A stretch of DNA of 64,000 nt from contig NZ_CP150496.1 in assembly GCF_038019025.1 (NCBI RefSeq), positions 1,081,501 to 1,145,500 on the forward strand, given 5' to 3'. Position 1 is the stretch's first letter. Every line of letters starts with the position of its first letter. Positions 1 to 64,000 of this stretch are shown here, piece after piece. A model generated the notes under the pieces. The model was given only the letters and a program-made list of their open reading frames with translations, was not told where the DNA came from and searched no databases. A program made the translations under genes and the position numbers. Source of the stretch: Polaribacter marinaquae (lineage in GTDB: Bacteria; Bacteroidota; Bacteroidia; Flavobacteriales; Flavobacteriaceae).

Positions 1-26
1 GCTAAAAATAATAACGCTTTCTTCAT
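1..26 (-). CDS. 3'-truncated CDS start, probable exported protein
   Basis: An ATG at 24-26 on the minus strand opens a reading frame that runs off the left edge and reads MKKALLFL. A Lys-Lys pair followed by a hydrophobic run is typical of a signal peptide, so this is probably the first residues of an exported protein. The upstream bases are A-rich, as is usual before flavobacterial starts. Only eight codons are visible, so no function can be given. Confidence 0.4.
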
Positions 27-60
27 GTTTTTTAATTTATTAGCAAAAATATAAAAAGAA

Positions 61-2148
<2,088 letters not shown>

Positions 2149-2171
2149 TTAAAAAGTAAAAGAGCTAAATA

Positions 2172-2179
2172 CAAATTTA
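2172..2179 (-). promoter_or_regulatory. Putative -7 box for the FadH-like gene
   Basis: Read on the minus strand the bases are TAAATTTG, matching the Bacteroidota -7 consensus TAnnTTTG, about 86 bases upstream of the chosen start. No clear -33 TTG was found at the usual spacing. Confidence 0.4.
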
Positions 2180-2196
2180 AATGAACTAAAATGAAC
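2179..2196. repeat. Direct repeat AAATGAAC between divergent promoters
   Basis: AAATGAAC occurs at 2179-2186 and again at 2189-2196, a period of ten bases or one helical turn. The pair lies between the two divergent -7 boxes, so it is a plausible regulator binding site. No matching regulator gene is adjacent. Confidence 0.35.
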
Positions 2197-2209
2197 CTTA
2201 CCTTCTAAG

Positions 2210-2217
2210 TAGTTTTG
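2210..2217 (+). promoter_or_regulatory. Putative -7 box for the SDR/aldehyde dehydrogenase pair
   Basis: TAGTTTTG matches TAnnTTTG and lies 23 bases before the SDR start codon at 2241, a normal leader length for this group. Confidence 0.5.
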
Positions 2218-2240
2218 TAGAAATAGTAAAACTTAAAGAT

Positions 2241-2981
2241 ATGAAACTTAATAATAAAGTAATAATAGTAACAGGTGCATCTAGTGGAATTGGTAAAGCA
2301 ACTGCCATTAAACTCGCTAAAAACGGAGCATCTGTAGTGTTAACTTCTAGAAGCGAAGAAAAATTAGAAGAAATAAAAGAAACAATCGAAAAAAATAATG
2401 GTAAAGCACTTGTAGTAACTTGTGATGTTACTAGTAAAGATGATTTTTCGAAATTAGTAGAAAAAACAATCCAAGAATTTGGTACCGTAAATGCAATTAT
2501 TAATAATGCAGGATTAATGCCTTTGTCTTACATCGAAAAATTTAAAACTGATGAATGGGAAACAATGGTAGATGTAAATATTAAAGGTGTTTTAAACGGA
2601 ATTACAGCTGTTTTACCAACTTTAATAAAAAACAAAGGTGGTAACATTATCAACATATCTTCTACTGCTGCCTATAATTATTTTCCTGGTGGTGCTGTTT
2701 ATTGTGCTACCAAATCTGCGGTAAAAATGTTTTCTGAAGGTTTAAGAAAAGAAATTACGCCTAAATACGGAATTAATGTTACCTCAATAGAGCCAGGTGC
2801 TGTAAACACAGATCTTTTAAGCACTATTACAGATGAAGATATTAAAGAAGAATTGAAACAAATGAAAGAAATGACAAGTTTAGAAGCAGAAGATATTGCT
2901 GATGCCATTTTTTACACGTTAACGCAACCAGAAAGAGTTAACGTAAACGATGTTCACATTTTACCAAGTGAACAAAAATAA
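2241..2981 (+). CDS. SDR family NAD(P)-dependent oxidoreductase
   Basis: A classical short-chain dehydrogenase of 246 residues. The nucleotide-binding motif TGASSGIG is at 11-18, NNAG at 88-91, and the catalytic set is Ser141, Tyr154 (YCATK) and Lys158. Basic residues after beta-2 (TSRSEEK) suggest a preference for NADP(H). The substrate cannot be told from the sequence. The gene begins a two-gene plus-strand group with an aldehyde dehydrogenase 28 bases downstream. The pairing suggests an alcohol-to-aldehyde-to-acid route, but that is inference. Confidence 0.9.
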   Translation: MKLNNKVIIVTGASSGIGKATAIKLAKNGASVVLTSRSEEKLEEIKETIEKNNGKALVVTCDVTSKDDFSKLVEKTIQEFGTVNAIINNAGLMPLSYIEKFKTDEWETMVDVNIKGVLNGITAVLPTLIKNKGGNIINISSTAAYNYFPGGAVYCATKSAVKMFSEGLRKEITPKYGINVTSIEPGAVNTDLLSTITDEDIKEELKQMKEMTSLEAEDIADAIFYTLTQPERVNVNDVHILPSEQK

Positions 2982-3009
2982 TTATTAATCAAAAAAGAAT
3001 ATACTCATT

Positions 3010-4389
3010 ATGAGCAAAGAACACATAGTAACAATAAACCCAGCAACAGAAGAAAAGTTAAACGAATATAAATATTTAACTGACAAAGAGTTAAAAGATA
3101 ATATAGAAGCCTGTAATACTGCTTTTTTAGATTGGAAATTAAAACCTGTAGAAGAAAGAGCTAAAATTATTGAAGCAATCGGAAAAGAATTGACTAAAAA
3201 TAAAACGGAATTAGCAAAACTAATGACTAATGAAATGGGAAAAATTATTAGTCAAAGTAAGCATGAAATAGATTTATGTGCAGGTATTTGTAGTTATACA
3301 GCTAAAAATGGTCCAGAAAATTTAGCAACAGAAAAAAGAACTTTAAGCAATGGTAAAGATGGTTTGGTAGCGTATTCTCCTATCGGAATTGTTTACGGTA
3401 TTCAACCATGGAACTACCCATCTTACCAAGTAATTAGATACGCAATTGTTAATTTAATGGCTGGTAACGGAGTTTTATTAAAACACGCATCTAACGTAAC
3501 AGGAACAGGACAATTTTTAGAAAAAGTGTTTGTTGATGCAGGTTTACCTAAAGGATTATTTCAGGCTTTAAAAATATCTCATGACCAGTCGGATACAATC
3601 ATCAAAAATAAACACGTTAGAGGTGTTACTTTAACAGGTAGTTCTGATGCTGGTAGAAATATCGGAGAAAAAGCAACTGCTGAACTAAAAAAGGTTGTTT
3701 TAGAACTTGGTAGTAACGATGCTTATTTAGTCTTAGAAGATGCCGATTTAGAAACTGCAATAGAAGAATGTGTAAAAGGTAGAATTTATAATAACGGAGA
3801 AACTTGTATTGCTGCAAAAAGGTTTATTGTTGTAGAAAAAGTGTACGAAGACTTTAAAAAGGGATTTGTAAAAGCAATGGAAAACATTAAAGTTGGTAAT
3901 CCTTTAGAAGACGGTGTAGATATGGGACCAATTGCACGAGAAGATTTAAGAGAAACTTTACATAACCAAGTTGAAAAAAGTGTTAAAAATGGTGCCGAAA
4001 TTTTATGTGGTGGTAAAATACCAAATGGTAAAGGTTACTTTTATCCGGTTACTGTTTTAGGAAATGTAAAACCAGGACAACCTGCTTATAGCGATGAACT
4101 TTTTGGCCCGGTTGCTTCTTTAATTAAAGTTAAAGACGAGCAAGAAGCTATCAAAATTGCTAACGATAGTAGGTTTGGTTTAGGTGGTGGAATTTTCACA
4201 AAAGACATTGAAAAAGCCAAAGAAATTGCAACCAATCATTTTGATACTGGTATGGTATTTATAAATACTTTTGGTATCGCAGATCCTTCTATGCCATTTG
4301 GTGGTGTAAAAGATTCTGGTTTTGGTAGAGAACATGGTGGTTTTGGTATTAAAGAATTTGTAAACATAAAATCTATTGTTTTAGGATAA
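3010..4389 (+). CDS. NAD(P)-dependent aldehyde dehydrogenase, succinate-semialdehyde dehydrogenase-like
   Basis: This 459-residue enzyme would oxidise an aldehyde to the acid. It carries the family residues: Asn135 in QPWNYP, general base Glu232 in LELGSND, and nucleophile Cys266 in NNGETC. Length and the motif pattern resemble the Sad/YneI succinate-semialdehyde dehydrogenase group, which is shorter than the GabD group, but the substrate is not proven. A strong intrinsic terminator follows the stop codon, so the SDR-ALDH pair is probably one transcript. Confidence 0.87.
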   Translation: MSKEHIVTINPATEEKLNEYKYLTDKELKDNIEACNTAFLDWKLKPVEERAKIIEAIGKELTKNKTELAKLMTNEMGKIISQSKHEIDLCAGICSYTAKNGPENLATEKRTLSNGKDGLVAYSPIGIVYGIQPWNYPSYQVIRYAIVNLMAGNGVLLKHASNVTGTGQFLEKVFVDAGLPKGLFQALKISHDQSDTIIKNKHVRGVTLTGSSDAGRNIGEKATAELKKVVLELGSNDAYLVLEDADLETAIEECVKGRIYNNGETCIAAKRFIVVEKVYEDFKKGFVKAMENIKVGNPLEDGVDMGPIAREDLRETLHNQVEKSVKNGAEILCGGKIPNGKGYFYPVTVLGNVKPGQPAYSDELFGPVASLIKVKDEQEAIKIANDSRFGLGGGIFTKDIEKAKEIATNHFDTGMVFINTFGIADPSMPFGGVKDSGFGREHGGFGIKEFVNIKSIVLG

Positions 4390-4407
4390 TAGATTTCAAA
4401 TTATAAA

Positions 4408-4437
4408 AAAACCCTATTCTTAATTGAATAGGGTTTT
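4408..4437 (+). terminator. Intrinsic terminator after the aldehyde dehydrogenase
   Basis: A 12-bp perfect stem (AAAACCCTATTC / GAATAGGGTTTT) with loop TTAATT is followed by a T-rich tract. It lies between convergent genes and has A-runs on the left, so it can serve both strands. Confidence 0.85.
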
Positions 4438-4451
4438 GTTTTTTCTACATT

Positions 4452-5162
4452 TTAAAAATGCATCGGAACATCTATAATTAATAACTTACTATCTTCTTTA
4501 GCTTTAATTTTAACCAAATTAGTTTCGTAAATACCTACCGCATCTCTTTTATTTAAAACAATATCTTCTATTTCAATCGCGCCGTCAATCAAGAAAAAAT
4601 AAGCTCCGTTTTTTAAATGATATTCAGTTTTAAAATCTTTATCTAAATCTATCATAAACAAATATCCTTGCTGATTTATAGGCAAAGAACCATCAACTAA
4701 TTTATCTTTTGGTGAAACTAATGTTTGAAATTTATTTTTTCTACCTTCTTTTTCAAAATACTTTTGGTCATAATAAGGTGTTACATTTTCTGATTCTGGA
4801 AATATCCAAAGCTGAAGAAAATTAACTTCTTCGGATGAACTATCATTAAATTCCGAATGCGTTACACCAGTTCCGGCACTCATAACCTGTACCTCTCCGA
4901 CTTCTATCGCACGTTTATTTTGCATGCTATCTTTATGTGATAAAGAACCAGATATTGGTATCGAAATTATTTCCATATTTTTATGAGGATGCGTACCAAA
5001 GCCCATTTTAGGCTGAACCATATCATCATTTAAAACTCTTAAAGCACCAAAATTCATTCTTTCTAAATTTTGATAGTTTGCAAAACTAAAAGTATGATAT
5101 GATTTTAACCAACCGTGATTGGCTAAACCTCTTGTTTCTGATTTGTGAATTATTTTTTTCAT
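4452..5162 (-). CDS. Pirin family protein (YhhW-like bicupin)
   Basis: A 236-residue bicupin. The first cupin carries the pirin metal-binding pattern (THPHKNME, then SHKDS and THSEFN), so a mononuclear metal site in the N-terminal domain is expected. Some family members act as quercetin 2,3-dioxygenases and others as redox-sensing co-regulators; which applies here is unknown. It is the last gene of the minus-strand redox group and follows a second, longer pirin, separated from it by a structured repeat element. Confidence 0.9.
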   Translation of the reverse strand: MKKIIHKSETRGLANHGWLKSYHTFSFANYQNLERMNFGALRVLNDDMVQPKMGFGTHPHKNMEIISIPISGSLSHKDSMQNKRAIEVGEVQVMSAGTGVTHSEFNDSSSEEVNFLQLWIFPESENVTPYYDQKYFEKEGRKNKFQTLVSPKDKLVDGSLPINQQGYLFMIDLDKDFKTEYHLKNGAYFFLIDGAIEIEDIVLNKRDAVGIYETNLVKIKAKEDSKLLIIDVPMHF

Positions 5163-5198
5163 TTATAAACTTGTATAATTTCTTTTAAAAGTGCGGAT

Positions 5199-5281
5199 GC
5201 GTTAGTGATTGCAACGGCATCCTTTTTGCTTTTTCTGCAAAAAGATATAGTGGAAAGCACGACCCTTTTCGGGGAACGCCC
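5199..5281 (-). repeat. Structured flavobacterial repeat element, copy 1
   Basis: Read on the minus strand, the element opens with GGGCGTTCC and closes with AACGC, which can pair as an outer helix. Inside are a short CCC/GGG hairpin and a second hairpin with stem TTTTTGC / GCAAAAA. It shares framework blocks (GGGCGTTCCC, ATATCTTTTT, AAAAAGGAT, TAACGC) with copy 2 at 18103-18199, while the loops differ. Its first base overlaps the stop codon of the longer pirin gene. I recall similar elements in other Flavobacteriaceae genomes. A link to a named RNA family such as Flavo-1 is only a guess. Confidence 0.75.
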
Positions 5282-6150
5282 TAATACAAATACCCCATTT
5301 TACCTTGCTGATAATCTCTCATTGCTTCTAAAATTTCTGTTTGAGTATTCATAACATAAGGTCCGTATTGGGTTACTTTTTCTTTAATTGGTACACCAGA
5401 AAGAATTAATAAATTACTTTCTTTTTTCGCTGAAAAATTAATTAAAGAACCGTCTTGATTAAAGGTTACCATTTGATTTTTACCTTTAGATAACACTTGT
5501 GAGTTATTTACCAAAATCTCGCCATCTAACAGGTAAATTAAAGATTGATGCGTTTTGGGAATTTCAATTTCTGTACAGCCATTTTCTTTGGCATTTACTG
5601 TATAAACATTTACCTCTGTTTGTGTTTGAATTAACCCAAAAGTTTCTTCTAAATTGCCGGCAACAACATTAATTGCTACTTTTTTATCTTTTGATGTAAT
5701 TTGTGGTATTTGCTCTTTTTTTAAATGTTGATAATTTGGAGTTATCATTTTAGATTTTGCGGGTAAATTTAACCATAACTGAATTCCTTCTAGATCGCCA
5801 CCATTTTTAACAAATGCTTTGGTTGGTGCTTCTGCATGAATAATACCGCGACCAGCAGTTGTCCATTGCACTCCACCAGCTTTCACAATCATTTCGTTTC
5901 CCAAAGAGTCTCTGTGCAATTGTTCGCCTTTAAAAAGTAATGTTATCGGCTCAAAACCTCTGTGAGGATGCGGACCTAAATCAAACGGATTGTTGAATTC
6001 TGAAATAGCATAAGGACCATAGTGATGTAATAATAAAAAAGGATCTACATTTTCTAAACCTTTTGATGGTAAAGGTTGACGAAGCTTTATAGGGCCCATG
6101 TTAACCAATGGACTCTCTACAACTGTTTGAATACTTTTATATTTTTTCAT
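5281..6150 (-). CDS. Pirin family protein
   Basis: A 289-residue bicupin of the standard pirin length. The metal-ligand motif GPHPHRGFE is followed by HRDS and by IHAEAP. The C-terminal pirin domain ends with YGPYVMNTQ, usual for this family. The start ATG at 6150 lies close to an inverted repeat (6172-6189) that also occurs before the DoxX-like gene. Pirins are often controlled by redox-responsive MarR or LysR regulators, and a MarR gene is immediately upstream. The enzymatic role is unproven. Confidence 0.92.
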   Translation of the reverse strand: MKKYKSIQTVVESPLVNMGPIKLRQPLPSKGLENVDPFLLLHHYGPYAISEFNNPFDLGPHPHRGFEPITLLFKGEQLHRDSLGNEMIVKAGGVQWTTAGRGIIHAEAPTKAFVKNGGDLEGIQLWLNLPAKSKMITPNYQHLKKEQIPQITSKDKKVAINVVAGNLEETFGLIQTQTEVNVYTVNAKENGCTEIEIPKTHQSLIYLLDGEILVNNSQVLSKGKNQMVTFNQDGSLINFSAKKESNLLILSGVPIKEKVTQYGPYVMNTQTEILEAMRDYQQGKMGYLY

Positions 6151-6171
6151 GCTGTATTGCTATTTATCATG

Positions 6172-6189
6172 TATTTTCCAAGGAAAATA
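6172..6189. promoter_or_regulatory. Candidate MarR operator before the pirin gene
   Basis: TATTTTCC and GGAAAATA are perfect inverted arms separated by AA. The site is 22 bases before the pirin start and close to the MarR stop. A near-identical site (TATTTACC-AA-GGAAAATA) is at 8252-8269 before the DoxX-like gene. An 18-bp dyad repeated at two promoters beside a MarR gene fits an operator. Confidence 0.6.
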
Positions 6190-6204
6190 TATTTGCAAAT
6201 TTTT

Positions 6205-6642
6205 TTATCTAATTTTATCTAAAAGGTTACTTAATGTTAATGCTTCTTCTTCTGAGAGTTTATCTAAAAAAGATACATTTTTAAAATCGTCTATATTAGA
6301 TAATAAATGCAAACCTTGCTGGGTAATCTGTACATAAACTACTCTTCTGTCATGCTCGCAACGCTCTCTTTCAATTAAGTTTTTGTCACACAACTTATCC
6401 ATTAAACGAGTTGCATTTGGTGCTCTTTCTATCATTCTATCTTTTACAATTTGCACCTTAATTTTAGCTTTTGCACCTCGTAATATCCTTAATATGTTGT
6501 ATTGTTGCGGCGAGATTCCGTGTGGCTTAAAAAACTCGTTTTCTTTACTGCTTAACCAGTTAGAAGTATATTTTATGTTTATTAAAGCTTTTACTTTATT
6601 GCTTGTAAACTTAGAATTGATATCTTTCGAAATGTCACCCAT
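6205..6642 (-). CDS. MarR family winged-helix transcriptional regulator
   Basis: A 145-residue dimeric DNA-binding protein with the MarR winged helix: helix-turn-helix around 55-95 (QYNILRILRG to NATRLMDKLC) and the wing motif ERCEHDRRVVYV. Two cysteines (in DKLC and ERC) could sense oxidants, but the N-terminal sensing Cys of OhrR is absent, so the signal is unknown. It lies inside a run of thiol/redox genes and probably controls them through the two inverted repeats at 6172 and 8252. Confidence 0.9.
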   Translation of the reverse strand: MGDISKDINSKFTSNKVKALINIKYTSNWLSSKENEFFKPHGISPQQYNILRILRGAKAKIKVQIVKDRMIERAPNATRLMDKLCDKNLIERERCEHDRRVVYVQITQQGLHLLSNIDDFKNVSFLDKLSEEEALTLSNLLDKIR

Positions 6643-6672
6643 CTGCTACTTTTTTTTATTTTAAGTTAGAGT

Positions 6673-6933
6673 TTAAGCTCTTAACTTTAAATCTTGCATT
6701 ATCTTATTAAATTCTTCTGTAGTTGGTGTTAAATACACTTTATCGTCTACAAATAAAGTCGGAAATTTAGCAACACCGTTGTACAATTCTTTACTGTGTT
6801 CTCTAGCCTCTACATCTTTAGAGATATCTTTGTATGTATAAGGCACATCTGTAGAATTTAAAAAGTTTTTAAACGCTACAGTATACGCATGCCCTTGTTT
6901 ACCGTATAAAACGATGTTTAATTTATTGCTCAT
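6673..6933 (-). CDS. Glutaredoxin-like protein without cysteines
   Basis: This 86-residue protein aligns with glutaredoxins: beta-1 (NIVLYGK), the helix after the active site, the cis-Pro loop (KFPTLFVDD, Pro58) and the C-terminal helix. Where the family has CPYC it reads HAYT at 15-18, and the whole protein has no cysteine. It therefore cannot do thiol-disulfide exchange and may instead bind or regulate. Its start overlaps the end of the FMN reductase gene by 11 bases, which implies translational coupling. Confidence 0.8.
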   Translation of the reverse strand: MSNKLNIVLYGKQGHAYTVAFKNFLNSTDVPYTYKDISKDVEAREHSKELYNGVAKFPTLFVDDKVYLTPTTEEFNKIMQDLKLRA

Positions 6934-7459
6934 TAACTAATTTTTCAAAAGTGTTTACTTGTTCTTTTAATGCGATTAGAAGATCTTCTCCTGTAATTTT
7001 ACCATCTTTAAAATTATCGTAAAAACTTGGTAAAGAAAAAGTAACAATATCACTAGCACCGTGTCTAGAAAATCTTTGTTCACCGGCACTTAACACAAAT
7101 TGACCGCCCATTCCGCCTGGTGACGTTGCCATTAATAATAATGGTTTATCTCTAAATACTTTTACATTTATTCTAGAACTCCAATCGAAAATATTTTTAA
7201 AAGCAGCGGCGTAAGAACCATTATGCTCTGCTAAAGAAACTATAAATCCATCATAACTATCTAAGCTAGTTGTAAAGCTTTTAATATCTTCTGGAAAACC
7301 ATTTTTTTCTTCGTCTTCACTATAAACAGGTACTTTAAAAGTTGCTAAATCGATTACATCAAAAGTAGAGTTTTCTAAATTTTCTGCTGCAAAAGTAACT
7401 AACTGTTTATTTATTGATGTAGAACTTGTACTACCTGCAAATGCTAATATTTTTTTCAT
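6923..7459 (-). CDS. NADPH-dependent FMN reductase family protein
   Basis: A 178-residue flavodoxin-fold protein. The phosphate-binding loop for FMN is AGSTSSTSINKQL near the N-terminus, and the family block AEHNGSYAAAFKNIFDW is near the middle, as in ArsH/ChrR/azoreductase-type reductases. It would transfer electrons from NAD(P)H through FMN to quinones or other acceptors. It sits between OsmC and the glutaredoxin-like gene in a tight minus-strand group, which supports a role in electrophile or quinone defence. Confidence 0.9.
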   Translation of the reverse strand: MKKILAFAGSTSSTSINKQLVTFAAENLENSTFDVIDLATFKVPVYSEDEEKNGFPEDIKSFTTSLDSYDGFIVSLAEHNGSYAAAFKNIFDWSSRINVKVFRDKPLLLMATSPGGMGGQFVLSAGEQRFSRHGASDIVTFSLPSFYDNFKDGKITGEDLLIALKEQVNTFEKLVNEQ

Positions 7460-7468
7460 ACTTATTTT

Positions 7469-7855
7469 TTAAATAATTTTTGAATCTATTCTTGTTTCTC
7501 CTTTAACCATTTTTGCTACCGGACATTTTCCTGCAATTACTAGTAATCTCTTTTGTTGATCATCTGTAATTTCTTTTTCAAAAGAGATTTCTTCTGTTAA
7601 AAATTTCTCATTATTTTCTATTACCTGCGTAACTTTTACATCAATCTCACCTACATCCCAACCTTTTCTTTCAGAATACATTCTTAAAGTCATGGCTACA
7701 CAACCACCAATTGCAGTTAGTAAATATTCTACGGGTGTTGGTCCGTTATCATCTCCTCCATCAACAACAGGTTCATCTAGAGTTAAAAAATGATTTCTAG
7801 CTTTTGCTTCTGCTAAATAATTTTTATTTGATAAAGTAACTTTAGAGTTTGTCAT
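7469..7855 (-). CDS. OsmC family peroxiredoxin-like protein
   Basis: A 128-residue OsmC/YhfA-type protein. The two redox cysteines are Cys52 (AIGGCVAMTL) and Cys111 (AGKCPVAK), with the family motif GPTPVEYLL before the first. Members reduce organic hydroperoxides. The start overlaps the DoxX-like gene by 14 bases. Together with the MarR and FMN reductase genes it suggests an oxidant- or electrophile-inducible operon. Confidence 0.92.
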   Translation of the reverse strand: MTNSKVTLSNKNYLAEAKARNHFLTLDEPVVDGGDDNGPTPVEYLLTAIGGCVAMTLRMYSERKGWDVGEIDVKVTQVIENNEKFLTEEISFEKEITDDQQKRLLVIAGKCPVAKMVKGETRIDSKII

Positions 7856-8207
7856 GATTTATTTTTTTTGAAGTGATGTAAGAAGTAATTAATAGAATTA
7901 TAGCTACAATTGCACCCGTTTGCTCGCCATCATTAATCATTACATGTGCAAAAAAGGCTAAAATAAAAGCAAAGAAAAAACTAGAATATGCCCACTCTTT
8001 AATTACACTTTTTGTAAAAAACCATATTGCAATTAAACCTAAAATTTTAGCAATAGCATACGGATAAATAATATAAGTTGGATATCCGAAGTTGGTAAAC
8101 ATGTTGGCTACTTCTTCATGATTAAAAAAGTACATTCCTGCAGAAAAAAGCATTAATAATGTTAACAATCCTGTAGAAATATAATATAAAATTTTTGCTG
8201 TTTTCAT
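7842..8207 (-). CDS. DoxX-like membrane protein
   Basis: A 121-residue protein with four predicted membrane helices (about 7-28, 45-62, 70-88 and 95-112) and little outside them, matching the DoxX/DoxX-like size and layout. It is the first gene of the redox group and is preceded by the inverted repeat at 8252-8269. DoxX-like proteins often neighbour OsmC, thioredoxin or quinone-related genes; the reaction is not known. Confidence 0.82.
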   Translation of the reverse strand: MKTAKILYYISTGLLTLLMLFSAGMYFFNHEEVANMFTNFGYPTYIIYPYAIAKILGLIAIWFFTKSVIKEWAYSSFFFAFILAFFAHVMINDGEQTGAIVAIILLITSYITSKKINHDKL

Positions 8208-8251
8208 ACTTTAATGAATGAATTAGAGTACAAATTTACAAAATAAAATTT

Positions 8252-8269
8252 TATTTACCAAGGAAAATA
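8252..8269. promoter_or_regulatory. Candidate MarR operator before the DoxX-OsmC operon
   Basis: TATTTACC-AA-GGAAAATA matches the dyad at 6172-6189 except for one arm base. Another related half-site pair (GGAAATATTTACC) follows at 8277-8289. The site lies 45 bases upstream of the first gene of the redox operon. Confidence 0.6.
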
Positions 8270-8307
8270 AATACATGGAAATATTTACCTTTCAATAATT
8301 TAAGAAC

Positions 8308-10122
8308 TTACAAGATTGTATTTTTTATTTTTTTTAAAAGTTTTATTAAAAAAATAGAAGCTATAATAACTAATGAAGTTAAAATTAATGCTTGTTTGTA
8401 ATCGCCATAAATCCAAAAACCCGTTGCAAACAAACAACTATAAATTAACACGCAACTGAGTAACATTGCTAATATTGCATTAGGCAAACTCCAGTTTTTT
8501 TCTTTTTGATCAAAATTAATTCCTGCCAAATTTGCTTTTGCAACAACTTTACGCCAACCGGCGCCACTAGGTAGAATATTCTTATAAAATAATTGAAGTG
8601 TTTCATCTTTTTCTGGCGGAGTTAAAAAAGTAACTACCAACCAAATTATAGTTGTTACTAACACCACAAACGGAAATTGAAACCAACTAGGAAAAAGACC
8701 ATCTTCTACACCGAATAAAATAGTTTTTAAAGACGTAAAATTTAAAAGTATCGAAATTATTCCTGATGAAAACATAGCAGAAATTTCGCTCCAAGCATTT
8801 ATTCTCCACCAAAACCATCTCAAAATAAATATTAAACCAGTACCTGCACCAAACATTATAATAATATCAAATACTTGTTTCACATTTGTTAAAGTTAAAG
8901 CTAATAAACCGCTTATAACCATCATTAATATTGTACTTATTCTACCTACATTTACCAATTGTTTTTCTGTAGCTTCTTTTTTAATAAAACGTTTATAAAA
9001 GTCATTTACTACATAAGAAGAACCCCAATTTAAATGTGTAGAAATTGTACTCATATATGCTGCAATTAAAGATGCTAAAACAATTCCTAAAATCCCTTTT
9101 GGTAAAAAGTTTAACATTGCTGGATATGCCAAATCATTCCCTAATTTATCCGCAGGAATATTAGGAAAAGCACTTTGCAAACTTGCAATATCTGGATATA
9201 TCACCAAAGACGCCAAGGCTACTAAAATCCAAGGCCAAGGTCTTAAAGCATAATGTACAAAATTAAAAAAAAACGTTGCACCTATTGCGTGATTTTCATC
9301 TTTAGCTGCTAACATTCTTTGTGCAATATAACCTCCACCTCCTGGTTCTGCACCAGGATACCAAGAACTCCACCATTGTAATGCTAACGGAATAATTAAA
9401 ATTGTAATTACCGTATTTGTATCATTAAAATCTGGCAACATATTAGTTTTGGTTGCCACGAGTTTATTTTGAAACAAACTTTCCAAACCACCAACTTCTG
9501 GTAAATTTACAGCATAATAAGCTGCTGCTATTGCCCCAAACATGGCAATTATAAAAAGTAAAAAGTCGGTATAAACAACACCTCTAAAACCACCGAAAGC
9601 AGAAAAAATTACTGTAACAGAACCAGCATACAAAACAACTTCCCAAGGTTGAATCCCCAACATTATTCCGCCAATTTTAATAGCTGCCAATGTTACTACA
9701 GACATTACCAAAATATTAAAAATAACACCTAAATAAATAGACCTAAAACCTCTTAAAAAACTTGCTGCTTTACCACTGTATCTTAATTCGTAGAACTCTA
9801 AATCTGTAGTTACACCAGATTTTCGCCAAAGTTTTGCATAGACAAAAACGGTTAGCAAACCTGTAATTAAAAACGTCCACCAAACCCAATTACCTGCAAC
9901 ACCATCTCCTCTAACAATATCTGTTACTAATAACGGTGTATCTGCAGCAAATGTAGTTGCAACCATAGAAAAACCAAGTAACCACCAAGGCATAGTTCTG
10001 CCAGAAAGAAAAAATTCTGAAGAACTTTTTCCTGATTTTTTTGATACTATAAAACCAATTAATAAAATAACTGAAAAGAAAAGAACGATTATAAAATAAT
10101 CTAATGCAGATAGTGCTATCAT
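8308..10122 (-). CDS. Sodium:solute symporter family transporter
   Basis: A 604-residue inner-membrane protein with about 13 hydrophobic segments. The N-terminal block (FIVSKKSGKSSSEFFLSGR, then MPWWLLGFSMVAT) is characteristic of the SSS family, which couples solute uptake to sodium. The substrate cannot be read from the sequence. It is 100 bases downstream of a membrane protein gene and has its own -7 box, so it is probably a separate transcript from the cluster behind it. Confidence 0.9.
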   Translation of the reverse strand: MIALSALDYFIIVLFFSVILLIGFIVSKKSGKSSSEFFLSGRTMPWWLLGFSMVATTFAADTPLLVTDIVRGDGVAGNWVWWTFLITGLLTVFVYAKLWRKSGVTTDLEFYELRYSGKAASFLRGFRSIYLGVIFNILVMSVVTLAAIKIGGIMLGIQPWEVVLYAGSVTVIFSAFGGFRGVVYTDFLLFIIAMFGAIAAAYYAVNLPEVGGLESLFQNKLVATKTNMLPDFNDTNTVITILIIPLALQWWSSWYPGAEPGGGGYIAQRMLAAKDENHAIGATFFFNFVHYALRPWPWILVALASLVIYPDIASLQSAFPNIPADKLGNDLAYPAMLNFLPKGILGIVLASLIAAYMSTISTHLNWGSSYVVNDFYKRFIKKEATEKQLVNVGRISTILMMVISGLLALTLTNVKQVFDIIIMFGAGTGLIFILRWFWWRINAWSEISAMFSSGIISILLNFTSLKTILFGVEDGLFPSWFQFPFVVLVTTIIWLVVTFLTPPEKDETLQLFYKNILPSGAGWRKVVAKANLAGINFDQKEKNWSLPNAILAMLLSCVLIYSCLFATGFWIYGDYKQALILTSLVIIASIFLIKLLKKIKNTIL

Positions 10123-10156
10123 TTATTTAATTTACTTTTTAATAAAATAATTTATT

Positions 10157-10164
10157 CAAAAATA
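10157..10164 (-). promoter_or_regulatory. Putative -7 box for the symporter gene
   Basis: On the minus strand the bases read TATTTTTG, matching TAnnTTTG, 35 bases before the symporter start at 10122. Confidence 0.45.
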
Positions 10165-10221
10165 GGTAAATAAATTTTATGCTAGTTTTAGCAAAAAGGC
10201 AATCCTAAAAAGCTATAAATA

Positions 10222-11907
10222 TTAATTCATTTTTATTGAATCTATCTTCTTTTGTAGTGCTTTAATTCTTTTAGAATCTAATTCTTTTTTTGAAATTAGC
10301 TTTATCGAGTCTAAAATAGATTTATTTTTCTCTAAAATTGTTTGTTCTTTTTCGAAGTAAATATTTCCGTTTTCACTAGCTCTCCAAGCTTCGTTTAATT
10401 GAATATAAACCTCTTCATTCCATGTACTTGGTTTTTTTGCATCAATCCAAATAACATCTCTATATTCACTATCAATTAATGCTAAATCGGGTGTTGCCGA
10501 ACCATCAAACTGTGCATTTTCTTTTTTAATCGCCGAAATGGTACTTAGAAAAAACATTCTCTTTTTGCCAGCAATATTTTTAATATAAGGTCTAAATTCT
10601 ACTGGTTTATTTGCAGACCAATCATATTCTTTTCTAGATTCTATTACTTTTAAAGGCATTGCAGAAACACCTGCATAACCTTGTTTTTTTGAAGCATGAT
10701 CGTAATAATATAATTTATCGGTTCCATCCGCAGGAATAAAAACACTAAATGTTAAACTTGTTCTTTCGTCTCCAACAGGTTCTAGCCCAAACCAATGATA
10801 TAAACCACTAAAAGCACCCGTTTTTGTATCAGAAAAATCGAAATCTGTTACAAATGGTTGCTGATTTTGATCGTCTGGTAAGTCTGGAATTTTAACTGCC
10901 GTTTTCATATTCCACGGCAAAGGATCTCTAAATCCTCCTAAAAACTTTAAACTTTCTGCTTGTAAACGAGATACTTTTTCTGACAGCGTATTTTGCTTTG
11001 TTAAGTATTCGTAATTTTTCATTTCATCTGGCGAAATAAAAATTCCTTTACCAATTGTAATTCTTTCTAGATAATCATTAAAATCGTGTTCACCATTTTC
11101 TACAACCATTACGCCACCAAATGTAGGATACGGAAAGAAAAAACCTTTCCACTTAATTAAACTTACAACTTGTACCCATGCGCCTTTGTCATTTTTCATG
11201 TAATAAGTATCGCTTGGTTCGTAATTAAAAAGCATCCACGGATTTAATCTTTGCACAACAGCATTGTAAGTATTTCTACTAAATTTTAAAGATTCGCCAA
11301 TTGAAAAAGTTACAGGAATTCTATTTTCTGATGAAAAGCGAGGAAAAGGTGTTGTACTCGAAACAGAAAAAACCTCTTCTGTATTGTCTTTAATTCCTTG
11401 CCAAACATACTTTTCGGTTGGTTGGATTGCCATTGTCCATTGGTTATGACCATCAACTCTAACCAAATGTGGTAAAGAAACATCTTTGGTTTCTCCTACG
11501 GATTCATTTGCCATCGAAAATATATTTCTTAAAGGCTGAATTCTTTCATTTTGGGTTAAAGGAAGCTCTACAATTTCGATTCTTTGTAAACTATTATAAA
11601 CATTATATGTTTTCATATAATCGTAGAATTTTAAATTCCAACCTACATAATAAACAACTGCGAAAAAAACAGTTAAAAAAACTAAAATACCAATTCTTTT
11701 ACCTGTACTAGCAGATTTTCTAAATGTTCTAAGACTAAAAAATAAGATTGTAAAACACAACAATATGATAAAAATAAACTTTCTAACAAACAATAATGCT
11801 GGCTGATAATCATCTCTTAAAAAAAACAACAAAGCAAGAGTTATGATACTTAAAATCACAACTATTTTTTTTTGCCTTGGACCTTTACTCCAATAATTCT
11901 TAATCAT
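10222..11907 (-). CDS. Unrecognised membrane protein with a large extracytoplasmic domain
   Basis: I do not recognise this 561-residue protein. It has three membrane helices at the N-terminus (about 15-30, 42-60 and 71-90), then some 440 soluble residues rich in beta-type sequence and aromatic residues. A basic helical tail (about 520-561) looks like a coiled coil. Topology suggests the large domain lies in the periplasm. It is the last gene of the AAA+ cluster, 35 bases after a small membrane protein gene. A role as the envelope component of that cluster is inference. Confidence 0.8.
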   Translation of the reverse strand: MIKNYWSKGPRQKKIVVILSIITLALLFFLRDDYQPALLFVRKFIFIILLCFTILFFSLRTFRKSASTGKRIGILVFLTVFFAVVYYVGWNLKFYDYMKTYNVYNSLQRIEIVELPLTQNERIQPLRNIFSMANESVGETKDVSLPHLVRVDGHNQWTMAIQPTEKYVWQGIKDNTEEVFSVSSTTPFPRFSSENRIPVTFSIGESLKFSRNTYNAVVQRLNPWMLFNYEPSDTYYMKNDKGAWVQVVSLIKWKGFFFPYPTFGGVMVVENGEHDFNDYLERITIGKGIFISPDEMKNYEYLTKQNTLSEKVSRLQAESLKFLGGFRDPLPWNMKTAVKIPDLPDDQNQQPFVTDFDFSDTKTGAFSGLYHWFGLEPVGDERTSLTFSVFIPADGTDKLYYYDHASKKQGYAGVSAMPLKVIESRKEYDWSANKPVEFRPYIKNIAGKKRMFFLSTISAIKKENAQFDGSATPDLALIDSEYRDVIWIDAKKPSTWNEEVYIQLNEAWRASENGNIYFEKEQTILEKNKSILDSIKLISKKELDSKRIKALQKKIDSIKMN

Positions 11908-11942
11908 TTTTTAAATTTTTATTTTATGAATTTTTACAAAAC

Positions 11943-12464
11943 CTATAACAAACCTTTGTCTTTCAATCTTTCTCTAGCACTTTTTTCTTCTACTTTACTA
12001 TCTTTAACTTCTTCTTGTGCTTTTTTAATAGCAACAGGTTCTTCTGTTTTTAAATCTTTCACAAAACCTTTTCCTTTTTCTAAAACATCATTAAAAGTAT
12101 CTCCTAAATTTTCTGATTGTTCTTCTATAATTGCAGAAGATTTAAAAATAAACCCAGCAATATAAGTTCCTAATAACGTACCAAAAATCATCGAAGTAAA
12201 TAACGAAACGGTTGTAATATCTATCGGAATTATAAAACGTGCAATTAAAACTAAAACTAAGAAAAACGTGCTTATATATACAAGTCTTAAAAGAAAGTTT
12301 TGTTGATAGATAAAGCCTTTTTTGTTCGTAATAGACATCTGTAGTTCTTTAGAATTCATCATTTTATTAAAAAAACGATACAACTTATTTCCTTGAGATT
12401 CTCTCCAAAATAAAATAATACCAAATAAAATAGCTGCAATAAATATTAAAAGTTCTAGTGTCAT
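11943..12464 (-). CDS. Unrecognised small membrane protein with charged tail
   Basis: A 173-residue protein of unknown family. Hydrophobic segments lie at about 2-18, 58-77 and 83-109. They are followed by a highly charged Lys/Glu-rich tail (about 110-173) with coiled-coil character, ending in ERLKDKGLL. The tail probably faces the cytoplasm and could bind a partner. It is 23 bases downstream of the 411-residue gene and 35 bases upstream of the 561-residue gene, so it belongs to the same transcript. Confidence 0.75.
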   Translation of the reverse strand: MTLELLIFIAAILFGIILFWRESQGNKLYRFFNKMMNSKELQMSITNKKGFIYQQNFLLRLVYISTFFLVLVLIARFIIPIDITTVSLFTSMIFGTLLGTYIAGFIFKSSAIIEEQSENLGDTFNDVLEKGKGFVKDLKTEEPVAIKKAQEEVKDSKVEEKSARERLKDKGLL

Positions 12465-12487
12465 ATTATTTGTGTAAGATGTTTTGT

Positions 12488-13723
12488 TTAAAAATTATTT
12501 AAAATAGTTTCTATTACCCAATCTTGAGTTGAGCTTTCTAATGTTTTGAATGTGCTATAAAATTGTTCTTTGTCATACCAATATAAAAATAACACATCTT
12601 TTGGCGCAATATTTACCAATAAATACCAAATTAAATCTTGGTGATTTGGTTTTAACGAAGAATGCGGTTTGTGCAACGAAACAAACAAATCTTTGTCTAA
12701 AAAATCTTTTGCTTTTATGGTTTTAGAAGTTTTCTTTTTTTCTAAAAACAACTCTAAACCCATTACTTTTTTTCTCGCAGAAATATCAATTTTATTTAAA
12801 TAACTCTTAAAAAGAATGTCGTTTTGTAAAATATCTTTTACCAAATGTGTTGGCGACATCAAATGTTTCGAAAGCGTATATTTCTTAATTCTTTCGTATT
12901 TCTTTTGATGCAATTCTTCTTCTAGATTTGCTTCTATAACGTCATAACTTAAAAGCTTATCGATTAACTCATCATGAGAAATATGATACATTAAAATATC
13001 ATGCACAGTATCGTTTATCGCTTGGTTGTATGTTTCTTTTTCTTGAAAAATTAAAATTGGTTTTACAAAATCTTTCAACACAAAAATTCCGCCAAATGCT
13101 TTCGTATAAAAAGAATCTGTAGTGTATTTAATTTCTTCTAAAATAAGATTTCTTTCACGTAAATCGCCATATTTTTTAGCAGATGCTAATAACTGTTTAT
13201 GAATATTTTCGTCTATAAAATTATTGTCTAAATTAAAAGTATGAATTAATTTTAATTGGTTCTCTTTAGCTTTATTTAAGTTATTTATTAAATGAAATTT
13301 TATTACAATGTCTTTATATTTTAAAACGTCTAAAGGTTCGTAAAAAACATCTATTTTTTGATCAAAATCTAAGCATATAGCTGAATCTCTAGTAATATCT
13401 TTTATAAAATCGCCATGTTTTTTAAAAACAACCTTCATTAATTCTTTGTCAAAAGAATGAAAAGGATTGTAAATTGGTAAACTTTTTTGCAAAGGCGAAA
13501 TAATAATTGCGTGCGTATTTGCCTCTTCATTATTTAAATAAAATTGCTCTTTCTTTTCTTCTGCAATCTCTGGACTCCAACCTAAACCATCAATAGAAAA
13601 AGAGGTTAACGTTGTTTTAGAAAAACCTAATTTTTCTAAACATTTATTGTAGCGCTCTACTAATTTTCCGTTAACAGAAATTAGTTCGTTTCTAAATAAT
13701 TTTGCGTCTTTTAGTTTTTCCAT
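12488..13723 (-). CDS. Unrecognised cytoplasmic protein, 411 aa
   Basis: No signal peptide or membrane segment is visible, and I see no motif that fixes a function. The protein is rich in Lys, Leu and Phe and reads as mostly helical in the second half. It may be one of the Bacteroidota-specific domains of unknown function. Only one base separates its start from the Nudix stop, so translation is likely coupled. Position within the AAA+ cluster suggests it works with that ATPase. Confidence 0.75.
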   Translation of the reverse strand: MEKLKDAKLFRNELISVNGKLVERYNKCLEKLGFSKTTLTSFSIDGLGWSPEIAEEKKEQFYLNNEEANTHAIIISPLQKSLPIYNPFHSFDKELMKVVFKKHGDFIKDITRDSAICLDFDQKIDVFYEPLDVLKYKDIVIKFHLINNLNKAKENQLKLIHTFNLDNNFIDENIHKQLLASAKKYGDLRERNLILEEIKYTTDSFYTKAFGGIFVLKDFVKPILIFQEKETYNQAINDTVHDILMYHISHDELIDKLLSYDVIEANLEEELHQKKYERIKKYTLSKHLMSPTHLVKDILQNDILFKSYLNKIDISARKKVMGLELFLEKKKTSKTIKAKDFLDKDLFVSLHKPHSSLKPNHQDLIWYLLVNIAPKDVLFLYWYDKEQFYSTFKTLESSTQDWVIETILNNF

Positions 13724-13724
13724 T

Positions 13725-14309
13725 TTAATTTAACAAATTATGAATTTGAGCATATTGTAGCAATACAATTGTTCTTGTATCTTCTATTTTACCGCTGTTT
13801 AGCATATCAATAGCTTCTGTAAACGGTATTTCTAAAACTTCTATATCTTCGTTTTCTGATGCTATGCCGCCACCTTCGCTTACTTTCATATCATCAGAAT
13901 ATTCTGCCACAAAAAAGTGCATTTTCTCTGTTAAAACCCCTGGAGATGAATACCCTTCGTAAACTTTTTTAACAGACTTTAATCGAATACCAACTTCTTC
14001 TTCGGTTTCTCGTATAATACATTGTTCAGGATTATCTTGATCTAATAATCCTGCCGGAATTTCAACTAAAAAACCATCTTTATTATCATGTACAAACGTT
14101 GGAAAACGAAATTGTTTGATTAAAATTACGGTCTGTTTTTTTGTGTTATACAATAAAATTCCTGCACCATGACCACGTTCATAAACTTCTCTCATTGGTT
14201 TTACCCAACTACCATCAGATTTTTGATAATCAAAATTAAATTTAAAAAGCGTGTAATAATTGTCTGATAAAACAGTTTTTTTTATATTTTTTACTCTTAA
14301 ACTACTCAT
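13725..14309 (-). CDS. nudK: Nudix hydrolase, GDP-mannose pyrophosphatase NudK-like
   Basis: A 194-residue cytoplasmic Nudix enzyme. The Nudix box spans about 87-108: AGLLDQD, then PEQCIIRETEEEVGI. The spacing matches my memory of E. coli NudK (AGLLDNDEPE), and the C-terminal block (TIVLLQYAQIHNL) is also NudK-like. NudK hydrolyses GDP-mannose and related sugar nucleotides; ADP-ribose is an alternative substrate for close relatives. The gene overlaps the AAA+ ATPase stop by 8 bases, an unusual partner for such an enzyme. Confidence 0.85.
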   Translation of the reverse strand: MSSLRVKNIKKTVLSDNYYTLFKFNFDYQKSDGSWVKPMREVYERGHGAGILLYNTKKQTVILIKQFRFPTFVHDNKDGFLVEIPAGLLDQDNPEQCIIRETEEEVGIRLKSVKKVYEGYSSPGVLTEKMHFFVAEYSDDMKVSEGGGIASENEDIEVLEIPFTEAIDMLNSGKIEDTRTIVLLQYAQIHNLLN

Positions 14310-16260
14310 TACTAAAAGATTTTCTTGCTTGTAAATCTATGTTTAATTGATTCACACGAGCATCAACTTTTCGTTTAAAATCGGTGTCTGCAATCGTTGC
14401 CACATTGTCTAAATACCTTACAACTTCTTGTCTTCTAATTTCAGAAAAATCTAAACCTTTCATATTGCTTTTCATCAATTCTTGCAACATGCCAAATTTG
14501 GTTTCGTAATTCTTTTTGAAATAAATTTCTGGATTTTCGAACCAATCTTCTTCCAAATCAAAATCTGTTAAACGTAAAGAAATTGCAGATTGAATGTTTC
14601 TAACATCTCTAGAGGAGAAAAATGGAAATATTTGCTGAATTTCTTTATACAAACTTGCAAAAAACAAATGCTGATTAGTACTATGCTTTTGCACAGCTTT
14701 GTCATAAGCTTCTAAAACTCTTTCTTCGGATGGTTTTTCTACAGAACTAAGAATTTCGCCCATATTTTTTGTAAGACCTTGATCTTTTAAATATTGATAA
14801 TTTTCTGGATTTTGCATATTCACAAAATCCGGAATTGTTTTTTCAAATTTTTTCCACCAAATATAATCTTGATCTAAAAAGTCATTTTCTGTTCTTGCAC
14901 CATCAATTTTAAACCTACCTTGTACTCTAGAAATTACTGCTTTGTCTAACATTTCTGGTAAATTGGTAAAAAGTCCGATAGACGAATTCCCATAATTTAC
15001 AGCATAAGCACCTTCTGTATAACGTAAGAAAACACCAATTACTTCTTTAACACCAGCAGAAACTCCTTGTGCAGTTCTTTCTTGCAAGTTATTTTCGGCG
15101 TCATCAATTGGCGCAAAAATTAATTTAGTTGGGTCTTGCATAGGTTTCATCCATTCTACCATTTTTTCTGCAGAACCACCTTGAAATGTACTAATTAAAG
15201 TATCTGGCATGGGATGAAATAAAAACGGAATATCTAAATTGTCTGCATGCTCTTTTAATCGAGTTGCAATGGCAGCAATTAACATACTTTTACCTGTTCC
15301 TGGTATTCCGTAACCCATAAAAACAGGCATAAAACCACCCAATTCTTGAAACGGATTTTTCTTTGCATCAAAATCGTAACTTAACATTCTTTCTGTTAAC
15401 CTACGTGCAAAATGCTTTGCATCTTTATTACCAACAATTTGTTCGAATTTAATTTTATTAAACTCAACACTTTTTGCCGTTCCAGAAAAAAAATTCTCCC
15501 AACCAGAAACGGCAAAATCTGTTTTTTCTAATTTATAAGTTCTATCTACAATTGTTTCTGTGTACTCTAAAGTACTTTTTCTTAACTGAATTTCATCAAT
15601 TAGAGCTTCAAAATAAACAACCGTAAAATCGATAACATCTTTGTCTGACTTTATAATATCTGGATGTGCTAAATATTTATCAAAATAAAACAAACTACAC
15701 GCAATTCCTTTTAAAGGTGACATCAAAGAAACCTCTGGAATACCAGCAAATTTCTGTTTCATAACCGATAAATCGTCCGAAGAAAATGGTTTTAAATCGT
15801 GTAATATTTTATACGAAGTTCCAAATAATTGAAATGCTGTTGCTGTTTGCATTTTACTTTCGAACTCTCGTTTACCATTGTTATCTAAAGCTGATTTACG
15901 TTCTGCTAAACTAGATAAACCCGAAGCGTCATTGTAACTATCTTTAATCCAAATTCCTAACGTTAATCCTTCTTGAACAGCGTACAAGGTTTTGTTTAAG
16001 TTGATTGGAATTGCTAAAGAATCTGGTAATAAACGTTTTTTTAACGCTAAAATTGTTTTAGAAACTGACGTAACTGAAGTGCTACTTCCGTTATTGGCTC
16101 TAGATAAATACAGTAAAATAGATTCGTCTTTGGCATCTTTATCTTTATTTTTTGCTCTAGCTCCTTGTTCCCATTGAACAGATTTTAAATATCCACTCGC
16201 TTCATCTCGAAGCATATTGAGTTCATTTTGCTTTATTGGAAAAGTAGAATTGTGTTCCAT
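14302..16260 (-). CDS. AAA+ family ATPase of unknown role
   Basis: A 652-residue soluble protein with one AAA+ module. Walker A is GIPGTGKS at 318-325, Walker B is LIFAPIDDAE at 380-389 (Asp-Asp where most have Asp-Glu), the sensor-1 Asn is about 433 (FTNLP), and arginine-finger candidates are Arg445 and Arg449. The first 300 residues are a helical domain I do not recognise, and a helical region follows the ATPase core. It should use ATP to remodel a partner. Neighbours (349 aa protein upstream, Nudix overlapping downstream) are its likely partners. Confidence 0.88.
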   Translation of the reverse strand: MEHNSTFPIKQNELNMLRDEASGYLKSVQWEQGARAKNKDKDAKDESILLYLSRANNGSSTSVTSVSKTILALKKRLLPDSLAIPINLNKTLYAVQEGLTLGIWIKDSYNDASGLSSLAERKSALDNNGKREFESKMQTATAFQLFGTSYKILHDLKPFSSDDLSVMKQKFAGIPEVSLMSPLKGIACSLFYFDKYLAHPDIIKSDKDVIDFTVVYFEALIDEIQLRKSTLEYTETIVDRTYKLEKTDFAVSGWENFFSGTAKSVEFNKIKFEQIVGNKDAKHFARRLTERMLSYDFDAKKNPFQELGGFMPVFMGYGIPGTGKSMLIAAIATRLKEHADNLDIPFLFHPMPDTLISTFQGGSAEKMVEWMKPMQDPTKLIFAPIDDAENNLQERTAQGVSAGVKEVIGVFLRYTEGAYAVNYGNSSIGLFTNLPEMLDKAVISRVQGRFKIDGARTENDFLDQDYIWWKKFEKTIPDFVNMQNPENYQYLKDQGLTKNMGEILSSVEKPSEERVLEAYDKAVQKHSTNQHLFFASLYKEIQQIFPFFSSRDVRNIQSAISLRLTDFDLEEDWFENPEIYFKKNYETKFGMLQELMKSNMKGLDFSEIRRQEVVRYLDNVATIADTDFKRKVDARVNQLNIDLQARKSFSNE

Positions 16261-16269
16261 GTTTTTTTA

Positions 16270-16324
16270 GTTTTCAGTATACAGTTTCAGTAAGCAGTTC
16301 TGATTACTGCTACTGTTACTGCCA
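16270..16324. repeat. Degenerate CAGT/ACTG inverted array
   Basis: Four CAGT units (from 16275) are followed by three ACTG units (to about 16322), separated by TCTGATT. The two halves are inverted copies and can fold (CAGTAAGCAGT against ACTGCTACTG, one bulge). It fills the gap between the 349-residue gene and the AAA+ gene. I recall similar CAGT-rich intergenic tracts in other Bacteroidota, but their role is unknown to me. Confidence 0.6.
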
Positions 16325-16327
16325 ACT

Positions 16328-17377
16328 TTATCTTTTATCAATTTTTAAATTTGAAACTTGAATTGGCTGTTTTGCCAACTTATTCAATATTCCTGGTGTT
16401 TTATTGTGCAATAATTGTATAATTCTATGTGGTGCAAAAACGTATTTTTTTTGCGCTACTTCGTTCCATTTTTGCATGGTTTGTTTCGAGAAAAATCCGC
16501 CTTCTTTAAAAGTATCTCCAGAAAAAACCTCATCTATTTTAAGAGACAATGCATAACTTTCTAAAGGAATTTCCTTTTTAGCAATTGCCTCTAAAATTGC
16601 ATGTGTAATTTCGTTTTCGTCTTTTGCAAATACATTATGCAACGGACCTAAATCGATTCTTTTTATATGCTTAGGATGAATATCTGGTAATTTTCTATCA
16701 ATATTATACGCCATTGTATCTAACGGCATTTCTCTATCAGCACTTTCTTTTAAAACTCTATATAATTCTGATTTTTCTTTACTAATATTCTTTCCATCAA
16801 AATCGAAATACATAAAACATATAAATGGTCTGTTATGTGAAACATCGTAAAAACTCCAGCTTGTCATGTATTTTGAAGAAATACTGTCTGGTGAGTTTAA
16901 AATTTTTCCTTGCACAAATCTGTTGTAAATATATTGCTGATTTACAGATGAATAATACACTATTGATGCTGCTTGAAAAAGACGATTCCTTTTAACCGGC
17001 TGTTTTTTTCTTAATAAAGTGTCTAAAAATTCGTCTTTTATAGAGTACGATTCGTTTAGTTTTGATAAAAACTCTTTTTTTAGACCTAAGTCATTATATA
17101 AATATCTAAATTCGAGATAATTAGGAAACCCAGATTCAGTTAAATCTACCTTCATATTATCTTCCTCATCATACATATATTTTACGCGCATTGCCTCTAT
17201 TGAATACAATAACAAGTCGGAATATTGCTTAAAAAATGTAAGTTCTTGCAGGTTACACAAATCTTGTCTTTGTACATTAACTAGCAATTCCTTCAACGCA
17301 AAGTCTACCATTTTATGATAGAAAACATATTGCTCTTTGGAATCTAGAATTGCAGAATCTAACGGTGTAGTTATCAT
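16328..17377 (-). CDS. Unrecognised cytoplasmic protein, 349 aa
   Basis: No signal peptide, membrane segment or known catalytic motif is visible. The sequence is rich in Tyr, Lys and Leu and looks mainly helical in the N-terminal half. A central block (FICFMYFDFDGK) is the most strand-like part. It starts two bases after the MazF-like stop codon and precedes the AAA+ ATPase by 67 bases. A partner or substrate adaptor of that ATPase is a reasonable guess only. Confidence 0.75.
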   Translation of the reverse strand: MITTPLDSAILDSKEQYVFYHKMVDFALKELLVNVQRQDLCNLQELTFFKQYSDLLLYSIEAMRVKYMYDEEDNMKVDLTESGFPNYLEFRYLYNDLGLKKEFLSKLNESYSIKDEFLDTLLRKKQPVKRNRLFQAASIVYYSSVNQQYIYNRFVQGKILNSPDSISSKYMTSWSFYDVSHNRPFICFMYFDFDGKNISKEKSELYRVLKESADREMPLDTMAYNIDRKLPDIHPKHIKRIDLGPLHNVFAKDENEITHAILEAIAKKEIPLESYALSLKIDEVFSGDTFKEGGFFSKQTMQKWNEVAQKKYVFAPHRIIQLLHNKTPGILNKLAKQPIQVSNLKIDKR

Positions 17378-17379
17378 GC

Positions 17380-17712
17380 TTAAAATTTAAGAATATCGTT
17401 TAAGGTTTTTTTAATTACCTCAACATCTTTCAACGGAATTTTACCTATTTTTTTATCGAGCCTTGTTTTAGAAACCGAACGAACATGAAAAGTTAACACT
17501 TCCGAAGTTTTAGACAATCCGTTTATTTCGCTAGGTTCTAGCACAAGGTTTCCTTTATAGTTTTTAACACTTGTTGTTAATGGACAAACAATTACAACTT
17601 GTAAATGTTTATTTAACATATTACCACTTATAATTACCGCAGGTCTTCTACCACTTTGCTCGCTTCCTTTTGTGGGATTTAAATACAATTCCCAAATTTC
17701 GCCTTGCTTCAT
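17380..17712 (-). CDS. Type II toxin, PemK/MazF family endoribonuclease
   Basis: A 110-residue MazF-fold protein. The N-terminal block KQGEIWELYLNPTKGSEQSGRRPAVII holds the conserved Gly-Glu-Ile-Trp and Gly-x-Arg-Arg-Pro motifs, and CPLTTS follows in the middle. MazF toxins cut mRNA at short sequences and are neutralised by the cognate antitoxin. The antitoxin gene ends directly before it. The toxin also abuts the 349-residue gene (two-base gap), so the pair is in the same transcription run as the AAA+ cluster. Confidence 0.9.
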   Translation of the reverse strand: MKQGEIWELYLNPTKGSEQSGRRPAVIISGNMLNKHLQVVIVCPLTTSVKNYKGNLVLEPSEINGLSKTSEVLTFHVRSVSKTRLDKKIGKIPLKDVEVIKKTLNDILKF

Positions 17713-17958
17713 TTAGTGAGTTTCTTCATTATTGATTGAAGTAAAATATTCTTGCATACCTTCTTCTGCAACCAATAAAATATCTTGGTCTGTACCAGCT
17801 TGCTTATAAGACTTTATGTAACTAGCCTTTTCTATTTGCTCTAAATATAACTCTAAAGCATTTTCTATTAACCTATTTTTAGGAAGCTTTAATTCTTTAG
17901 CTAAAACAGATAATTTTTCTAAAAGACTATCTGGTAATGAAGATGTAAATGTTGCCAT
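17713..17958 (-). CDS. Ribbon-helix-helix antitoxin
   Basis: An 81-residue protein with an N-terminal ribbon-helix-helix (TFTSSLPDSLLEKL, then LKLPKNRLIENALELYL), the CopG/MetJ-type DNA-binding fold of antitoxins. The acidic C-terminus (AEEGMQEYF) is the usual toxin-binding tail. It directly precedes the MazF-like toxin with no gap. A -7 box and a small inverted repeat upstream fit autoregulation. Confidence 0.88.
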   Translation of the reverse strand: MATFTSSLPDSLLEKLSVLAKELKLPKNRLIENALELYLEQIEKASYIKSYKQAGTDQDILLVAEEGMQEYFTSINNEETH

Positions 17959-17975
17959 TTTATATTTATTTTTTA

Positions 17976-17995
17976 CAAATATAAATAATATTTAT
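17976..17995 (-). promoter_or_regulatory. Promoter and possible operator of the toxin-antitoxin pair
   Basis: On the minus strand TATATTTG (17976-17983) is a perfect -7 box, 18 bases before the antitoxin start. An inverted repeat ATAAATA-A-TATTTAT (17981-17995) overlaps its upstream edge and could bind the ribbon-helix-helix antitoxin. Confidence 0.5.
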
Positions 17996-18102
17996 AAATT
18001 ATACTTGTATTTAATAGTTAAAACTAAATTTAAAGGCTTTATTTCCAACATTATAAACACTAACCAACTTAATAAGTAAGCAATAAGCTAGTAAATAAGC
18101 CC

Positions 18103-18199
18103 GCGTTAAGGATTGAAATGACATCCTTTTTCTCTTTCAGAAAAAGATATAATGTAAAGCCTGACCTTCTTTTGTTTTTCTCAAAAGAAGGGAACGCCC
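18103..18199 (-). repeat. Structured flavobacterial repeat element, copy 2
   Basis: Same framework as the copy at 5199-5281. Read on the minus strand, AGGGCGTTCC is followed by a 10-bp hairpin (CCTTCTTTTG / CAAAAGAAGG), the conserved ATATC block, a second hairpin (TTTTTCT / AGAAAAA), GGAT and TTAACGC. Stem sequences differ from copy 1 but pairing is kept, which argues for a selected RNA or DNA structure. It begins 8 bases after the stop codon of the coiled-coil gene. Confidence 0.75.
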
Positions 18200-18207
18200 T
18201 ACTTATT

Positions 18208-19548
18208 TTAACCTAACAAATCGTCGTTGTTAGACTCTGGTTTTGGATCGTTTGCTGGTTCTCCACCTTCTGAAGATGCTTCTCCATCTGCCTTATAATA
18301 ATCTTCGAAAATTTCTTTCATATCGATACCATAACGCTCTGCAAAGTTTGCCTGAATCTTAGAATCTTTTGCACGAATTTCATGCAAAGCCTCTGCGTAG
18401 GTGCTATAAACACCTTGCATAACTTTTTCGTGAACCGGAATGTTGTCCATCATTTCTTGACGTGCTTTGGCACTTGCCGTATGCATAGATGCTAAGGTTT
18501 CACCAATATGCTCATCGGTTTTTACACCTAAATGCTCTAAAATTGCCGCAAATTCTTGATCTGTTCTTGCTTTTAACGCAACAACATAACCGTCGTAATA
18601 CTTCAAACGTTCATCTGTATCACTTTTTAATTTTGCTCTGTGTGTTTGTAAATTAGAACGTAAAGAAGTTAACACTTTAATAGTTAAATTGTGCTTGTGC
18701 ACAAAACTATCTTTAGACGCCGCCAAAGTTGTGTAGGCATTTTTAAGACCTTCTAACTCTTCTACTTTTTGCTCTATAGTTGTAACTTTAGACAAAGCTT
18801 CTGAATATTCAGCAGATTGTTTGTCTGCAACTTCTTCTAATGCTTGACGCGCTTGCTTAAGCAAAGCATACTGTTCTTCTAATTTTGTTTCTGTTTCTGC
18901 TTTTTTCTCTAAAGCTTTTGTATGATTTTTAGAAGCTTCTACAATTGCATCTTTTAGCTTTTCTTCTACTTCTTTAATTTCTACTTCACGGTTTTTTAAA
19001 CGCGTAACCGCTGCTTGAGATTTGTAAGAAAGCTCACTTAATAATGTTTGTACATCTGCACTTTCTATACGTTGTTGAAACTTTGCTTTTGCTTTATTAT
19101 CTGCGCCAGCACGTATTTTTTCTGCTTCTTTAAATTCCGCTTGCTCCTTTTTAATTTTAGATTTACGCCCCCAAAGATTATTCCACCAAGTATCTGGTTT
19201 GTTCTCTGCGTCTTCTAATTCTATTCTTGCTCTTTCTAATGCTTTTTGCGCATCGTCTATTATTTTTTGCTCTTCTGGATTTAATGATGAGAATTTTTCA
19301 AAAATAATTCCAACCTCATCTTGATAATCAGTTAAGTCTTTAATTGCATCTAAAAGCGTTGTTCTGTCTTTTTCTGCCATGTGCACAACATCATCTAATG
19401 TTGCATTTAATATTTTTTGACGTCTTTGTGGGTCCTCTTCTTGAGATAGTTTGGATTTCATCGTATCGATGGCTTTCCCCCAGTTTACATCAACTTTTTC
19501 GGTTTTCTCGTTAGAATTCGTTTCTAATAAATCAAAATCATCAGACAT
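18208..19548 (-). CDS. Unrecognised coiled-coil protein, 446 aa
   Basis: A soluble protein dominated by heptad-rich helices from about 95 to 310 (long Glu/Lys/Ala runs such as KKAETETKLEEQ). It has a helical C-terminal domain (about 310-415) and an acidic, disordered tail ending NNDDLLG. No signal peptide or membrane segment is seen. Loose similarity in style to TelA/toxic-anion-resistance proteins is not enough for a call. It is the upstream-most gene of the AAA+ cluster, separated from the rest by a repeat element and the toxin-antitoxin pair. Confidence 0.78.
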   Translation of the reverse strand: MSDDFDLLETNSNEKTEKVDVNWGKAIDTMKSKLSQEEDPQRRQKILNATLDDVVHMAEKDRTTLLDAIKDLTDYQDEVGIIFEKFSSLNPEEQKIIDDAQKALERARIELEDAENKPDTWWNNLWGRKSKIKKEQAEFKEAEKIRAGADNKAKAKFQQRIESADVQTLLSELSYKSQAAVTRLKNREVEIKEVEEKLKDAIVEASKNHTKALEKKAETETKLEEQYALLKQARQALEEVADKQSAEYSEALSKVTTIEQKVEELEGLKNAYTTLAASKDSFVHKHNLTIKVLTSLRSNLQTHRAKLKSDTDERLKYYDGYVVALKARTDQEFAAILEHLGVKTDEHIGETLASMHTASAKARQEMMDNIPVHEKVMQGVYSTYAEALHEIRAKDSKIQANFAERYGIDMKEIFEDYYKADGEASSEGGEPANDPKPESNNDDLLG

Positions 19549-19681
19549 AATTTGCGTAGTGTTTTTTAATTGAACAATTTTAAGACAAGCAATTTCGTTA
19601 AAAAATTTAATTTATAACAACATTTCTATAGATATATGTAGTTTTTTTATATGAATTGTTACAAACATTGTAGAAAAAATA

Positions 19682-19710
19682 AAAACACCACTAAAAAATA
19701 GTGGTGTTTT
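19682..19710. terminator. Bidirectional hairpin terminator
   Basis: A 12-bp perfect stem (AAAACACCACTA / TAGTGGTGTTTT) encloses the loop AAAAA. It stands between aceA and the coiled-coil gene, with T-rich ends on either strand. Confidence 0.7.
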
Positions 19711-19763
19711 CGCTTCAAATAAAATTTACAAACAGCTAAATTTATGTAAACTTATTTTAAAAA

Positions 19764-19814
19764 AATTCCCGCATCGTTTTAAACAAACAACTAAAAAAAA
19801 CAACGGCGGGAATT
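19764..19814 (-). terminator. Terminator of isocitrate lyase
   Basis: On the minus strand AATTCCCGC pairs with GCGGGAATT, with a second inner pairing (CGTTGTTTT against AAAACG), and is followed by seven T. It begins 28 bases past the aceA stop. Confidence 0.75.
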
Positions 19815-19842
19815 GTATCCTATCGAAATAGAATAAAAATTA

Positions 19843-21459
19843 TTAAACTATAGCTTCTGCTACTTTATTTTCTTTTGCTTCAAACTGATTAGAAGTATTA
19901 TTCGCTCCACCAGCCTTTAAAGCTTTATCTCCAGCAAAGAAGGTTTTGTGATCGTCTCCTAAATCTGAACCAGCCATTCTTTGGTGTTTTACACAAGAAA
20001 CTCCTTTTCTAATTTCTTGTCTTTGCACACCTTTTACATAAGCTAACATTCCTTCTTCACCGAAATAACCTTCTGTTAAATCGTTCATATGCAACGCTGT
20101 TGTATGATAGGTTGGTAATGTAATTAGATGATGAAATATTCCAGCTTCTCTTGCTCCATCAACCTGAAAAGTTTTAATTTTTTGATCTGCAAGATGACAT
20201 AATTCTGAACCATCATATGCTTTATCCATTAAGTTATTTCTATCATATTCCGACATATTTTCTCCCTCTGCTAACATTTCATCATACACTTGGTTACGGA
20301 AATTTAAGGTCCAGTTAAAAGAAGGCGAATTATTATACACCAACTTTGCATTTGGCACTACCTCTTTTACTCTATTAACCATATGTGCAATTTGCTTAAC
20401 ATTTGGTGTTGGAGTTTCAATCCACAATAAATCTGCTCCGTTCTGTAAACTTGTAACACAATCTAAAACAACTCTATCAATATTAGAACCGTCTTTAAAT
20501 TTATACAATCCATTTGGTAATCTTACCGGACGCACTAATTTACCTTCTCTTTTTAATAAAACATCGTCTTCTTTGGCGTCTTCAATTGCAATTTCTTCTG
20601 CCTCTACAAAAGCTAAATATTGAGAAGCTAAATCTCCAGGCTCTTGACTTACTGGTAATTTCTGTGTTAAACCAGCTCCTTCAGAATCGGTTCTTGCTAC
20701 AATTACTCCATCATCTACACCTAATTCTAAAAATGCATAACGAATTGCATTTAATTTAGCTATAAAATCTTCATGTGGCACGGTTACTTTTCCATCTTGA
20801 TGACCACATTGTTTTGCGTCTGAAACCTGATTTTCTATCTGAATTGCACAAGCTCCAGCTTCAATCATCTTTTTAGTTAATAAATAAGTAGCTTCTTCAT
20901 TACCAAAACCTGCATCTATATCTGCTATAATTGGAACGATATGCGTTTCAAAATTATCTATTTGATCTTGTACGTCTTCTCCGTTTTCTTTTCTTCGGAA
21001 TAAATCATTTAATTCAATTGCGTCTGCTTGACGTAAGAAATCATAAATTTCTGCAATTAAACTTGGTACTGCTGTTTTTTCGTGCATTGATTGATCTGGC
21101 AATGGTCCAAATTCCGAACGTAAAGCAGCAACCATCCAACCTGACAAATACAAATAACTTTTATTTGTTGTTTTATGATGTTTTTTTACAGCAATCATTT
21201 TTTGTTGCGCCACAAAACCATGCCAGCAACCTAAAGATTGTGTATAATTTGACGAATCTGCATCATATTCCGCCATATCTTTTCTCATGATTGCAGCTGT
21301 ATATTTAGCAATATCTAAACCTGTTTTAAAACGGTTTTGAGTTGCCATTCTTGCAGCACTTTCAGAATTTATAGCATTCCAAGAGTTGCCATATTTTGCT
21401 TTTAAATTTCTTACTGTTTCTAATACTGAACTATAATTTGTTTGTGCTAAATTTTTCAT
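19843..21459 (-). CDS. aceA: Isocitrate lyase
   Basis: Cleaves isocitrate to glyoxylate and succinate, the first glyoxylate-shunt step. The catalytic signature is KQCGH at 216-220 with Cys218 as the active-site residue, and the metal-binding block IIADIDAGFG lies near 177-186. At 538 residues it is longer than the E. coli type (434) and closer to the long bacterial form. It is the second gene after malate synthase, with a hairpin in the 75-base gap. It is probably co-regulated with it by the divergent RamB-like regulator. Confidence 0.96.
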   Translation of the reverse strand: MKNLAQTNYSSVLETVRNLKAKYGNSWNAINSESAARMATQNRFKTGLDIAKYTAAIMRKDMAEYDADSSNYTQSLGCWHGFVAQQKMIAVKKHHKTTNKSYLYLSGWMVAALRSEFGPLPDQSMHEKTAVPSLIAEIYDFLRQADAIELNDLFRRKENGEDVQDQIDNFETHIVPIIADIDAGFGNEEATYLLTKKMIEAGACAIQIENQVSDAKQCGHQDGKVTVPHEDFIAKLNAIRYAFLELGVDDGVIVARTDSEGAGLTQKLPVSQEPGDLASQYLAFVEAEEIAIEDAKEDDVLLKREGKLVRPVRLPNGLYKFKDGSNIDRVVLDCVTSLQNGADLLWIETPTPNVKQIAHMVNRVKEVVPNAKLVYNNSPSFNWTLNFRNQVYDEMLAEGENMSEYDRNNLMDKAYDGSELCHLADQKIKTFQVDGAREAGIFHHLITLPTYHTTALHMNDLTEGYFGEEGMLAYVKGVQRQEIRKGVSCVKHQRMAGSDLGDDHKTFFAGDKALKAGGANNTSNQFEAKENKVAEAIV

Positions 21460-21497
21460 AATTTTGTGTTGTTAAATAAGTTATTGTTAATAGCTTT

Positions 21498-21527
21498 CCC
21501 CTTAAAATGTTGCCGCATTTTTTGGGG
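21498..21527. other. Hairpin between malate synthase and isocitrate lyase genes
   Basis: CCCC and GGGG, with inner AAAATG / CATTTT, form a stem with a six-base loop. The T-run follows only on the plus strand, so on the aceBA transcript it is a stable hairpin without a terminator tail. It could protect or process the message; this is inference. Confidence 0.55.
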
Positions 21528-21534
21528 CTTTTTT

Positions 21535-23130
21535 TTATATATATGTGTATGCTGAAAGCGTTAAAAACTCTTTATAATCTTTTGATAAAACTAATTGATC
21601 AAACAACTCTATTGCAAGTTTAAACTTACCATTTGTAAAATTCTCTTCGCCAACTAATTTTTTTAATTTCTCTACTTCTTCCCTTTTTAATAACTGATAC
21701 ATTGCCATATTAAAAGTTCTTCCGTCTTCAATTTTAACGTTATTGTGCAACCATAGCCAAACTTGCGTTCTCGATATTTCGGCAGTTGCAGCATCTTCCA
21801 TTAAGTTATATAATGCTGCTGCACCATTTCCTCTTAACCAAGATTCTATGTATAAAATTCCAACGTTTATGTTTTTCCTAATTCCGTCTTCGGTAATTGT
21901 TCCTTTTGGCATTTCAACCAAATCTTTTTCTGAAACTTTTACATCACTTCTTTTAATATGAATTTGATTTTTAGTTGGCATATTTTTATTAAAAACATCC
22001 ATGGCTACTTTTACCAATCCTGGATGCGCAACCCAAGTTCCATCATGACCGTTTTTTACTTCTTGCTCTTTATCATTAAACACTTTTGCAAAAGCAGCAT
22101 CGTTTGCTTTTTCATCGTTTTTAATTGGAATTTGAGCTGCCATTCCTCCCATTGCATGCACATTTCTTTTATGACATTTTTGAATAACCAATAAAGAATA
22201 AGCTTTCATAAATGGAGAATTCATTGTTACCTGATCTCTATTTGGAACCATAAACCCCTTATGATTTCTAAACTTCTTGATGTATGAAAAAATATAATCC
22301 CAACGACCACAATTTAAACCTGCCATGTGATTTCTTAATTCATATATAATTTCGTCTAACTGAAAACTAGCTGTAATTGCTTCTACTAAAACTGTAGCTT
22401 TTATTGTTTTTTGCGGAATTGACAAATAGTCTTGTGCAAATACAAAAACATCGTTCCAAAAACGAGCTTCTAAATAATGCTCTAATTTTGGCAAATAAAA
22501 GTAGGTTGCAGAACCTTGTTCTTGTAATGTTTTTATATTATGAAAAAAGAACAATCCAAAATCAACTAAAGAACCCGACATCTCTTCACCAGCAATCAAT
22601 AAATGCTTTTCATTTAAATGCAAACCTCTTGGGCGCACCAATAAAGTTGCAGTTTCTTCATTTAAAGAATATGTTTTATCTTTTTTCTCATTATAATATG
22701 AAATGGTTTTATTTATAGCATCACGTAAATTAATTTGCCCTCCTAAATTGTTTTCAATATTTGGAGAATTACTATCCTCAAAATCTGCCATAAATGTTTT
22801 TGCACCAGAATTTAATGCGTTAATCACCATTTTTCTATCAACAGGCCCCGTAATTTCCACTCTTCTATCTAATAAATCTTCAGGTAAAGGAGCACAAACC
22901 CAATCAGATTCTCTTACCTCTTTTGTTTCCTCTAAAAAAGAAGGGAAATTTCCTGCGTTAAAATATGCCTGCGAAACCTCTCTTTCTTTTAACAACTCCA
23001 ATCTTCTAGAATTAAATTTGTTATGCAATTCAACCAAAAAAATCTTTGCCTCTAACGTTAAAACACTTTGATACTCTTCCTGAGAAAATCCTACAAATTT
23101 TATCTCTTTTAATGCTGTAGCTTGTTCCAT
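21535..23130 (-). CDS. aceB: Malate synthase A
   Basis: Condenses glyoxylate and acetyl-CoA to malate. Family blocks are visible: LLVRPRGLHLNEKH, the block after ATVLVEAITASFQ, CGRWDYIFSY, and the C-terminal catalytic region EDAATAEISRTQVWLW. The frame opens at 23187, but the Met at 23130 (MEQATALKEI) leaves room for the promoter and gives 531 residues, the usual length. It is the first gene of the glyoxylate operon; isocitrate lyase follows. Confidence 0.95.
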   Translation of the reverse strand: MEQATALKEIKFVGFSQEEYQSVLTLEAKIFLVELHNKFNSRRLELLKEREVSQAYFNAGNFPSFLEETKEVRESDWVCAPLPEDLLDRRVEITGPVDRKMVINALNSGAKTFMADFEDSNSPNIENNLGGQINLRDAINKTISYYNEKKDKTYSLNEETATLLVRPRGLHLNEKHLLIAGEEMSGSLVDFGLFFFHNIKTLQEQGSATYFYLPKLEHYLEARFWNDVFVFAQDYLSIPQKTIKATVLVEAITASFQLDEIIYELRNHMAGLNCGRWDYIFSYIKKFRNHKGFMVPNRDQVTMNSPFMKAYSLLVIQKCHKRNVHAMGGMAAQIPIKNDEKANDAAFAKVFNDKEQEVKNGHDGTWVAHPGLVKVAMDVFNKNMPTKNQIHIKRSDVKVSEKDLVEMPKGTITEDGIRKNINVGILYIESWLRGNGAAALYNLMEDAATAEISRTQVWLWLHNNVKIEDGRTFNMAMYQLLKREEVEKLKKLVGEENFTNGKFKLAIELFDQLVLSKDYKEFLTLSAYTYI

Positions 23131-23158
23131 ATTTATATTTTTTTTGATTTTTATACTG

Positions 23159-23189
23159 CAATGATATAAAATATTTTTGAACGCCACAA
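23159..23189 (-). promoter_or_regulatory. Putative aceB promoter
   Basis: On the minus strand TTG (23187-23189) and TATCATTG (23159-23166, one mismatch to TAnnTTTG) are 20 bases apart, the usual -33/-7 spacing. The -33 end touches the palindrome at 23189-23202. Confidence 0.5.
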
Positions 23190-23202
23190 GCGAACGTTCG
23201 CT
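23189..23202. promoter_or_regulatory. Palindromic operator candidate in the aceB/regulator intergenic region
   Basis: AGCGAACGTTCGCT is a perfect 14-bp palindrome, unusually GC-rich for this genome. A related half-site, TTCGCTAA, recurs at 23232-23239 near the regulator promoter. The position between the glyoxylate operon and a divergent RamB-type regulator makes it the likely binding site. Confidence 0.65.
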
Positions 23203-23246
23203 AAATTTAAAAAAAAGATAAAATTTTAATATTCGCTAATAATGAT

Positions 23247-23254
23247 TATCTTTG
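23247..23254 (+). promoter_or_regulatory. -7 box of the regulator gene, almost touching its ATG
   Basis: TATCTTTG matches TAnnTTTG. Only four bases separate it from the ATG at 23259, so transcription would start at or next to the start codon and the message would be leaderless. Confidence 0.5.
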
Positions 23255-23258
23255 AAAT

Positions 23259-24743
23259 ATGATTATAGAAGACGAGTACATTAGACTGATTTTTGGCTTA
23301 AAACTTAAACAAATAAGGACAGATAAGAATTTATCTTTATTCGGTTTATCAAAATTATCGGGCTTATCAAAATCGTATTTAAACGAAATTGAAAAAGGAA
23401 AAAAATATCCAAAAACAGATAAAATTATCATTCTTTCTGAAAAACTAGATGTTCCTTATGATAATTTAGTTTCGCTAAAACTAGATAAAAACCTTGCTCC
23501 TATTGGAGAAATTTTACAATCTAAAATTTTAAAGGAAATTCCACTAGACTTATTCGGCATAAAAGAGAATAACTTAATTGATATTGTAGCAAATGCTCCT
23601 GCAAAAGTAAATGCCTTTATAAGTACAATAATTAAGATTGCTCAAAACTACAACCTAACTAGAGAAAGTTTCTTTTTAGCATCCTTACGCTCTTACCAAG
23701 AAGCACACAGTAATTATTTTGAAGATATAGAAAATGATGTAGAAAAATTTGCAGAGTCTTATCATTTAAACCTAAATAAAAGAATAACCTCTATTGATCT
23801 AGAAGACATTTTAACAGAAGAATACGGTTACACCATAAATGATAAAGAATTAAGAAAACATGAAAATTTAGGAGAATTAAGAAATATATTTATTCCACAA
23901 AAGAAAATACTTTTAATAGACAGCACTATTTCTGAAGCACAAAAAACTTTTATTTATGCAAAGGAATTAGCCTACAACTATTTAAATATTAATGACAGAT
24001 TATTTACCTTCCCTTGGATAAAATTTGAAAACTTCGATCAAGTTTTAAATAATTTTATAGCTTCCTATTTTGCTGGAGCTTTAATTATTCCAAGAAAATC
24101 TTTAACTGAAAAACTAACACAATTCTTCTCTCTAAAAGAATGGAAACCACTTGAACTACATAAAATTATTAAACATTTTAATTGTTCTCACGAAACTTTC
24201 TACCAACGATTAACAAACATATTACCAAAGTACTACAATATAAAAAACCTGTTTTTTTTACGTTTTACTCATAAATTAAACTCACCAGAATTTAGATTAA
24301 ATAAAGAACTACACATAACTCAGCAACAAGCGCCTCACGCTAACAGAAACAATGATCATTATTGTAGAAGATGGATTTCTATAAAAACAATAAAAGACTT
24401 AGAAAAATCTTCTAAAGAAAGACCAACATTTGGAGTACAAATATCTTCTTATGTTAATCAGAAAAACGAATACCTAGTTTTATCATCCGCAACAACTGAC
24501 CCTTTTAAAGAAGACATAAACAGAAGTGTAAGTATCGGAATGTTATTATCTGCAAACCTTAAAAAGAAACTAAATTTCTTTAAAGAAGATACCTTTGAAA
24601 AAAAACTGGTAGGTGTTACTTGTGAAACTTGCGCTGTAGAAAATTGTACAGAAAGAACAGCAGAACCTTCAAGATTAGAAAAACAAGAAAAGTATAAAAA
24701 AATTGCAATTACAGTAGCCGAAATTATTAGTTCTTACAGTTAA
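23259..24743 (+). CDS. RamB/ScfR-type transcriptional regulator of C2 metabolism
   Basis: A 494-residue cytoplasmic regulator. An XRE-type helix-turn-helix occupies about 14-65 (LKQIRTDKNLSLFGLSKLSGLSKSYLN holds the recognition region). It is followed by an IrrE/M78-like region lacking the HExxH zinc motif (TFIYAKELAY instead). A C-terminal domain has a cysteine motif (CETCAVENC). This architecture is that of the short-chain fatty acyl regulators, including RamB of Corynebacterium, which controls aceA, aceB and pta-ackA. It is divergent from aceBA and beside pta-ackA, which supports the same role; the effector is unknown. Confidence 0.87.
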   Translation: MIIEDEYIRLIFGLKLKQIRTDKNLSLFGLSKLSGLSKSYLNEIEKGKKYPKTDKIIILSEKLDVPYDNLVSLKLDKNLAPIGEILQSKILKEIPLDLFGIKENNLIDIVANAPAKVNAFISTIIKIAQNYNLTRESFFLASLRSYQEAHSNYFEDIENDVEKFAESYHLNLNKRITSIDLEDILTEEYGYTINDKELRKHENLGELRNIFIPQKKILLIDSTISEAQKTFIYAKELAYNYLNINDRLFTFPWIKFENFDQVLNNFIASYFAGALIIPRKSLTEKLTQFFSLKEWKPLELHKIIKHFNCSHETFYQRLTNILPKYYNIKNLFFLRFTHKLNSPEFRLNKELHITQQQAPHANRNNDHYCRRWISIKTIKDLEKSSKERPTFGVQISSYVNQKNEYLVLSSATTDPFKEDINRSVSIGMLLSANLKKKLNFFKEDTFEKKLVGVTCETCAVENCTERTAEPSRLEKQEKYKKIAITVAEIISSYS

Positions 24744-24782
24744 AAAATTTCTTATTTTAGCACTCGCAAACAAAACAACTTT

Positions 24783-26411
24783 ATGGATTTAAACTTCAAT
24801 AAAAACGAAGATCACAATAAACTTTTAGCATCAGATTTACGACAACGTTTTGCCAAAGTAAAACTTGGTGGAGGTCAAAAACGTATTGACAAACACCATA
24901 GTAAAGGTAAAATGACTGCGCGTGAACGTGTTGAGTATTTATTAGATGATGATAAAAAGTCAATAGAAATTGGTGCTTTTGCTGGAGAAGGAATGTACGA
25001 AGAACACGGCGGATGTCCTTCTGGTGGTGTTGTTGTGAAAATTGGCTACATTAAAGGAAGACAATGCATTGTTGTAGCAAATGACGCAACTGTAAAAGCT
25101 GGAGCCTGGTTTCCGATAACTGGAAAAAAGAATTTGCGTGCTCAAGAAATATCTATTGAAAATAGACTACCAATTATATATTTAGTAGACTCTGCGGGTG
25201 TTTATTTACCAATGCAAGATGAAATTTTTCCAGACAAAGAACATTTTGGACGTATTTTTAGAAATAACGCCGTAATGAGCAGTATGGGAATTACACAAAT
25301 TTCTGCCGTTATGGGAAGTTGTGTTGCTGGCGGCGCTTATTTACCAATTATGAGTGACGAAGCTTTAATTGTAGATAAAACAGCGAGTATCTTTTTAGCC
25401 GGAAGCTACTTAGTTAAAGCTGCAATTGGAGAATCTATAGACAACGAAACTTTAGGTGGTGCAACAACTCATTGTGAAATTTCTGGAGTTACAGACTATA
25501 AAGCTAAAGACGATAAAGACGCGTTAGATAAAATAAAATTTATTGTTGATAAAATTGGCGATTCAGACAAAGCTGGTTTTAGCAAGAAAGAAGCTTTTCC
25601 TCCAAAAGAAAATGAAGATGATATTTTCGGAATTCTTCCAAAGGAAAGAAATGCACAATATGATATGTTAGAAATTATCAAACGTTTGGTAGATAATTCT
25701 GAATTTGAACAATATAAAGAAGGTTACGGAAAAACAATTTTAACGGGTTACGCCAGAATAGATGGTTGGGCAGTTGGTATTGTTGCCAATCAACGTAAAT
25801 TAGTAAAAACCAAAAAAGGAGAAATGCAGTTTGGTGGCGTAATTTATAATGATTCTGCAGATAAAGCTACTCGTTTTATTGCCAATTGTAATCAGAAGAA
25901 AATACCATTGGTTTTCTTACAAGATGTAACAGGTTTTATGGTAGGTTCTAAATCTGAACATGGCGGAATCATAAAAGATGGAGCAAAAATGGTAAATGCT
26001 GTTAGTAATTCTGTGGTACCAAAATTTACCATTGTTATTGGTAACTCTTACGGCGCTGGTAATTACGCAATGTGCGGTAAAGCCTACGACCCAAGATTAA
26101 TTGCTGCGTGGCCTAGTGCTGAGTTAGCTGTTATGAGTGGTAATTCTGCAGCAAAAGTTTTATTACAAATAGAAACTGCCTCTTTAAAGAAACGAGGTGA
26201 AGAAATTACTCCAGAAAAAGAAGCCGAATTATTTGACAAGATAAAATCTCGTTACGATAAACAAATTTCACCATATTATGCAGCCGCAAGAATTTGGACA
26301 GATGCGGTAATTAATCCGTTAGATACTAGAACTTGGATTTCTATGGGAATTGAAGCAGCAAACCACGCTCCTATTGAAAAACAATTTAATATGGGAGTTT
26401 TACAGGTTTAA
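24783..26411 (+). CDS. Acyl-CoA carboxylase carboxyltransferase (beta) subunit
   Basis: A 542-residue crotonase-fold carboxyltransferase. N-terminal (GKMTARERVEYLLDD) and C-terminal (AVMSGNSAAKVL) blocks match the methylcrotonyl-CoA carboxylase beta group better than propionyl-CoA carboxylase. The oxyanion loops are GSCVAGGAYLP and GNSYGAGNYAM. It transfers carboxyl from biotin to an acyl-CoA and needs a biotin carboxylase/carrier subunit, not encoded here. The substrate (3-methylcrotonyl-CoA in leucine breakdown) is likely but unproven. A terminator separates it from pta. Confidence 0.88.
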   Translation: MDLNFNKNEDHNKLLASDLRQRFAKVKLGGGQKRIDKHHSKGKMTARERVEYLLDDDKKSIEIGAFAGEGMYEEHGGCPSGGVVVKIGYIKGRQCIVVANDATVKAGAWFPITGKKNLRAQEISIENRLPIIYLVDSAGVYLPMQDEIFPDKEHFGRIFRNNAVMSSMGITQISAVMGSCVAGGAYLPIMSDEALIVDKTASIFLAGSYLVKAAIGESIDNETLGGATTHCEISGVTDYKAKDDKDALDKIKFIVDKIGDSDKAGFSKKEAFPPKENEDDIFGILPKERNAQYDMLEIIKRLVDNSEFEQYKEGYGKTILTGYARIDGWAVGIVANQRKLVKTKKGEMQFGGVIYNDSADKATRFIANCNQKKIPLVFLQDVTGFMVGSKSEHGGIIKDGAKMVNAVSNSVVPKFTIVIGNSYGAGNYAMCGKAYDPRLIAAWPSAELAVMSGNSAAKVLLQIETASLKKRGEEITPEKEAELFDKIKSRYDKQISPYYAAARIWTDAVINPLDTRTWISMGIEAANHAPIEKQFNMGVLQV

Positions 26412-26440
26412 TAACTTGTAATTATATCTAAATAAATAAT

Positions 26441-26468
26441 AAATGACTAATATCACAATTAGTCATTT
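26441..26468 (+). terminator. Intrinsic terminator after the carboxyltransferase
   Basis: AAATGACTAA pairs with TTAGTCATTT around an 8-base loop, followed by a T-run. It separates the carboxylase gene from pta-ackA. Confidence 0.75.
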
Positions 26469-26478
26469 TTTTATGCCT

Positions 26479-26486
26479 TATTTTTG
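26479..26486 (+). promoter_or_regulatory. -7 box of pta-ackA
   Basis: TATTTTTG matches TAnnTTTG exactly, 20 bases before the pta start and just after the preceding terminator. Confidence 0.5.
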
Positions 26487-26506
26487 CAAAACAATACAAT
26501 AAAAAC

Positions 26507-28600
26507 ATGAGTAAAGCTATATACATTGCTACTGTAGAGTCTGATAGTGGTAAATCTTTAATTTCTTTAGGTTTATTAAGAATGATGTTAACCAAATCTG
26601 CTAAGGTCGGTTACTTTAGACCTATTATAAATGAAATTGATGAAAATGGTTATGACGAACACACAAATACAGCGATAAATTTTTTCAACTTAGAAATAGA
26701 TTATAAAGATTGTTTTGCCTACACGCAAAGTGAAGTTGTAGAACTTTTAAGTGAAGGAAAAGAAGATGAAGTTATACATCATGTTATAAAAAAATATAAA
26801 AAGCTAGAAGCTAATTATGATTATGTATTGGTAGAAGGTACCGATTTTTCTGGCGATGGAGGTTTTACAGAATTAGACGTAAACTTAATGATAGCCAAAA
26901 ACCTTAACATTCCTGCGCTTATTGTGGGCTCTGGTAACGGTAAAAAGAAAAAAGACTTTATTAACACCATGCAATTATCTTACAATTCTTTTATAAATAA
27001 AGAAGTAGATGTTATTGGTATTGTTGCAAATAAAATTGAAGTAGATGAAGTTGATTATATTAGAACAGAACTAACAAATAGTTTTCCTAAAAAACTACAA
27101 ATAGATATTATTCCTAAGATAGATTTTCTTTCTTTTCCAACTGTAAAAGAAGTTTTAAAGGCTTTAAATGGTCGTGTACTTTTTGGTGAACAATTTTTAG
27201 AAAATGCAATTGGCAGTTATAGTACTGGCGCAATGCAACTAAGAAATTATTTAACAAGAATTAAAGAAAACGCTTTGGTTATAACACCAGGCGATAGAGC
27301 AGATATTATTTTAGGCGCTTTACAAGCAAATGCTTCTAAGAATTATCCTAAAATTGCAGGAATTATCTTAACAGGAACATTAATTCCGGAAGAATCTATT
27401 ATAAAATTGATAGAAGGTGTGCAATCTACTGTGCCTATTATTTCTGTTGATGGAGGTACTTTTGGTATTTCTAATAAAATTGGAAGTGTAAAGTCTAAAA
27501 TATACGCAACACATAATAAAAAGATTCTTTTATCATTAGATACCTTTGATAAGTATGTAAATGCAGAGGGTTTAACAAATATCTTAACTTCACATAAATC
27601 TGACAAGTTAACACCTAGCATGTTTCAATATAACTTATTACAAAAAGCTAGAGTAGAAAAAAAACATATCGTTTTACCAGAAGGTGATGACGAGCGTATT
27701 TTGGCCGCTGCAGCTAGATTACAGTTGTTAAATATTGTAGACTTAACTTTACTTGGAGATAGAAATACTATTCAGTTAAAATGTGATCAAATAGGATTAC
27801 AAATTAATTTAGATGAAATCAATATTTTAAATCCAGAAGATTCAATTCATAATAAAAGTTTTGCCAACACTTTATATCAATCAAGAAAACATAAAGGTAT
27901 GACAGAAACTACTGCACTAGATTTAACTAGAGACGTTTCTTATTATGGTACTTTAATGATTATGGAAGGTTTAGCAGATGGTATGGTTTCTGGTGCAGTA
28001 CATACAACAATGCACACCATAAAACCTGCATTGCAATTAATAAAAACAAAACCCGGAGTTTCTGTTGTTTCTTCTGTATTTTTTATGTGTTTATCAGATA
28101 GAGTTTCTGTGATGGGAGATTGCGCTGTAAACCCAAATCCAAATGCAGAACAATTGTCTGAAATTGCAATTTCTTCTGCTCAATCTGCAGAAGCTTTTGG
28201 TATAAAAGCTAAAATAGCAATGCTTTCTTATTCTTCTGGTAGCTCTGGTAAAGGTGAAGAAGTCGAAAAAGTTAGAAAAGCTACAGAACTTGTTAAGACA
28301 AAAAATCCTAAATTAAAAATTGAAGGACCAATACAGTATGATGCAGCGGTAGATATTTCTGTGGCAAGAACTAAAATGCCAAATTCTGAGGTTGCAGGAC
28401 AAGCATCTGTTTTAATTTTTCCTGATTTAAATACCGGAAACAACACCTACAAAGCAATACAAAGAGAAACTGGCGCATTGGCAATTGGCCCAATGTTACA
28501 AGGCTTAAATAAACCTGTAAACGATTTAAGTAGAGGTTGCACTATTGATGATATTTTTAACACGGTTTTATTAACAGCAATTCAAGCAAATCAAAATTAA
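26507..28600 (+). CDS. pta: Phosphate acetyltransferase
   Basis: Interconverts acetyl-CoA and acetyl phosphate. The 697-residue length is the long form: an N-terminal P-loop domain (VESDSGKSLISLG near 10-22), a DRTGG domain (from about 215), and the catalytic PTA_PTB domain from about 375 (VLPEGDDERILAAAARL). The C-terminus keeps GKGEEVEKVR and ARTKMPNSEVAGQAS. It is followed after two bases by ackA, the classic pta-ackA operon linking acetyl-CoA to acetate and ATP. Confidence 0.95.
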   Translation: MSKAIYIATVESDSGKSLISLGLLRMMLTKSAKVGYFRPIINEIDENGYDEHTNTAINFFNLEIDYKDCFAYTQSEVVELLSEGKEDEVIHHVIKKYKKLEANYDYVLVEGTDFSGDGGFTELDVNLMIAKNLNIPALIVGSGNGKKKKDFINTMQLSYNSFINKEVDVIGIVANKIEVDEVDYIRTELTNSFPKKLQIDIIPKIDFLSFPTVKEVLKALNGRVLFGEQFLENAIGSYSTGAMQLRNYLTRIKENALVITPGDRADIILGALQANASKNYPKIAGIILTGTLIPEESIIKLIEGVQSTVPIISVDGGTFGISNKIGSVKSKIYATHNKKILLSLDTFDKYVNAEGLTNILTSHKSDKLTPSMFQYNLLQKARVEKKHIVLPEGDDERILAAAARLQLLNIVDLTLLGDRNTIQLKCDQIGLQINLDEINILNPEDSIHNKSFANTLYQSRKHKGMTETTALDLTRDVSYYGTLMIMEGLADGMVSGAVHTTMHTIKPALQLIKTKPGVSVVSSVFFMCLSDRVSVMGDCAVNPNPNAEQLSEIAISSAQSAEAFGIKAKIAMLSYSSGSSGKGEEVEKVRKATELVKTKNPKLKIEGPIQYDAAVDISVARTKMPNSEVAGQASVLIFPDLNTGNNTYKAIQRETGALAIGPMLQGLNKPVNDLSRGCTIDDIFNTVLLTAIQANQN

Positions 28601-28602
28601 TT

Positions 28603-29793
28603 ATGAATATTTTAGTTTTAAATGCAGGTTCTTCTTCTTTAAAATATCAAGTTATTGAAATGCCAAACGAAACCGTTAAATGTGTTGGTTTGGTAGAAAG
28701 AATTGGTATGGAAGATGCTATTTTTACACACGAAAACAATCATCAAAAAACTACAGAAACTTTACCAATTTTAAATCATAAAGAGGGTTTACATAAAGTT
28801 GCAAATACCTTGTTAGATTCTAAAATAGGTGTAATTAATAATGTTTCTGAAATTAATGCAGTTGGTCATCGAGTTGTTCATGGTGGTAATAAATTTAACA
28901 AAACAACAATTGTTAACCAAGAAGTTAAAAACAGTATTAGAGATTTATATGACCTGGCTCCATTGCACAATCCTGCAAATTTAACCGGAATAGAAATTGC
29001 AGAAACTATTTTTACTTCTGCAAAACAAATTGCAATTTTTGATACCGCTTTCCATCAAACAATGCCAAAAGAGGCGTATCAATATGCTATTAAAAATTCT
29101 TTTTTAGAAGAAAATCATGTTAGAGCATATGGTTTTCATGGTACTAGTCATAAATACGTTTCAGAGAAAGCAATAGAATATTTAGGAAAAGAACATTCTA
29201 AAAATATTATAAGTATTCATCTTGGTAATGGTTGTAGTATGACGGCAATAAAAAATGGTAAATGTATTGATACTTCAATGGGTTTTGCACCATCTAATGG
29301 ATTGATTATGGGCACTCGCTCTGGAGACATCGATCATTCTGTACTATTCTTTCTGATGAAAAAATTAAATCTGTCTTTAAAGGAAACATCAAATTTATTA
29401 AACAAAAATTCTGGTATGAAAGGGCTTACAGGTTTTTCTGATTTAAGAGAAATTTCTGAAAAAGCGATGAACGGAAATCAAGATTGTGAAAACGCTTTAA
29501 ACCTAGCTGCTTATAGAATAAAAAAATATATAGGCTCTTATAATGCTGCTTTAAACGGATTAGATGCTATTATTTTTACAGCTGGTATTGGAGAAAATTC
29601 TGCTTTAATGAGAAAATTAGCATGCGACAATTTAGAAGCTCTAAGTATACAATTAGATCATGATAAAAATAGTATTCGATCTAAAGAAATTAGAGAAATA
29701 CAAGCTAAAAAATCTAAAGTTAAAGTATTAATTATACCTACAAACGAAGAATTAGAAATCGCAAAGCAATCGTATCAATTATTAATTCAATAA
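28603..29793 (+). CDS. ackA: Acetate kinase
   Basis: Converts acetyl phosphate and ADP to acetate and ATP. The 396 residues have all family marks: NAGSSSLKYQ at 6-15, GHRVVHGG near 88, FDTAFHQTMP near 146, HLGNGCS near 206 and FTAGIGENS near 325. It is coupled to pta with a two-base gap, and a strong terminator follows. Next to the glyoxylate genes and a RamB-like regulator it completes an acetate utilisation/overflow locus. Confidence 0.97.
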   Translation: MNILVLNAGSSSLKYQVIEMPNETVKCVGLVERIGMEDAIFTHENNHQKTTETLPILNHKEGLHKVANTLLDSKIGVINNVSEINAVGHRVVHGGNKFNKTTIVNQEVKNSIRDLYDLAPLHNPANLTGIEIAETIFTSAKQIAIFDTAFHQTMPKEAYQYAIKNSFLEENHVRAYGFHGTSHKYVSEKAIEYLGKEHSKNIISIHLGNGCSMTAIKNGKCIDTSMGFAPSNGLIMGTRSGDIDHSVLFFLMKKLNLSLKETSNLLNKNSGMKGLTGFSDLREISEKAMNGNQDCENALNLAAYRIKKYIGSYNAALNGLDAIIFTAGIGENSALMRKLACDNLEALSIQLDHDKNSIRSKEIREIQAKKSKVKVLIIPTNEELEIAKQSYQLLIQ

Positions 29794-29796
29794 AAG

Positions 29797-29826
29797 CCAC
29801 GATTTTTTCAATAGAAAAAATCGTGG
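29797..29826. terminator. Terminator of pta-ackA
   Basis: A 13-bp perfect stem (CCACGATTTTTTC / GAAAAAATCGTGG) with loop AATA lies between the convergent ackA and T9SS-protein genes. Confidence 0.75.
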
Positions 29827-29840
29827 TAATATTAATATTT

Positions 29841-30998
29841 TTATTTTTTTACAATTTTTGTAGTTCCTATTTTTCCTTTTTCTGTTTCTATTTTTAAAAC
29901 ATAAACTCCTTTATTTAGGTTTTTAAAATCCAACTGATTTTGTGTAGTAGAAAGAACTCTTTTTCCTAAAATATTATACACGTTTAAATTCTTAATTCTA
30001 AAATTAGAATTATCAATAGTTAAAATATCTTTTACAGGATTTGGATATGTTTTAAAATCTGCAAGTAAAACATCTTTTACGCTTGCTGTAGCGCCATTAT
30101 AAAGATATGTAGTTCTATAATTATCACTTGTTCTTGATAATATTTTATTAACGACACCATTAGAATTAGCTAGAAAATCTAGACCAGATTTATCTTTAAA
30201 AGGATGTGCATATGCAGACATTTGTTCGTTTAAGTCAAAAGCAATTGCTTCATTAGAAGCTACTACAAAAGCTCCATTTTCTAAGTATGATTCTTTTTCA
30301 ACAACTATATTACCGTTAGCATCAAAAGTATTTTCTAATTTATAATCAGAAGCCCAAACAGAACCGTCCCAAGTTTGTGAATCTTCTAAAATAACTCTTT
30401 TATTAGCATCGTAAGTATATAAAGTTCTACTATCGTCTACCCAAGCACTACCATTCCAAGCTTTGTTTATAAAAGCACTAATAGTTCCATCAGAATTATA
30501 ATTAATTGTAGTTTCAGAAGAGTCTTCATCAAAAACCCAAGCAGTTCCATTCCATTCATAACTTAGACCACCTGTAACTTTTCCGTTAGAATAGGTTAAA
30601 TCAATTTTATAATCGTTAACCCAAGAATTGTTATCATATTCTTCATCTAGAATTTGTATAACATTTCCATCATTATTATAAGTGTATTTCGTTCTATATT
30701 GATAAGAAATTTGTGTTGTACCTGTTGTGTATGAAACGTATAAATAATTTGTTGCCTTATTATTAGCATTGTAGCTATAAGACTCTTCATAACTTTTTTC
30801 CCACTCTTGTGAAGTTGAATTCCAATAAAAACCAGTTTCTAAAATAAGGTTATTGTTTGAATCGTAACTAAATATGCTTTTATTATTATTTGCCCAAGCA
30901 GTTCCGTTATAAGATTCACTTAAACTAGAAGTTAATTTGTTTTGAGCAGACATTATTAATCCACAGAAAACAAAAAGTATAAGAGTAATTTTTTTCAT
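29841..30998 (-). CDS. T9SS-exported repeat protein with C-terminal sorting domain
   Basis: A 385-residue exported protein. A signal peptide (MKKITLILFVFCGLIMSAQ) is followed by about six degenerate repeats of roughly 40 residues with Trp-Asn-Gly-x-Ala-Trp-Val cores and YTYDAN-like strands, recalling YD/RHS-type repeats. The last 75 residues are a type A sorting domain (YPNPVKDILTI, VYNILGKRV, GVYVLKIET). The protein should be secreted or surface-anchored by the type IX system. Its function is unknown. Confidence 0.88.
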   Translation of the reverse strand: MKKITLILFVFCGLIMSAQNKLTSSLSESYNGTAWANNNKSIFSYDSNNNLILETGFYWNSTSQEWEKSYEESYSYNANNKATNYLYVSYTTGTTQISYQYRTKYTYNNDGNVIQILDEEYDNNSWVNDYKIDLTYSNGKVTGGLSYEWNGTAWVFDEDSSETTINYNSDGTISAFINKAWNGSAWVDDSRTLYTYDANKRVILEDSQTWDGSVWASDYKLENTFDANGNIVVEKESYLENGAFVVASNEAIAFDLNEQMSAYAHPFKDKSGLDFLANSNGVVNKILSRTSDNYRTTYLYNGATASVKDVLLADFKTYPNPVKDILTIDNSNFRIKNLNVYNILGKRVLSTTQNQLDFKNLNKGVYVLKIETEKGKIGTTKIVKK

Positions 30999-31100
30999 AA
31001 TTGATGGTGTTTTAGAATAGACATAAAGCTATCTTAAAAAGTTCACCAAAACAATACCTAATTATAGGTATATTTTAATCGTAATTGAAGTTTAAAATAA

Positions 31101-31131
31101 TTGTAAAACAGACTTCAAATTTTTACATTTG
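31101..31131 (+). promoter_or_regulatory. Promoter of the yebC-like gene
   Basis: TTG at 31101-31103 and TACATTTG at 31124-31131 are 20 bases apart, a full match to the Bacteroidota -33/-7 layout, 27 bases upstream of the start codon. Confidence 0.6.
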
Positions 31132-31158
31132 TAGCTATAATTTTAAAGAAACAAAGAA

Positions 31159-31875
31159 ATGGGTAGAGCATTTGAGTTTAGGAAAGCAAGGAAGATGAAA
31201 CGTTGGTCTGCAATGGCAAAAACATTTACCAGAATTGGTAAAGACATTGTAATGGCTGTTAAAGAAGGTGGCCCAAACCCAGAAACAAATTCTCGTTTAC
31301 GTGCAGTTATTCAAAACGCCAAAGCGGCGAATATGCCAAAAGATAATGTAGAACGTGCCATTAAAAAAGCAACAGATAAAGATACTGCAAATTATAAAGA
31401 AGTTTTATTTGAAGGCTATGCACCACACGGTATTGCAGTTCTTTTAGAAACGGCAACAGATAACAATAATAGAACTGTTGCAAATGTTAGAGCAGCATTT
31501 AATAAATGTGATGGAAACTTAGGTACTTCTGGTTCTGTTGTTTTTATGTTTGACCATACCTGTAACTTCACTTTGAAAAAAGAAGATATTACAATGGATA
31601 TGGAAGAATTAGAATTAGAATTGATAGATTTTGAAGTTGAAGAAGTTTTTGATGATGAAGAAGGTGTTATTATCTACGCTCCTTTTGAGCAGTTTGGAGC
31701 AATACAATCTTTCTTTGAAGAAAATAATGTAGAAATTTTATCTTCTGGTTTTGAAAGAATACCAACTACAACAACTAAATTAACAGAAGATCAGCAAGCT
31801 GATGTAGAAAAGCTACTTGAAAAGTTAGAAGAAGATGATGATGTTCAAAATGTTTACCACTCAATGGAAATCTAA
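31159..31875 (+). CDS. YebC/PmpR family protein
   Basis: A 238-residue YebC/TACO1 protein (N-terminal GRAFEFRKARKMKRWSAM, then LRAVIQNAKAANMPKDNVERAI). Members were named transcriptional regulators but several promote translation through proline stretches or at specific messages. The single-gene transcript has its own promoter and ends in a very long perfect hairpin. Which of the two family roles applies here cannot be told. Confidence 0.93.
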   Translation: MGRAFEFRKARKMKRWSAMAKTFTRIGKDIVMAVKEGGPNPETNSRLRAVIQNAKAANMPKDNVERAIKKATDKDTANYKEVLFEGYAPHGIAVLLETATDNNNRTVANVRAAFNKCDGNLGTSGSVVFMFDHTCNFTLKKEDITMDMEELELELIDFEVEEVFDDEEGVIIYAPFEQFGAIQSFFEENNVEILSSGFERIPTTTTKLTEDQQADVEKLLEKLEEDDDVQNVYHSMEI

Positions 31876-31882
31876 AATTTCG

Positions 31883-31946
31883 GCATAAGACAAAATAATA
31901 AAAGTCGTGATAATTAAATCACGACTTTTATTATTTTGTCTTATGC
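31883..31946. terminator. 29-bp perfect hairpin after the yebC-like gene
   Basis: The left arm (31883-31911) and right arm (31918-31946) are exact reverse complements over 29 bases, with a six-base loop AATTAA. The inner part (AAAGTCGTGAT / ATCACGACTTT) resembles an intrinsic terminator, but the stem extends well beyond what termination needs. Confidence 0.8.
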
Positions 31947-32082
31947 AATAAGTTCAATCCCCCAATCTTATTATTACATAGCTTATTCACTATTAGCACA
32001 AATATAATATACTTTTTTTAAAATGTTAAATTTTAACACAAACTTATCTACTACAAAATTAAAATAATAGCAATTTAACTAC

Positions 32083-32090
32083 TATATTTG
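32083..32090 (+). promoter_or_regulatory. -7 box of the membrane regulator gene
   Basis: TATATTTG matches TAnnTTTG exactly and lies 28 bases before the ATG at 32119. Confidence 0.5.
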
Positions 32091-32118
32091 CATTACAACA
32101 AAATCTAAACCGCTTTAA

Positions 32119-33384
32119 ATGAATGCATTAAGATGTAGGAAGAAATTAACTGTATTTTTATTATTATTTAATATTATTCTAATATTCTCTCAAGAGACTT
32201 TAATAAAAGATCAAGATTATTGGTTTTATTATGATAAAGGTTACCTAGAAAGTGATTGGACAAATCTAAAAAATCTAACTAATTGGCAGAAAGGGCTGAC
32301 ACCAATAGGTTACGGAGATAAAAAATTAACTACTACAATTAGCTACGGAGGTGATAAAGAAAAAAAACATATCACTAAATATTTTAAAAAAAATATAGTT
32401 ATTGATGATGACTATATTGCTTATGAATTTAAGTTAAAAAGAGATGATGGTGCAGTAGTATATGTAAATGGCAAAGAACTCTTTAGAGATAATATGCCAA
32501 ACATTACTATTGGAAAAACTACTTTAGCTAGCAGTACCACCAAAGGTGCAGAAGAAAAGAAATATTATCAACATTTTTTTGAAAACAATATTTTTGTAAA
32601 AGGTAAAAATACAATAAGCATCTCTATACATCAAGCTTATGAATATTCTAGCGATTGTATTTTCAGTTTAGAGTTAATTGGGCATAAAAACCCAGAAATT
32701 CTGTCTTTTGTACTTGAAAACAAAGATAGAACCAACAATGAATTATCAAATAAAATTGAGATTCTAAATTCTAAATTAGAACATGATAAAATTGCCATTC
32801 AAAAAGAGAGTTTAGAAAGCACCAATTATAACCTTAAAATTATAGTACTCTTAATAATAGTAATTTTTATTCTAGGAATTTTTGGTTATTATTTTACCCT
32901 ATTAAGTTTTAAGAAAACAAATAAAGAGAAAAATAAAAAAATAGCCTCTCTAAAGAATAAAAACAATAATAGGGATAAAAAAATTATGATGTTAACCACA
33001 AATTTACTTCATAATAAGCAATACTTTAAAGAGATAAAAGCTGACATAAAAGGTCTTAAAACCGAAGATAAAAAAACAGTAAAAACAATTATCAATCAAA
33101 TAGATAGTGTTTTAGAAAGAGATGAAGATTGGAAAACATTAACAGAACATTTTAATGCATTACACAACAATTTTTATGATAAATTAATTGAAAAGCATCC
33201 TAATATTACAGAGACAGAACTAAGGCACTGCATGTTTATAAAACTTCATATGCAAACAAAAGAAATTGCAAGAATTTTTATGATAGACCCTAGATCTGTG
33301 CAAACTGCTCGTTACAGAATAAAAAAGAAATTAAACTTAGAAGAAAGTGAGAATTTAAGAGACTATCTTTTAAATTTAGATTAG
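32119..33384 (+). CDS. Membrane-spanning one-component regulator with LuxR-like helix-turn-helix
   Basis: A 421-residue protein. A signal-anchor-like N-terminus (about 8-25) precedes a periplasmic beta-sandwich (about 30-190). This domain contains RDDGAVVYVNGKELFRDNMP, a block like the N-terminal domains of some secreted phosphoesterases. Next come a coiled coil (200-235), one membrane helix (about 239-262), a second coiled coil (265-330) and a C-terminal LuxR/GerE-like helix-turn-helix (about 365-415; TKEIARIFMIDPRSVQTARYRIKKK holds the recognition helix). It should sense something in the periplasm and bind DNA from the membrane. Its targets are unknown. Confidence 0.82.
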   Translation: MNALRCRKKLTVFLLLFNIILIFSQETLIKDQDYWFYYDKGYLESDWTNLKNLTNWQKGLTPIGYGDKKLTTTISYGGDKEKKHITKYFKKNIVIDDDYIAYEFKLKRDDGAVVYVNGKELFRDNMPNITIGKTTLASSTTKGAEEKKYYQHFFENNIFVKGKNTISISIHQAYEYSSDCIFSLELIGHKNPEILSFVLENKDRTNNELSNKIEILNSKLEHDKIAIQKESLESTNYNLKIIVLLIIVIFILGIFGYYFTLLSFKKTNKEKNKKIASLKNKNNNRDKKIMMLTTNLLHNKQYFKEIKADIKGLKTEDKKTVKTIINQIDSVLERDEDWKTLTEHFNALHNNFYDKLIEKHPNITETELRHCMFIKLHMQTKEIARIFMIDPRSVQTARYRIKKKLNLEESENLRDYLLNLD

Positions 33385-34472
33385 AGTTTTAATAAATTTA
33401 ACGTTTTATTTCTTTGAATTTTACTAGATTCTGTATACATAAATTCTGGTAGGAAATAAATTTCTTTTGGTATTTCAAATTTGGTAAATAGATTTAAAGA
33501 TTTTATTTTATTGACTATACCTTCTTTTTTTTCTGAAGTATTATCATCAGTATCTTCAATAATCAAAATTAATTTACTACCCAATAAATCATCTAAAATT
33601 CCTGCCACAAAAAAAGGTTTTTGTAATACTTTAACTAGCTTACTTTCTATTACTTCTGGCTGTAATTTCACTCCGCCAGAATTAATTACGTTATCAAATC
33701 TACCTAACCATTCAAATTGAGTATCAGAAATTAAACGAACCACATCATTTGTAAATAATACTTTTTCGCTAACTTTTACTGCATTAATTACCAAACAGTT
33801 TCTTTCATCAACATAAATAGTAACATTTGGCAAGGTTTTGTAAAAGTTTGATTGATTAAAATTGGTTTTTAATGTCGAAAAATTATTTAACTTTTTAACA
33901 GCAATATGTGTTATCGTTTCCGTCATTCCGTAGGTAGCAAAAACATCCGTAGAAACATTTTGCAGTTTTGCTAATAATGGGTTTGAAACTACACCACCAC
34001 CAACAATAAGTTTACGTATCTTATCTAAATAATTGATAGAATTTTCTACTTGTAAAGGAACCATGGCAGAAAAATCGTAAATTTTAGAAACATTTTCTAA
34101 AGGATTTGAATTTGGTGTAACAATGTCTAAAGACCAACCTAAAGTAAGTGCTCTAATTAACATCATCTTACCAGCTACATAACTTGCGGGCAAACATAAC
34201 AAAGCAGTTGTTTCTGCTTTTAAATTAAAATAATTACCTGTAGCTATAGCAGAATTAAACATTCTCTCTTTTTGAAGCTCTATGTTTTTGGGCTTTCCTG
34301 TAGAACCAGAGGTTTGTATGATTACTGAATTACTATCGGAAAACCATTCTTCTAGAAATAGAAAAACATCTTTAGAAATTTTAGACGTATAATTTAATAA
34401 CTCTGCAGAATTGCTAAATGAGTATCCGTTTAATTGAAAGCTATTATGAATGTAATTCTTACTATAATTCAT
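33381..34472 (-). CDS. menE: o-Succinylbenzoate-CoA ligase (MenE-like AMP-binding enzyme)
   Basis: An adenylate-forming ligase of 363 residues, short for MenE (about 450 in E. coli) but common in Bacteroidota. The P-loop (IIQTSGSTGKPKNIE) is near 52, the adenine-binding block is ATYGMTE near 182, and GRFDNVINSGG is near 260. It would activate o-succinylbenzoate with CoA in menaquinone synthesis. menC and menA lie upstream in the same strand run, which supports the call. Its 3' end overlaps the convergent regulator gene by four bases. Confidence 0.88.
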   Translation of the reverse strand: MNYSKNYIHNSFQLNGYSFSNSAELLNYTSKISKDVFLFLEEWFSDSNSVIIQTSGSTGKPKNIELQKERMFNSAIATGNYFNLKAETTALLCLPASYVAGKMMLIRALTLGWSLDIVTPNSNPLENVSKIYDFSAMVPLQVENSINYLDKIRKLIVGGGVVSNPLLAKLQNVSTDVFATYGMTETITHIAVKKLNNFSTLKTNFNQSNFYKTLPNVTIYVDERNCLVINAVKVSEKVLFTNDVVRLISDTQFEWLGRFDNVINSGGVKLQPEVIESKLVKVLQKPFFVAGILDDLLGSKLILIIEDTDDNTSEKKEGIVNKIKSLNLFTKFEIPKEIYFLPEFMYTESSKIQRNKTLNLLKL

Positions 34473-35430
34473 CTAAAACCCTATAATTTTCTTTTAAATT
34501 AACTGGTTTTGTTATTCGACCAGTCAACTTTTCTTTCCAATTAGACCAACCATATTTTTTTGAAAATAATAAAAGCATTAAAGGATATAAAACAAAAACA
34601 GGTAGAAACATCTCCCAAGTTACAGATGGTTCTGAGGTATCAATATACAAAGCATCTGTTTGAAAAACAGTCCAATCTGTAGTTATAAAAAAAGCAGCAG
34701 TTATGTTGTTGATTGCATGTAAACCTAATGCAATTTCAGTTCCATCATCCATTAAAGTTACAATACCATAAAACAAACCTGTACCAATGTAAAACACCAT
34801 AGATATTTGCCCAAGTTTAGCAACTTCTGGATTTGCGCCATGTAAAAGACCAAAAACAACCGAGGTAAAAAGTAATGGTAACCATCTATTTTTTGCTAAA
34901 ATACCCAAACCTTGCATTAAATAACCTCTAAACAACAACTCTTCTAAAGTAGTTTGAAAAGGCAGAAACAAAAAAGAAATTGCCAATAATATAAAAAATG
35001 GTTTCGGATTAAAATTCCAAGTAAAATTTTCTGGAGCTAATAAAATACCGATATAAGAAAGTACAATTGCTAAAATTCCCCAAACAAAAAATCCGTAGAA
35101 AAAACGTTTCCAATCGACTTTATCTCTACTTGTAATTAATGATTTAATTGTTCTTTTATGAATAAATTTAATACTGATAAACAAAAACATCAACCCTATA
35201 AAAAAGGTTAAAATCATTAAAAACAATAGTAAATTCTTGTCTAAGCCAGAAGTCATAAAATTGCTTTCTGCAAATTCTACAAATTCATTTATATCTTTTG
35301 ATTGTGCCGCAACGGCCATGGCTAAAGGAATTATACCTAATATTTGCCATCCTAAGAAAACTAAAATAATTGTAAAAACCCAATGATACCATTCATTTTT
35401 ACCTTTATATGCTTGTTGTATAAAATTCAT
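34462..35430 (-). CDS. CPBP family intramembrane metalloprotease
   Basis: A 322-residue membrane protein with about eight hydrophobic segments. The catalytic motifs of the CPBP/Abi family are present: EELLFRGYL (EExxxR), FGLLHGAN and a later HAINNITA. The substrate is unknown; relatives include Rce1-type prenyl-protein proteases. It lies between menC and menE, overlapping the menE start by 11 bases. This may reflect co-expression only. Confidence 0.9.
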   Translation of the reverse strand: MNFIQQAYKGKNEWYHWVFTIILVFLGWQILGIIPLAMAVAAQSKDINEFVEFAESNFMTSGLDKNLLLFLMILTFFIGLMFLFISIKFIHKRTIKSLITSRDKVDWKRFFYGFFVWGILAIVLSYIGILLAPENFTWNFNPKPFFILLAISFLFLPFQTTLEELLFRGYLMQGLGILAKNRWLPLLFTSVVFGLLHGANPEVAKLGQISMVFYIGTGLFYGIVTLMDDGTEIALGLHAINNITAAFFITTDWTVFQTDALYIDTSEPSVTWEMFLPVFVLYPLMLLLFSKKYGWSNWKEKLTGRITKPVNLKENYRVLDEL

Positions 35431-35433
35431 TAT

Positions 35434-36471
35434 TTATAATTTAAAATTCCATTTTACAGAATTATTATACCTTAAAGATCCATTGACAACCTCTAACGGA
35501 CTTTCAAAATTATTAGTAAACAAACCACCAGTTCCTAAACCTTGCGGTAAATTATTTTGCAAACTAAACGTGTATTGCGCAATTGCATTTAAACCAATAT
35601 TACTTTCTAAAGCCGATGTAATCCACCAATTTATATCTTTTTTTTCTGCTAATTCAATCCAAGTATCACTTCCCTTAAATCCGCCAATTAAACTTGGTTT
35701 TAAAATAATATACTGCGGATTCACTATATCTAGAACTTTTTTCTTTTCTTCTGTTGAAAAAACACCAATTAACTCTTCATCTAAAGCGATAGGTAATGGT
35801 GTTACATCACATAATTTAGCCATTTCTTCTAGTTGGCCTTGTTTTATTGGTTGCTCTATCGAGTGTAAATCTAATTCTGATAATTGCTTTAGCTTTTCTA
35901 AAGCTTCACCAGAACTAAAAGCCCCATTTGCATCAACTCTTAATTCTATTTCTTTAGAAGAGAACTCTTTTCTGATAGATTTTAAGAGATTCAATTCGGT
36001 TTTAAAATCTATCGCACCAATTTTCATTTTAATACAAGTAAAACCTGTTTTAAGTTTCTCTTCTATTTGAGTTTTCATAAAGGCTTTATCGCCCATCCAA
36101 ACCAAACCATTAATCGATATCGATTTACTTCCTTTTGTAAATTCTGACGGAAACAAATTAAAACCATTACTACTTTCTAAGGATAAAAAAGCTTGTTCTA
36201 AACCAAATTGAATTGATGGATAAGTTGATAATTTGGTCAATAAAACCTCTAATCCTAAATGAATATTTTTACAAACCCAGTTAAGTCTTTCTTCGTAATC
36301 TGCAACATCATCTATACTCAACCCTCTAAACAATCCTGTTTCACCGAATCCTTTTTTACCATCTTTACTAAGAATAATAAACCAAGTTTCTTTAGTTCTT
36401 AAAACTCCACGCGATGTTCCGCTAGGGTTTTTAAAATTTAAAATATATTTTTTATAATCTGCTTTTATCAA
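35434..36471 (-). CDS. menC: o-Succinylbenzoate synthase (MenC, enolase superfamily)
   Basis: A 345-residue enolase-superfamily enzyme that dehydrates SHCHC to o-succinylbenzoate. The catalytic Lys pair is in CIKMKIGA, metal ligands are in RVDANGAFS, SIEQP and ALDEE, and a later Lys is in YIILKPSLIGG. Dipeptide epimerases share the fold, but neighbouring menA and menE decide for MenC. It is separated from the CPBP gene by three bases. Confidence 0.9.
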   Translation of the reverse strand: MIKADYKKYILNFKNPSGTSRGVLRTKETWFIILSKDGKKGFGETGLFRGLSIDDVADYEERLNWVCKNIHLGLEVLLTKLSTYPSIQFGLEQAFLSLESSNGFNLFPSEFTKGSKSISINGLVWMGDKAFMKTQIEEKLKTGFTCIKMKIGAIDFKTELNLLKSIRKEFSSKEIELRVDANGAFSSGEALEKLKQLSELDLHSIEQPIKQGQLEEMAKLCDVTPLPIALDEELIGVFSTEEKKKVLDIVNPQYIILKPSLIGGFKGSDTWIELAEKKDINWWITSALESNIGLNAIAQYTFSLQNNLPQGLGTGGLFTNNFESPLEVVNGSLRYNNSVKWNFKL

Positions 36472-36479
36472 CTTAAAAC

Positions 36480-36995
36480 TTATTTATTTTCAATAAAATC
36501 TTTAAAATTATTAAGATACGTTTGGTCTTGTTCTCTAAAAGTACTTTTAAAATAAGGGAACATGCATGCCATTATAAAAGAATCACTTTGGCAATTTGCA
36601 TTTAACGTAATGGTTGTTTTTCCGTTATTTTCTGTAAAAAGGTAATCATCCTTTTTCAACATATTTTCTGCATCGTAAAACAAAGTTAGTTTTTCATTCG
36701 GAACATATGCTACAATTTTTTCTGTTAAATTGATTTCTTGTTCTTGATTGATAACTACAACATTATAAATACTACCTGTAATTCCTGGATTGTTTTTTAC
36801 AACCTCTACAGATTGTACTTCTGGTATCCAGTTTTTTATGCTATCGATTTTAGAGAAATTATTAAAAACCTCTGTAATAGGCTTGTCAATTTCTACTTTA
36901 GCACTGTATTTGGTTTCTTTAACAATAAGACCTGTAGCTAAAAAGGCCAAGAATAAAACCGAAATAATGATTAGAATAATTTTTATTGTTTTCAT
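36480..36995 (-). CDS. SRPBCC (START-like) family protein
   Basis: A 171-residue protein with an N-terminal membrane anchor or signal (about 3-24, IILIIISVLFLAFLATGLIV). It is followed by a START/polyketide-cyclase-like domain beginning KYSAKVEIDKPITEVFNNFS. Such domains bind hydrophobic ligands. Placement between menA and menC hints at a lipid or quinone intermediate, but that is inference. Confidence 0.85.
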   Translation of the reverse strand: MKTIKIILIIISVLFLAFLATGLIVKETKYSAKVEIDKPITEVFNNFSKIDSIKNWIPEVQSVEVVKNNPGITGSIYNVVVINQEQEINLTEKIVAYVPNEKLTLFYDAENMLKKDDYLFTENNGKTTITLNANCQSDSFIMACMFPYFKSTFREQDQTYLNNFKDFIENK

Positions 36996-37004
36996 TTTAA
37001 TATT

Positions 37005-37916
37005 TTAAAAAAGTTGACCAACAGAAAATAATATAGCAAACAAAAAAGTACTTAAAGCAACTTTTTTTAATTCTCCATCTAATTCTGAAGGTATTTTATT
37101 TTTAGAAACTGTATTGATATTTTTAATTAGAGGTAAAAATGCCATCAAAAAAACTAGTTGATATATAGAAGTAAAATCTATAAAAATATATATCAATGCA
37201 AAAACCAGTGCAGAAATAATTAAAAAGTAATGATATTTCTTAGCTTTTTTAGATCCTAGTTTTACAACCAATGTGTTCTTATTATTTACTTTATCTTCTT
37301 CTCTATCTCTTAAATTGTTTAAGTTAAGAACAGCTGTACTTAGCAAACCAACAGAAATAGCAGGTAAAAAAATAGTTAAATTCAGTTGATTTATAAACAG
37401 AAAGTAACTACCAACTACACTTAGTAAACCAAAAAACAAAAACACAAACAAATCGCCAAATCCGCTGTAACCATAAGCAGAATTACCAACTGTATATTTT
37501 ATTGCTGCAACAATAGAAGCAATTCCTAAACCAAAAAATAAGATTGAATACACGAAATTTTCGCTACCAAAAGCAACATAAATTAATGCCAATGCAATTA
37601 AAATCGTAATTATTGCAGTAACAATCATTGCGTTTTTCATTTGTTTCGGAGTAATCGCTCCAGAAGAAACCATTCTTGCTTCGCCTGTTCTGTTTTTATC
37701 ACTTCCTTTTACACCATCGCCATAATCGTTTGCAAAATTAGACAATACTTGAAACCCGATTGTTGTTAAAATAGCCAACCAAAAAATAGGCGATTTTAAA
37801 ACTGAACCTTCTGTATTTAATTCATTAAATCCTAAAGCACTACCAATAATAATTCCAGAAATAGATAAAGGAAGTGTTCTTAAGCGTGCCGCTTTTATAT
37901 AACTTTTTACATCCAT
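37005..37916 (-). CDS. menA: 1,4-Dihydroxy-2-naphthoate polyprenyltransferase
   Basis: A 303-residue UbiA-family membrane enzyme, about eight or nine helices. It attaches the polyprenyl chain to dihydroxynaphthoate, giving demethylmenaquinone. The first Asp-rich motif is in NFANDYGDGVKGSDKNR near 64-80, and the second region is LNLNNLRDREEDK near 198. It overlaps the upstream PH-domain gene by 10 bases, so translation is coupled. Confidence 0.94.
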   Translation of the reverse strand: MDVKSYIKAARLRTLPLSISGIIIGSALGFNELNTEGSVLKSPIFWLAILTTIGFQVLSNFANDYGDGVKGSDKNRTGEARMVSSGAITPKQMKNAMIVTAIITILIALALIYVAFGSENFVYSILFFGLGIASIVAAIKYTVGNSAYGYSGFGDLFVFLFFGLLSVVGSYFLFINQLNLTIFLPAISVGLLSTAVLNLNNLRDREEDKVNNKNTLVVKLGSKKAKKYHYFLIISALVFALIYIFIDFTSIYQLVFLMAFLPLIKNINTVSKNKIPSELDGELKKVALSTFLFAILFSVGQLF

Positions 37917-39418
37917 GATTTTGTACTACTTTCTACTTTAAACAAGGTATAATTATAAATATGTAATGCTTTATCAAAATCTACACATGGTAGTTTTACT
38001 TTACCAGAAGCTGTTTGAAAAACCAAATCTGCCACGTTTTTTCTTTCTTGAAAAATGGTTTGCTTCATCTTAATATTTTGTACTTTAAAAAAAGGCAAAT
38101 ATGTTTTATGAGTTTCTAAAATACCTGTACCAATTAATAGAACATCCTTAGAAAATTTAAAAATTCTTTTTCTGTAAAAAAAATGAACAGCAACTAGATA
38201 AATAGGAATAATTATTAAATTTATCCAAAAAGCATTGTATTCCTCCATGCCAAAAAAGAACAATAGATTTAAAGGAATAAAGAAAAATAAAGATCTGATA
38301 TAATTTCTGTATTTTAAGTAAATATTAGAATTTTGAAAGCTAATATCTAGTAGTTCTTTATCAAAAGACAACAAGCTTTTAACCTCGGTTACTTGTTTTT
38401 CTTTACAGCCAACAATTCTTATAATTTTATCTTTTTGCTTTTTATTTACCTTGCCACTTATTGCTTGTTTAAAAGTAATAAAAGAGATTCCTAACTTTCT
38501 TTTAATGGGATTGGTAGAAATAGTTATGTGCTGAATTTTACTTTTCTTTAAAATTACCGATTTTTTAGTAGTTAAACCTTGATAAACTTCTAATGCATCA
38601 TTTTTTATAAAAACAGTTAAGTTAAAATGTTTAAAAACAATACGTACAATAGAACTTAAAACAGCAACAATAGATAAAAACACTAACAAACCTACAATTA
38701 AAAACACACTTGTTTTTAGTGCTGAAGCATTGTTTGATATAAAATTACTTAATTCTTCTTTTTTTCCTAAACCTTTAAATAAATCGTCTACTTGTTGAAA
38801 AAAACCAACTAAAAGGGCAAACAACAACAATAAACTTTGCAAATGATTCTCTGTAAGACTGACTTTTAACAACGATAAGAAACCTATTTTTAAAAGTGGT
38901 TTATCTTGTTCTTTTTCTACCTGTTCTACTTTTAAACTTTCCTTATCACTAACTACCGTAACAATATTTTTTAAGTCTTTTGCATCTTTAAAAGAAAGTG
39001 CTTTTATAGAAATTTCTGCTTTACTAGACCCTGCAGTTTCTACATTAACTTCATGTACATTTATAATTTGCTGAATAATATTCTGCTTGAAATTTATATT
39101 CTGAATTCTATCAAAAGGAATAGAGGTATTTGTTTTTTTTATAATTCCTTTTTGTAGAACAAAATGTTTGTTTTCTACTTTAAACTTAAAGTTTTTAAAA
39201 ATTAAATAAGCACGAACTAACAAGAAGATCAATAGAACTGCAACGCCTAAATAAATATATAAAAGCGTTTCTTGAGTAATTTTAGAAAACTTTTGAATAA
39301 ATAAAAAAAGTAAAATCCAAAAAGCTTTTAAAAACTTGTAAATTAAGTTGAGATAAATTACAATAATTCCTTTTTTAGATTGTCTTCTAAATTGGCTAAA
39401 ATCGTTTGTTTTATCCAT
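37907..39418 (-). CDS. PH domain-containing membrane protein (YdbT-like)
   Basis: A 503-residue protein with three bacterial PH-type (DUF304) units, each preceded by paired membrane helices. The repeated cores are PFDRIQNINFKQNIIQ near 98, LKKSKIQHITISTNPIKR near 295 and PFFKVQNIKMKQTIFQ near 450. The function of the YdbS-YdbT pair is poorly known; proposals involve membrane-stress or export. It starts inside the upstream YdbS-like gene (8-base overlap), as usual for this pair. Confidence 0.88.
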   Translation of the reverse strand: MDKTNDFSQFRRQSKKGIIVIYLNLIYKFLKAFWILLFLFIQKFSKITQETLLYIYLGVAVLLIFLLVRAYLIFKNFKFKVENKHFVLQKGIIKKTNTSIPFDRIQNINFKQNIIQQIINVHEVNVETAGSSKAEISIKALSFKDAKDLKNIVTVVSDKESLKVEQVEKEQDKPLLKIGFLSLLKVSLTENHLQSLLLLFALLVGFFQQVDDLFKGLGKKEELSNFISNNASALKTSVFLIVGLLVFLSIVAVLSSIVRIVFKHFNLTVFIKNDALEVYQGLTTKKSVILKKSKIQHITISTNPIKRKLGISFITFKQAISGKVNKKQKDKIIRIVGCKEKQVTEVKSLLSFDKELLDISFQNSNIYLKYRNYIRSLFFFIPLNLLFFFGMEEYNAFWINLIIIPIYLVAVHFFYRKRIFKFSKDVLLIGTGILETHKTYLPFFKVQNIKMKQTIFQERKNVADLVFQTASGKVKLPCVDFDKALHIYNYTLFKVESSTKSWM

Positions 39419-39920
39419 CTATTTTATTAGTGATGAATTCTTTAATTTGTAAAGATTGTTCTTTTAAAAGGCCTTTAATTTTTAAATCGTCGCTACTATC
39501 ACCTGCTGTAAAAACACTTAAAGTTGCTAATCCGAAAAAACGAGAAATTGGCCCTTGATCTATTTCTACATGCTGTATTCTGTTGAAAGGAACCGTAGTT
39601 AAACTCTTGTACAAAAGTCCATTTTTGTAAGAGATATCTTTTTCTCTTACTGCATATTTTCTTTTTTTAAAACCTAAAATTTCGAAAATAACTGTAAAAA
39701 TTAAAAGTAATATAAGCGCAGAAAATATCCATATATAATGTTGTCCTAATTCTAACCAATCTTTATAAACTACAAAAGATGCACCAATAAACAAGATTAA
39801 GAATAGTATAAGAACGTTAATTAATATAACTTTAAAATAATTCTTTTCTATCTTCTTAAAATCTATACTTTCTATTTCTGGAAAAGAAAAAACCTCAGTA
39901 TTTTGAAAAGAATCTGTCAT
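39411..39920 (-). CDS. PH domain-containing membrane protein (YdbS-like)
   Basis: A 169-residue protein with two membrane helices (about 32-50 and 62-82) and one bacterial PH-type domain (core PFNRIQHVEIDQGPISRFFGLATL). It pairs with the three-domain partner directly downstream. The gene starts four bases past the SPOR-domain gene. Its role is unknown. Confidence 0.87.
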   Translation of the reverse strand: MTDSFQNTEVFSFPEIESIDFKKIEKNYFKVILINVLILFLILFIGASFVVYKDWLELGQHYIWIFSALILLLIFTVIFEILGFKKRKYAVREKDISYKNGLLYKSLTTVPFNRIQHVEIDQGPISRFFGLATLSVFTAGDSSDDLKIKGLLKEQSLQIKEFITNKIDG

Positions 39921-39924
39921 TAAA

Positions 39925-40305
39925 TTAATTTTGTAATGCTTCTGAAATCGCTATGGCCTTATCATTTAACAAAGCTTGTACAAAAGCATCTTGATACTTT
40001 TTTCTTAAAGCTCTGCAAGATTCTATTGCTTCTTGATACGTACTAAATGAACCTAATCTATATTTTGTTAATGAATTTTCATAGTATAGCGAGACTCCTT
40101 CTAAGTTCTCTAAATATTCATTTGTATTTTTTAATGCTGCAATCTGTACAGTAAATATTAAAGTATCTTCTTGTACTTCTACTTCTGAAACAGGAGCTAC
40201 CGTATCAATTTGCTGAATTACTTCAACAGGAGATTCTTGTTTCTTTTCTGTTTTAGTACAAAAAAGAAAAAGGAAAGTAAAACATAAAAAAAATACTTTT
40301 TTCAT
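39925..40305 (-). CDS. SPOR domain-containing lipoprotein
   Basis: A 126-residue protein. The N-terminus has a signal peptide with a cysteine near 16 (LFLFCTKTEKK), fitting a lipoprotein. The C-terminal part is a SPOR domain (FTVQIAALKNTNEYL, LTKYRLGSFSTYQEA), which binds denuded septal peptidoglycan. It is tightly spaced within the amidase-to-menE gene run. Confidence 0.85.
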   Translation of the reverse strand: MKKVFFLCFTFLFLFCTKTEKKQESPVEVIQQIDTVAPVSEVEVQEDTLIFTVQIAALKNTNEYLENLEGVSLYYENSLTKYRLGSFSTYQEAIESCRALRKKYQDAFVQALLNDKAIAISEALQN

Positions 40306-40307
40306 CT

Positions 40308-41087
40308 TTATAAATTATTGGCTTCAGCAATTAACTCTGCAATATCTTTTACAACAACTTCGGCTTCTTTTTCTTTAAATTTTATACCATCTGTCATCAT
40401 AGTGTTACAGTAAGGACATCCTGTTGCTATAATATCTGGTTTTGTTTCTAAAGCATCTTCTGTTCTTAGAATATTAATTTCTTTATCTCCTTTTTCGGCA
40501 TCTTTAAACATTTGCGCACCACCAGCACCACAACATAAAGCTGTAGATTTGTTACGTTTCATTTCTGTTAAATTAACACCTAATCTTCTAATTAAATCTC
40601 TTGGAGATTCATAAACCTCGTTTGCTCTACCTAAATAGCAAGGGTCATGAAAAGTTACTTTTTTTCCTTGTAAAGTGGTTTCATCAATATTTAAACGCCC
40701 CTCTGATATAAGGTTTTGTATGAATTGTGTATGATGAAGTACCTCATATTTACCACCTAAATTAGGATATTCGTTTTTTAGTGTATTGAATGAATGCGGA
40801 TCGCAAGTAACAATTTTCTTTACTTCATATCCGTTTAAAACTTCAATATTCATCATTGCTTGCATTTGAAAAAGAAACTCGTTTCCTGCTCTTTTTGCTG
40901 CATCTCCTGTAGAAGATTCTTCAGTTCCTAAAACTGCAAAATCTACATTTGCTTTGTGTAAAATTTTTACAAAAGCTCTAGATATTTTTTTAGCTCTATC
41001 ATCATAACTTCCTGCTGCTCCAACCCAAAACAACACTTCTGGTTGTTTTCCTTGAGCCATCATATCTGCCATTGTTGGTACGTTCAT
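40308..41087 (-). CDS. CCG-domain (heterodisulfide reductase B-like) redox subunit
   Basis: A 259-residue soluble protein with a cysteine-rich CCG domain at the C-terminus (HDPCYLGR, ALCCGAGGAQM, ATGCPYCNTMM). The first CCG repeat is degenerate (only VTCDPHSF). HdrB-type subunits carry a noncubane Fe-S cluster and handle thiol/disulfide or quinone-linked redox. It forms a pair with the membrane Fe-S protein upstream (65-base gap). The natural donor and acceptor are unknown. Confidence 0.87.
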   Translation of the reverse strand: MNVPTMADMMAQGKQPEVLFWVGAAGSYDDRAKKISRAFVKILHKANVDFAVLGTEESSTGDAAKRAGNEFLFQMQAMMNIEVLNGYEVKKIVTCDPHSFNTLKNEYPNLGGKYEVLHHTQFIQNLISEGRLNIDETTLQGKKVTFHDPCYLGRANEVYESPRDLIRRLGVNLTEMKRNKSTALCCGAGGAQMFKDAEKGDKEINILRTEDALETKPDIIATGCPYCNTMMTDGIKFKEKEAEVVVKDIAELIAEANNL

Positions 41088-41152
41088 CTTTTAAGATTTT
41101 AGTGTTTCATTTTAATTTCTATACTAGAAAATTAAAATCAAAAAAATTAATT

Positions 41153-42469
41153 CTATTCTTCGTTAGCCCAATTTAATCTATCTTGTTGGTTGTATGGCCA
41201 AGGCGCACCGTTGTTTTCTATGTTTGTCATCATAGAATTTAATTCTTGTGGCGCAGCACTTTCTTCCATAACTAAATATCTTCTCATATCCATAATAATA
41301 GAAAGCGGATCGATATTTACAGGACATTCTTCTACACAAGCATTACAACTTGTACATGCCCATAATTCTTCTGGAGTAATATAATCGTTTAATAATTGTT
41401 TGCCGTCTTCTTTAAAAGCACCACCGTTGGCATCTATATTTCTACCAACTTCTTCTAAACGATCTCTTGTATCCATCATAATTTTACGCGGAGACAACTT
41501 TTTACCTGTTAAATTAGCAGGACAAGAAGAAGTACATCTACCACATTCTGTACACGTGTAAGCGTTTAAAAGCTGTACTTTATTAAGATCTAAAACATCT
41601 GATGCACCAAACTTTTCTGGAACCTCATCTTCTGCTCCTTCTGCAGGTGCAGCATAAGGATCTGCATCCGGATCCATCATCAATTTTACTTCATTAGTTA
41701 CAGATTCTAAGTTTGTAAATTGTCCTTTCGGATTTAAGTTTGCAAAGAATGTATTCGGAAAAGCTAATAAAATATGTAAATGTTTTGAATAGTATAAATA
41801 ATTTAAGAATACTAAGATTCCTAAAATATGTATCCACCAAGATGCTCTTTCAATAAGGTGTAAAGTTTCTGCTGTAAAACCATCAAATAATGGCGCAACA
41901 AATTGACTTATCGGGTTTCCAATTCCGGCTTGCTGAAAACTTGTATCTGTTGCATTCATCACAATAAAAAGTGTCATTAAAACCATTTCGAAATATAGAA
42001 TCATATTTCCATCTGCTTTTGGCCAACCTTTCATTTCAGAACTTAAAAAACGTTTAATATTGGCAACGTTTCTTCTTGTCCAGAAAATAATTACTGCTAC
42101 AAATACTAAGAATGCTAAAATTTCGAAAGTTCCTATTAAAAATCCGTAGAAAGCGTCTCCTAAGAAACCTAAAAAGATTCTATGGGTTCCGAAAAGGCCA
42201 TCAATAATAATTTCTAAAACTTCTATATTTATGATGATAAAACCAACATATACAACAATGTGTAGAAATCCAGAAATTGGTCTTTTCACCATTTTAGATT
42301 GCCCTAAAGCAATCTTTATCATATTTTTCCAACGTTCTTGCTTGTTGTCTGTTCTATCTATTTTTTTACCTAAATTAATATTTCTATATAATTTACGGAT
42401 ATTCATCACAAAAAAGCTGATACCAGCAATTAATGCGATGGCAAAAAGGATATTTGGTAAGTACTGCAT
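41153..42469 (-). CDS. Membrane-bound 4Fe-4S dicluster redox subunit
   Basis: A 438-residue protein. About five membrane helices with NarI-like character fill the first 260 residues. They are followed by two 4Fe-4S motifs (CTECGRCTSSCP near 309 and CTSCNACVEECP near 373). This is the HdrC/GlpC-like layout, with the membrane part probably exchanging electrons with menaquinone. It pairs with the CCG subunit. Such pairs are common in Bacteroidota, but I know of no settled function. Confidence 0.88.
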   Translation of the reverse strand: MQYLPNILFAIALIAGISFFVMNIRKLYRNINLGKKIDRTDNKQERWKNMIKIALGQSKMVKRPISGFLHIVVYVGFIIINIEVLEIIIDGLFGTHRIFLGFLGDAFYGFLIGTFEILAFLVFVAVIIFWTRRNVANIKRFLSSEMKGWPKADGNMILYFEMVLMTLFIVMNATDTSFQQAGIGNPISQFVAPLFDGFTAETLHLIERASWWIHILGILVFLNYLYYSKHLHILLAFPNTFFANLNPKGQFTNLESVTNEVKLMMDPDADPYAAPAEGAEDEVPEKFGASDVLDLNKVQLLNAYTCTECGRCTSSCPANLTGKKLSPRKIMMDTRDRLEEVGRNIDANGGAFKEDGKQLLNDYITPEELWACTSCNACVEECPVNIDPLSIIMDMRRYLVMEESAAPQELNSMMTNIENNGAPWPYNQQDRLNWANEE

Positions 42470-42486
42470 GTAAATGGGGCTAATTA

Positions 42487-43443
42487 TTAGTTAAAATTAG
42501 GTTTTATTTCTTCGTCGTAAGGTTCTGGACTTTTACCAAAGATAGAAAAATGTATATATCTTTTTGGATTAAGTTTAATATCTCTTAGCAATTCTTCTAA
42601 TTCTTTTGTGGCTGCTTCTAAATTATCGTACATTCTTTTGTCGTTAATTAGTTTACCTATTGTACCGTCTCCTGAATTTATTTTTTTAGACATTGCATTA
42701 AAATTACTAACTGCTTCTTCTGCTTTTCTAATAATTTTATTAAAGTCTACAGTGTTTAAACTATCAGAAACTTTACTAAAGTTTTCAGTAATATTTTTAG
42801 TGTTTTCAAAAGTAACTTTTAAGTTCTCTTGATTATCTACAACCATGGCATTTACTGCTTGTATTGTGCTTCTAATATCTTGTATGGTTCCAGATAAATT
42901 AGAAACAGAACTATTTATACCGTTAATTGTTTTGTCATTTAAAATCTTATTAACACCACTAAATAATGTATCTGCTCTAACAATTACTCTTTCTATTTTT
43001 TGTTGTAACGGATTTAATCTTTCTCCGATAGAAGTAAAAAGACTTTCTTCCATTTCACCTTCTAAAATATCTCCAGGAACAGCCATTTCACCTTCGTAAT
43101 TGGGCACAATTGCTAAATTAGAACCACTTAAAGGATTTGGTGAATAAATTTTTACAATACTTTTTTTAGAAAACTGAAAATCATTATCTACAATAAAAGT
43201 AACAATTAAGTGTCCTCTTTTTTCTACACTCGTATCAAACTCTATCTTATCTACCTTACCTACTTTTAAACCATTTATTGTTACTGCACTAGATCTAGAA
43301 AGCCCTCCAATTTTTGCGTATTCTACTTTAAAAACACGTGACCCAGGATCTAATATATTTTGTCCTTTTAGGAAATTAAATCCCCAAACAAATATTACAA
43401 TAATGATTAATGCAATTATTCCTGTTTTTAATTCTTTAGACAT
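42487..43443 (-). CDS. MlaD/MCE family lipid-transport protein
   Basis: A 318-residue protein anchored by one N-terminal helix (about 8-25), with an MCE domain (VFKVEYAKIGGLSRSSAVTINGLKVGKV onwards) and a long helical C-terminal region (about 130-290). MCE proteins form periplasmic rings that move phospholipids between membranes. The ATPase and permease partners are not in the window. It lies 54 bases downstream of the amidase gene. Confidence 0.92.
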   Translation of the reverse strand: MSKELKTGIIALIIIVIFVWGFNFLKGQNILDPGSRVFKVEYAKIGGLSRSSAVTINGLKVGKVDKIEFDTSVEKRGHLIVTFIVDNDFQFSKKSIVKIYSPNPLSGSNLAIVPNYEGEMAVPGDILEGEMEESLFTSIGERLNPLQQKIERVIVRADTLFSGVNKILNDKTINGINSSVSNLSGTIQDIRSTIQAVNAMVVDNQENLKVTFENTKNITENFSKVSDSLNTVDFNKIIRKAEEAVSNFNAMSKKINSGDGTIGKLINDKRMYDNLEAATKELEELLRDIKLNPKRYIHFSIFGKSPEPYDEEIKPNFN

Positions 43444-43497
43444 GTATAGACGTTTTACAACAAAATTAGTGATAATTTTTGTTAGAATCTGTTTAAT

Positions 43498-44586
43498 TTA
43501 CTGCATTTTTAAAGCTTCTTTAACAGAAATTTTCTCTCCGTTTTTAACCGCAACAATAAATGCACTTTTGTAACCTTTTGATTTTGCAAGAGATAAAGCC
43601 TTTTTTACTAAATTATAAGAAGTTGAGTTACCGTAATAATACTTGTAATAACCACCTACTTTAACGCGCTCTATATTTTTTAAACCTTTAAAATTATAAG
43701 ATTTTGTAGCAATCTTATTTTTACCAGAAGCTACTTGCACTTTAAATTCTACTTCATCAAAATAATTTTTACTAGTTACATCTTCTAAAACTGTGTTTAA
43801 TTTTTGATTTTTGATGTAATTATAAATAGCATCTGCAATTTCATTTGCCATTTTTGTTTGACCGCTACTAGAGTTTAAAAACCTACCTTCTTTTTTATTT
43901 GTTAAAAAGCCCAACTCTACCAAAACACTTGGCATAATCGTTTCTCTTAAAACCTGAAAGTTATCTTGCTTAACCTTCCTGTTATTCCTCTTTAATTTAA
44001 ATGTAAAATTATTTTGAATAAGGCTTGCAATGGCTAAACTTTTATCTAAGTTTTCTTCTTGTAACAAAGACAATCCAATTACAGATTCTGCAGAATTAGA
44101 ATCGAAACCTTCATATCTGTTTTGATAATTATCTTCTAATAAAATTGCAGCATTTTCTCTTTTTGCAATTTCTAAGTTTTTTTTATTTCCTCTTAAACCT
44201 AAAACAAAAGTTCCTGCTCCGTATGCGTTTGATGTGTGCGAATCGCAATGTATTGATACAAATAAATCTGCCTTCGCATGATTTGCGATATCACCTCTTT
44301 TCCATAAATCTATAAAAACATCAGACTTTCTAGTAAAAATAACTTTAACATCTTTATATTTCTTTAAGTTAGCACCTACTTTTAATGCTACTTTTAAAGC
44401 AATATTTTTCTCTTTGTATCCGTTACCTAAATTACCAGGATCTTTTCCTCCGTGACCAGCATCTAAAACCACTACGTACTCTTTTTGAGCATGTATTGCA
44501 ATACTGTTTCCTACAAATATGAAGAGTAGTAGAAAAAGAATTTTACTTTTGATGATATTTTTGTGTTTTTGTTGGGATTGCATCAA
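43498..44586 (-). CDS. N-acetylmuramoyl-L-alanine amidase with SPOR-like tail
   Basis: A 362-residue exported Amidase_3 enzyme. After a signal sequence (about 14-34) the zinc ligands are seen in VLDAGHGGKDPG, the Glu in YKEKNIALKV, and SIHCDSH; the final Glu is in VLVELGFLTN. A C-terminal SPOR-type domain (FKVQVASGKNK, VKVGGYYKYYYG) should direct it to the septum. It cuts peptidoglycan stems during division. It heads the long minus-strand run and is divergent from lptD. Confidence 0.94.
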   Translation of the reverse strand: MMQSQQKHKNIIKSKILFLLLFIFVGNSIAIHAQKEYVVVLDAGHGGKDPGNLGNGYKEKNIALKVALKVGANLKKYKDVKVIFTRKSDVFIDLWKRGDIANHAKADLFVSIHCDSHTSNAYGAGTFVLGLRGNKKNLEIAKRENAAILLEDNYQNRYEGFDSNSAESVIGLSLLQEENLDKSLAIASLIQNNFTFKLKRNNRKVKQDNFQVLRETIMPSVLVELGFLTNKKEGRFLNSSSGQTKMANEIADAIYNYIKNQKLNTVLEDVTSKNYFDEVEFKVQVASGKNKIATKSYNFKGLKNIERVKVGGYYKYYYGNSTSYNLVKKALSLAKSKGYKSAFIVAVKNGEKISVKEALKMQ

Positions 44587-44597
44587 TAAAATTTAAC

Positions 44598-44619
44598 TAA
44601 TTTTGAATTCTTAAATTTG
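44598..44619 (+). promoter_or_regulatory. Promoter candidates for lptD
   Basis: Two -7 matches lie close together, TAATTTTG (44598-44605) and TAAATTTG (44612-44619), upstream of the lptD start at 44676. Confidence 0.4.
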
Positions 44620-44655
44620 GTGTTTCAAATATTACGCCATATTTTTATTCATTTA

Positions 44656-44663
44656 CAAAAATA
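44656..44663 (-). promoter_or_regulatory. -7 box for the amidase-led operon
   Basis: On the minus strand the bases read TATTTTTG, a TAnnTTTG match about 70 bases before the amidase start. Confidence 0.4.
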
Positions 44664-44675
44664 GTATTAAAAGCA

Positions 44676-47369
44676 TTGCAAACAAACCTATCATATATAC
44701 TTTTATTTTGCTGCTTCTTTTTTACAAAGTTAGGTTTTTCTCAAGATATTAAACCTACTAAAAAAATAGTAGTCCCAATAAAAAAGAAAGATACTATTCC
44801 GAATACAAAAAGAGATAGTATTTTTTCAGTAAAAAAAGACTCTTTAGCTATCAAACAAAAAGATTCTGTTTCTGTAGATTCTATAAAACCTAAAGAAACT
44901 ATAGAAGATCTTATTACCCACGTTGCCAAAGATTATACTATTCAAAATGCCAAAGACAAATCTGTAACCTTATATAACGAAGCTAATATTACGTATACAG
45001 ATATCGATTTAAAAGCAGGTATTATAAAAATTGATTATACTAAAAACACTCTTTTTGCAAAAGGAATTATAGACAGTACAGGCTACACACAAAGACCTAT
45101 TTTTAAACAAGGTAACGAAGAATCAGAACAAGATTCTATAATCTATAATTTTAAATCTAAAAAGGCAATAATTTACGGTTTAAAAACCAAACAAGGCGAA
45201 ATGTTTACGTTTGGTAATAAGACAAAACGTGTAAACGATTCAACAATTTATGTTAGAGATATAAAGTTTACAACTTCAGAAAAATTAGATTATTTTATTG
45301 GTACCAATAAAGCTAAAATTATTCCTGGTAAAAAGATTATTGTTGGTGGTAGTCAATTATACATTGCAGATATTCCAACACCAATTTACTTACCTTTTGC
45401 ATATTTTCCTATCACACAAAATAGTATTTCTGGTTTTTTAATTCCGGCTTTTGATACTGGAAGTAGCGATCGAGGAATCGGATTTCAAAATGGAGGTTAT
45501 TACTTTGCAATTAATGATTATGTAGATCTTGGTATTACGGGTGATGCTTATTCTAACGGTAGTTGGGGATTTAGAGCAAACTCTAACTATAAAGTTCGTT
45601 ATCGCTTTAACGGATCTTTTAATTTTAGTTTCGAAAACAATATAAATGGTATTAGAGGTTTTGATGATTTTAGCAAGAGTAACAATTTTAATTTAAGATG
45701 GTCGCATAATCAAGACACAAAAGCGAGCCCTAATTCTCGATTTACAGCTTCTGTTAACTTAGGAAGTAGTAAGTTTTTTAGAGAATCTCAAAATCAATTT
45801 AACATTGCACAAACACAAACTAACACGTTTAATTCTTCTATAAATTATAGCAAAACATTTGTTGGCACACCTTTTAATTTAAATGTTACAGCGCAACATC
45901 AACAAAATACAAATACAGAAAAAATTACCATGACGTTGCCTGCTTTAACATTAAATATGAGCAGAATTTATCCTTTTGCAGGTAAAAACGGCGTAAAAAA
46001 GAACGCAATTCAAAAAATGGGTTTTAACTATATTTTAGATAGTAAATACCTTATTAATACTACAGATGATGATTTTTTAACGGCTAAAATGTTTGAAACT
46101 GCAAGAGCTGGTATGCAACACAGAACTGGAACAAATACCAATTTTAAAGCATTTAAATATTTTACGGTTTCACCAAGTGTAAATTATACAGAAACTTGGC
46201 AATTCGATTATATTGATAAAAAATACGATGCTGTTAATGAAACTGTTGTTACAGATACAATTAGCGGATTTAAAACATTTAGAGAATATAATGCCGGTTT
46301 AAGTTTATCTACTAATATTTATGGTACTTTTAATATAAACAGAGGACGAATAAAAGCTATAAGACATACAATTAGACCGTCGATCTCTTATTCTTACAGA
46401 CCAGATTTCGAAGAACAATACATCCGTAAGGTACAAGCGAGTACAGATCCTAATGACTTAGAAGAATTTACAATTTTTGATCAGGGAATTTATGGCTCTC
46501 CTTCTTCCGGAATTAGTAATTCAATCGGAATTACCTTAAACAACGTTTTAGAAGCTAAAGTTGCACCCAAAAACCCTGATAGTGATGCCGAAGATGAAAA
46601 AATATCAATTTTAAATAATTTAAATTTTAGTAGTTCTTATAATATTGCTGCAGATAGTTTGCGTTGGTCTAATGTTAATTTTTCTGCAGGTACTAGGCTT
46701 TTAAAAGACAAATTATCAATAAACTTTAGTGGTTCTATAGATCCTTATAAAGTAGTGGCTTCAGAATCTGGATCGCCAATTAGAATTAATGAATTTAACT
46801 CTAACTTTTTAGGAAGATTGTCTAACGCCAGTTTAACAGCTAATTACTCTATTTCTAGTTCTGACTTTAAAAAAGATAAAGAAGGCAAAAAAGACAACAA
46901 CAGAGATCCAAATAACACACCAGATGTTATAGGTGCAAATATTGATCCGACCAATAGATTCGGACAAGTTAACAATGCAGTAAATAATACAGAAGAAGAT
47001 AAAAACAAATCAGCAAAACTATACCACGCAGACATACCATGGACTTTAAGTTTGGCGTATTCTACAAGTTATGTAAATAACGGAATCGACGGAGGAAATA
47101 TTGGTATTCATAGCGTTATTTTTAACGGAAATGTAGAATTATCACCTAAATGGAAATTAGGATATTCTTCTGGATATGACTTTAAGAATGGTGCATTTAC
47201 ATTTTCTAGATTTAATTTTACAAGAGATTTAGATAGCTGGAATTTTAACTTTAATTGGGTTCCTTTTGGAACCAACTCTTCTTACACATTTTTTATCGGT
47301 GTAAAATCTTCTGTATTATCAGATTTAAAATGGGATAAAAATAAACCACCAGATAGAAGACTTTTTTAA
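44676..47369 (+). CDS. lptD: LPS assembly protein LptD homologue
   Basis: An outer-membrane protein of 897 residues that should insert lipopolysaccharide into the outer leaflet together with LptE. After a signal peptide (ILLFCCFFFTKLGFSQ) comes a Ser/Lys/Asp-rich linker, an OstA-like periplasmic domain (about 75-240), and a large beta-barrel (NSISGFLIPAFDTGSS onwards). The start is TTG at 44676; no ATG is available nearby in frame, and the frame stays open further upstream, so the exact start is uncertain. The barrel ends without a typical terminal Phe strand signature. Confidence 0.85.
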   Translation: MQTNLSYILLFCCFFFTKLGFSQDIKPTKKIVVPIKKKDTIPNTKRDSIFSVKKDSLAIKQKDSVSVDSIKPKETIEDLITHVAKDYTIQNAKDKSVTLYNEANITYTDIDLKAGIIKIDYTKNTLFAKGIIDSTGYTQRPIFKQGNEESEQDSIIYNFKSKKAIIYGLKTKQGEMFTFGNKTKRVNDSTIYVRDIKFTTSEKLDYFIGTNKAKIIPGKKIIVGGSQLYIADIPTPIYLPFAYFPITQNSISGFLIPAFDTGSSDRGIGFQNGGYYFAINDYVDLGITGDAYSNGSWGFRANSNYKVRYRFNGSFNFSFENNINGIRGFDDFSKSNNFNLRWSHNQDTKASPNSRFTASVNLGSSKFFRESQNQFNIAQTQTNTFNSSINYSKTFVGTPFNLNVTAQHQQNTNTEKITMTLPALTLNMSRIYPFAGKNGVKKNAIQKMGFNYILDSKYLINTTDDDFLTAKMFETARAGMQHRTGTNTNFKAFKYFTVSPSVNYTETWQFDYIDKKYDAVNETVVTDTISGFKTFREYNAGLSLSTNIYGTFNINRGRIKAIRHTIRPSISYSYRPDFEEQYIRKVQASTDPNDLEEFTIFDQGIYGSPSSGISNSIGITLNNVLEAKVAPKNPDSDAEDEKISILNNLNFSSSYNIAADSLRWSNVNFSAGTRLLKDKLSINFSGSIDPYKVVASESGSPIRINEFNSNFLGRLSNASLTANYSISSSDFKKDKEGKKDNNRDPNNTPDVIGANIDPTNRFGQVNNAVNNTEEDKNKSAKLYHADIPWTLSLAYSTSYVNNGIDGGNIGIHSVIFNGNVELSPKWKLGYSSGYDFKNGAFTFSRFNFTRDLDSWNFNFNWVPFGTNSSYTFFIGVKSSVLSDLKWDKNKPPDRRLF

Positions 47370-47513
47370 AATGAATATAATATCCTTTTTAAGTTTAACA
47401 ACTTTTGGATTTTATTTTTAATTAATTATTGGCTTGGTACTCATTTTTTGTGCGGCATATAATTATAATGGTGAAATTGATAGTATATTTAACTTTCTAA
47501 ACAAGTTACTACG

Positions 47514-47894
47514 ATGAAAAAAATAATTACAACTAAAAATGCGCCTGCACCTATTGGGCCATACAATCAAGCTGTTTTAACAGGTAACACATTATACACT
47601 TCTGGGCAAATTGCTATTAATCCACAAACCGGAGAATTGGTTTTAGATTCTATTACAAATGAAACAAAACAAGTAATGGAGAATATGAAACAAGTTTTAT
47701 TAGCGGCAGAAATGACTTTTGAAAACGTAATTAAATCATCAATTTTTATTTCTGATATGCATAACTTCTCTGAAATAAACGCGGTTTATGGTACTTATTT
47801 TAATGAAGAAACGGCACCTGCTAGAGAAACTGTAGAAGTTGCAAACTTGCCTAAATTTGTGAATGTAGAAATTAGCATGATTGCAGTTAAATAA
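47514..47894 (+). CDS. ridA: RidA family reactive intermediate deaminase
   Basis: A 126-residue RidA/YjgF protein that hydrolyses enamine/imine intermediates released by PLP enzymes. Family marks: NAPAPIGPYNQAV near the start, LYTSGQIAINP, and the active Arg in PARETVEVANLP. It is a single gene with a terminator directly after it. Confidence 0.95.
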   Translation: MKKIITTKNAPAPIGPYNQAVLTGNTLYTSGQIAINPQTGELVLDSITNETKQVMENMKQVLLAAEMTFENVIKSSIFISDMHNFSEINAVYGTYFNEETAPARETVEVANLPKFVNVEISMIAVK

Positions 47895-47910
47895 AGAGTA
47901 GAAAAATCAA

Positions 47911-47946
47911 AAAAAATCCTGATAGAATTTTCTATCAGGATTTTTT
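47911..47946. terminator. Terminator between ridA and gapA
   Basis: A 16-bp perfect stem (AAAAAATCCTGATAGA / TCTATCAGGATTTTTT) with loop ATTT serves the convergent ridA and gapA genes. Confidence 0.85.
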
Positions 47947-47965
47947 TTTAATCTTAATTTACAAA

Positions 47966-48988
<1,023 letters not shown>

Positions 48989-48994
48989 TTAATA

Positions 48995-49978
48995 TTATGT
49001 TGTCATTATATCAGAAACTCTTAAAAGTTCTTGATTTATAGAATGACCACCTTTTATTGCTTCTGCAATACTTGTACTTATTACTTCGTTGTCTTTTAAA
49101 CCTACCATAAGGTTTGTTTGTCCGTCTAATAACAATTCTACAGACTTAACACCTAATCTACTTGCTAAAACTCTATCAAAACAAGAAGGAGAACCACCTC
49201 TTTGCATATGCCCAAGAACAGACACTCTTACATCATATTCTGGCAAGTTTTCTTCTACATATTGCGCTAATTCGTAAACATTTTTACCCGATTTATCACC
49301 TTCTGCAACTACAACAATACTAGAAGATTTACCTGTTCTTCTACTCTTTTTAAGAGATTCTAACATTCTATCTAATCCCAGATCTTCTTCTGGAATTAAA
49401 ATTTCTTCTGCTCCTGCACCAACACCTGCATTTAAAGCTATAAAACCAGCATCTCTACCCATTACCTCTACAAAGAATAATCTGTTATGAGAAGATGCGG
49501 TATCTCTAATTTTATCAATTGCTTCTACTGCTGTATTTAAAGCGGTATCATATCCTAATGTATGTGATGTACCAAAAATATCGTTATCTATAGTACCAGG
49601 AATTCCTATAATCGGAAAGTTGTATTCTTCATTAAAAATTACAGCTCCGGTAAAAGAACCATCTCCACCAATTACAACCATGGCTTCAATTTCATTTTCT
49701 TGCAAGTGTTCAAAAGCTTTTGCTCTTCCTTCTTTAGTTCTAAATTCTTGCGATCTTGCAGATTTTAAAACGGTACCACCTTTATTAATGATGTTATTTA
49801 CGCTTCTAGCTGTAAGTTCTATAAAGTCACCTTCAATAAGTCCTTCATAACCTCTATATATACCCACACAACTAACTCTGTAGTATGCACATGCTCTAAC
49901 TACAGATCTTATTGCTGCATTCATTCCTGGAGAATCTCCTCCAGAAGTCATGACTGCTATTTTTTTAATTTTCTTCAT
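48995..49978 (-). CDS. pfkA: ATP-dependent 6-phosphofructokinase
   Basis: A 327-residue PfkA-type enzyme. ATP-binding Gly-rich motifs MTSGGDSPGMNAA and GGDGSF (near 106), the catalytic Asp region GTIDNDI (near 130) and the effector region (HMQRGGSPSC near 257) are present. Gly at the residue after GGD (GGDGS) indicates ATP rather than pyrophosphate as donor. It is the first gene of the pfkA-gapA operon. Confidence 0.96.
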   Translation of the reverse strand: MKKIKKIAVMTSGGDSPGMNAAIRSVVRACAYYRVSCVGIYRGYEGLIEGDFIELTARSVNNIINKGGTVLKSARSQEFRTKEGRAKAFEHLQENEIEAMVVIGGDGSFTGAVIFNEEYNFPIIGIPGTIDNDIFGTSHTLGYDTALNTAVEAIDKIRDTASSHNRLFFVEVMGRDAGFIALNAGVGAGAEEILIPEEDLGLDRMLESLKKSRRTGKSSSIVVVAEGDKSGKNVYELAQYVEENLPEYDVRVSVLGHMQRGGSPSCFDRVLASRLGVKSVELLLDGQTNLMVGLKDNEVISTSIAEAIKGGHSINQELLRVSDIMTT

Positions 49979-50028
49979 ATTCTATATTGTAAAATTACTG
50001 CTTTTTAAGCACTTAAATAAATAAATCT

Positions 50029-50038
50029 ACGAAATCGT
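50029..50038. promoter_or_regulatory. Short dyad ACGAAATCGT upstream of pfkA
   Basis: ACGA and TCGT are inverted around AA, 51 bases before the pfkA start. The same ten bases recur at 60005-60014 upstream of pdhA inside a longer dyad. Confidence 0.3.
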
Positions 50039-50207
50039 TTTAGCCTATTTCCCCTTTATTATAAAGGAATCTTAATTTAAAAAATGATTAAAACTTAATG
50101 TTTTTAGTAAAAATAATAAATAATTTTGAAGTCTATTTAAACTATAAGTTATCAAACTAAAATCGTTAAAATTTTAATTTAAAAATTATATTAATTAATA
50201 CTTCGGA

Positions 50208-53200
50208 TTAATTTCCTTCAAAATTGTCAGGTAAAACTACCTTTGTTTTTGTGGTGTCTTTATTTTGTAGTTTACTCTTTTCTAATTTGGTTTTTTTCTT
50301 AAAACCTAACTTTTTTAAAAGCCCAGAAAGTGTGTTAAAATTAACTTGATAAGACAAACCTACACCTTGCGTATAACCTTGGTCTTCTATTGTGTATTGA
50401 ATTTCGTTTTGTCTATTAAAAATAACTCCTCTAAAATTACCTTCTTTATTTAATAGAACCTCTACTTTAACTTCACCAACAACACTAGATTGTGTTTGAG
50501 TACCAATAGGAACCCCAACTTTACCGTTTATAATAACTCTTTCACTTACTTGCGTACTAACAGACAGATCTACTTGATTATCTGTATTTAATCGATCTAG
50601 ATCGTTATTGCTTTGTCCTTGCTGATAATCTACACCCAACTGAAATTTACTATCCGGACTATTAAATAAACTAGAAAAAGCTGCTGCTATTGCACTAGAA
50701 GCTGTACTTGTAATGGTTGCATTGGCATCAAAATTTACTTTATCAGGATTTACAAAATTACCAAATGCTAATAATGATATAAACTGTGTAGTTTTTTCAT
50801 TTACATTATTATCATTTAATATAAATTCTAATTCGTTTGCAATTGTTGGGTCTACGTTGGTAAGCTGAATATCTAATTCTTGCTTCGAATTAAACAAACC
50901 GCCAGTAATTCTTGTTACTAAATCTACTTCTATATTTCTGTTCGAATTAAAGTTTTCTAATAAAACTCCGGGATTTGCTTTTGCCTTATAAACAGCTGTT
51001 ACATCTAAATTTGCATTTGCCGGATTCCCGTTCCAAGAAACAGTTCCTCCTTTTTGAATTACAAATGGCTTATTTACAAAACCACCATACTTAAAATCGT
51101 ACACTCCGCTATCTACTACATAATCGCCAAACATATTAAACTTACCACGTGTGTTAATTTCTATTTGAAGATTACCAGAACCTTTACCAGATAACTGACT
51201 TCCGTAAACCTCATCAATAACAACTTGTGCAATTGCATCTTTTGTTACTTCTAAATCGATGTTTAAAGTCAAGCCTTTTAATGCTTCTAAAGCAATTTCG
51301 TTTTGCCTTTCTTTTACAACTGTTTCATCCGACTTAAAATGAATTAAGCTAAAACTATCTACGGTTTCTACATCTTTTAACGGAACTACAAAAATTGTTC
51401 CGGGCATTGTTTTAGCATTTACATCTATCGTTAATCTATCTGTTAACCCAAAAATATCTGCAGAACCATCAATATATGCTGTACCATAATACAAAGCTTC
51501 TTCTTCATTTTCGGTATCTAAAACCATTAAATTATCACTTTCAATTTTTAATCTTAAAAACCATTGTTTAAAATTAAAATGAGAGATATCTCCTTTTAGA
51601 ATACCTCTAGTTTTATTTTTTGTGTCTAATAATTTAAAGTCTTCTAGAATAAATGATTGCTGCAATAAAGTAATTTCAGATTCGCCTTCAAAATCATAAT
51701 CTACATTTAAATAAGGAAATTTTAATCCTGCATTTTTAAGACGTAAAGCTCCTTCCATATCCGGATTGCTTAAAAATCCTCTTAACGTAAAATCTCCAGA
51801 AGCTGTTCCTCTTAAAGAGGATAAAACATCTTGCCCTAACGGACTAAATGCATCTAATTTAAATTCTTCTAAAAAAACATTTAAATCTATTATTGGTCTT
51901 TGTGCAGAAAAATCTAAAGCACCAGTTGCTGCAATACTTTTAACGTCTTTATTTTCTATGGATAAATCTACACGGTATTTTTTATAAGAATTCTCTCCTT
52001 TAACATTTACAAACAAATTACCTTGTTTAAAATCGTTTACTTGAAAATCTTTTACCGTTAAAGAACCTTCTGGCGTATAGTTACCTTCGCTTTGAACAAA
52101 ATCTAAATGCCCAGACAACACACCTTTTAAATCTAAACTATCTATTTTGGGTAAAAAACTTTGCAATTTAACTTTGGTAAAATCTGCCAAAAGTATTTTT
52201 TGTTCGGTACCTTTTAAATTACCTGTAAATTCTATTTTTTGTTCTCCGGAAACAAATTTAAATTGACTAAAATTGAATTCGTTTGTATTTAAATCGAATG
52301 TTATTTTATCTGTATTTTTTTTATCAGGATTAATATTCCAGGTGTTTTCTTTAAAAACAAAAGACGATTTCTCGAAACCTAAAACAGATTTTCCCTCTGG
52401 ATTAAAAGTGTAAAAGAAATCTAAATTAAAATCTTCATTTTTCTTTTTTCCTCCTTTAAAAACAGATTTAAAATACAACGTATCGTTCTCTGTTCTGTTT
52501 AATAAATTTAACTTAGAAATATTATAATAATCTGTATTAATTTCTTCTGCAGTTAAAGAAGTATTATAAAGCGGATTCTTATTATCGGTTCTTAAAGAAA
52601 TTGTTTTAACCTCTGTGCCATAAGCATCTATTTTGGGCGAATTAAATGTAAGCCTAAAGAAATTTTCATCAGAAATTATTCTTCCTTTTATTTTAGTTTT
52701 ATCATCAATTGAAATTTCAGGAAAAAAAACATTTACAATTTGATTGTAAACAGTAAAATTAAAATCTAAAAACTGATTTGGAGCAACATCATAAGGATTA
52801 TAATTGGTATAAATACTTCCTAACGCATTTTGCGCAACTTTTGGCAACTCAGAAAACGAAAACTTACCTGTAATATACCCTTGCGCAATATCTTTAGACG
52901 CAACATCTATGGTTTTAACACTATCTTTTATTGATGATGTAACCGCAAATTCTTTAAATGTGTATTCTTTTTTCTGATTAGTATACAATACATTTTTAAA
53001 AACTGCTTTCCCAAGAATATCATCAAAAGTATTTCCTTCTATATCTAATTCTATATTTCCTTTTACAACTGCCGTAGAATCTCTAACAAATAAATTAGTT
53101 TCTTTTAGATTTAAGTATTCGATATCAGACTTAAAATCGAACTTATGAATTTTTGCTGATAAATCTGCCAATCCATTAAACTTCATTTTAAAATTCGCAT

Positions 53201-54620
53201 CATCAATAACTAAATCTCCATCGAATTTATTATTTTGATATTGGCCATTTGCCACAATATTTTTGTACGAATATTGGTTAAAATTTAATTCAGAAATATT
53301 ACCAATAAACTTTGTATTGATGTTTTCTAATTTAAATCCGCTACCATTAACATCACCAATTAAAGAAACGGTACCAAACAAAGGATCATTAAAAAAAGTA
53401 CCAATATTAAAATTGATTAACTCGATATCACCAACATAAGAAGCCGTATCAATTTCATCTATATTATCAATTTCTAAATCTGAAACCACACTACCAATTT
53501 GAGAATTCATCTTTAAAGAAGCTCTCATTCTAGTTGGTGTTACATTTACATTTCCGGCTATTCTAAATAAACCTAACTTGTTAAATTCTGTAGGTAAATT
53601 TTTACCTAACAAATTAGGTAGAATACTTTTTAGATCGTTATAAGTTGCAGTTAAATTATTTAAATCTCCATTAAAAACAAAGCCTCTTTCTGTATTAACC
53701 AAATTTTTAAAAGCTAAATTTCCTTTTAACTTAATTCCTTTTTCTGATGATAAATTTAAGTTGGTTAATTTAAAATCGTTTAGTTTCCCATTCATATCTC
53801 CAGAAAAACTAACTACCTCATTTCCGTTTAATTCTTTGTAAAACTTTTTTAAATCCTGAATTTTAATACTGCTTTTATCAAATTTTGCCCTTATATCTAC
53901 TTTATCATTAAATTCTTTTAGATCTTCTCGCTTGTAAATAAAATCGATATCACCAAAAACATTCGAATTTTCCGTTTGTAATTGTGTGTCGTAAAACTTC
54001 ATATCCGTTTTAGTAAACTTATAATCTGTTGTAAAATTGGTAATTTCTAAACCTTGATTCGTTTCAAAATGTAATCCTCTTGCATTTATAGACACATTGG
54101 CCCCTTCAATAGATAAATCTTGTACATTTCCACCAATCTTATAAGCTGCAAAGCTTAACGGCTTTTTATTGTTTTCATTTATTAATTTAAAATCTAAGTT
54201 TTGTACATATACGTTGGCAGCCTTTAAAATAAATTTTGGAGCTAAGGAATCTTTTTTCTTATTGCTATTAAATGAGTTTAGAAAAACAGCCATATTATCT
54301 TCTGTTTCTCCTTTATAAGTTTTCATGTAATATTGCGCATCTTGTAATGTAATATCGCCGAATAACAATTGATTATTTAAAACTTTTTTAGCACTTAATA
54401 ACGAAGTGTTTAATGCTGAAACAAAAATTAAAGTATCTTTATGATGATCTCTAATTTCCACATCTTTAAAAGCCACACTTCCTAAAAAAGAAAGATTTAC
54501 CTTGCCAATGCTTAAATTTGTATTGTAACTTTCATTAATTTTTTTAGTTGCATATACTCCTAACTTTGTTTGTACAAAAGATGTAGAAAGTAAGATGCTT
54601 ATTAATAGCAGAAAGAGCAC
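50208..54620 (-). CDS. tamB: TamB-like translocation/assembly or lipid-transfer protein
   Basis: A very large (1470 aa) inner-membrane-anchored periplasmic protein. It is made of repeated beta-strand segments as in the AsmA/TamB/VPS13-like bridge proteins, with the DUF490/TamB domain at the C-terminus (about 1050-1430). These proteins are thought to help outer-membrane protein assembly and carry phospholipids across the periplasm. The only standard start is GTG at 54620. The frame continues upstream (KKILKWLGYF) into a better-formed membrane anchor, so a rarer start codon near 54665 is possible. The tsaD gene is divergent. Confidence 0.88.
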   Translation of the reverse strand: MLFLLLISILLSTSFVQTKLGVYATKKINESYNTNLSIGKVNLSFLGSVAFKDVEIRDHHKDTLIFVSALNTSLLSAKKVLNNQLLFGDITLQDAQYYMKTYKGETEDNMAVFLNSFNSNKKKDSLAPKFILKAANVYVQNLDFKLINENNKKPLSFAAYKIGGNVQDLSIEGANVSINARGLHFETNQGLEITNFTTDYKFTKTDMKFYDTQLQTENSNVFGDIDFIYKREDLKEFNDKVDIRAKFDKSSIKIQDLKKFYKELNGNEVVSFSGDMNGKLNDFKLTNLNLSSEKGIKLKGNLAFKNLVNTERGFVFNGDLNNLTATYNDLKSILPNLLGKNLPTEFNKLGLFRIAGNVNVTPTRMRASLKMNSQIGSVVSDLEIDNIDEIDTASYVGDIELINFNIGTFFNDPLFGTVSLIGDVNGSGFKLENINTKFIGNISELNFNQYSYKNIVANGQYQNNKFDGDLVIDDANFKMKFNGLADLSAKIHKFDFKSDIEYLNLKETNLFVRDSTAVVKGNIELDIEGNTFDDILGKAVFKNVLYTNQKKEYTFKEFAVTSSIKDSVKTIDVASKDIAQGYITGKFSFSELPKVAQNALGSIYTNYNPYDVAPNQFLDFNFTVYNQIVNVFFPEISIDDKTKIKGRIISDENFFRLTFNSPKIDAYGTEVKTISLRTDNKNPLYNTSLTAEEINTDYYNISKLNLLNRTENDTLYFKSVFKGGKKKNEDFNLDFFYTFNPEGKSVLGFEKSSFVFKENTWNINPDKKNTDKITFDLNTNEFNFSQFKFVSGEQKIEFTGNLKGTEQKILLADFTKVKLQSFLPKIDSLDLKGVLSGHLDFVQSEGNYTPEGSLTVKDFQVNDFKQGNLFVNVKGENSYKKYRVDLSIENKDVKSIAATGALDFSAQRPIIDLNVFLEEFKLDAFSPLGQDVLSSLRGTASGDFTLRGFLSNPDMEGALRLKNAGLKFPYLNVDYDFEGESEITLLQQSFILEDFKLLDTKNKTRGILKGDISHFNFKQWFLRLKIESDNLMVLDTENEEEALYYGTAYIDGSADIFGLTDRLTIDVNAKTMPGTIFVVPLKDVETVDSFSLIHFKSDETVVKERQNEIALEALKGLTLNIDLEVTKDAIAQVVIDEVYGSQLSGKGSGNLQIEINTRGKFNMFGDYVVDSGVYDFKYGGFVNKPFVIQKGGTVSWNGNPANANLDVTAVYKAKANPGVLLENFNSNRNIEVDLVTRITGGLFNSKQELDIQLTNVDPTIANELEFILNDNNVNEKTTQFISLLAFGNFVNPDKVNFDANATITSTASSAIAAAFSSLFNSPDSKFQLGVDYQQGQSNNDLDRLNTDNQVDLSVSTQVSERVIINGKVGVPIGTQTQSSVVGEVKVEVLLNKEGNFRGVIFNRQNEIQYTIEDQGYTQGVGLSYQVNFNTLSGLLKKLGFKKKTKLEKSKLQNKDTTKTKVVLPDNFEGN

Positions 54621-54803
54621 AAAGTACCCTAACCATTTTAATATTTTTTTACTAAAGTTTTTAATGATAGTGTGTTTTAGTTTTTATAGAATATTTAAAG
54701 AAAAGTAATCAAAAATATTGCCACGTATTACAAAGAACGTGCAAATTTAACAAAGAATTAAATTTCTATTATTAAAAAAGGAAAATCAACTTAAAATTAT
54801 ACT

Positions 54804-54811
54804 TAATTTTG
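54804..54811 (+). promoter_or_regulatory. -7 box of tsaD
   Basis: TAATTTTG matches TAnnTTTG and lies 26 bases before the tsaD ATG. Confidence 0.45.
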
Positions 54812-54837
54812 CAATTTATATAGCTTTTTAATTTTTT

Positions 54838-55863
54838 ATGAAAACACCCATTTATATTTTAGGTATAGAATCTTCTTGTGATGATACAAGTGCATCTGTA
54901 ATTTGTAACGGTAAAGTACTAAGCAATGTCGTTGCAAACCAAGAAGTACATTCTAAATATGGTGGTGTTGTGCCAGAATTAGCTTCTAGAGCGCATCAAC
55001 AAAACATTGTACCCGTTGTGCAACAAGCCCTAGAACAAGCTAATATTGATAAAGAAAAATTATCTGCAATTGCATTTACACGCGGTCCTGGTTTAATGGG
55101 CTCACTTTTGGTTGGTACCTCTTTTGCTAAATCTTTGGCACTTGGTTTACAAATTCCTTTAATTGATGTAAATCATATGCAAGCTCATATTTTAGCTCAT
55201 TTTATAGAAGATGAAGACAGTAAAATTCCACCATTTCCTTTTATTTGTTTAACAATTAGCGGTGGTCACACCCAAATTGTAAAAGTTTCTGATCATTTTA
55301 AAATGGAAGTTTTAGGCGAAACAATTGATGATGCTGTTGGAGAAGCTTTTGATAAATCTGCAAAAATTTTAGGATTGCCTTATCCTGGTGGACCTTTAAT
55401 AGATAAATATGCGAGATTAGGAAATCCGAAAGCATATCCTTTTACAAAACCAAAAGTAGGCGATTTAGATTTTAGCTTTAGTGGTTTAAAAACCGGAATT
55501 TTATATTTTATTCAGAAGCAACAAAGAATAAATCCTAAATTTATTGAAGAAAATCTTAACGATATCTGTGCTTCTATACAATATACAATTGTAGAAATTC
55601 TAATGACCAAATTAAAAAATGCGGTTAAACAAACAAACATAAAACATATAGCAATTGCTGGTGGTGTATCTGCAAATTCAGAAATTAGAAACCGATTAGA
55701 ATTAGCAGAAAAACATTTTGGTTGGACAACTTACATTCCAAAATTTGAATTTACTACAGACAACGCTGCAATGATTGCGATAACAGGTTATTTAAAATAT
55801 TTAAACAATACATATTCTGATGTTTCTGTTACCGCAAAGGCTCGCTTAAAAGTAACAGATTAA
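54838..55863 (+). CDS. tsaD: tRNA N6-adenosine threonylcarbamoyltransferase
   Basis: Transfers threonylcarbamoyl to A37 of ANN-reading tRNAs, together with TsaB, TsaC and TsaE. The 341 residues contain the ASKHA motif GIESSCDDTSASV, the metal-binding NHMQAHILAHF (His near 113 and 117), SGGHTQIV near 142 and AGGVSANSEIR near 275. The next gene starts four bases after its stop codon, so the two are likely co-transcribed. Confidence 0.97.
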   Translation: MKTPIYILGIESSCDDTSASVICNGKVLSNVVANQEVHSKYGGVVPELASRAHQQNIVPVVQQALEQANIDKEKLSAIAFTRGPGLMGSLLVGTSFAKSLALGLQIPLIDVNHMQAHILAHFIEDEDSKIPPFPFICLTISGGHTQIVKVSDHFKMEVLGETIDDAVGEAFDKSAKILGLPYPGGPLIDKYARLGNPKAYPFTKPKVGDLDFSFSGLKTGILYFIQKQQRINPKFIEENLNDICASIQYTIVEILMTKLKNAVKQTNIKHIAIAGGVSANSEIRNRLELAEKHFGWTTYIPKFEFTTDNAAMIAITGYLKYLNNTYSDVSVTAKARLKVTD

Positions 55864-55867
55864 CATT

Positions 55868-57724
55868 ATGAAAAACCTTGCATATAGACTTTCATTTCTA
55901 ATATCCTATTTTTTAATTTGGATTGCATATTTTGTCTTTGCTCGTTTATTCTTTTTACTTTTTTATGTTTCTGAAACTTCAAAACTAGATTTCATTACCA
56001 TCTTAAAAACCTTTGGTTATGGTTTACGACTAGACGCTTCTTTTACTTCATATTTAAGCATTATCCCGTTTTTTCTTGTCGTAATTTCTATTTTAACAAG
56101 TCCTTTACAAATCAGAAATATTATTAAATTGTATTCTTATTTCACTATTACAATTATAACTTTATTTTTAATTATTGATGCAAGTCTTTATGCTGCTTGG
56201 GGCGTTCGTTTAGACACAACTTTTTTAAGTTACCTTAACACCCCAGAAGTCATGATTGCTTCTGCATCTAATTTTCAAATTATTTCTGGATTAATTTTAT
56301 GGTTCTTAATTTCTTTTGCTTTTATTAAACTTTTTCAGAAAACAATAAACAAAACTTTTAAAACTTTTAATATCGAAAACCGAATACAAATACCGTTATT
56401 TCTTTTACTTACAGCTTCTTTAATTATACCTTTAAGAGGAGGTTTACAAGAGATTCCTGTAAATCAAAGTAATGTTTACTTTTCTAAAAAAATGTTTGCA
56501 AATCATGCTGCCATCAATTTTATTTGGAACTTTTCTAACACAGTAACTCATAAAACCAGTAACATCAATATTTATAAACAGTTTGATGAAGAAGTAGCTG
56601 TAAACATCATCAATAAAACTAAAAACCAACTTTTAAAAAGCGATAGAGATTCAATTTTAAACATAAAAAAACCAAATGTTATTTTAATTATTTGGGAGAG
56701 TTTAACCGCTAAAGTTGTTGGCGCATTAAATGGTGAACCTACTGTTACCGAAAACTTAAACAGGTTATCTAAAGAAGGTATTTGGTTTACAAATTTCTAC
56801 GGAAATGGAGATAGAACAGATAAAGGAATTCCTGCAATTTTAAGTGGCTATTATCCGCAGCCGATTAAAAAAATAATGAGAATGCCCAACAAATCTAGAA
56901 GTTTACCAATGTTGCCTAAAGAAATGAGTGCTTTGGGTTACAATACGTCTTTTTATTATGGTGGCGATTTAAACTTCGGGAACTTAAACACTTATTTAAG
57001 AATTGCAGAAATAGATAAAATTGTTGATGGTAGCGAGTTTGATAAGAAAGATTGGAACTCTAAATGGGGAGCTTTCGATAACGTATTTTTAGAACGTTTT
57101 GGTAATGATTTAGCTAAAAAACAAGAAAAACCTTTCTTTGCTATTGCCTTAACATCTACTAGTCACGAACCTTTTGAATTAAACGACACTTATAAATTTG
57201 GCAAAAAAAATCAAGATGATTTATTTAGAAGCTCTCATGCTTACACAGATAAATATATTGGTAAATTTATTGATTTTGCAAAAAAACAAGATTGGTATAA
57301 AGAAACACTAATTGTTATTATGGCAGACCACGGGCATAGTTCTCCTAAACATGAAGGTGAATACTTTTCACCAAAAAAATTTCAAATTCCCATGCTTTGG
57401 TTAGGTGGCGCGCTGCACCAAAAAGGAATAAATATTGATAATATAACAAGTCAAGTAGATTTTTCTTACACGCTTTTAGATTTATTAAAAGGAAATAATT
57501 CTGAATTTAAGTTTGGTAAAAATCTCTTTAACAATTCAGATAAGCAATATGCGCATTATGTATTTAACAAAGGTTTTGGTACAATAAATAAAGATGGTTT
57601 TTATCTTTATGATTATGTAAGCAAAAAACCTATTACCAAATATGGTAAAACAAGCGCTAATTTAGATTCTTTAGGCAAAGCATTAACGCAAGATTCTTAT
57701 CAAGATTTTTTAGAAAGAAAATAA
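55868..57724 (+). CDS. LTA synthase-like sulfatase/phosphotransferase membrane protein
   Basis: A 618-residue protein with five N-terminal membrane helices (first about 7-33, last about 172-188) and a periplasmic alkaline-phosphatase-fold domain from about 265. Active-site features: VILIIWESL with a metal-binding Glu, the Thr nucleophile in GDRTDKGIPA, and ADHGH near the end. Gram-positive homologues build lipoteichoic acid. In a Gram-negative the likely job is moving phosphoglycerol or phosphoethanolamine onto a lipid or glycan, but the acceptor is unknown. Confidence 0.88.
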   Translation: MKNLAYRLSFLISYFLIWIAYFVFARLFFLLFYVSETSKLDFITILKTFGYGLRLDASFTSYLSIIPFFLVVISILTSPLQIRNIIKLYSYFTITIITLFLIIDASLYAAWGVRLDTTFLSYLNTPEVMIASASNFQIISGLILWFLISFAFIKLFQKTINKTFKTFNIENRIQIPLFLLLTASLIIPLRGGLQEIPVNQSNVYFSKKMFANHAAINFIWNFSNTVTHKTSNINIYKQFDEEVAVNIINKTKNQLLKSDRDSILNIKKPNVILIIWESLTAKVVGALNGEPTVTENLNRLSKEGIWFTNFYGNGDRTDKGIPAILSGYYPQPIKKIMRMPNKSRSLPMLPKEMSALGYNTSFYYGGDLNFGNLNTYLRIAEIDKIVDGSEFDKKDWNSKWGAFDNVFLERFGNDLAKKQEKPFFAIALTSTSHEPFELNDTYKFGKKNQDDLFRSSHAYTDKYIGKFIDFAKKQDWYKETLIVIMADHGHSSPKHEGEYFSPKKFQIPMLWLGGALHQKGINIDNITSQVDFSYTLLDLLKGNNSEFKFGKNLFNNSDKQYAHYVFNKGFGTINKDGFYLYDYVSKKPITKYGKTSANLDSLGKALTQDSYQDFLERK

Positions 57725-57793
57725 CTTAACTTCAACTATTCAAATAATTATAAGTTAAAAGAATAAGAGTAACTTAGCTAAAAATATTTATTT

Positions 57794-58555
57794 GTGATTT
57801 TAAAACTTAGAAAGTTTGGTTTTCTTACCAAAGGATTCGTTTACATAATTATTGGCATTTTAACCTTTTTAACCGCCTTAAATATTGGCGGTAAAATTTC
57901 TGATAAAAATGGTGTGATTTCATTTTTAGAAAATCAGATTTTTGGTAAAGTACTTTTATTAATTGTTAGTTTAGGCTTAATGTCTTTTGCTTTGTGGAGA
58001 GCATATAAGTTTTACGATGTTCTTAAAAACGAAGATTCCAATAAAAAATATTTTTCTGCTGTAAGTTACCTTTTTAGAACCTTTTTTTATGGGTCTTTTG
58101 CTATTTCAATATTTTTAAAAATTTTTAATCAAACATCAAACGATGTTACTAAAGAAACTTTAGTTTCAAGAATCTTACAAATAGAAAATGGTAATGTAAT
58201 TTTAATTCTTATTGGTATTATTTTCTCAGGATCTGCAATCTATCAATTTTACAAAGTAATAACTAATAGTTATTTAGAGGATATTAAAAAAAATGAAAAC
58301 ATTGCTTCATTTAATTTTTTAAAAAAAACTGGAGCATTTGGAATCTTTGCTAGAGGAATTTCTTTTCTCATTTTTTCTTGGTTTATTTTTTCTGCAGGTT
58401 TTAATAATAATCCAGAAAAAATTAAAGGCACTCAAGAAATGTTTCGCTTTCTAAATTCTTTAACTTTTGGTAATATTTTAATGGCTGTAATGGCACTAGG
58501 TTTTGTGTGCTACGGAGTTTTTCAATATTTTTATGGAAGATATAGCAATTCTTAA
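57794..58555 (+). CDS. DUF1206 membrane protein
   Basis: A 253-residue protein with six membrane helices arranged as three similar two-helix units. The repeat core is a Phe-Gly-x-x-x-Lys/Arg-Gly motif (GFLTKGFVYIIIG near 9, GAFGIFARGISFLIF near 182). This is the DUF1206 layout. The start is GTG; no ATG fits nearby. The function is unknown. Confidence 0.85.
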   Translation: MILKLRKFGFLTKGFVYIIIGILTFLTALNIGGKISDKNGVISFLENQIFGKVLLLIVSLGLMSFALWRAYKFYDVLKNEDSNKKYFSAVSYLFRTFFYGSFAISIFLKIFNQTSNDVTKETLVSRILQIENGNVILILIGIIFSGSAIYQFYKVITNSYLEDIKKNENIASFNFLKKTGAFGIFARGISFLIFSWFIFSAGFNNNPEKIKGTQEMFRFLNSLTFGNILMAVMALGFVCYGVFQYFYGRYSNS

Positions 58556-58577
58556 AATCTAAAAAAACACATTATTT

Positions 58578-59246
58578 ATGAAAAGTATTTCTTTTTTGTT
58601 GGTTTTTCTTTTTTCAATAAGTTTAAAAGCACAAGAATTGCCTAAAGGCTTTGTTTATCTTGATAATATAATTCCGACAGTAAAAGTTGAGTTAAGATAT
58701 TTTTCGAACAATAACTTTATAGGTAAACCAATTGATGGTTACCGAAGCGATTGTATCATCACAACTACAACAACCGCAAAAGCATTAAAAAAGGTTCAAG
58801 AAGAACTAGCAGATAAAAACTTAGGTCTTAAAATCTTTGATGCTTATAGACCACAAAAAGCAGTAAAACATTTTGTAAAATGGGCTAAAGTTTTAGATGA
58901 TACTTTAATGAAACAAACGTATTATCCAAAAGTTAGAAAATCTAAGCTTTTTAAGCAAGGTTATATCGCCTCACTTTCTGGTCATTCTAGAGGAAGTTCT
59001 GTTGATTTAACAATTGTGAATTTAGAGACAAACAAAGAATTAGACATGGGTAGTATTTATGATTTTTTCGGTTCAGAATCACATCCATCTTATACTGGTA
59101 TCACAAAAGACCAACAAGAAAACAGAATGTTACTGCGTAAAATTATGATAAAACACGGCTTTAATCCATATAAAAATGAGTGGTGGCATTTTACAATAAG
59201 AAACGAACCTTTTCCTAAAACTTATTTTAATTTTGAAGTAAACTAA
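58578..59246 (+). CDS. M15 family D-alanyl-D-alanine dipeptidase
   Basis: A 222-residue exported VanX/DdpX-type zinc peptidase. The signal peptide (ISFLLVFLFSISLKAQ) is followed by the zinc motif SGHSRGSSVDL near 135 and EWWHF near 207, and the family block RPQKAVKHFV near 88. It would hydrolyse D-Ala-D-Ala released in the envelope, for recycling. There is no sign of vancomycin-resistance partners, so a housekeeping role is more likely. Confidence 0.92.
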   Translation: MKSISFLLVFLFSISLKAQELPKGFVYLDNIIPTVKVELRYFSNNNFIGKPIDGYRSDCIITTTTTAKALKKVQEELADKNLGLKIFDAYRPQKAVKHFVKWAKVLDDTLMKQTYYPKVRKSKLFKQGYIASLSGHSRGSSVDLTIVNLETNKELDMGSIYDFFGSESHPSYTGITKDQQENRMLLRKIMIKHGFNPYKNEWWHFTIRNEPFPKTYFNFEVN

Positions 59247-59289
59247 TTAAGTTTAACAAAAACTAAACAAGTTCAATTTATTTAGGCAT

Positions 59290-59297
59290 TATATTTG
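59290..59297 (+). promoter_or_regulatory. -7 box of the secreted-protein gene
   Basis: TATATTTG matches TAnnTTTG exactly, 28 bases before the start at 59326. Confidence 0.5.
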
Positions 59298-59325
59298 TAT
59301 ATACACGGTTAGAAAATTATTCTAC

Positions 59326-59997
59326 ATGAAAAAAAAACTTATTTTATTTACTTTATTCACCTGTATTTTATCGACATCTAACGCTGTTGCTCAATTAGAT
59401 AAAAGCAATGGAGCTAGCAATAAAGGCAAAATTAAAGCTGTAGTTCTAAATAACGCAAAAACATTAGAAAAACCTAAATCAATTGAGTTAAAAGGCAATA
59501 ATGGCTTTAAACAAGCGTATGATAATGAGCAAAAAAAATTAAAGAAAAAACAAGAAGAAGATAAAATCAATAATAAAGGCGTCATTTCTCAAAAAAGGAT
59601 TAATGAAGCTCGATTTTTAAAAGCATTCAAAAAAATTAACGGTCAATACATTTATCCTGTTATAGATCAAGATCTCGGTAGCTTTAGAACCAACTCTAAT
59701 AGTGTAAATATAATTTGTAGAGATTTTCAATATCCAGACGGTGACCGAGTTACCATAATGGTTAACAACATTCCTGTAGTTACAAACATTACTTTAAAAC
59801 AAAGATATCAAAGCTTTACAATACCGCTAGAAGTTGGTATTAATAAGATTTCTTTTGTTGCATTAAATCAAGGTACTTCTGGACCAAACACAGCAGCTTT
59901 TAAAGTTTATAACGATGCAGGTGATTTACTTTCTTCTAATGAATGGAATTTAGCAACAGATGCCAAAGCAACGTTAGTGATCGCAAAAGACAAATAA
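59326..59997 (+). CDS. Conserved secreted protein of unknown function
   Basis: A 223-residue exported protein. The signal peptide (about 1-22, ending NAVAQ) is followed by a Lys/Asn-rich low-complexity helical segment (about 25-100) and a beta-sandwich-like domain (about 105-215; SVNIICRDFQYPDGDRVTIMV). I recall similar proteins in Flavobacteriaceae but no function. It has its own promoter, and pdhA follows after 130 bases with another promoter. Confidence 0.8.
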   Translation: MKKKLILFTLFTCILSTSNAVAQLDKSNGASNKGKIKAVVLNNAKTLEKPKSIELKGNNGFKQAYDNEQKKLKKKQEEDKINNKGVISQKRINEARFLKAFKKINGQYIYPVIDQDLGSFRTNSNSVNIICRDFQYPDGDRVTIMVNNIPVVTNITLKQRYQSFTIPLEVGINKISFVALNQGTSGPNTAAFKVYNDAGDLLSSNEWNLATDAKATLVIAKDK

Positions 59998-60002
59998 ATA
60001 CC

Positions 60003-60016
60003 CAACGAAATCGTTG
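60003..60016. promoter_or_regulatory. Inverted repeat upstream of pdhA
   Basis: CAACGA and TCGTTG are inverted around AA. The inner ACGAAATCGT equals the dyad 51 bases before pfkA. It starts five bases after the preceding stop codon, so it might also be a weak 3' structure. Confidence 0.35.
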
Positions 60017-60062
60017 TAGTTAAATGTATAAAATCAAGTTTTTTTATTCTATTTAAAACAGT

Positions 60063-60070
60063 TATTTTTG
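60063..60070 (+). promoter_or_regulatory. -7 box of pdhA
   Basis: TATTTTTG matches TAnnTTTG, 57 bases before the pdhA start. Confidence 0.45.
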
Positions 60071-60127
60071 TATTTCGATTATTCATATTTAATAAAATAA
60101 TCTCACAACAAACAATTTATCACTAGA

Positions 60128-61117
60128 ATGAAAAAAATCACTAAACAAACGTATTTAGACTGGTACAAAGACATGCTTTTTTGGCGTAAGTTCGAAGACA
60201 AACTAGCTTCAGTTTACATTCAACAAAAAGTTAGAGGTTTCTTGCATTTATATAATGGACAAGAAGCAATTTTAGCAGGAGCATTACACGCAATGGACTT
60301 GTCTAAAGATAAAATGATTACTGCATACAGAAATCACGTACAGCCAATTGGTATGGGAGAAGATCCTAAAAAAGTGATGGCAGAATTATATGGTAAAGCA
60401 ACTGGTACTTCTAAAGGTATGGGTGGTTCTATGCATATTTTTTCTAAAGAATTTGGTTTTTACGGTGGTCACGGTATTGTTGGTGGTCAAATTCCTTTAG
60501 GTGCTGGTATCGCATTTGGTGATAAATATAAAGGTAGCGATGCTGTAACTTTAACATGTTTTGGAGACGGTGCTGCAAGACAAGGTTCTTTACACGAAGC
60601 TTTTAACATGGCAATGTTATGGAAATTACCTGTAATATTTATTGTTGAAAACAATGGATACGCAATGGGTACTTCTGTAGAAAGAACAGCAAATCATACT
60701 GATATTTGGAAATTAGGTTTAGGTTATGAAATGCCTTGTGGACCTGTAGATGCAATGAATCCTATTAAAGTTGCTGAAGCTGTAGATGAAGCTATTCAAA
60801 GAGCAAGACGAGGAGACGGACCAACATTTTTAGAAATGAAAACTTACAGATACAGAGGTCACTCTATGTCTGATGCACAACATTATAGAACTAAAGACGA
60901 AGTTGAGGAGTACAAAAAAATTGATCCTATTACTCAAATTTTAGATGTAATTAAAGAAAAAGAATATGCTACTGCAGAAGAAATTGCTGCAATAGACAAA
61001 GAAGTGAAGGCTAAAGTAAAAGAATGTGAACAATTTGCAGAAGATTCTCCTTATCCAGAAACTCAGCAAATGTTCGACATGGTTTATGAACAAGAAGATT
61101 ATCCTTTTATAAAATAA
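60128..61117 (+). CDS. pdhA: Pyruvate dehydrogenase E1 component, alpha subunit
   Basis: The thiamine-diphosphate half of a heterotetrameric E1. The 329 residues contain the TPP/Mg motif GDGAARQGSLHEAFN near 138, the phosphorylation-loop region YRGHSMSDAQHYR near 240, and GGSMHIFSKEF near 98. The beta subunit needed for activity is not in the window and must be elsewhere. It is followed after three bases by the E2 gene. The complex makes acetyl-CoA from pyruvate. Confidence 0.96.
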   Translation: MKKITKQTYLDWYKDMLFWRKFEDKLASVYIQQKVRGFLHLYNGQEAILAGALHAMDLSKDKMITAYRNHVQPIGMGEDPKKVMAELYGKATGTSKGMGGSMHIFSKEFGFYGGHGIVGGQIPLGAGIAFGDKYKGSDAVTLTCFGDGAARQGSLHEAFNMAMLWKLPVIFIVENNGYAMGTSVERTANHTDIWKLGLGYEMPCGPVDAMNPIKVAEAVDEAIQRARRGDGPTFLEMKTYRYRGHSMSDAQHYRTKDEVEEYKKIDPITQILDVIKEKEYATAEEIAAIDKEVKAKVKECEQFAEDSPYPETQQMFDMVYEQEDYPFIK

Positions 61118-61120
61118 AAT

Positions 61121-62779
61121 ATGGCTACAGTAATAAACATGCCCCGATTAAGTGACACCATGGAAGAAGGTGTTGTGGCAAAATGGTTAAAAAATGTTGG
61201 AGATAAAATTGAAGAAGGAGACATTTTAGCCGAAATTGAAACAGACAAAGCTACAATGGAGTTTGAGTCGTTTTATGAAGGAACATTATTACATATTGGT
61301 ATTCAGGAAGGTGAAACCTCTCCAGTTGATGTATTGTTAGCTGTTATCGGTGAAGAGGGTGAAGATATTTCTGATATTTTAAATGGAAATTCTTCTAACG
61401 ATAAAGCTTCTGAATCTAATAAAGAAGAAAAATCCGAAGAACCAAAAACAGAAAAATCTGAAGAAAATACTTCTAGTAGTTCTGTTACTATTCCTGAAGG
61501 AGTGCAGGTAATTACTATGCCTCGTTTAAGTGATACAATGACAGATGGTACTGTAGCAACTTGGTTAAAAAACGTTGGTGACGCAGTTGAAGAGGGTGAT
61601 ATGCTTGCAGAAATTGAAACCGACAAAGCAACAATGGAATTTGAATGTTTCTACGAAGGAACTATTCTTTACATTGGTGTGCAAGAAGGTGAAACTGCAC
61701 CAGTTGATAGTTTGTTAACTATTATTGGACCAGAAGGTACAGATGTTTCTGCAATTGTAGAAAACGGAGGTGCTGTTTCTAGTTCAAATGATGCAGAAAC
61801 TAAAAAGCCAGAAGCTAAAAAAGAGACTAGCAAAGAAGAAAGTAAACCTGAAGATTCTAAATCTACAGAAACAACTAATAACAATTCTACAAACTCTAAT
61901 GGTGGTAGAATTTTTGCTTCACCATTGGCTAAAAAAATAGCTTCTGATAAGGGCATCAATTTAGTAGACGTAAAAGGTACTGGTGAAAATGGTAGAATTA
62001 TAAAAAAGGATGTTGAAAATTACACACCTTCTGCTAAAACTGAAGAAAAAGCATCTGCAACTAATACACAAGCAGAAACTACAGTTGCAGCAGGTGTAGA
62101 AAACTCTAGAGAAGTTAAAAACTCTCAAATGAGAAAAGCAATTGCTAAGTCTTTAGGTAATTCTAAATTTACTTCTCCAGACTTTAGTCTAAATATTGAA
62201 GTAAGCATGGATAATGCAATGGCTTCAAGAAAAACAATTAATGCAATACCAGATACAAAAGTATCTTTTAATGACATGGTTGTTAAAGCTTGTGCAATGG
62301 CATTAAAGAAACATCCACAAGTAAATACATCTTGGTCTGATGCAAATACAATTTATCACGATCATATTCATGTTGGTGTTGCAGTTGCTGTTGCAGACGG
62401 ATTGCTTGTACCTGTAATCAAGCACACAGATCAATTAAGTTTAACTCAAATTGGTGCTGGTGTTAGAGATTTAGCAGGTAAAGCAAGAAATAAAAAGATT
62501 ACTCCTGCAGAAATGCAAGGAAGTACTTTTACTGTTTCTAACTTAGGTATGTTTGGTATTGATAATTTTACATCAATAATTAACCAACCAAACTCTGCAA
62601 TTTTATCTGTTGGTGCAATTGTTGAAAAACCAGTTGTAAAAGACGGACAAATAGTAGTTGGTAACACAATGAAATTAACGTTAACTTGTGACCACAGAAC
62701 TGTTGATGGTGCTGTTGGTGCTCAGTTTTTACAAACTTTAAAAACATATATAGAAAACCCTGTTACAATGTTAGCTTAG
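61121..62779 (+). CDS. pdhC: Pyruvate dehydrogenase E2, dihydrolipoamide acetyltransferase
   Basis: A 552-residue E2 core protein. Two lipoyl domains (about 1-76 and 128-205) each carry the lipoylated Lys in ETDKATMEFE. They are joined by Ser/Glu/Lys-rich flexible linkers. A peripheral subunit-binding domain (ASPLAKKIASDKGI onwards, about 266-302) precedes the acetyltransferase domain with its catalytic His in CDHRTVDGAVG near 525. The two lipoyl domains are close copies, an internal duplication. A terminator follows. Confidence 0.96.
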   Translation: MATVINMPRLSDTMEEGVVAKWLKNVGDKIEEGDILAEIETDKATMEFESFYEGTLLHIGIQEGETSPVDVLLAVIGEEGEDISDILNGNSSNDKASESNKEEKSEEPKTEKSEENTSSSSVTIPEGVQVITMPRLSDTMTDGTVATWLKNVGDAVEEGDMLAEIETDKATMEFECFYEGTILYIGVQEGETAPVDSLLTIIGPEGTDVSAIVENGGAVSSSNDAETKKPEAKKETSKEESKPEDSKSTETTNNNSTNSNGGRIFASPLAKKIASDKGINLVDVKGTGENGRIIKKDVENYTPSAKTEEKASATNTQAETTVAAGVENSREVKNSQMRKAIAKSLGNSKFTSPDFSLNIEVSMDNAMASRKTINAIPDTKVSFNDMVVKACAMALKKHPQVNTSWSDANTIYHDHIHVGVAVAVADGLLVPVIKHTDQLSLTQIGAGVRDLAGKARNKKITPAEMQGSTFTVSNLGMFGIDNFTSIINQPNSAILSVGAIVEKPVVKDGQIVVGNTMKLTLTCDHRTVDGAVGAQFLQTLKTYIENPVTMLA

Positions 62780-62802
62780 GTTTTTAAAAAATTTTTAATT
62801 TG

Positions 62803-62828
62803 AAAAGCCCGCTTTTAAGCGGGCTTTT
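62803..62828 (+). terminator. Terminator of pdhA-pdhC
   Basis: AAAAGCCCGCTT pairs with AAGCGGGCTTTT and is followed by a T-run. It is the most GC-rich stem in the window. Confidence 0.88.
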
Positions 62829-62846
62829 TTATTTTTTGATGCATTT

Positions 62847-63533
62847 ATGACTACACTAGAAGATAGATTAAAAAACCCTGTTTGGTACGCATTACAAGAA
62901 ACACACAATAAATTTCTTATAGAATACGATGGCGTTCAATTTTACAATCCTGAAATAAATAATTTTGGTTCTTTTTTTCAAGCTAATAAAACATTAGATG
63001 CAGCAGACAAATACTCTAAAATAACAGATACTTTTTTCTTCGTTTCCGAAAAAGATACTCCCGCCGTTCATACTGATAAAATTAAACTAGAGAAAAAAAT
63101 TAATGGTTGTCAAATGATTTTAGATCAATTAATAGAAGTTGATCTTATTGATGAGATTACACCTTTAACCGAAAAACACATAGAAGAAGTATATGACCTT
63201 ATATGGTTAGTGATGCCTGGTTTTTACCAAAAGAGAGGTTTTGAAATGGGTAAATTTTTCGGAATTTTTAAGGAAGGAAAATTAGTAGCAATTACTGGCC
63301 AAAGGATGCAAACTAATGATTTTATAGAAATTAGTTCTGTTGTAACACATCCAAATTTTACAAGACGTGGTTTAGCAAAACAATTAATTTATCACACAAC
63401 CAAAGATATTTTAAACGATAAAAAACTGCCTATTTTACATACAAACAAAGGCAATGCGGCAATACCCTTGTATGAAAAGCTAGGTTTTAAATATACTAGA
63501 GATATGAATTGGTGGCTTTACAAAAAGCTATAG
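62847..63533 (+). CDS. GNAT family N-acetyltransferase
   Basis: A 228-residue acetyl-CoA-dependent acyltransferase. The CoA-binding motif is SSVVTHPNFTRRGLAKQLI near 165-183 (the R/Q-x-x-G-x-A type), and AAIPLYEKLGFKY closes the fold. The first 100 residues are an extra domain without a clear family. The acceptor is unknown. Confidence 0.88.
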   Translation: MTTLEDRLKNPVWYALQETHNKFLIEYDGVQFYNPEINNFGSFFQANKTLDAADKYSKITDTFFFVSEKDTPAVHTDKIKLEKKINGCQMILDQLIEVDLIDEITPLTEKHIEEVYDLIWLVMPGFYQKRGFEMGKFFGIFKEGKLVAITGQRMQTNDFIEISSVVTHPNFTRRGLAKQLIYHTTKDILNDKKLPILHTNKGNAAIPLYEKLGFKYTRDMNWWLYKKL

Positions 63534-63541
63534 CACAAAAA

Positions 63542-63565
63542 AGCCCTAAGATATATCTTAGGGCT
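63542..63565. terminator. Bidirectional palindromic terminator
   Basis: AGCCCTAAGATATATCTTAGGGCT is a perfect 24-base palindrome between two convergent genes. The minus strand has a run of six T after it and the plus strand CTTT. Confidence 0.75.
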
Positions 63566-63588
63566 CTTTAAGTTTAATATTTAAAAGC

Positions 63589-64000
63589 TTATTGTTTTGT
63601 TGTAGTACTTTTTGTTGTAATTTTCATTTCCATTCCGCCTGCATTCATGTTCATAATTAAGTTTAAGGTTTCTTGAACACCAGAATCAGCATTTACAATT
63701 AATTTTCCTTTTACATCTCCAGTACCCATACCAGAAACGGTTCCAGAAACATCAATATAAACCTTGCCTGCAGCAATTTTAGATACTGTATAAACAGTTT
63801 TTACAGTCATTCCCTGTTCGTTTACTTCATCTTCCCAAGAAGAACCTACAGATACTTTTTCTTCCGGATAAGTAACCCCTTTAGTTTGTTTTGTAAACTG
63901 ATCCATCATAGGATTAGAAGGATCAACTTTTGTTTCTAAAATTTCACCTCTTGATGTTAAAGTAGAGATAATTTTTGCCTGCATCATTGGCTTAAACTGT
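63589..64000 (-). CDS. 5'-truncated CDS, DUF6263-like protein
   Basis: The frame stays open to the right edge (QFKP precedes the first Met in view), so the N-terminus lies outside the window. The visible 136 residues are beta-rich, with VSVGSSWEDEV, TVYTVSKIAAGKVYIDVSGTV and a Thr-rich end. The pattern resembles Bacteroidota proteins of the DUF6263 type, probably exported. The family call is from memory and tentative; the function is unknown. Confidence 0.6.
   Translation of the reverse strand, partial: QFKPMMQAKIISTLTSRGEILETKVDPSNPMMDQFTKQTKGVTYPEEKVSVGSSWEDEVNEQGMTVKTVYTVSKIAAGKVYIDVSGTVSGMGTGDVKGKLIVNADSGVQETLNLIMNMNAGGMEMKITTKSTTTKQ

Follow-up and report, generated by a model that had tools for sequence, protein, structure and literature searches.

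The analysis of positions 10222-19548 of the window (the whole stretch of DNA analysed, 64,000 nucleotides) reveals that six of the nine genes there form a conserved system: a coiled-coil protein (CC446), P349, a classical AAA ATPase, a DUF6638 protein and two membrane proteins, M173 and M561. We tentatively propose, with somewhat less than even confidence, that the unit may be a membrane-tethered AAA protein-remodelling machine for envelope upkeep. The original prediction of a system without a known counterpart is partly supported: the conserved gene set is unnamed, no description of it was found, and keyword searches of the literature listed no title on it.

Six genes kept in order across relatives

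All nine open reading frames (561, 173, 411, 194, 652, 349, 110, 81 and 446 aa) lie on the minus strand, confirming the same-strand run and the gene lengths originally predicted. The features are as follows:

19681..19711, minus strand: terminator-like stem of 13 pairs with a T tail, the upstream boundary, between isocitrate lyase and CC446
18208..19548, minus strand: CC446, which opens the unit; a soluble coiled-coil protein, mostly helical, with C-terminus DDLLG
17959..18207, minus strand: CC446-RHH gap, containing a dispersed repeat of about 65 bp
17713..17958, minus strand: RHH-type antitoxin, an insert; Pfam RHH_3 (PF12651), 5.4e-8
17380..17712, minus strand: MazF/PemK-type toxin, an insert; Pfam PemK_toxin (PF02452), 2.1e-27
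16328..17377, minus strand: P349, soluble member of the core, assigned to no known family, in 78 of 80 loci (best 80 of 341)
14302..16260, minus strand: classical AAA ATPase (PF00004, 1.3e-8); N-terminal region of about 260 residues, AAA module, C-terminal region
13725..14309, minus strand: NudK/YffH-type Nudix hydrolase, optional accessory; TIGR00052, 164.1 bits (cut-off 79.55)
12488..13723, minus strand: DUF6638 protein, soluble, core; PF20343, 107.5 bits (cut-off 27)
11943..12464, minus strand: M173; three predicted TM segments (1-19, 61-79, 88-106) and a polar tail, predicted cytosolic
10222..11907, minus strand: M561; three N-terminal predicted TM segments (12-30, 38-56, 72-90) and about 470 residues predicted to be extracytoplasmic

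Far from being dispersed, as they would be were the original prediction mistaken, the six core genes stand in identical order in 72 of the best 80 loci (out of 341 relatives obtained by scanning genome contigs with a flavobacterial profile), and six of the eight loci in this set that lack the full six genes lie on short contigs. Such an arrangement is not due to chance. Isocitrate lyase, upstream, is set apart from the unit by the 13-pair stem, besides which (19711-19681) a scan of 10000-19900 found no further minus-strand terminator-like site, terminator counts not exceeding those of shuffles (4 versus a mean of 3.2).

Junctions in the window measure 249 bp (CC446-RHH), 0 (RHH-MazF), 2 (MazF-P349), 67 (P349-AAA), -8 (AAA-NudK), 1 (NudK-DUF6638), 23 (DUF6638-M173) and 35 bp (M173-M561). 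The values of -8, 1 and 2, from which co-translation had been predicted, were read correctly, yet each touches an optional or inserted gene. Across the best 80 of 341 relatives, the median gaps within the core are 187 bp for CC446-P349 (at most 30 bp in 0 of 77), 158 bp for P349-AAA (2 of 78), 52 bp for DUF6638-M173 (10 of 72) and 106.5 bp for M173-M561 (3 of 72), with ORFs run from the first possible start, so that real gaps may be wider; AAA-NudK is the only junction that is usually tight (44 of 59). Given this mostly loose spacing, the co-translation argument does not hold for the core.

The gaps of the unit are prone to receive inserts in the best 80 of 341 relatives. The PemK/MazF toxin directly behind the RHH antitoxin, with 0 bp between them, constitutes a type II toxin-antitoxin pair, which the original prediction had counted in the set; present in just 5 of the best 80 loci of 341, and with the RHH antitoxin in 0 of 21 other-genus loci, it was rejected as a member and is a local insert. 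The repeat of about 65 bp in the adjoining gap has 16 matches in its own genome, itself included. The predicted Nudix gene is indeed of NudK/YffH type, passing the YffH/AdpP subfamily cut-off and falling short of the NudK equivalog cut-off (221.4 versus 234 bits), but it is optional rather than fixed (60 of the best 80 loci of 341; 11 of 21 other-genus loci).

The ATPase and the soluble core proteins

The AAA protein belongs to the classical AAA ATPases by its Walker A and B motifs, sensor 1 and SRH arginines, scoring 35.8 bits against PF00004 (cut-off 21.2), with eight of eight members matching. Its motifs include Walker A GIPGTGKS (318-325), Walker B DD (386-387), sensor-1 N433, the pore-loop-1 aromatic F359 and the arginine-finger candidates R445/R449, the single-residue roles being presumably those of AAA ATPases in general. 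Among the best 80 of 341 relatives, GIPGTGKS and FQGGSAEK are kept in 80 of 80, and FAPIDDAENN and SRVQGRF in 79 of 80. The complete AAA+ motifs of the original prediction are thus those of a classical AAA ATPase, except that Walker B reads DD, not DE, and hydrolysis may therefore be slow. The AAA profile aligns with VCP/Cdc48-type structures (E 8.1e-10), a flavobacteria-only profile matched no solved structure up to E 0.1, and the N-terminal region of about 260 residues has no Pfam match.

CC446 is shared with 17 other sequences at 81-90% identity, and its C-terminal tail, DD[LM]L[SG], is present in 77 of 77 (best 80 of 341 relatives). Its AlphaFold model is helical and weak (mean pLDDT 62.9), and the CC profile gave no credible match to solved structures. 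These features invite comparison with Vps4/ESCRT-III (CdvBC), with which the unit shares a classical AAA module, a pore-loop aromatic, SRH arginines and an adjoining long-helix partner. Here, CC446 would polymerise on the inner membrane and the ATPase would disassemble the polymer like Vps4, CC446 and ESCRT-III having no common descent; we regard this as unlikely. The Vps4/Cdc48-type module, a weak CdvC match (E 0.0026) and the long-helix protein beside the ATPase are in its favour, as are the bacterial PspA-AAA ATPase associations described in passages of PMC11237479. However, CC446 gave no match to Snf7, PspA or TelA up to E=10, a 12-member CC446 alignment had none of the three among 25 of 46 families shown, and the 50 of 713 fold matches listed for the weak model contained no ESCRT-III structure and none at E <= 0.001. 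Homology of CC446 to ESCRT-III, PspA or TelA was rejected, as neither profiles nor folds supported it. Nor was a MIT domain found: eight AAA members together matched 15 Pfam families up to E=10, none of them MIT, in a search that can miss a diverged domain. The unit further differs from Vps4/ESCRT-III in having no Snf7-family partner found, in the unmatched N-terminal region and DD Walker B of its ATPase, and in the extra P349, DUF6638, M173 and M561.

Operons of the PSP (PspA) type with AAA ATPases, as passages of PMC11237479 describe them, likewise bring a coiled-coil protein, an AAA ATPase and membrane partners together, whereas CC446 has no PspA_IM30 match; none of the partner domains named for PSP operons in those passages was matched by the nine window proteins. 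PspA_IM30 itself matched none of the nine up to E=1. The TelA/XpaC toxic-anion resistance system, in which a membrane partner accompanies a soluble coiled-coil protein, is not known to include an AAA partner, and CC446 differs from it in lacking a TelA Pfam match up to E=10.

The two remaining soluble core proteins are less readily placed. Neither Pfam nor NCBIfam matched P349 up to E=1, and BLASTP recovered a relative in Vibrio (E 4e-13; 23% identical across 271 alignment columns). The 411-aa protein, originally listed by its length alone, belongs to a named family, DUF6638 (PF20343), although one of unknown function: a literature search found no paper naming it, and its profile gave no credible match to solved structures. 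DUF6638 is present in 75 of the best 80 loci of 341 and has no TM segment by hydropathy.

Predicted membrane proteins and the plasmid-borne quartet

M173 carries a basic loop (residues 20-60; 8 K/R versus 2 D/E), and its tail ends in a near-invariant motif, AR[EDQ]RLK[DE]KG, present in 72 of 72 (best 80 of 341 relatives) and reading SARERLKDKGLL in the window copy. In M561, the two predicted cytosolic stretches have K/R to D/E ratios of 3:0 and 5:0, and the large extracytoplasmic domain of the original prediction was recovered as the predicted portion of about 470 residues. M561 is strongly conserved, with 63-87% identity to the window copy in a 43-sequence alignment and one row identical. Its structure model (mean pLDDT 53.3) gave no significant fold match (best Foldseek match E 0.36), its profile no credible match to solved structures, and DUF2333 no match to it.

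Could M561 be a periplasmic platform for assembly or export of a surface structure, with the ATPase complex supplying or recycling subunits? Its conserved and predicted periplasmic bulk would suit such a role, and Nudix enzymes of the NudK type act on nucleotide sugars. We hold this to be distinctly improbable, as NudK is optional, M561 is unmatched in plasmid records (Vibrio and rhizobial ones included), and no outer-membrane or glycan gene was recognised, from the first 60 residues, among the in-unit families present in at least 5 of the best 80 loci.

Beyond Bacteroidota, where distribution was read from plasmid records only, the CC, P349, AAA and DUF6638 genes stand together within a few kb in all 10 plasmid records matching the AAA protein. 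These records are from Vibrio and rhizobia, with low identity to the window proteins (14-22% over the alignment for CC446). DUF2333, a different membrane protein predicted to have two TM segments beside a large soluble portion, lies behind the quartet in five of six rhizobial records; in S. meliloti Ak57, DUF2333 (PF10095) occupies the membrane-partner position after the quartet, while the quartet-bearing record of R. leguminosarum TP16 yielded no DUF2333. No adjoining membrane partner was identified for the Vibrio quartet. Just one plasmid record beyond these 10 carries the CC gene, from R. leguminosarum: it pairs CC with DUF2333, has no ATPase genes beside the pair and, on the plasmid record itself, shows synteny with the S. 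meliloti cluster. This CC copy lacks 22 residues aligned to CC446 321-342 and diverges in sequence thereafter.

DUF2333 is absent from the flavobacterial operon, and in plasmid records it also occurs without a detectable CC. As an exclusive partner it was rejected, since two Skermanella plasmids and one Rhodobacteraceae plasmid (two of the three loci viewed) carry DUF2333 and do not figure in the set of records with CC. DUF2333 matched no solved structure below E 0.48, and a literature search found one paper naming it. A Nudix gene beside DUF2333 in P. fluorescens MFE01, as given in part of PMC5256989, is probably a coincidental adjacency.

That only the quartet is a unit, the other genes being unrelated neighbours, would fit the mostly loose core junctions in relatives and the lack of any M173 or M561 match in plasmid records, those of Vibrio and rhizobia included. 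Against this, M173 and M561 stand behind the quartet in 72 of the best 80 loci of 341 (six of the other eight being short contigs), the 4 of 296 phylum genomes with M561 are those with the AAA gene, and the identities of M561 correlate with those of AAA (r 0.73); we consider the quartet-only explanation quite unlikely.

Distribution and the proposed machine

Presence of the unit is patchy (22 of 60 genera). Among 58 Polaribacter genomes, CC446 is present in exactly the 27 that carry AAA; the other 31 lack AAA, which is therefore dispensable. Of 296 genomes of the phylum, a single set of 4 holds AAA, DUF6638 and M561. The divergence of CC446 and AAA is about as slow as that of isocitrate lyase (ratios to AAA of 1.01 and 1.09), and the other members of the unit evolve faster, with P349, DUF6638 and M173 at 2.2 to 3.0 times the AAA rate, a range similar to that of the MarR and FMN-reductase neighbours. 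Flanks are common to members of a clade, which narrows the notion of a fixed site across the whole family, found too strong. In one Polaribacter without the operon, a deletion scar stands where it is expected, showing that the operon was lost there. The AAA protein matched nothing in 50,697 phage records, and a pattern-limited scan of viral contigs gave 77 matches without an AAA relative among them; phage cargo was rejected on these grounds.

An anti-phage defence role, with the AAA protein in a sensor or effector complex near a toxin-antitoxin pair, would accord with the patchy presence, the insert-prone gaps, the fast divergence of several members and a weak PADLOC match to IetA (E 4.4e-6). 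Slow CC446 and AAA divergence, at a housekeeping pace, together with the deletion scar and the lack of phage or viral AAA matches, argues against a mobile defence cassette, as do the clade-shared flanks and the occurrence of the toxin-antitoxin pair in only 5 of the best 80 loci. The likeness to the IetAS defence system does not extend beyond the weak AAA match, which at 14.3 versus 510 bits is far below the IetA equivalog cut-off; IetA-like matches reach only E 4.4e-6 or weaker, and none of the nine proteins matched IetS up to E=0.1. Such a role is, in our judgement, improbable.

For the remodelling machine that we favour, the ATPase would assemble into a ring and act by pulling or disassembly on CC446, or on a partner presented by CC446, with P349 and DUF6638 as putative adaptors. 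M173 and M561 would tether the machine to the inner membrane (DUF2333 in most rhizobia seen), M173 through its conserved C-terminal tail, and the large periplasmic domain of M561 may sense or hold an envelope component. The likely role would be to maintain envelope proteins or the membrane under stress; NudK would help optionally, and the toxin-antitoxin pair is an insert. This proposal is strengthened by the six-gene order, the CC446/AAA co-occurrence, the shared occurrence of AAA, DUF6638 and M561 in the phylum, the quartet in all 10 AAA-matching plasmid records, the single CC-DUF2333 record with its shortened CC, the kept pore-loop-1 aromatic and SRH arginines, the M173 tail, the slow divergence of CC446 and AAA, and the deletion scar. 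It is weakened by function assigned by homology only for AAA and Nudix, the fast P349, DUF6638 and M173, the DD Walker B, the weak CC446 and M561 models, the lack of M173/M561 plasmid matches, the Vibrio quartet with no membrane partner identified beside it, the TP16 record in which DUF2333 was not found, the occurrence of DUF2333 where no CC is detectable, and the dispensability of AAA in Polaribacter. The originally predicted ATPase-envelope machine stands in so far as a conserved set joins the AAA ATPase to predicted membrane proteins; a physical link we infer from gene order, predicted topology and the CC-DUF2333 pairing in one rhizobial plasmid. As both structure models are poor, envelope upkeep is a putative function.

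A broader and more doubtful possibility is an undescribed envelope machine of at least two phyla, in which the CC-P349-AAA-DUF6638 core would plug into lineage-specific membrane partners (M173 and M561 in Flavobacteriaceae, DUF2333 in rhizobia) and do a Vps4/ESCRT-like inner-membrane job, using a coiled-coil substrate that is related to neither ESCRT-III nor PspA. Testable handles are provided by the M173 tail, the CC segment missing in the copy without an adjoining ATPase, the natural CC-DUF2333 pair, and Polaribacter species with versus without the unit. Five of the six proteins belong to no characterised family, and, if the proposal is right, the unit would be a multi-gene machine of a large marine family, nameless so far, whose core is shared with Vibrio and rhizobia.

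Composition of the operon and order of its genes

The genome is a single contig of 3.17 Mb, and a scan of named genomes places its closest relatives by the AAA gene in Polaribacter. The ORF lengths of the original prediction were right, and the operon reads as follows.

19548 down to 10222, minus strand: nine consecutive ORFs, namely CC446, RHH antitoxin, MazF-type toxin, P349, AAA ATPase, NudK-type Nudix protein, DUF6638, M173 and M561

Searches of Pfam, NCBIfam, PADLOC and PHROGs recognized the ATPase, the Nudix protein and the toxin-antitoxin pair, and assigned DUF6638 to an uncharacterized family; CC446, P349, M173 and M561 fell below every curated cut-off in Pfam and NCBIfam and gave no convincing match in PADLOC or PHROGs. 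Among 60 family genomes, one per genus, a full-length AAA gene was found in 22 (own genome included; 74-100% identity), and two further matches were weak and confined to the AAA module. The 21 other full-length loci and the two weak-match loci were fetched (23 stretches). All 21 full-length loci carried DUF6638, M173 and M561 (the last edge-cut in two), and 20 carried P349 and CC446, the exception being locus L027, whose stretch ends 1.95 kb past AAA, space enough for P349. NudK was present in 11 of these 21 loci from other genera and the toxin-antitoxin pair in none. The scan of named genomes returned 341 AAA relatives; in the best 80 of these, all six core genes occurred in identical order at 72 loci, the remaining eight comprising six short contigs and two full-length stretches without the last genes, while NudK was found in 60 and the toxin-antitoxin pair in 5. 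From these counts, the system consists of six genes, with NudK as an optional member and the toxin-antitoxin pair as an insert. The neighborhood comparison proposed with the original prediction thus upholds a conserved unit but narrows it from the eight or nine genes first grouped together.

Several inter-gene gaps in the window are tiny, as had been observed when co-translation was proposed, but core gaps in relatives are mostly wide (medians of 187 bp for CC446-P349, 158 bp for P349-AAA and 106.5 bp for M173-M561). Co-transcription of the operon is likely, whereas co-translation of the core genes is not supported by these gaps. AAA and NudK overlap or almost touch in 44 of 59 relatives. Two proteins recur as inserts, one of ~119 aa in 14 loci (median position between P349 and AAA) and one of ~117 aa in 11 loci (median position between DUF6638 and M173), both presumably four-helix-bundle proteins. 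In loci L037-L116, fetched from other genomes, a 211-aa protein (10 loci) and a 148-aa membrane protein (8 loci) also recur in operon gaps, and a protein that we take to be GIY-YIG-like lies near or after the last operon genes in five. The CC446-RHH gap (17959-18207) contains a ~65-bp dispersed repeat; the gap sequence has 16 matches in its own genome, itself included, the others being 73-97% identical.

Relatives on Vibrio and rhizobial plasmids

When the AAA protein was searched against 72,556 plasmid records, 10 matched, 4 of them from Vibrio and 6 from rhizobia, with identities of 26-31%. The same 10 records were matched by DUF6638, full length at 22-24% identity in the rhizobial proteins and at 43% over only 18% of the query in Vibrio, where the V. 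vulnificus protein scored 199 bits against the DUF6638 model. The Vibrio P349 retrieved these 10 again and the S. meliloti CC these plus one, and by match coordinates CC, P349, AAA and DUF6638 are clustered within a few kb in each of the 10, on replicons of 0.9-4.6 Mb that are predicted to be non-mobilizable. The quartet follows this order in V. vulnificus and in S. meliloti Ak57, the latter with AAA separated from DUF6638 by an endonuclease gene and an insertion sequence. M561 and M173 had no match among the plasmid records. DUF2333, a predicted membrane protein, comes next after DUF6638 in Ak57; of the 6 rhizobial quartet records, it was found in all but that of R. leguminosarum TP16. DUF2333 also lies near a sigma/anti-sigma pair in Skermanella rosea (L146:3821-8487) and in Rhodobacteraceae SC52 (locus L145), which suggests that it is under stress regulation.

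In R. leguminosarum pSK03, the one further record matched by CC, DUF2333 comes directly after CC (L136:9989-12343), and P349, AAA and DUF6638 had no match there in the plasmid searches. CC and DUF2333 occupy the place where Ak57 carries the whole cluster, with the S. meliloti neighbors around it: a choline transporter and thymidine kinase before, and formate-tetrahydrofolate ligase after, five other genes separating the ligase from DUF2333. The pSK03 CC is without 22 residues (window residues 321-342) present in the other 11 aligned sequences, and diverges beyond this gap. As a single copy, this is weak evidence that points to the segment as a possible contact with the proteins absent from pSK03.

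Distribution, flanks and loss in Flavobacteriaceae

AAA, DUF6638 and M561 each occurred in the same 4 of 296 phylum genomes, all of Flavobacteriaceae, and a second AAA profile that included distant relatives likewise gave 4 matches in 196 genomes of the order. Neither a match to the AAA protein in phage records nor a relative in viral contigs was found. Within Polaribacter, CC446 and AAA co-occur in the same 27 of 58 genomes. Across 45 Polaribacter genomes (>=90% complete, <=5% contaminated), operon carriers were larger (median 3.9 vs 3.05 Mb; Mann-Whitney p 0.0007, uncorrected for relatedness).

Operon flanks are shared within clades and not across Flavobacteriaceae. In the window they are isocitrate lyase and the OsmC-MarR block, whose gene names partly reflect our assumption from the sequence:

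4452-8207: block beside the operon, pirin-pirin-MarR-glutaredoxin-FMN reductase-OsmC-DoxX

Of 10 full-length Polaribacter loci, 7 have the MarR block on the downstream side; of the 54 others, 39 have it upstream. The window arrangement (isocitrate lyase upstream, MarR block downstream) recurs in 6 of 64. MarR itself was seen in 54 of the 80 stretches, on the downstream side in 13 of them and on the upstream side in 41. Of 15 selected Polaribacter genomes, 10 lacking the operon and 5 carrying it, isocitrate lyase was matched in 8 of the former and 1 of the latter (9 in all). Eight Polaribacter stretches were fetched for site comparison, seven without the operon and one with it. In five of the seven, isocitrate lyase and the OsmC-MarR block stand together, 1.2 to 8.2 kb apart; in two, the block is not on the stretch. 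The gap in one operon-less stretch, L137 (10461-12942), holds an intact-looking Nudix gene and, after it, pieces of DUF6638 (residues 20-58) and M561 (526-561) whose order and orientation are those of the operon. This gap is a deletion scar, and the patchy presence of the operon therefore arose at least partly through loss; the other four gaps had no operon remnant at E <= 0.01.

Mean pairwise identity over the best 80 of 341 loci was 87% for both CC446 and AAA. Relative to AAA, median divergence was 0.45 for the ABC-F neighbor, 1.01 for CC446, 1.09 for isocitrate lyase, 1.75 for M561, 2.02 for malate synthase, 2.17 for P349, 2.51 for DUF6638, 2.57 for MarR, 3.03 for M173 and 3.42 for NudK; CC446 and AAA thus evolve at a housekeeping pace and the other members faster. 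Identities of the other genes correlated with those of AAA (r 0.49-0.88).

Protein features and the proposed machine

In the AAA protein, a classical AAA module follows ~260 N-terminal residues that match no Pfam family. When eight members (five from flavobacteria, two from Vibrio and one from S. meliloti) were combined in a profile, it aligned with VCP/Cdc48, proteasomal ATPases, Vps4 and katanin; family searches returned no protease family. The pore-loop-1 aromatic corresponds in the alignment to F359; flavobacterial members have F at this position, and those of Vibrio and S. meliloti have Y. Walker B (residues 386-387; gene 14302-16260) is DD, not DE, in all eight, which may slow ATP hydrolysis.

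By hydropathy, M173 has three predicted TM segments, and the charge of loop 20-60 (8 K/R, 2 D/E) suggests a cytosolic tail. The tail end fits AR[EDQ]RLK[DE]KG in 72/72 sequences; an invariant end of this kind behind a variable linker resembles a docking peptide. In M561, the predicted cytosolic stretches have K/R to D/E charges of 3:0 and 5:0, which places ~470 residues outside in the predicted topology. CC446 is helical in a predicted model of moderate confidence, and the protein ends in the five residues DD[LM]L[SG] in 77/77.

Conserved linkage, the AAA motifs and topology by hydropathy are the observations behind the proposed machine. CC446, or cargo that it carries, would be remodeled by an AAA ring with P349 and DUF6638 as adaptors, and the M173 tail with M561 (or DUF2333) would anchor the machine and relay the condition of the envelope. 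We put this mechanism as a whole at slightly less than an even chance, because the evidence is linkage and both structure models are weak. Membership of Vps4/ESCRT, PSP, TelA and IetAS was ruled out by the features tested; the machine may nevertheless work like Vps4/ESCRT. In the literature searched, outside which most subscription papers lie, no naming paper was found for DUF6638 and keywords returned no description of the gene set. We rate the operon as fitting the AAA remodeling machines with coiled-coil and membrane partners, as a new form of these or possibly as a new kind.
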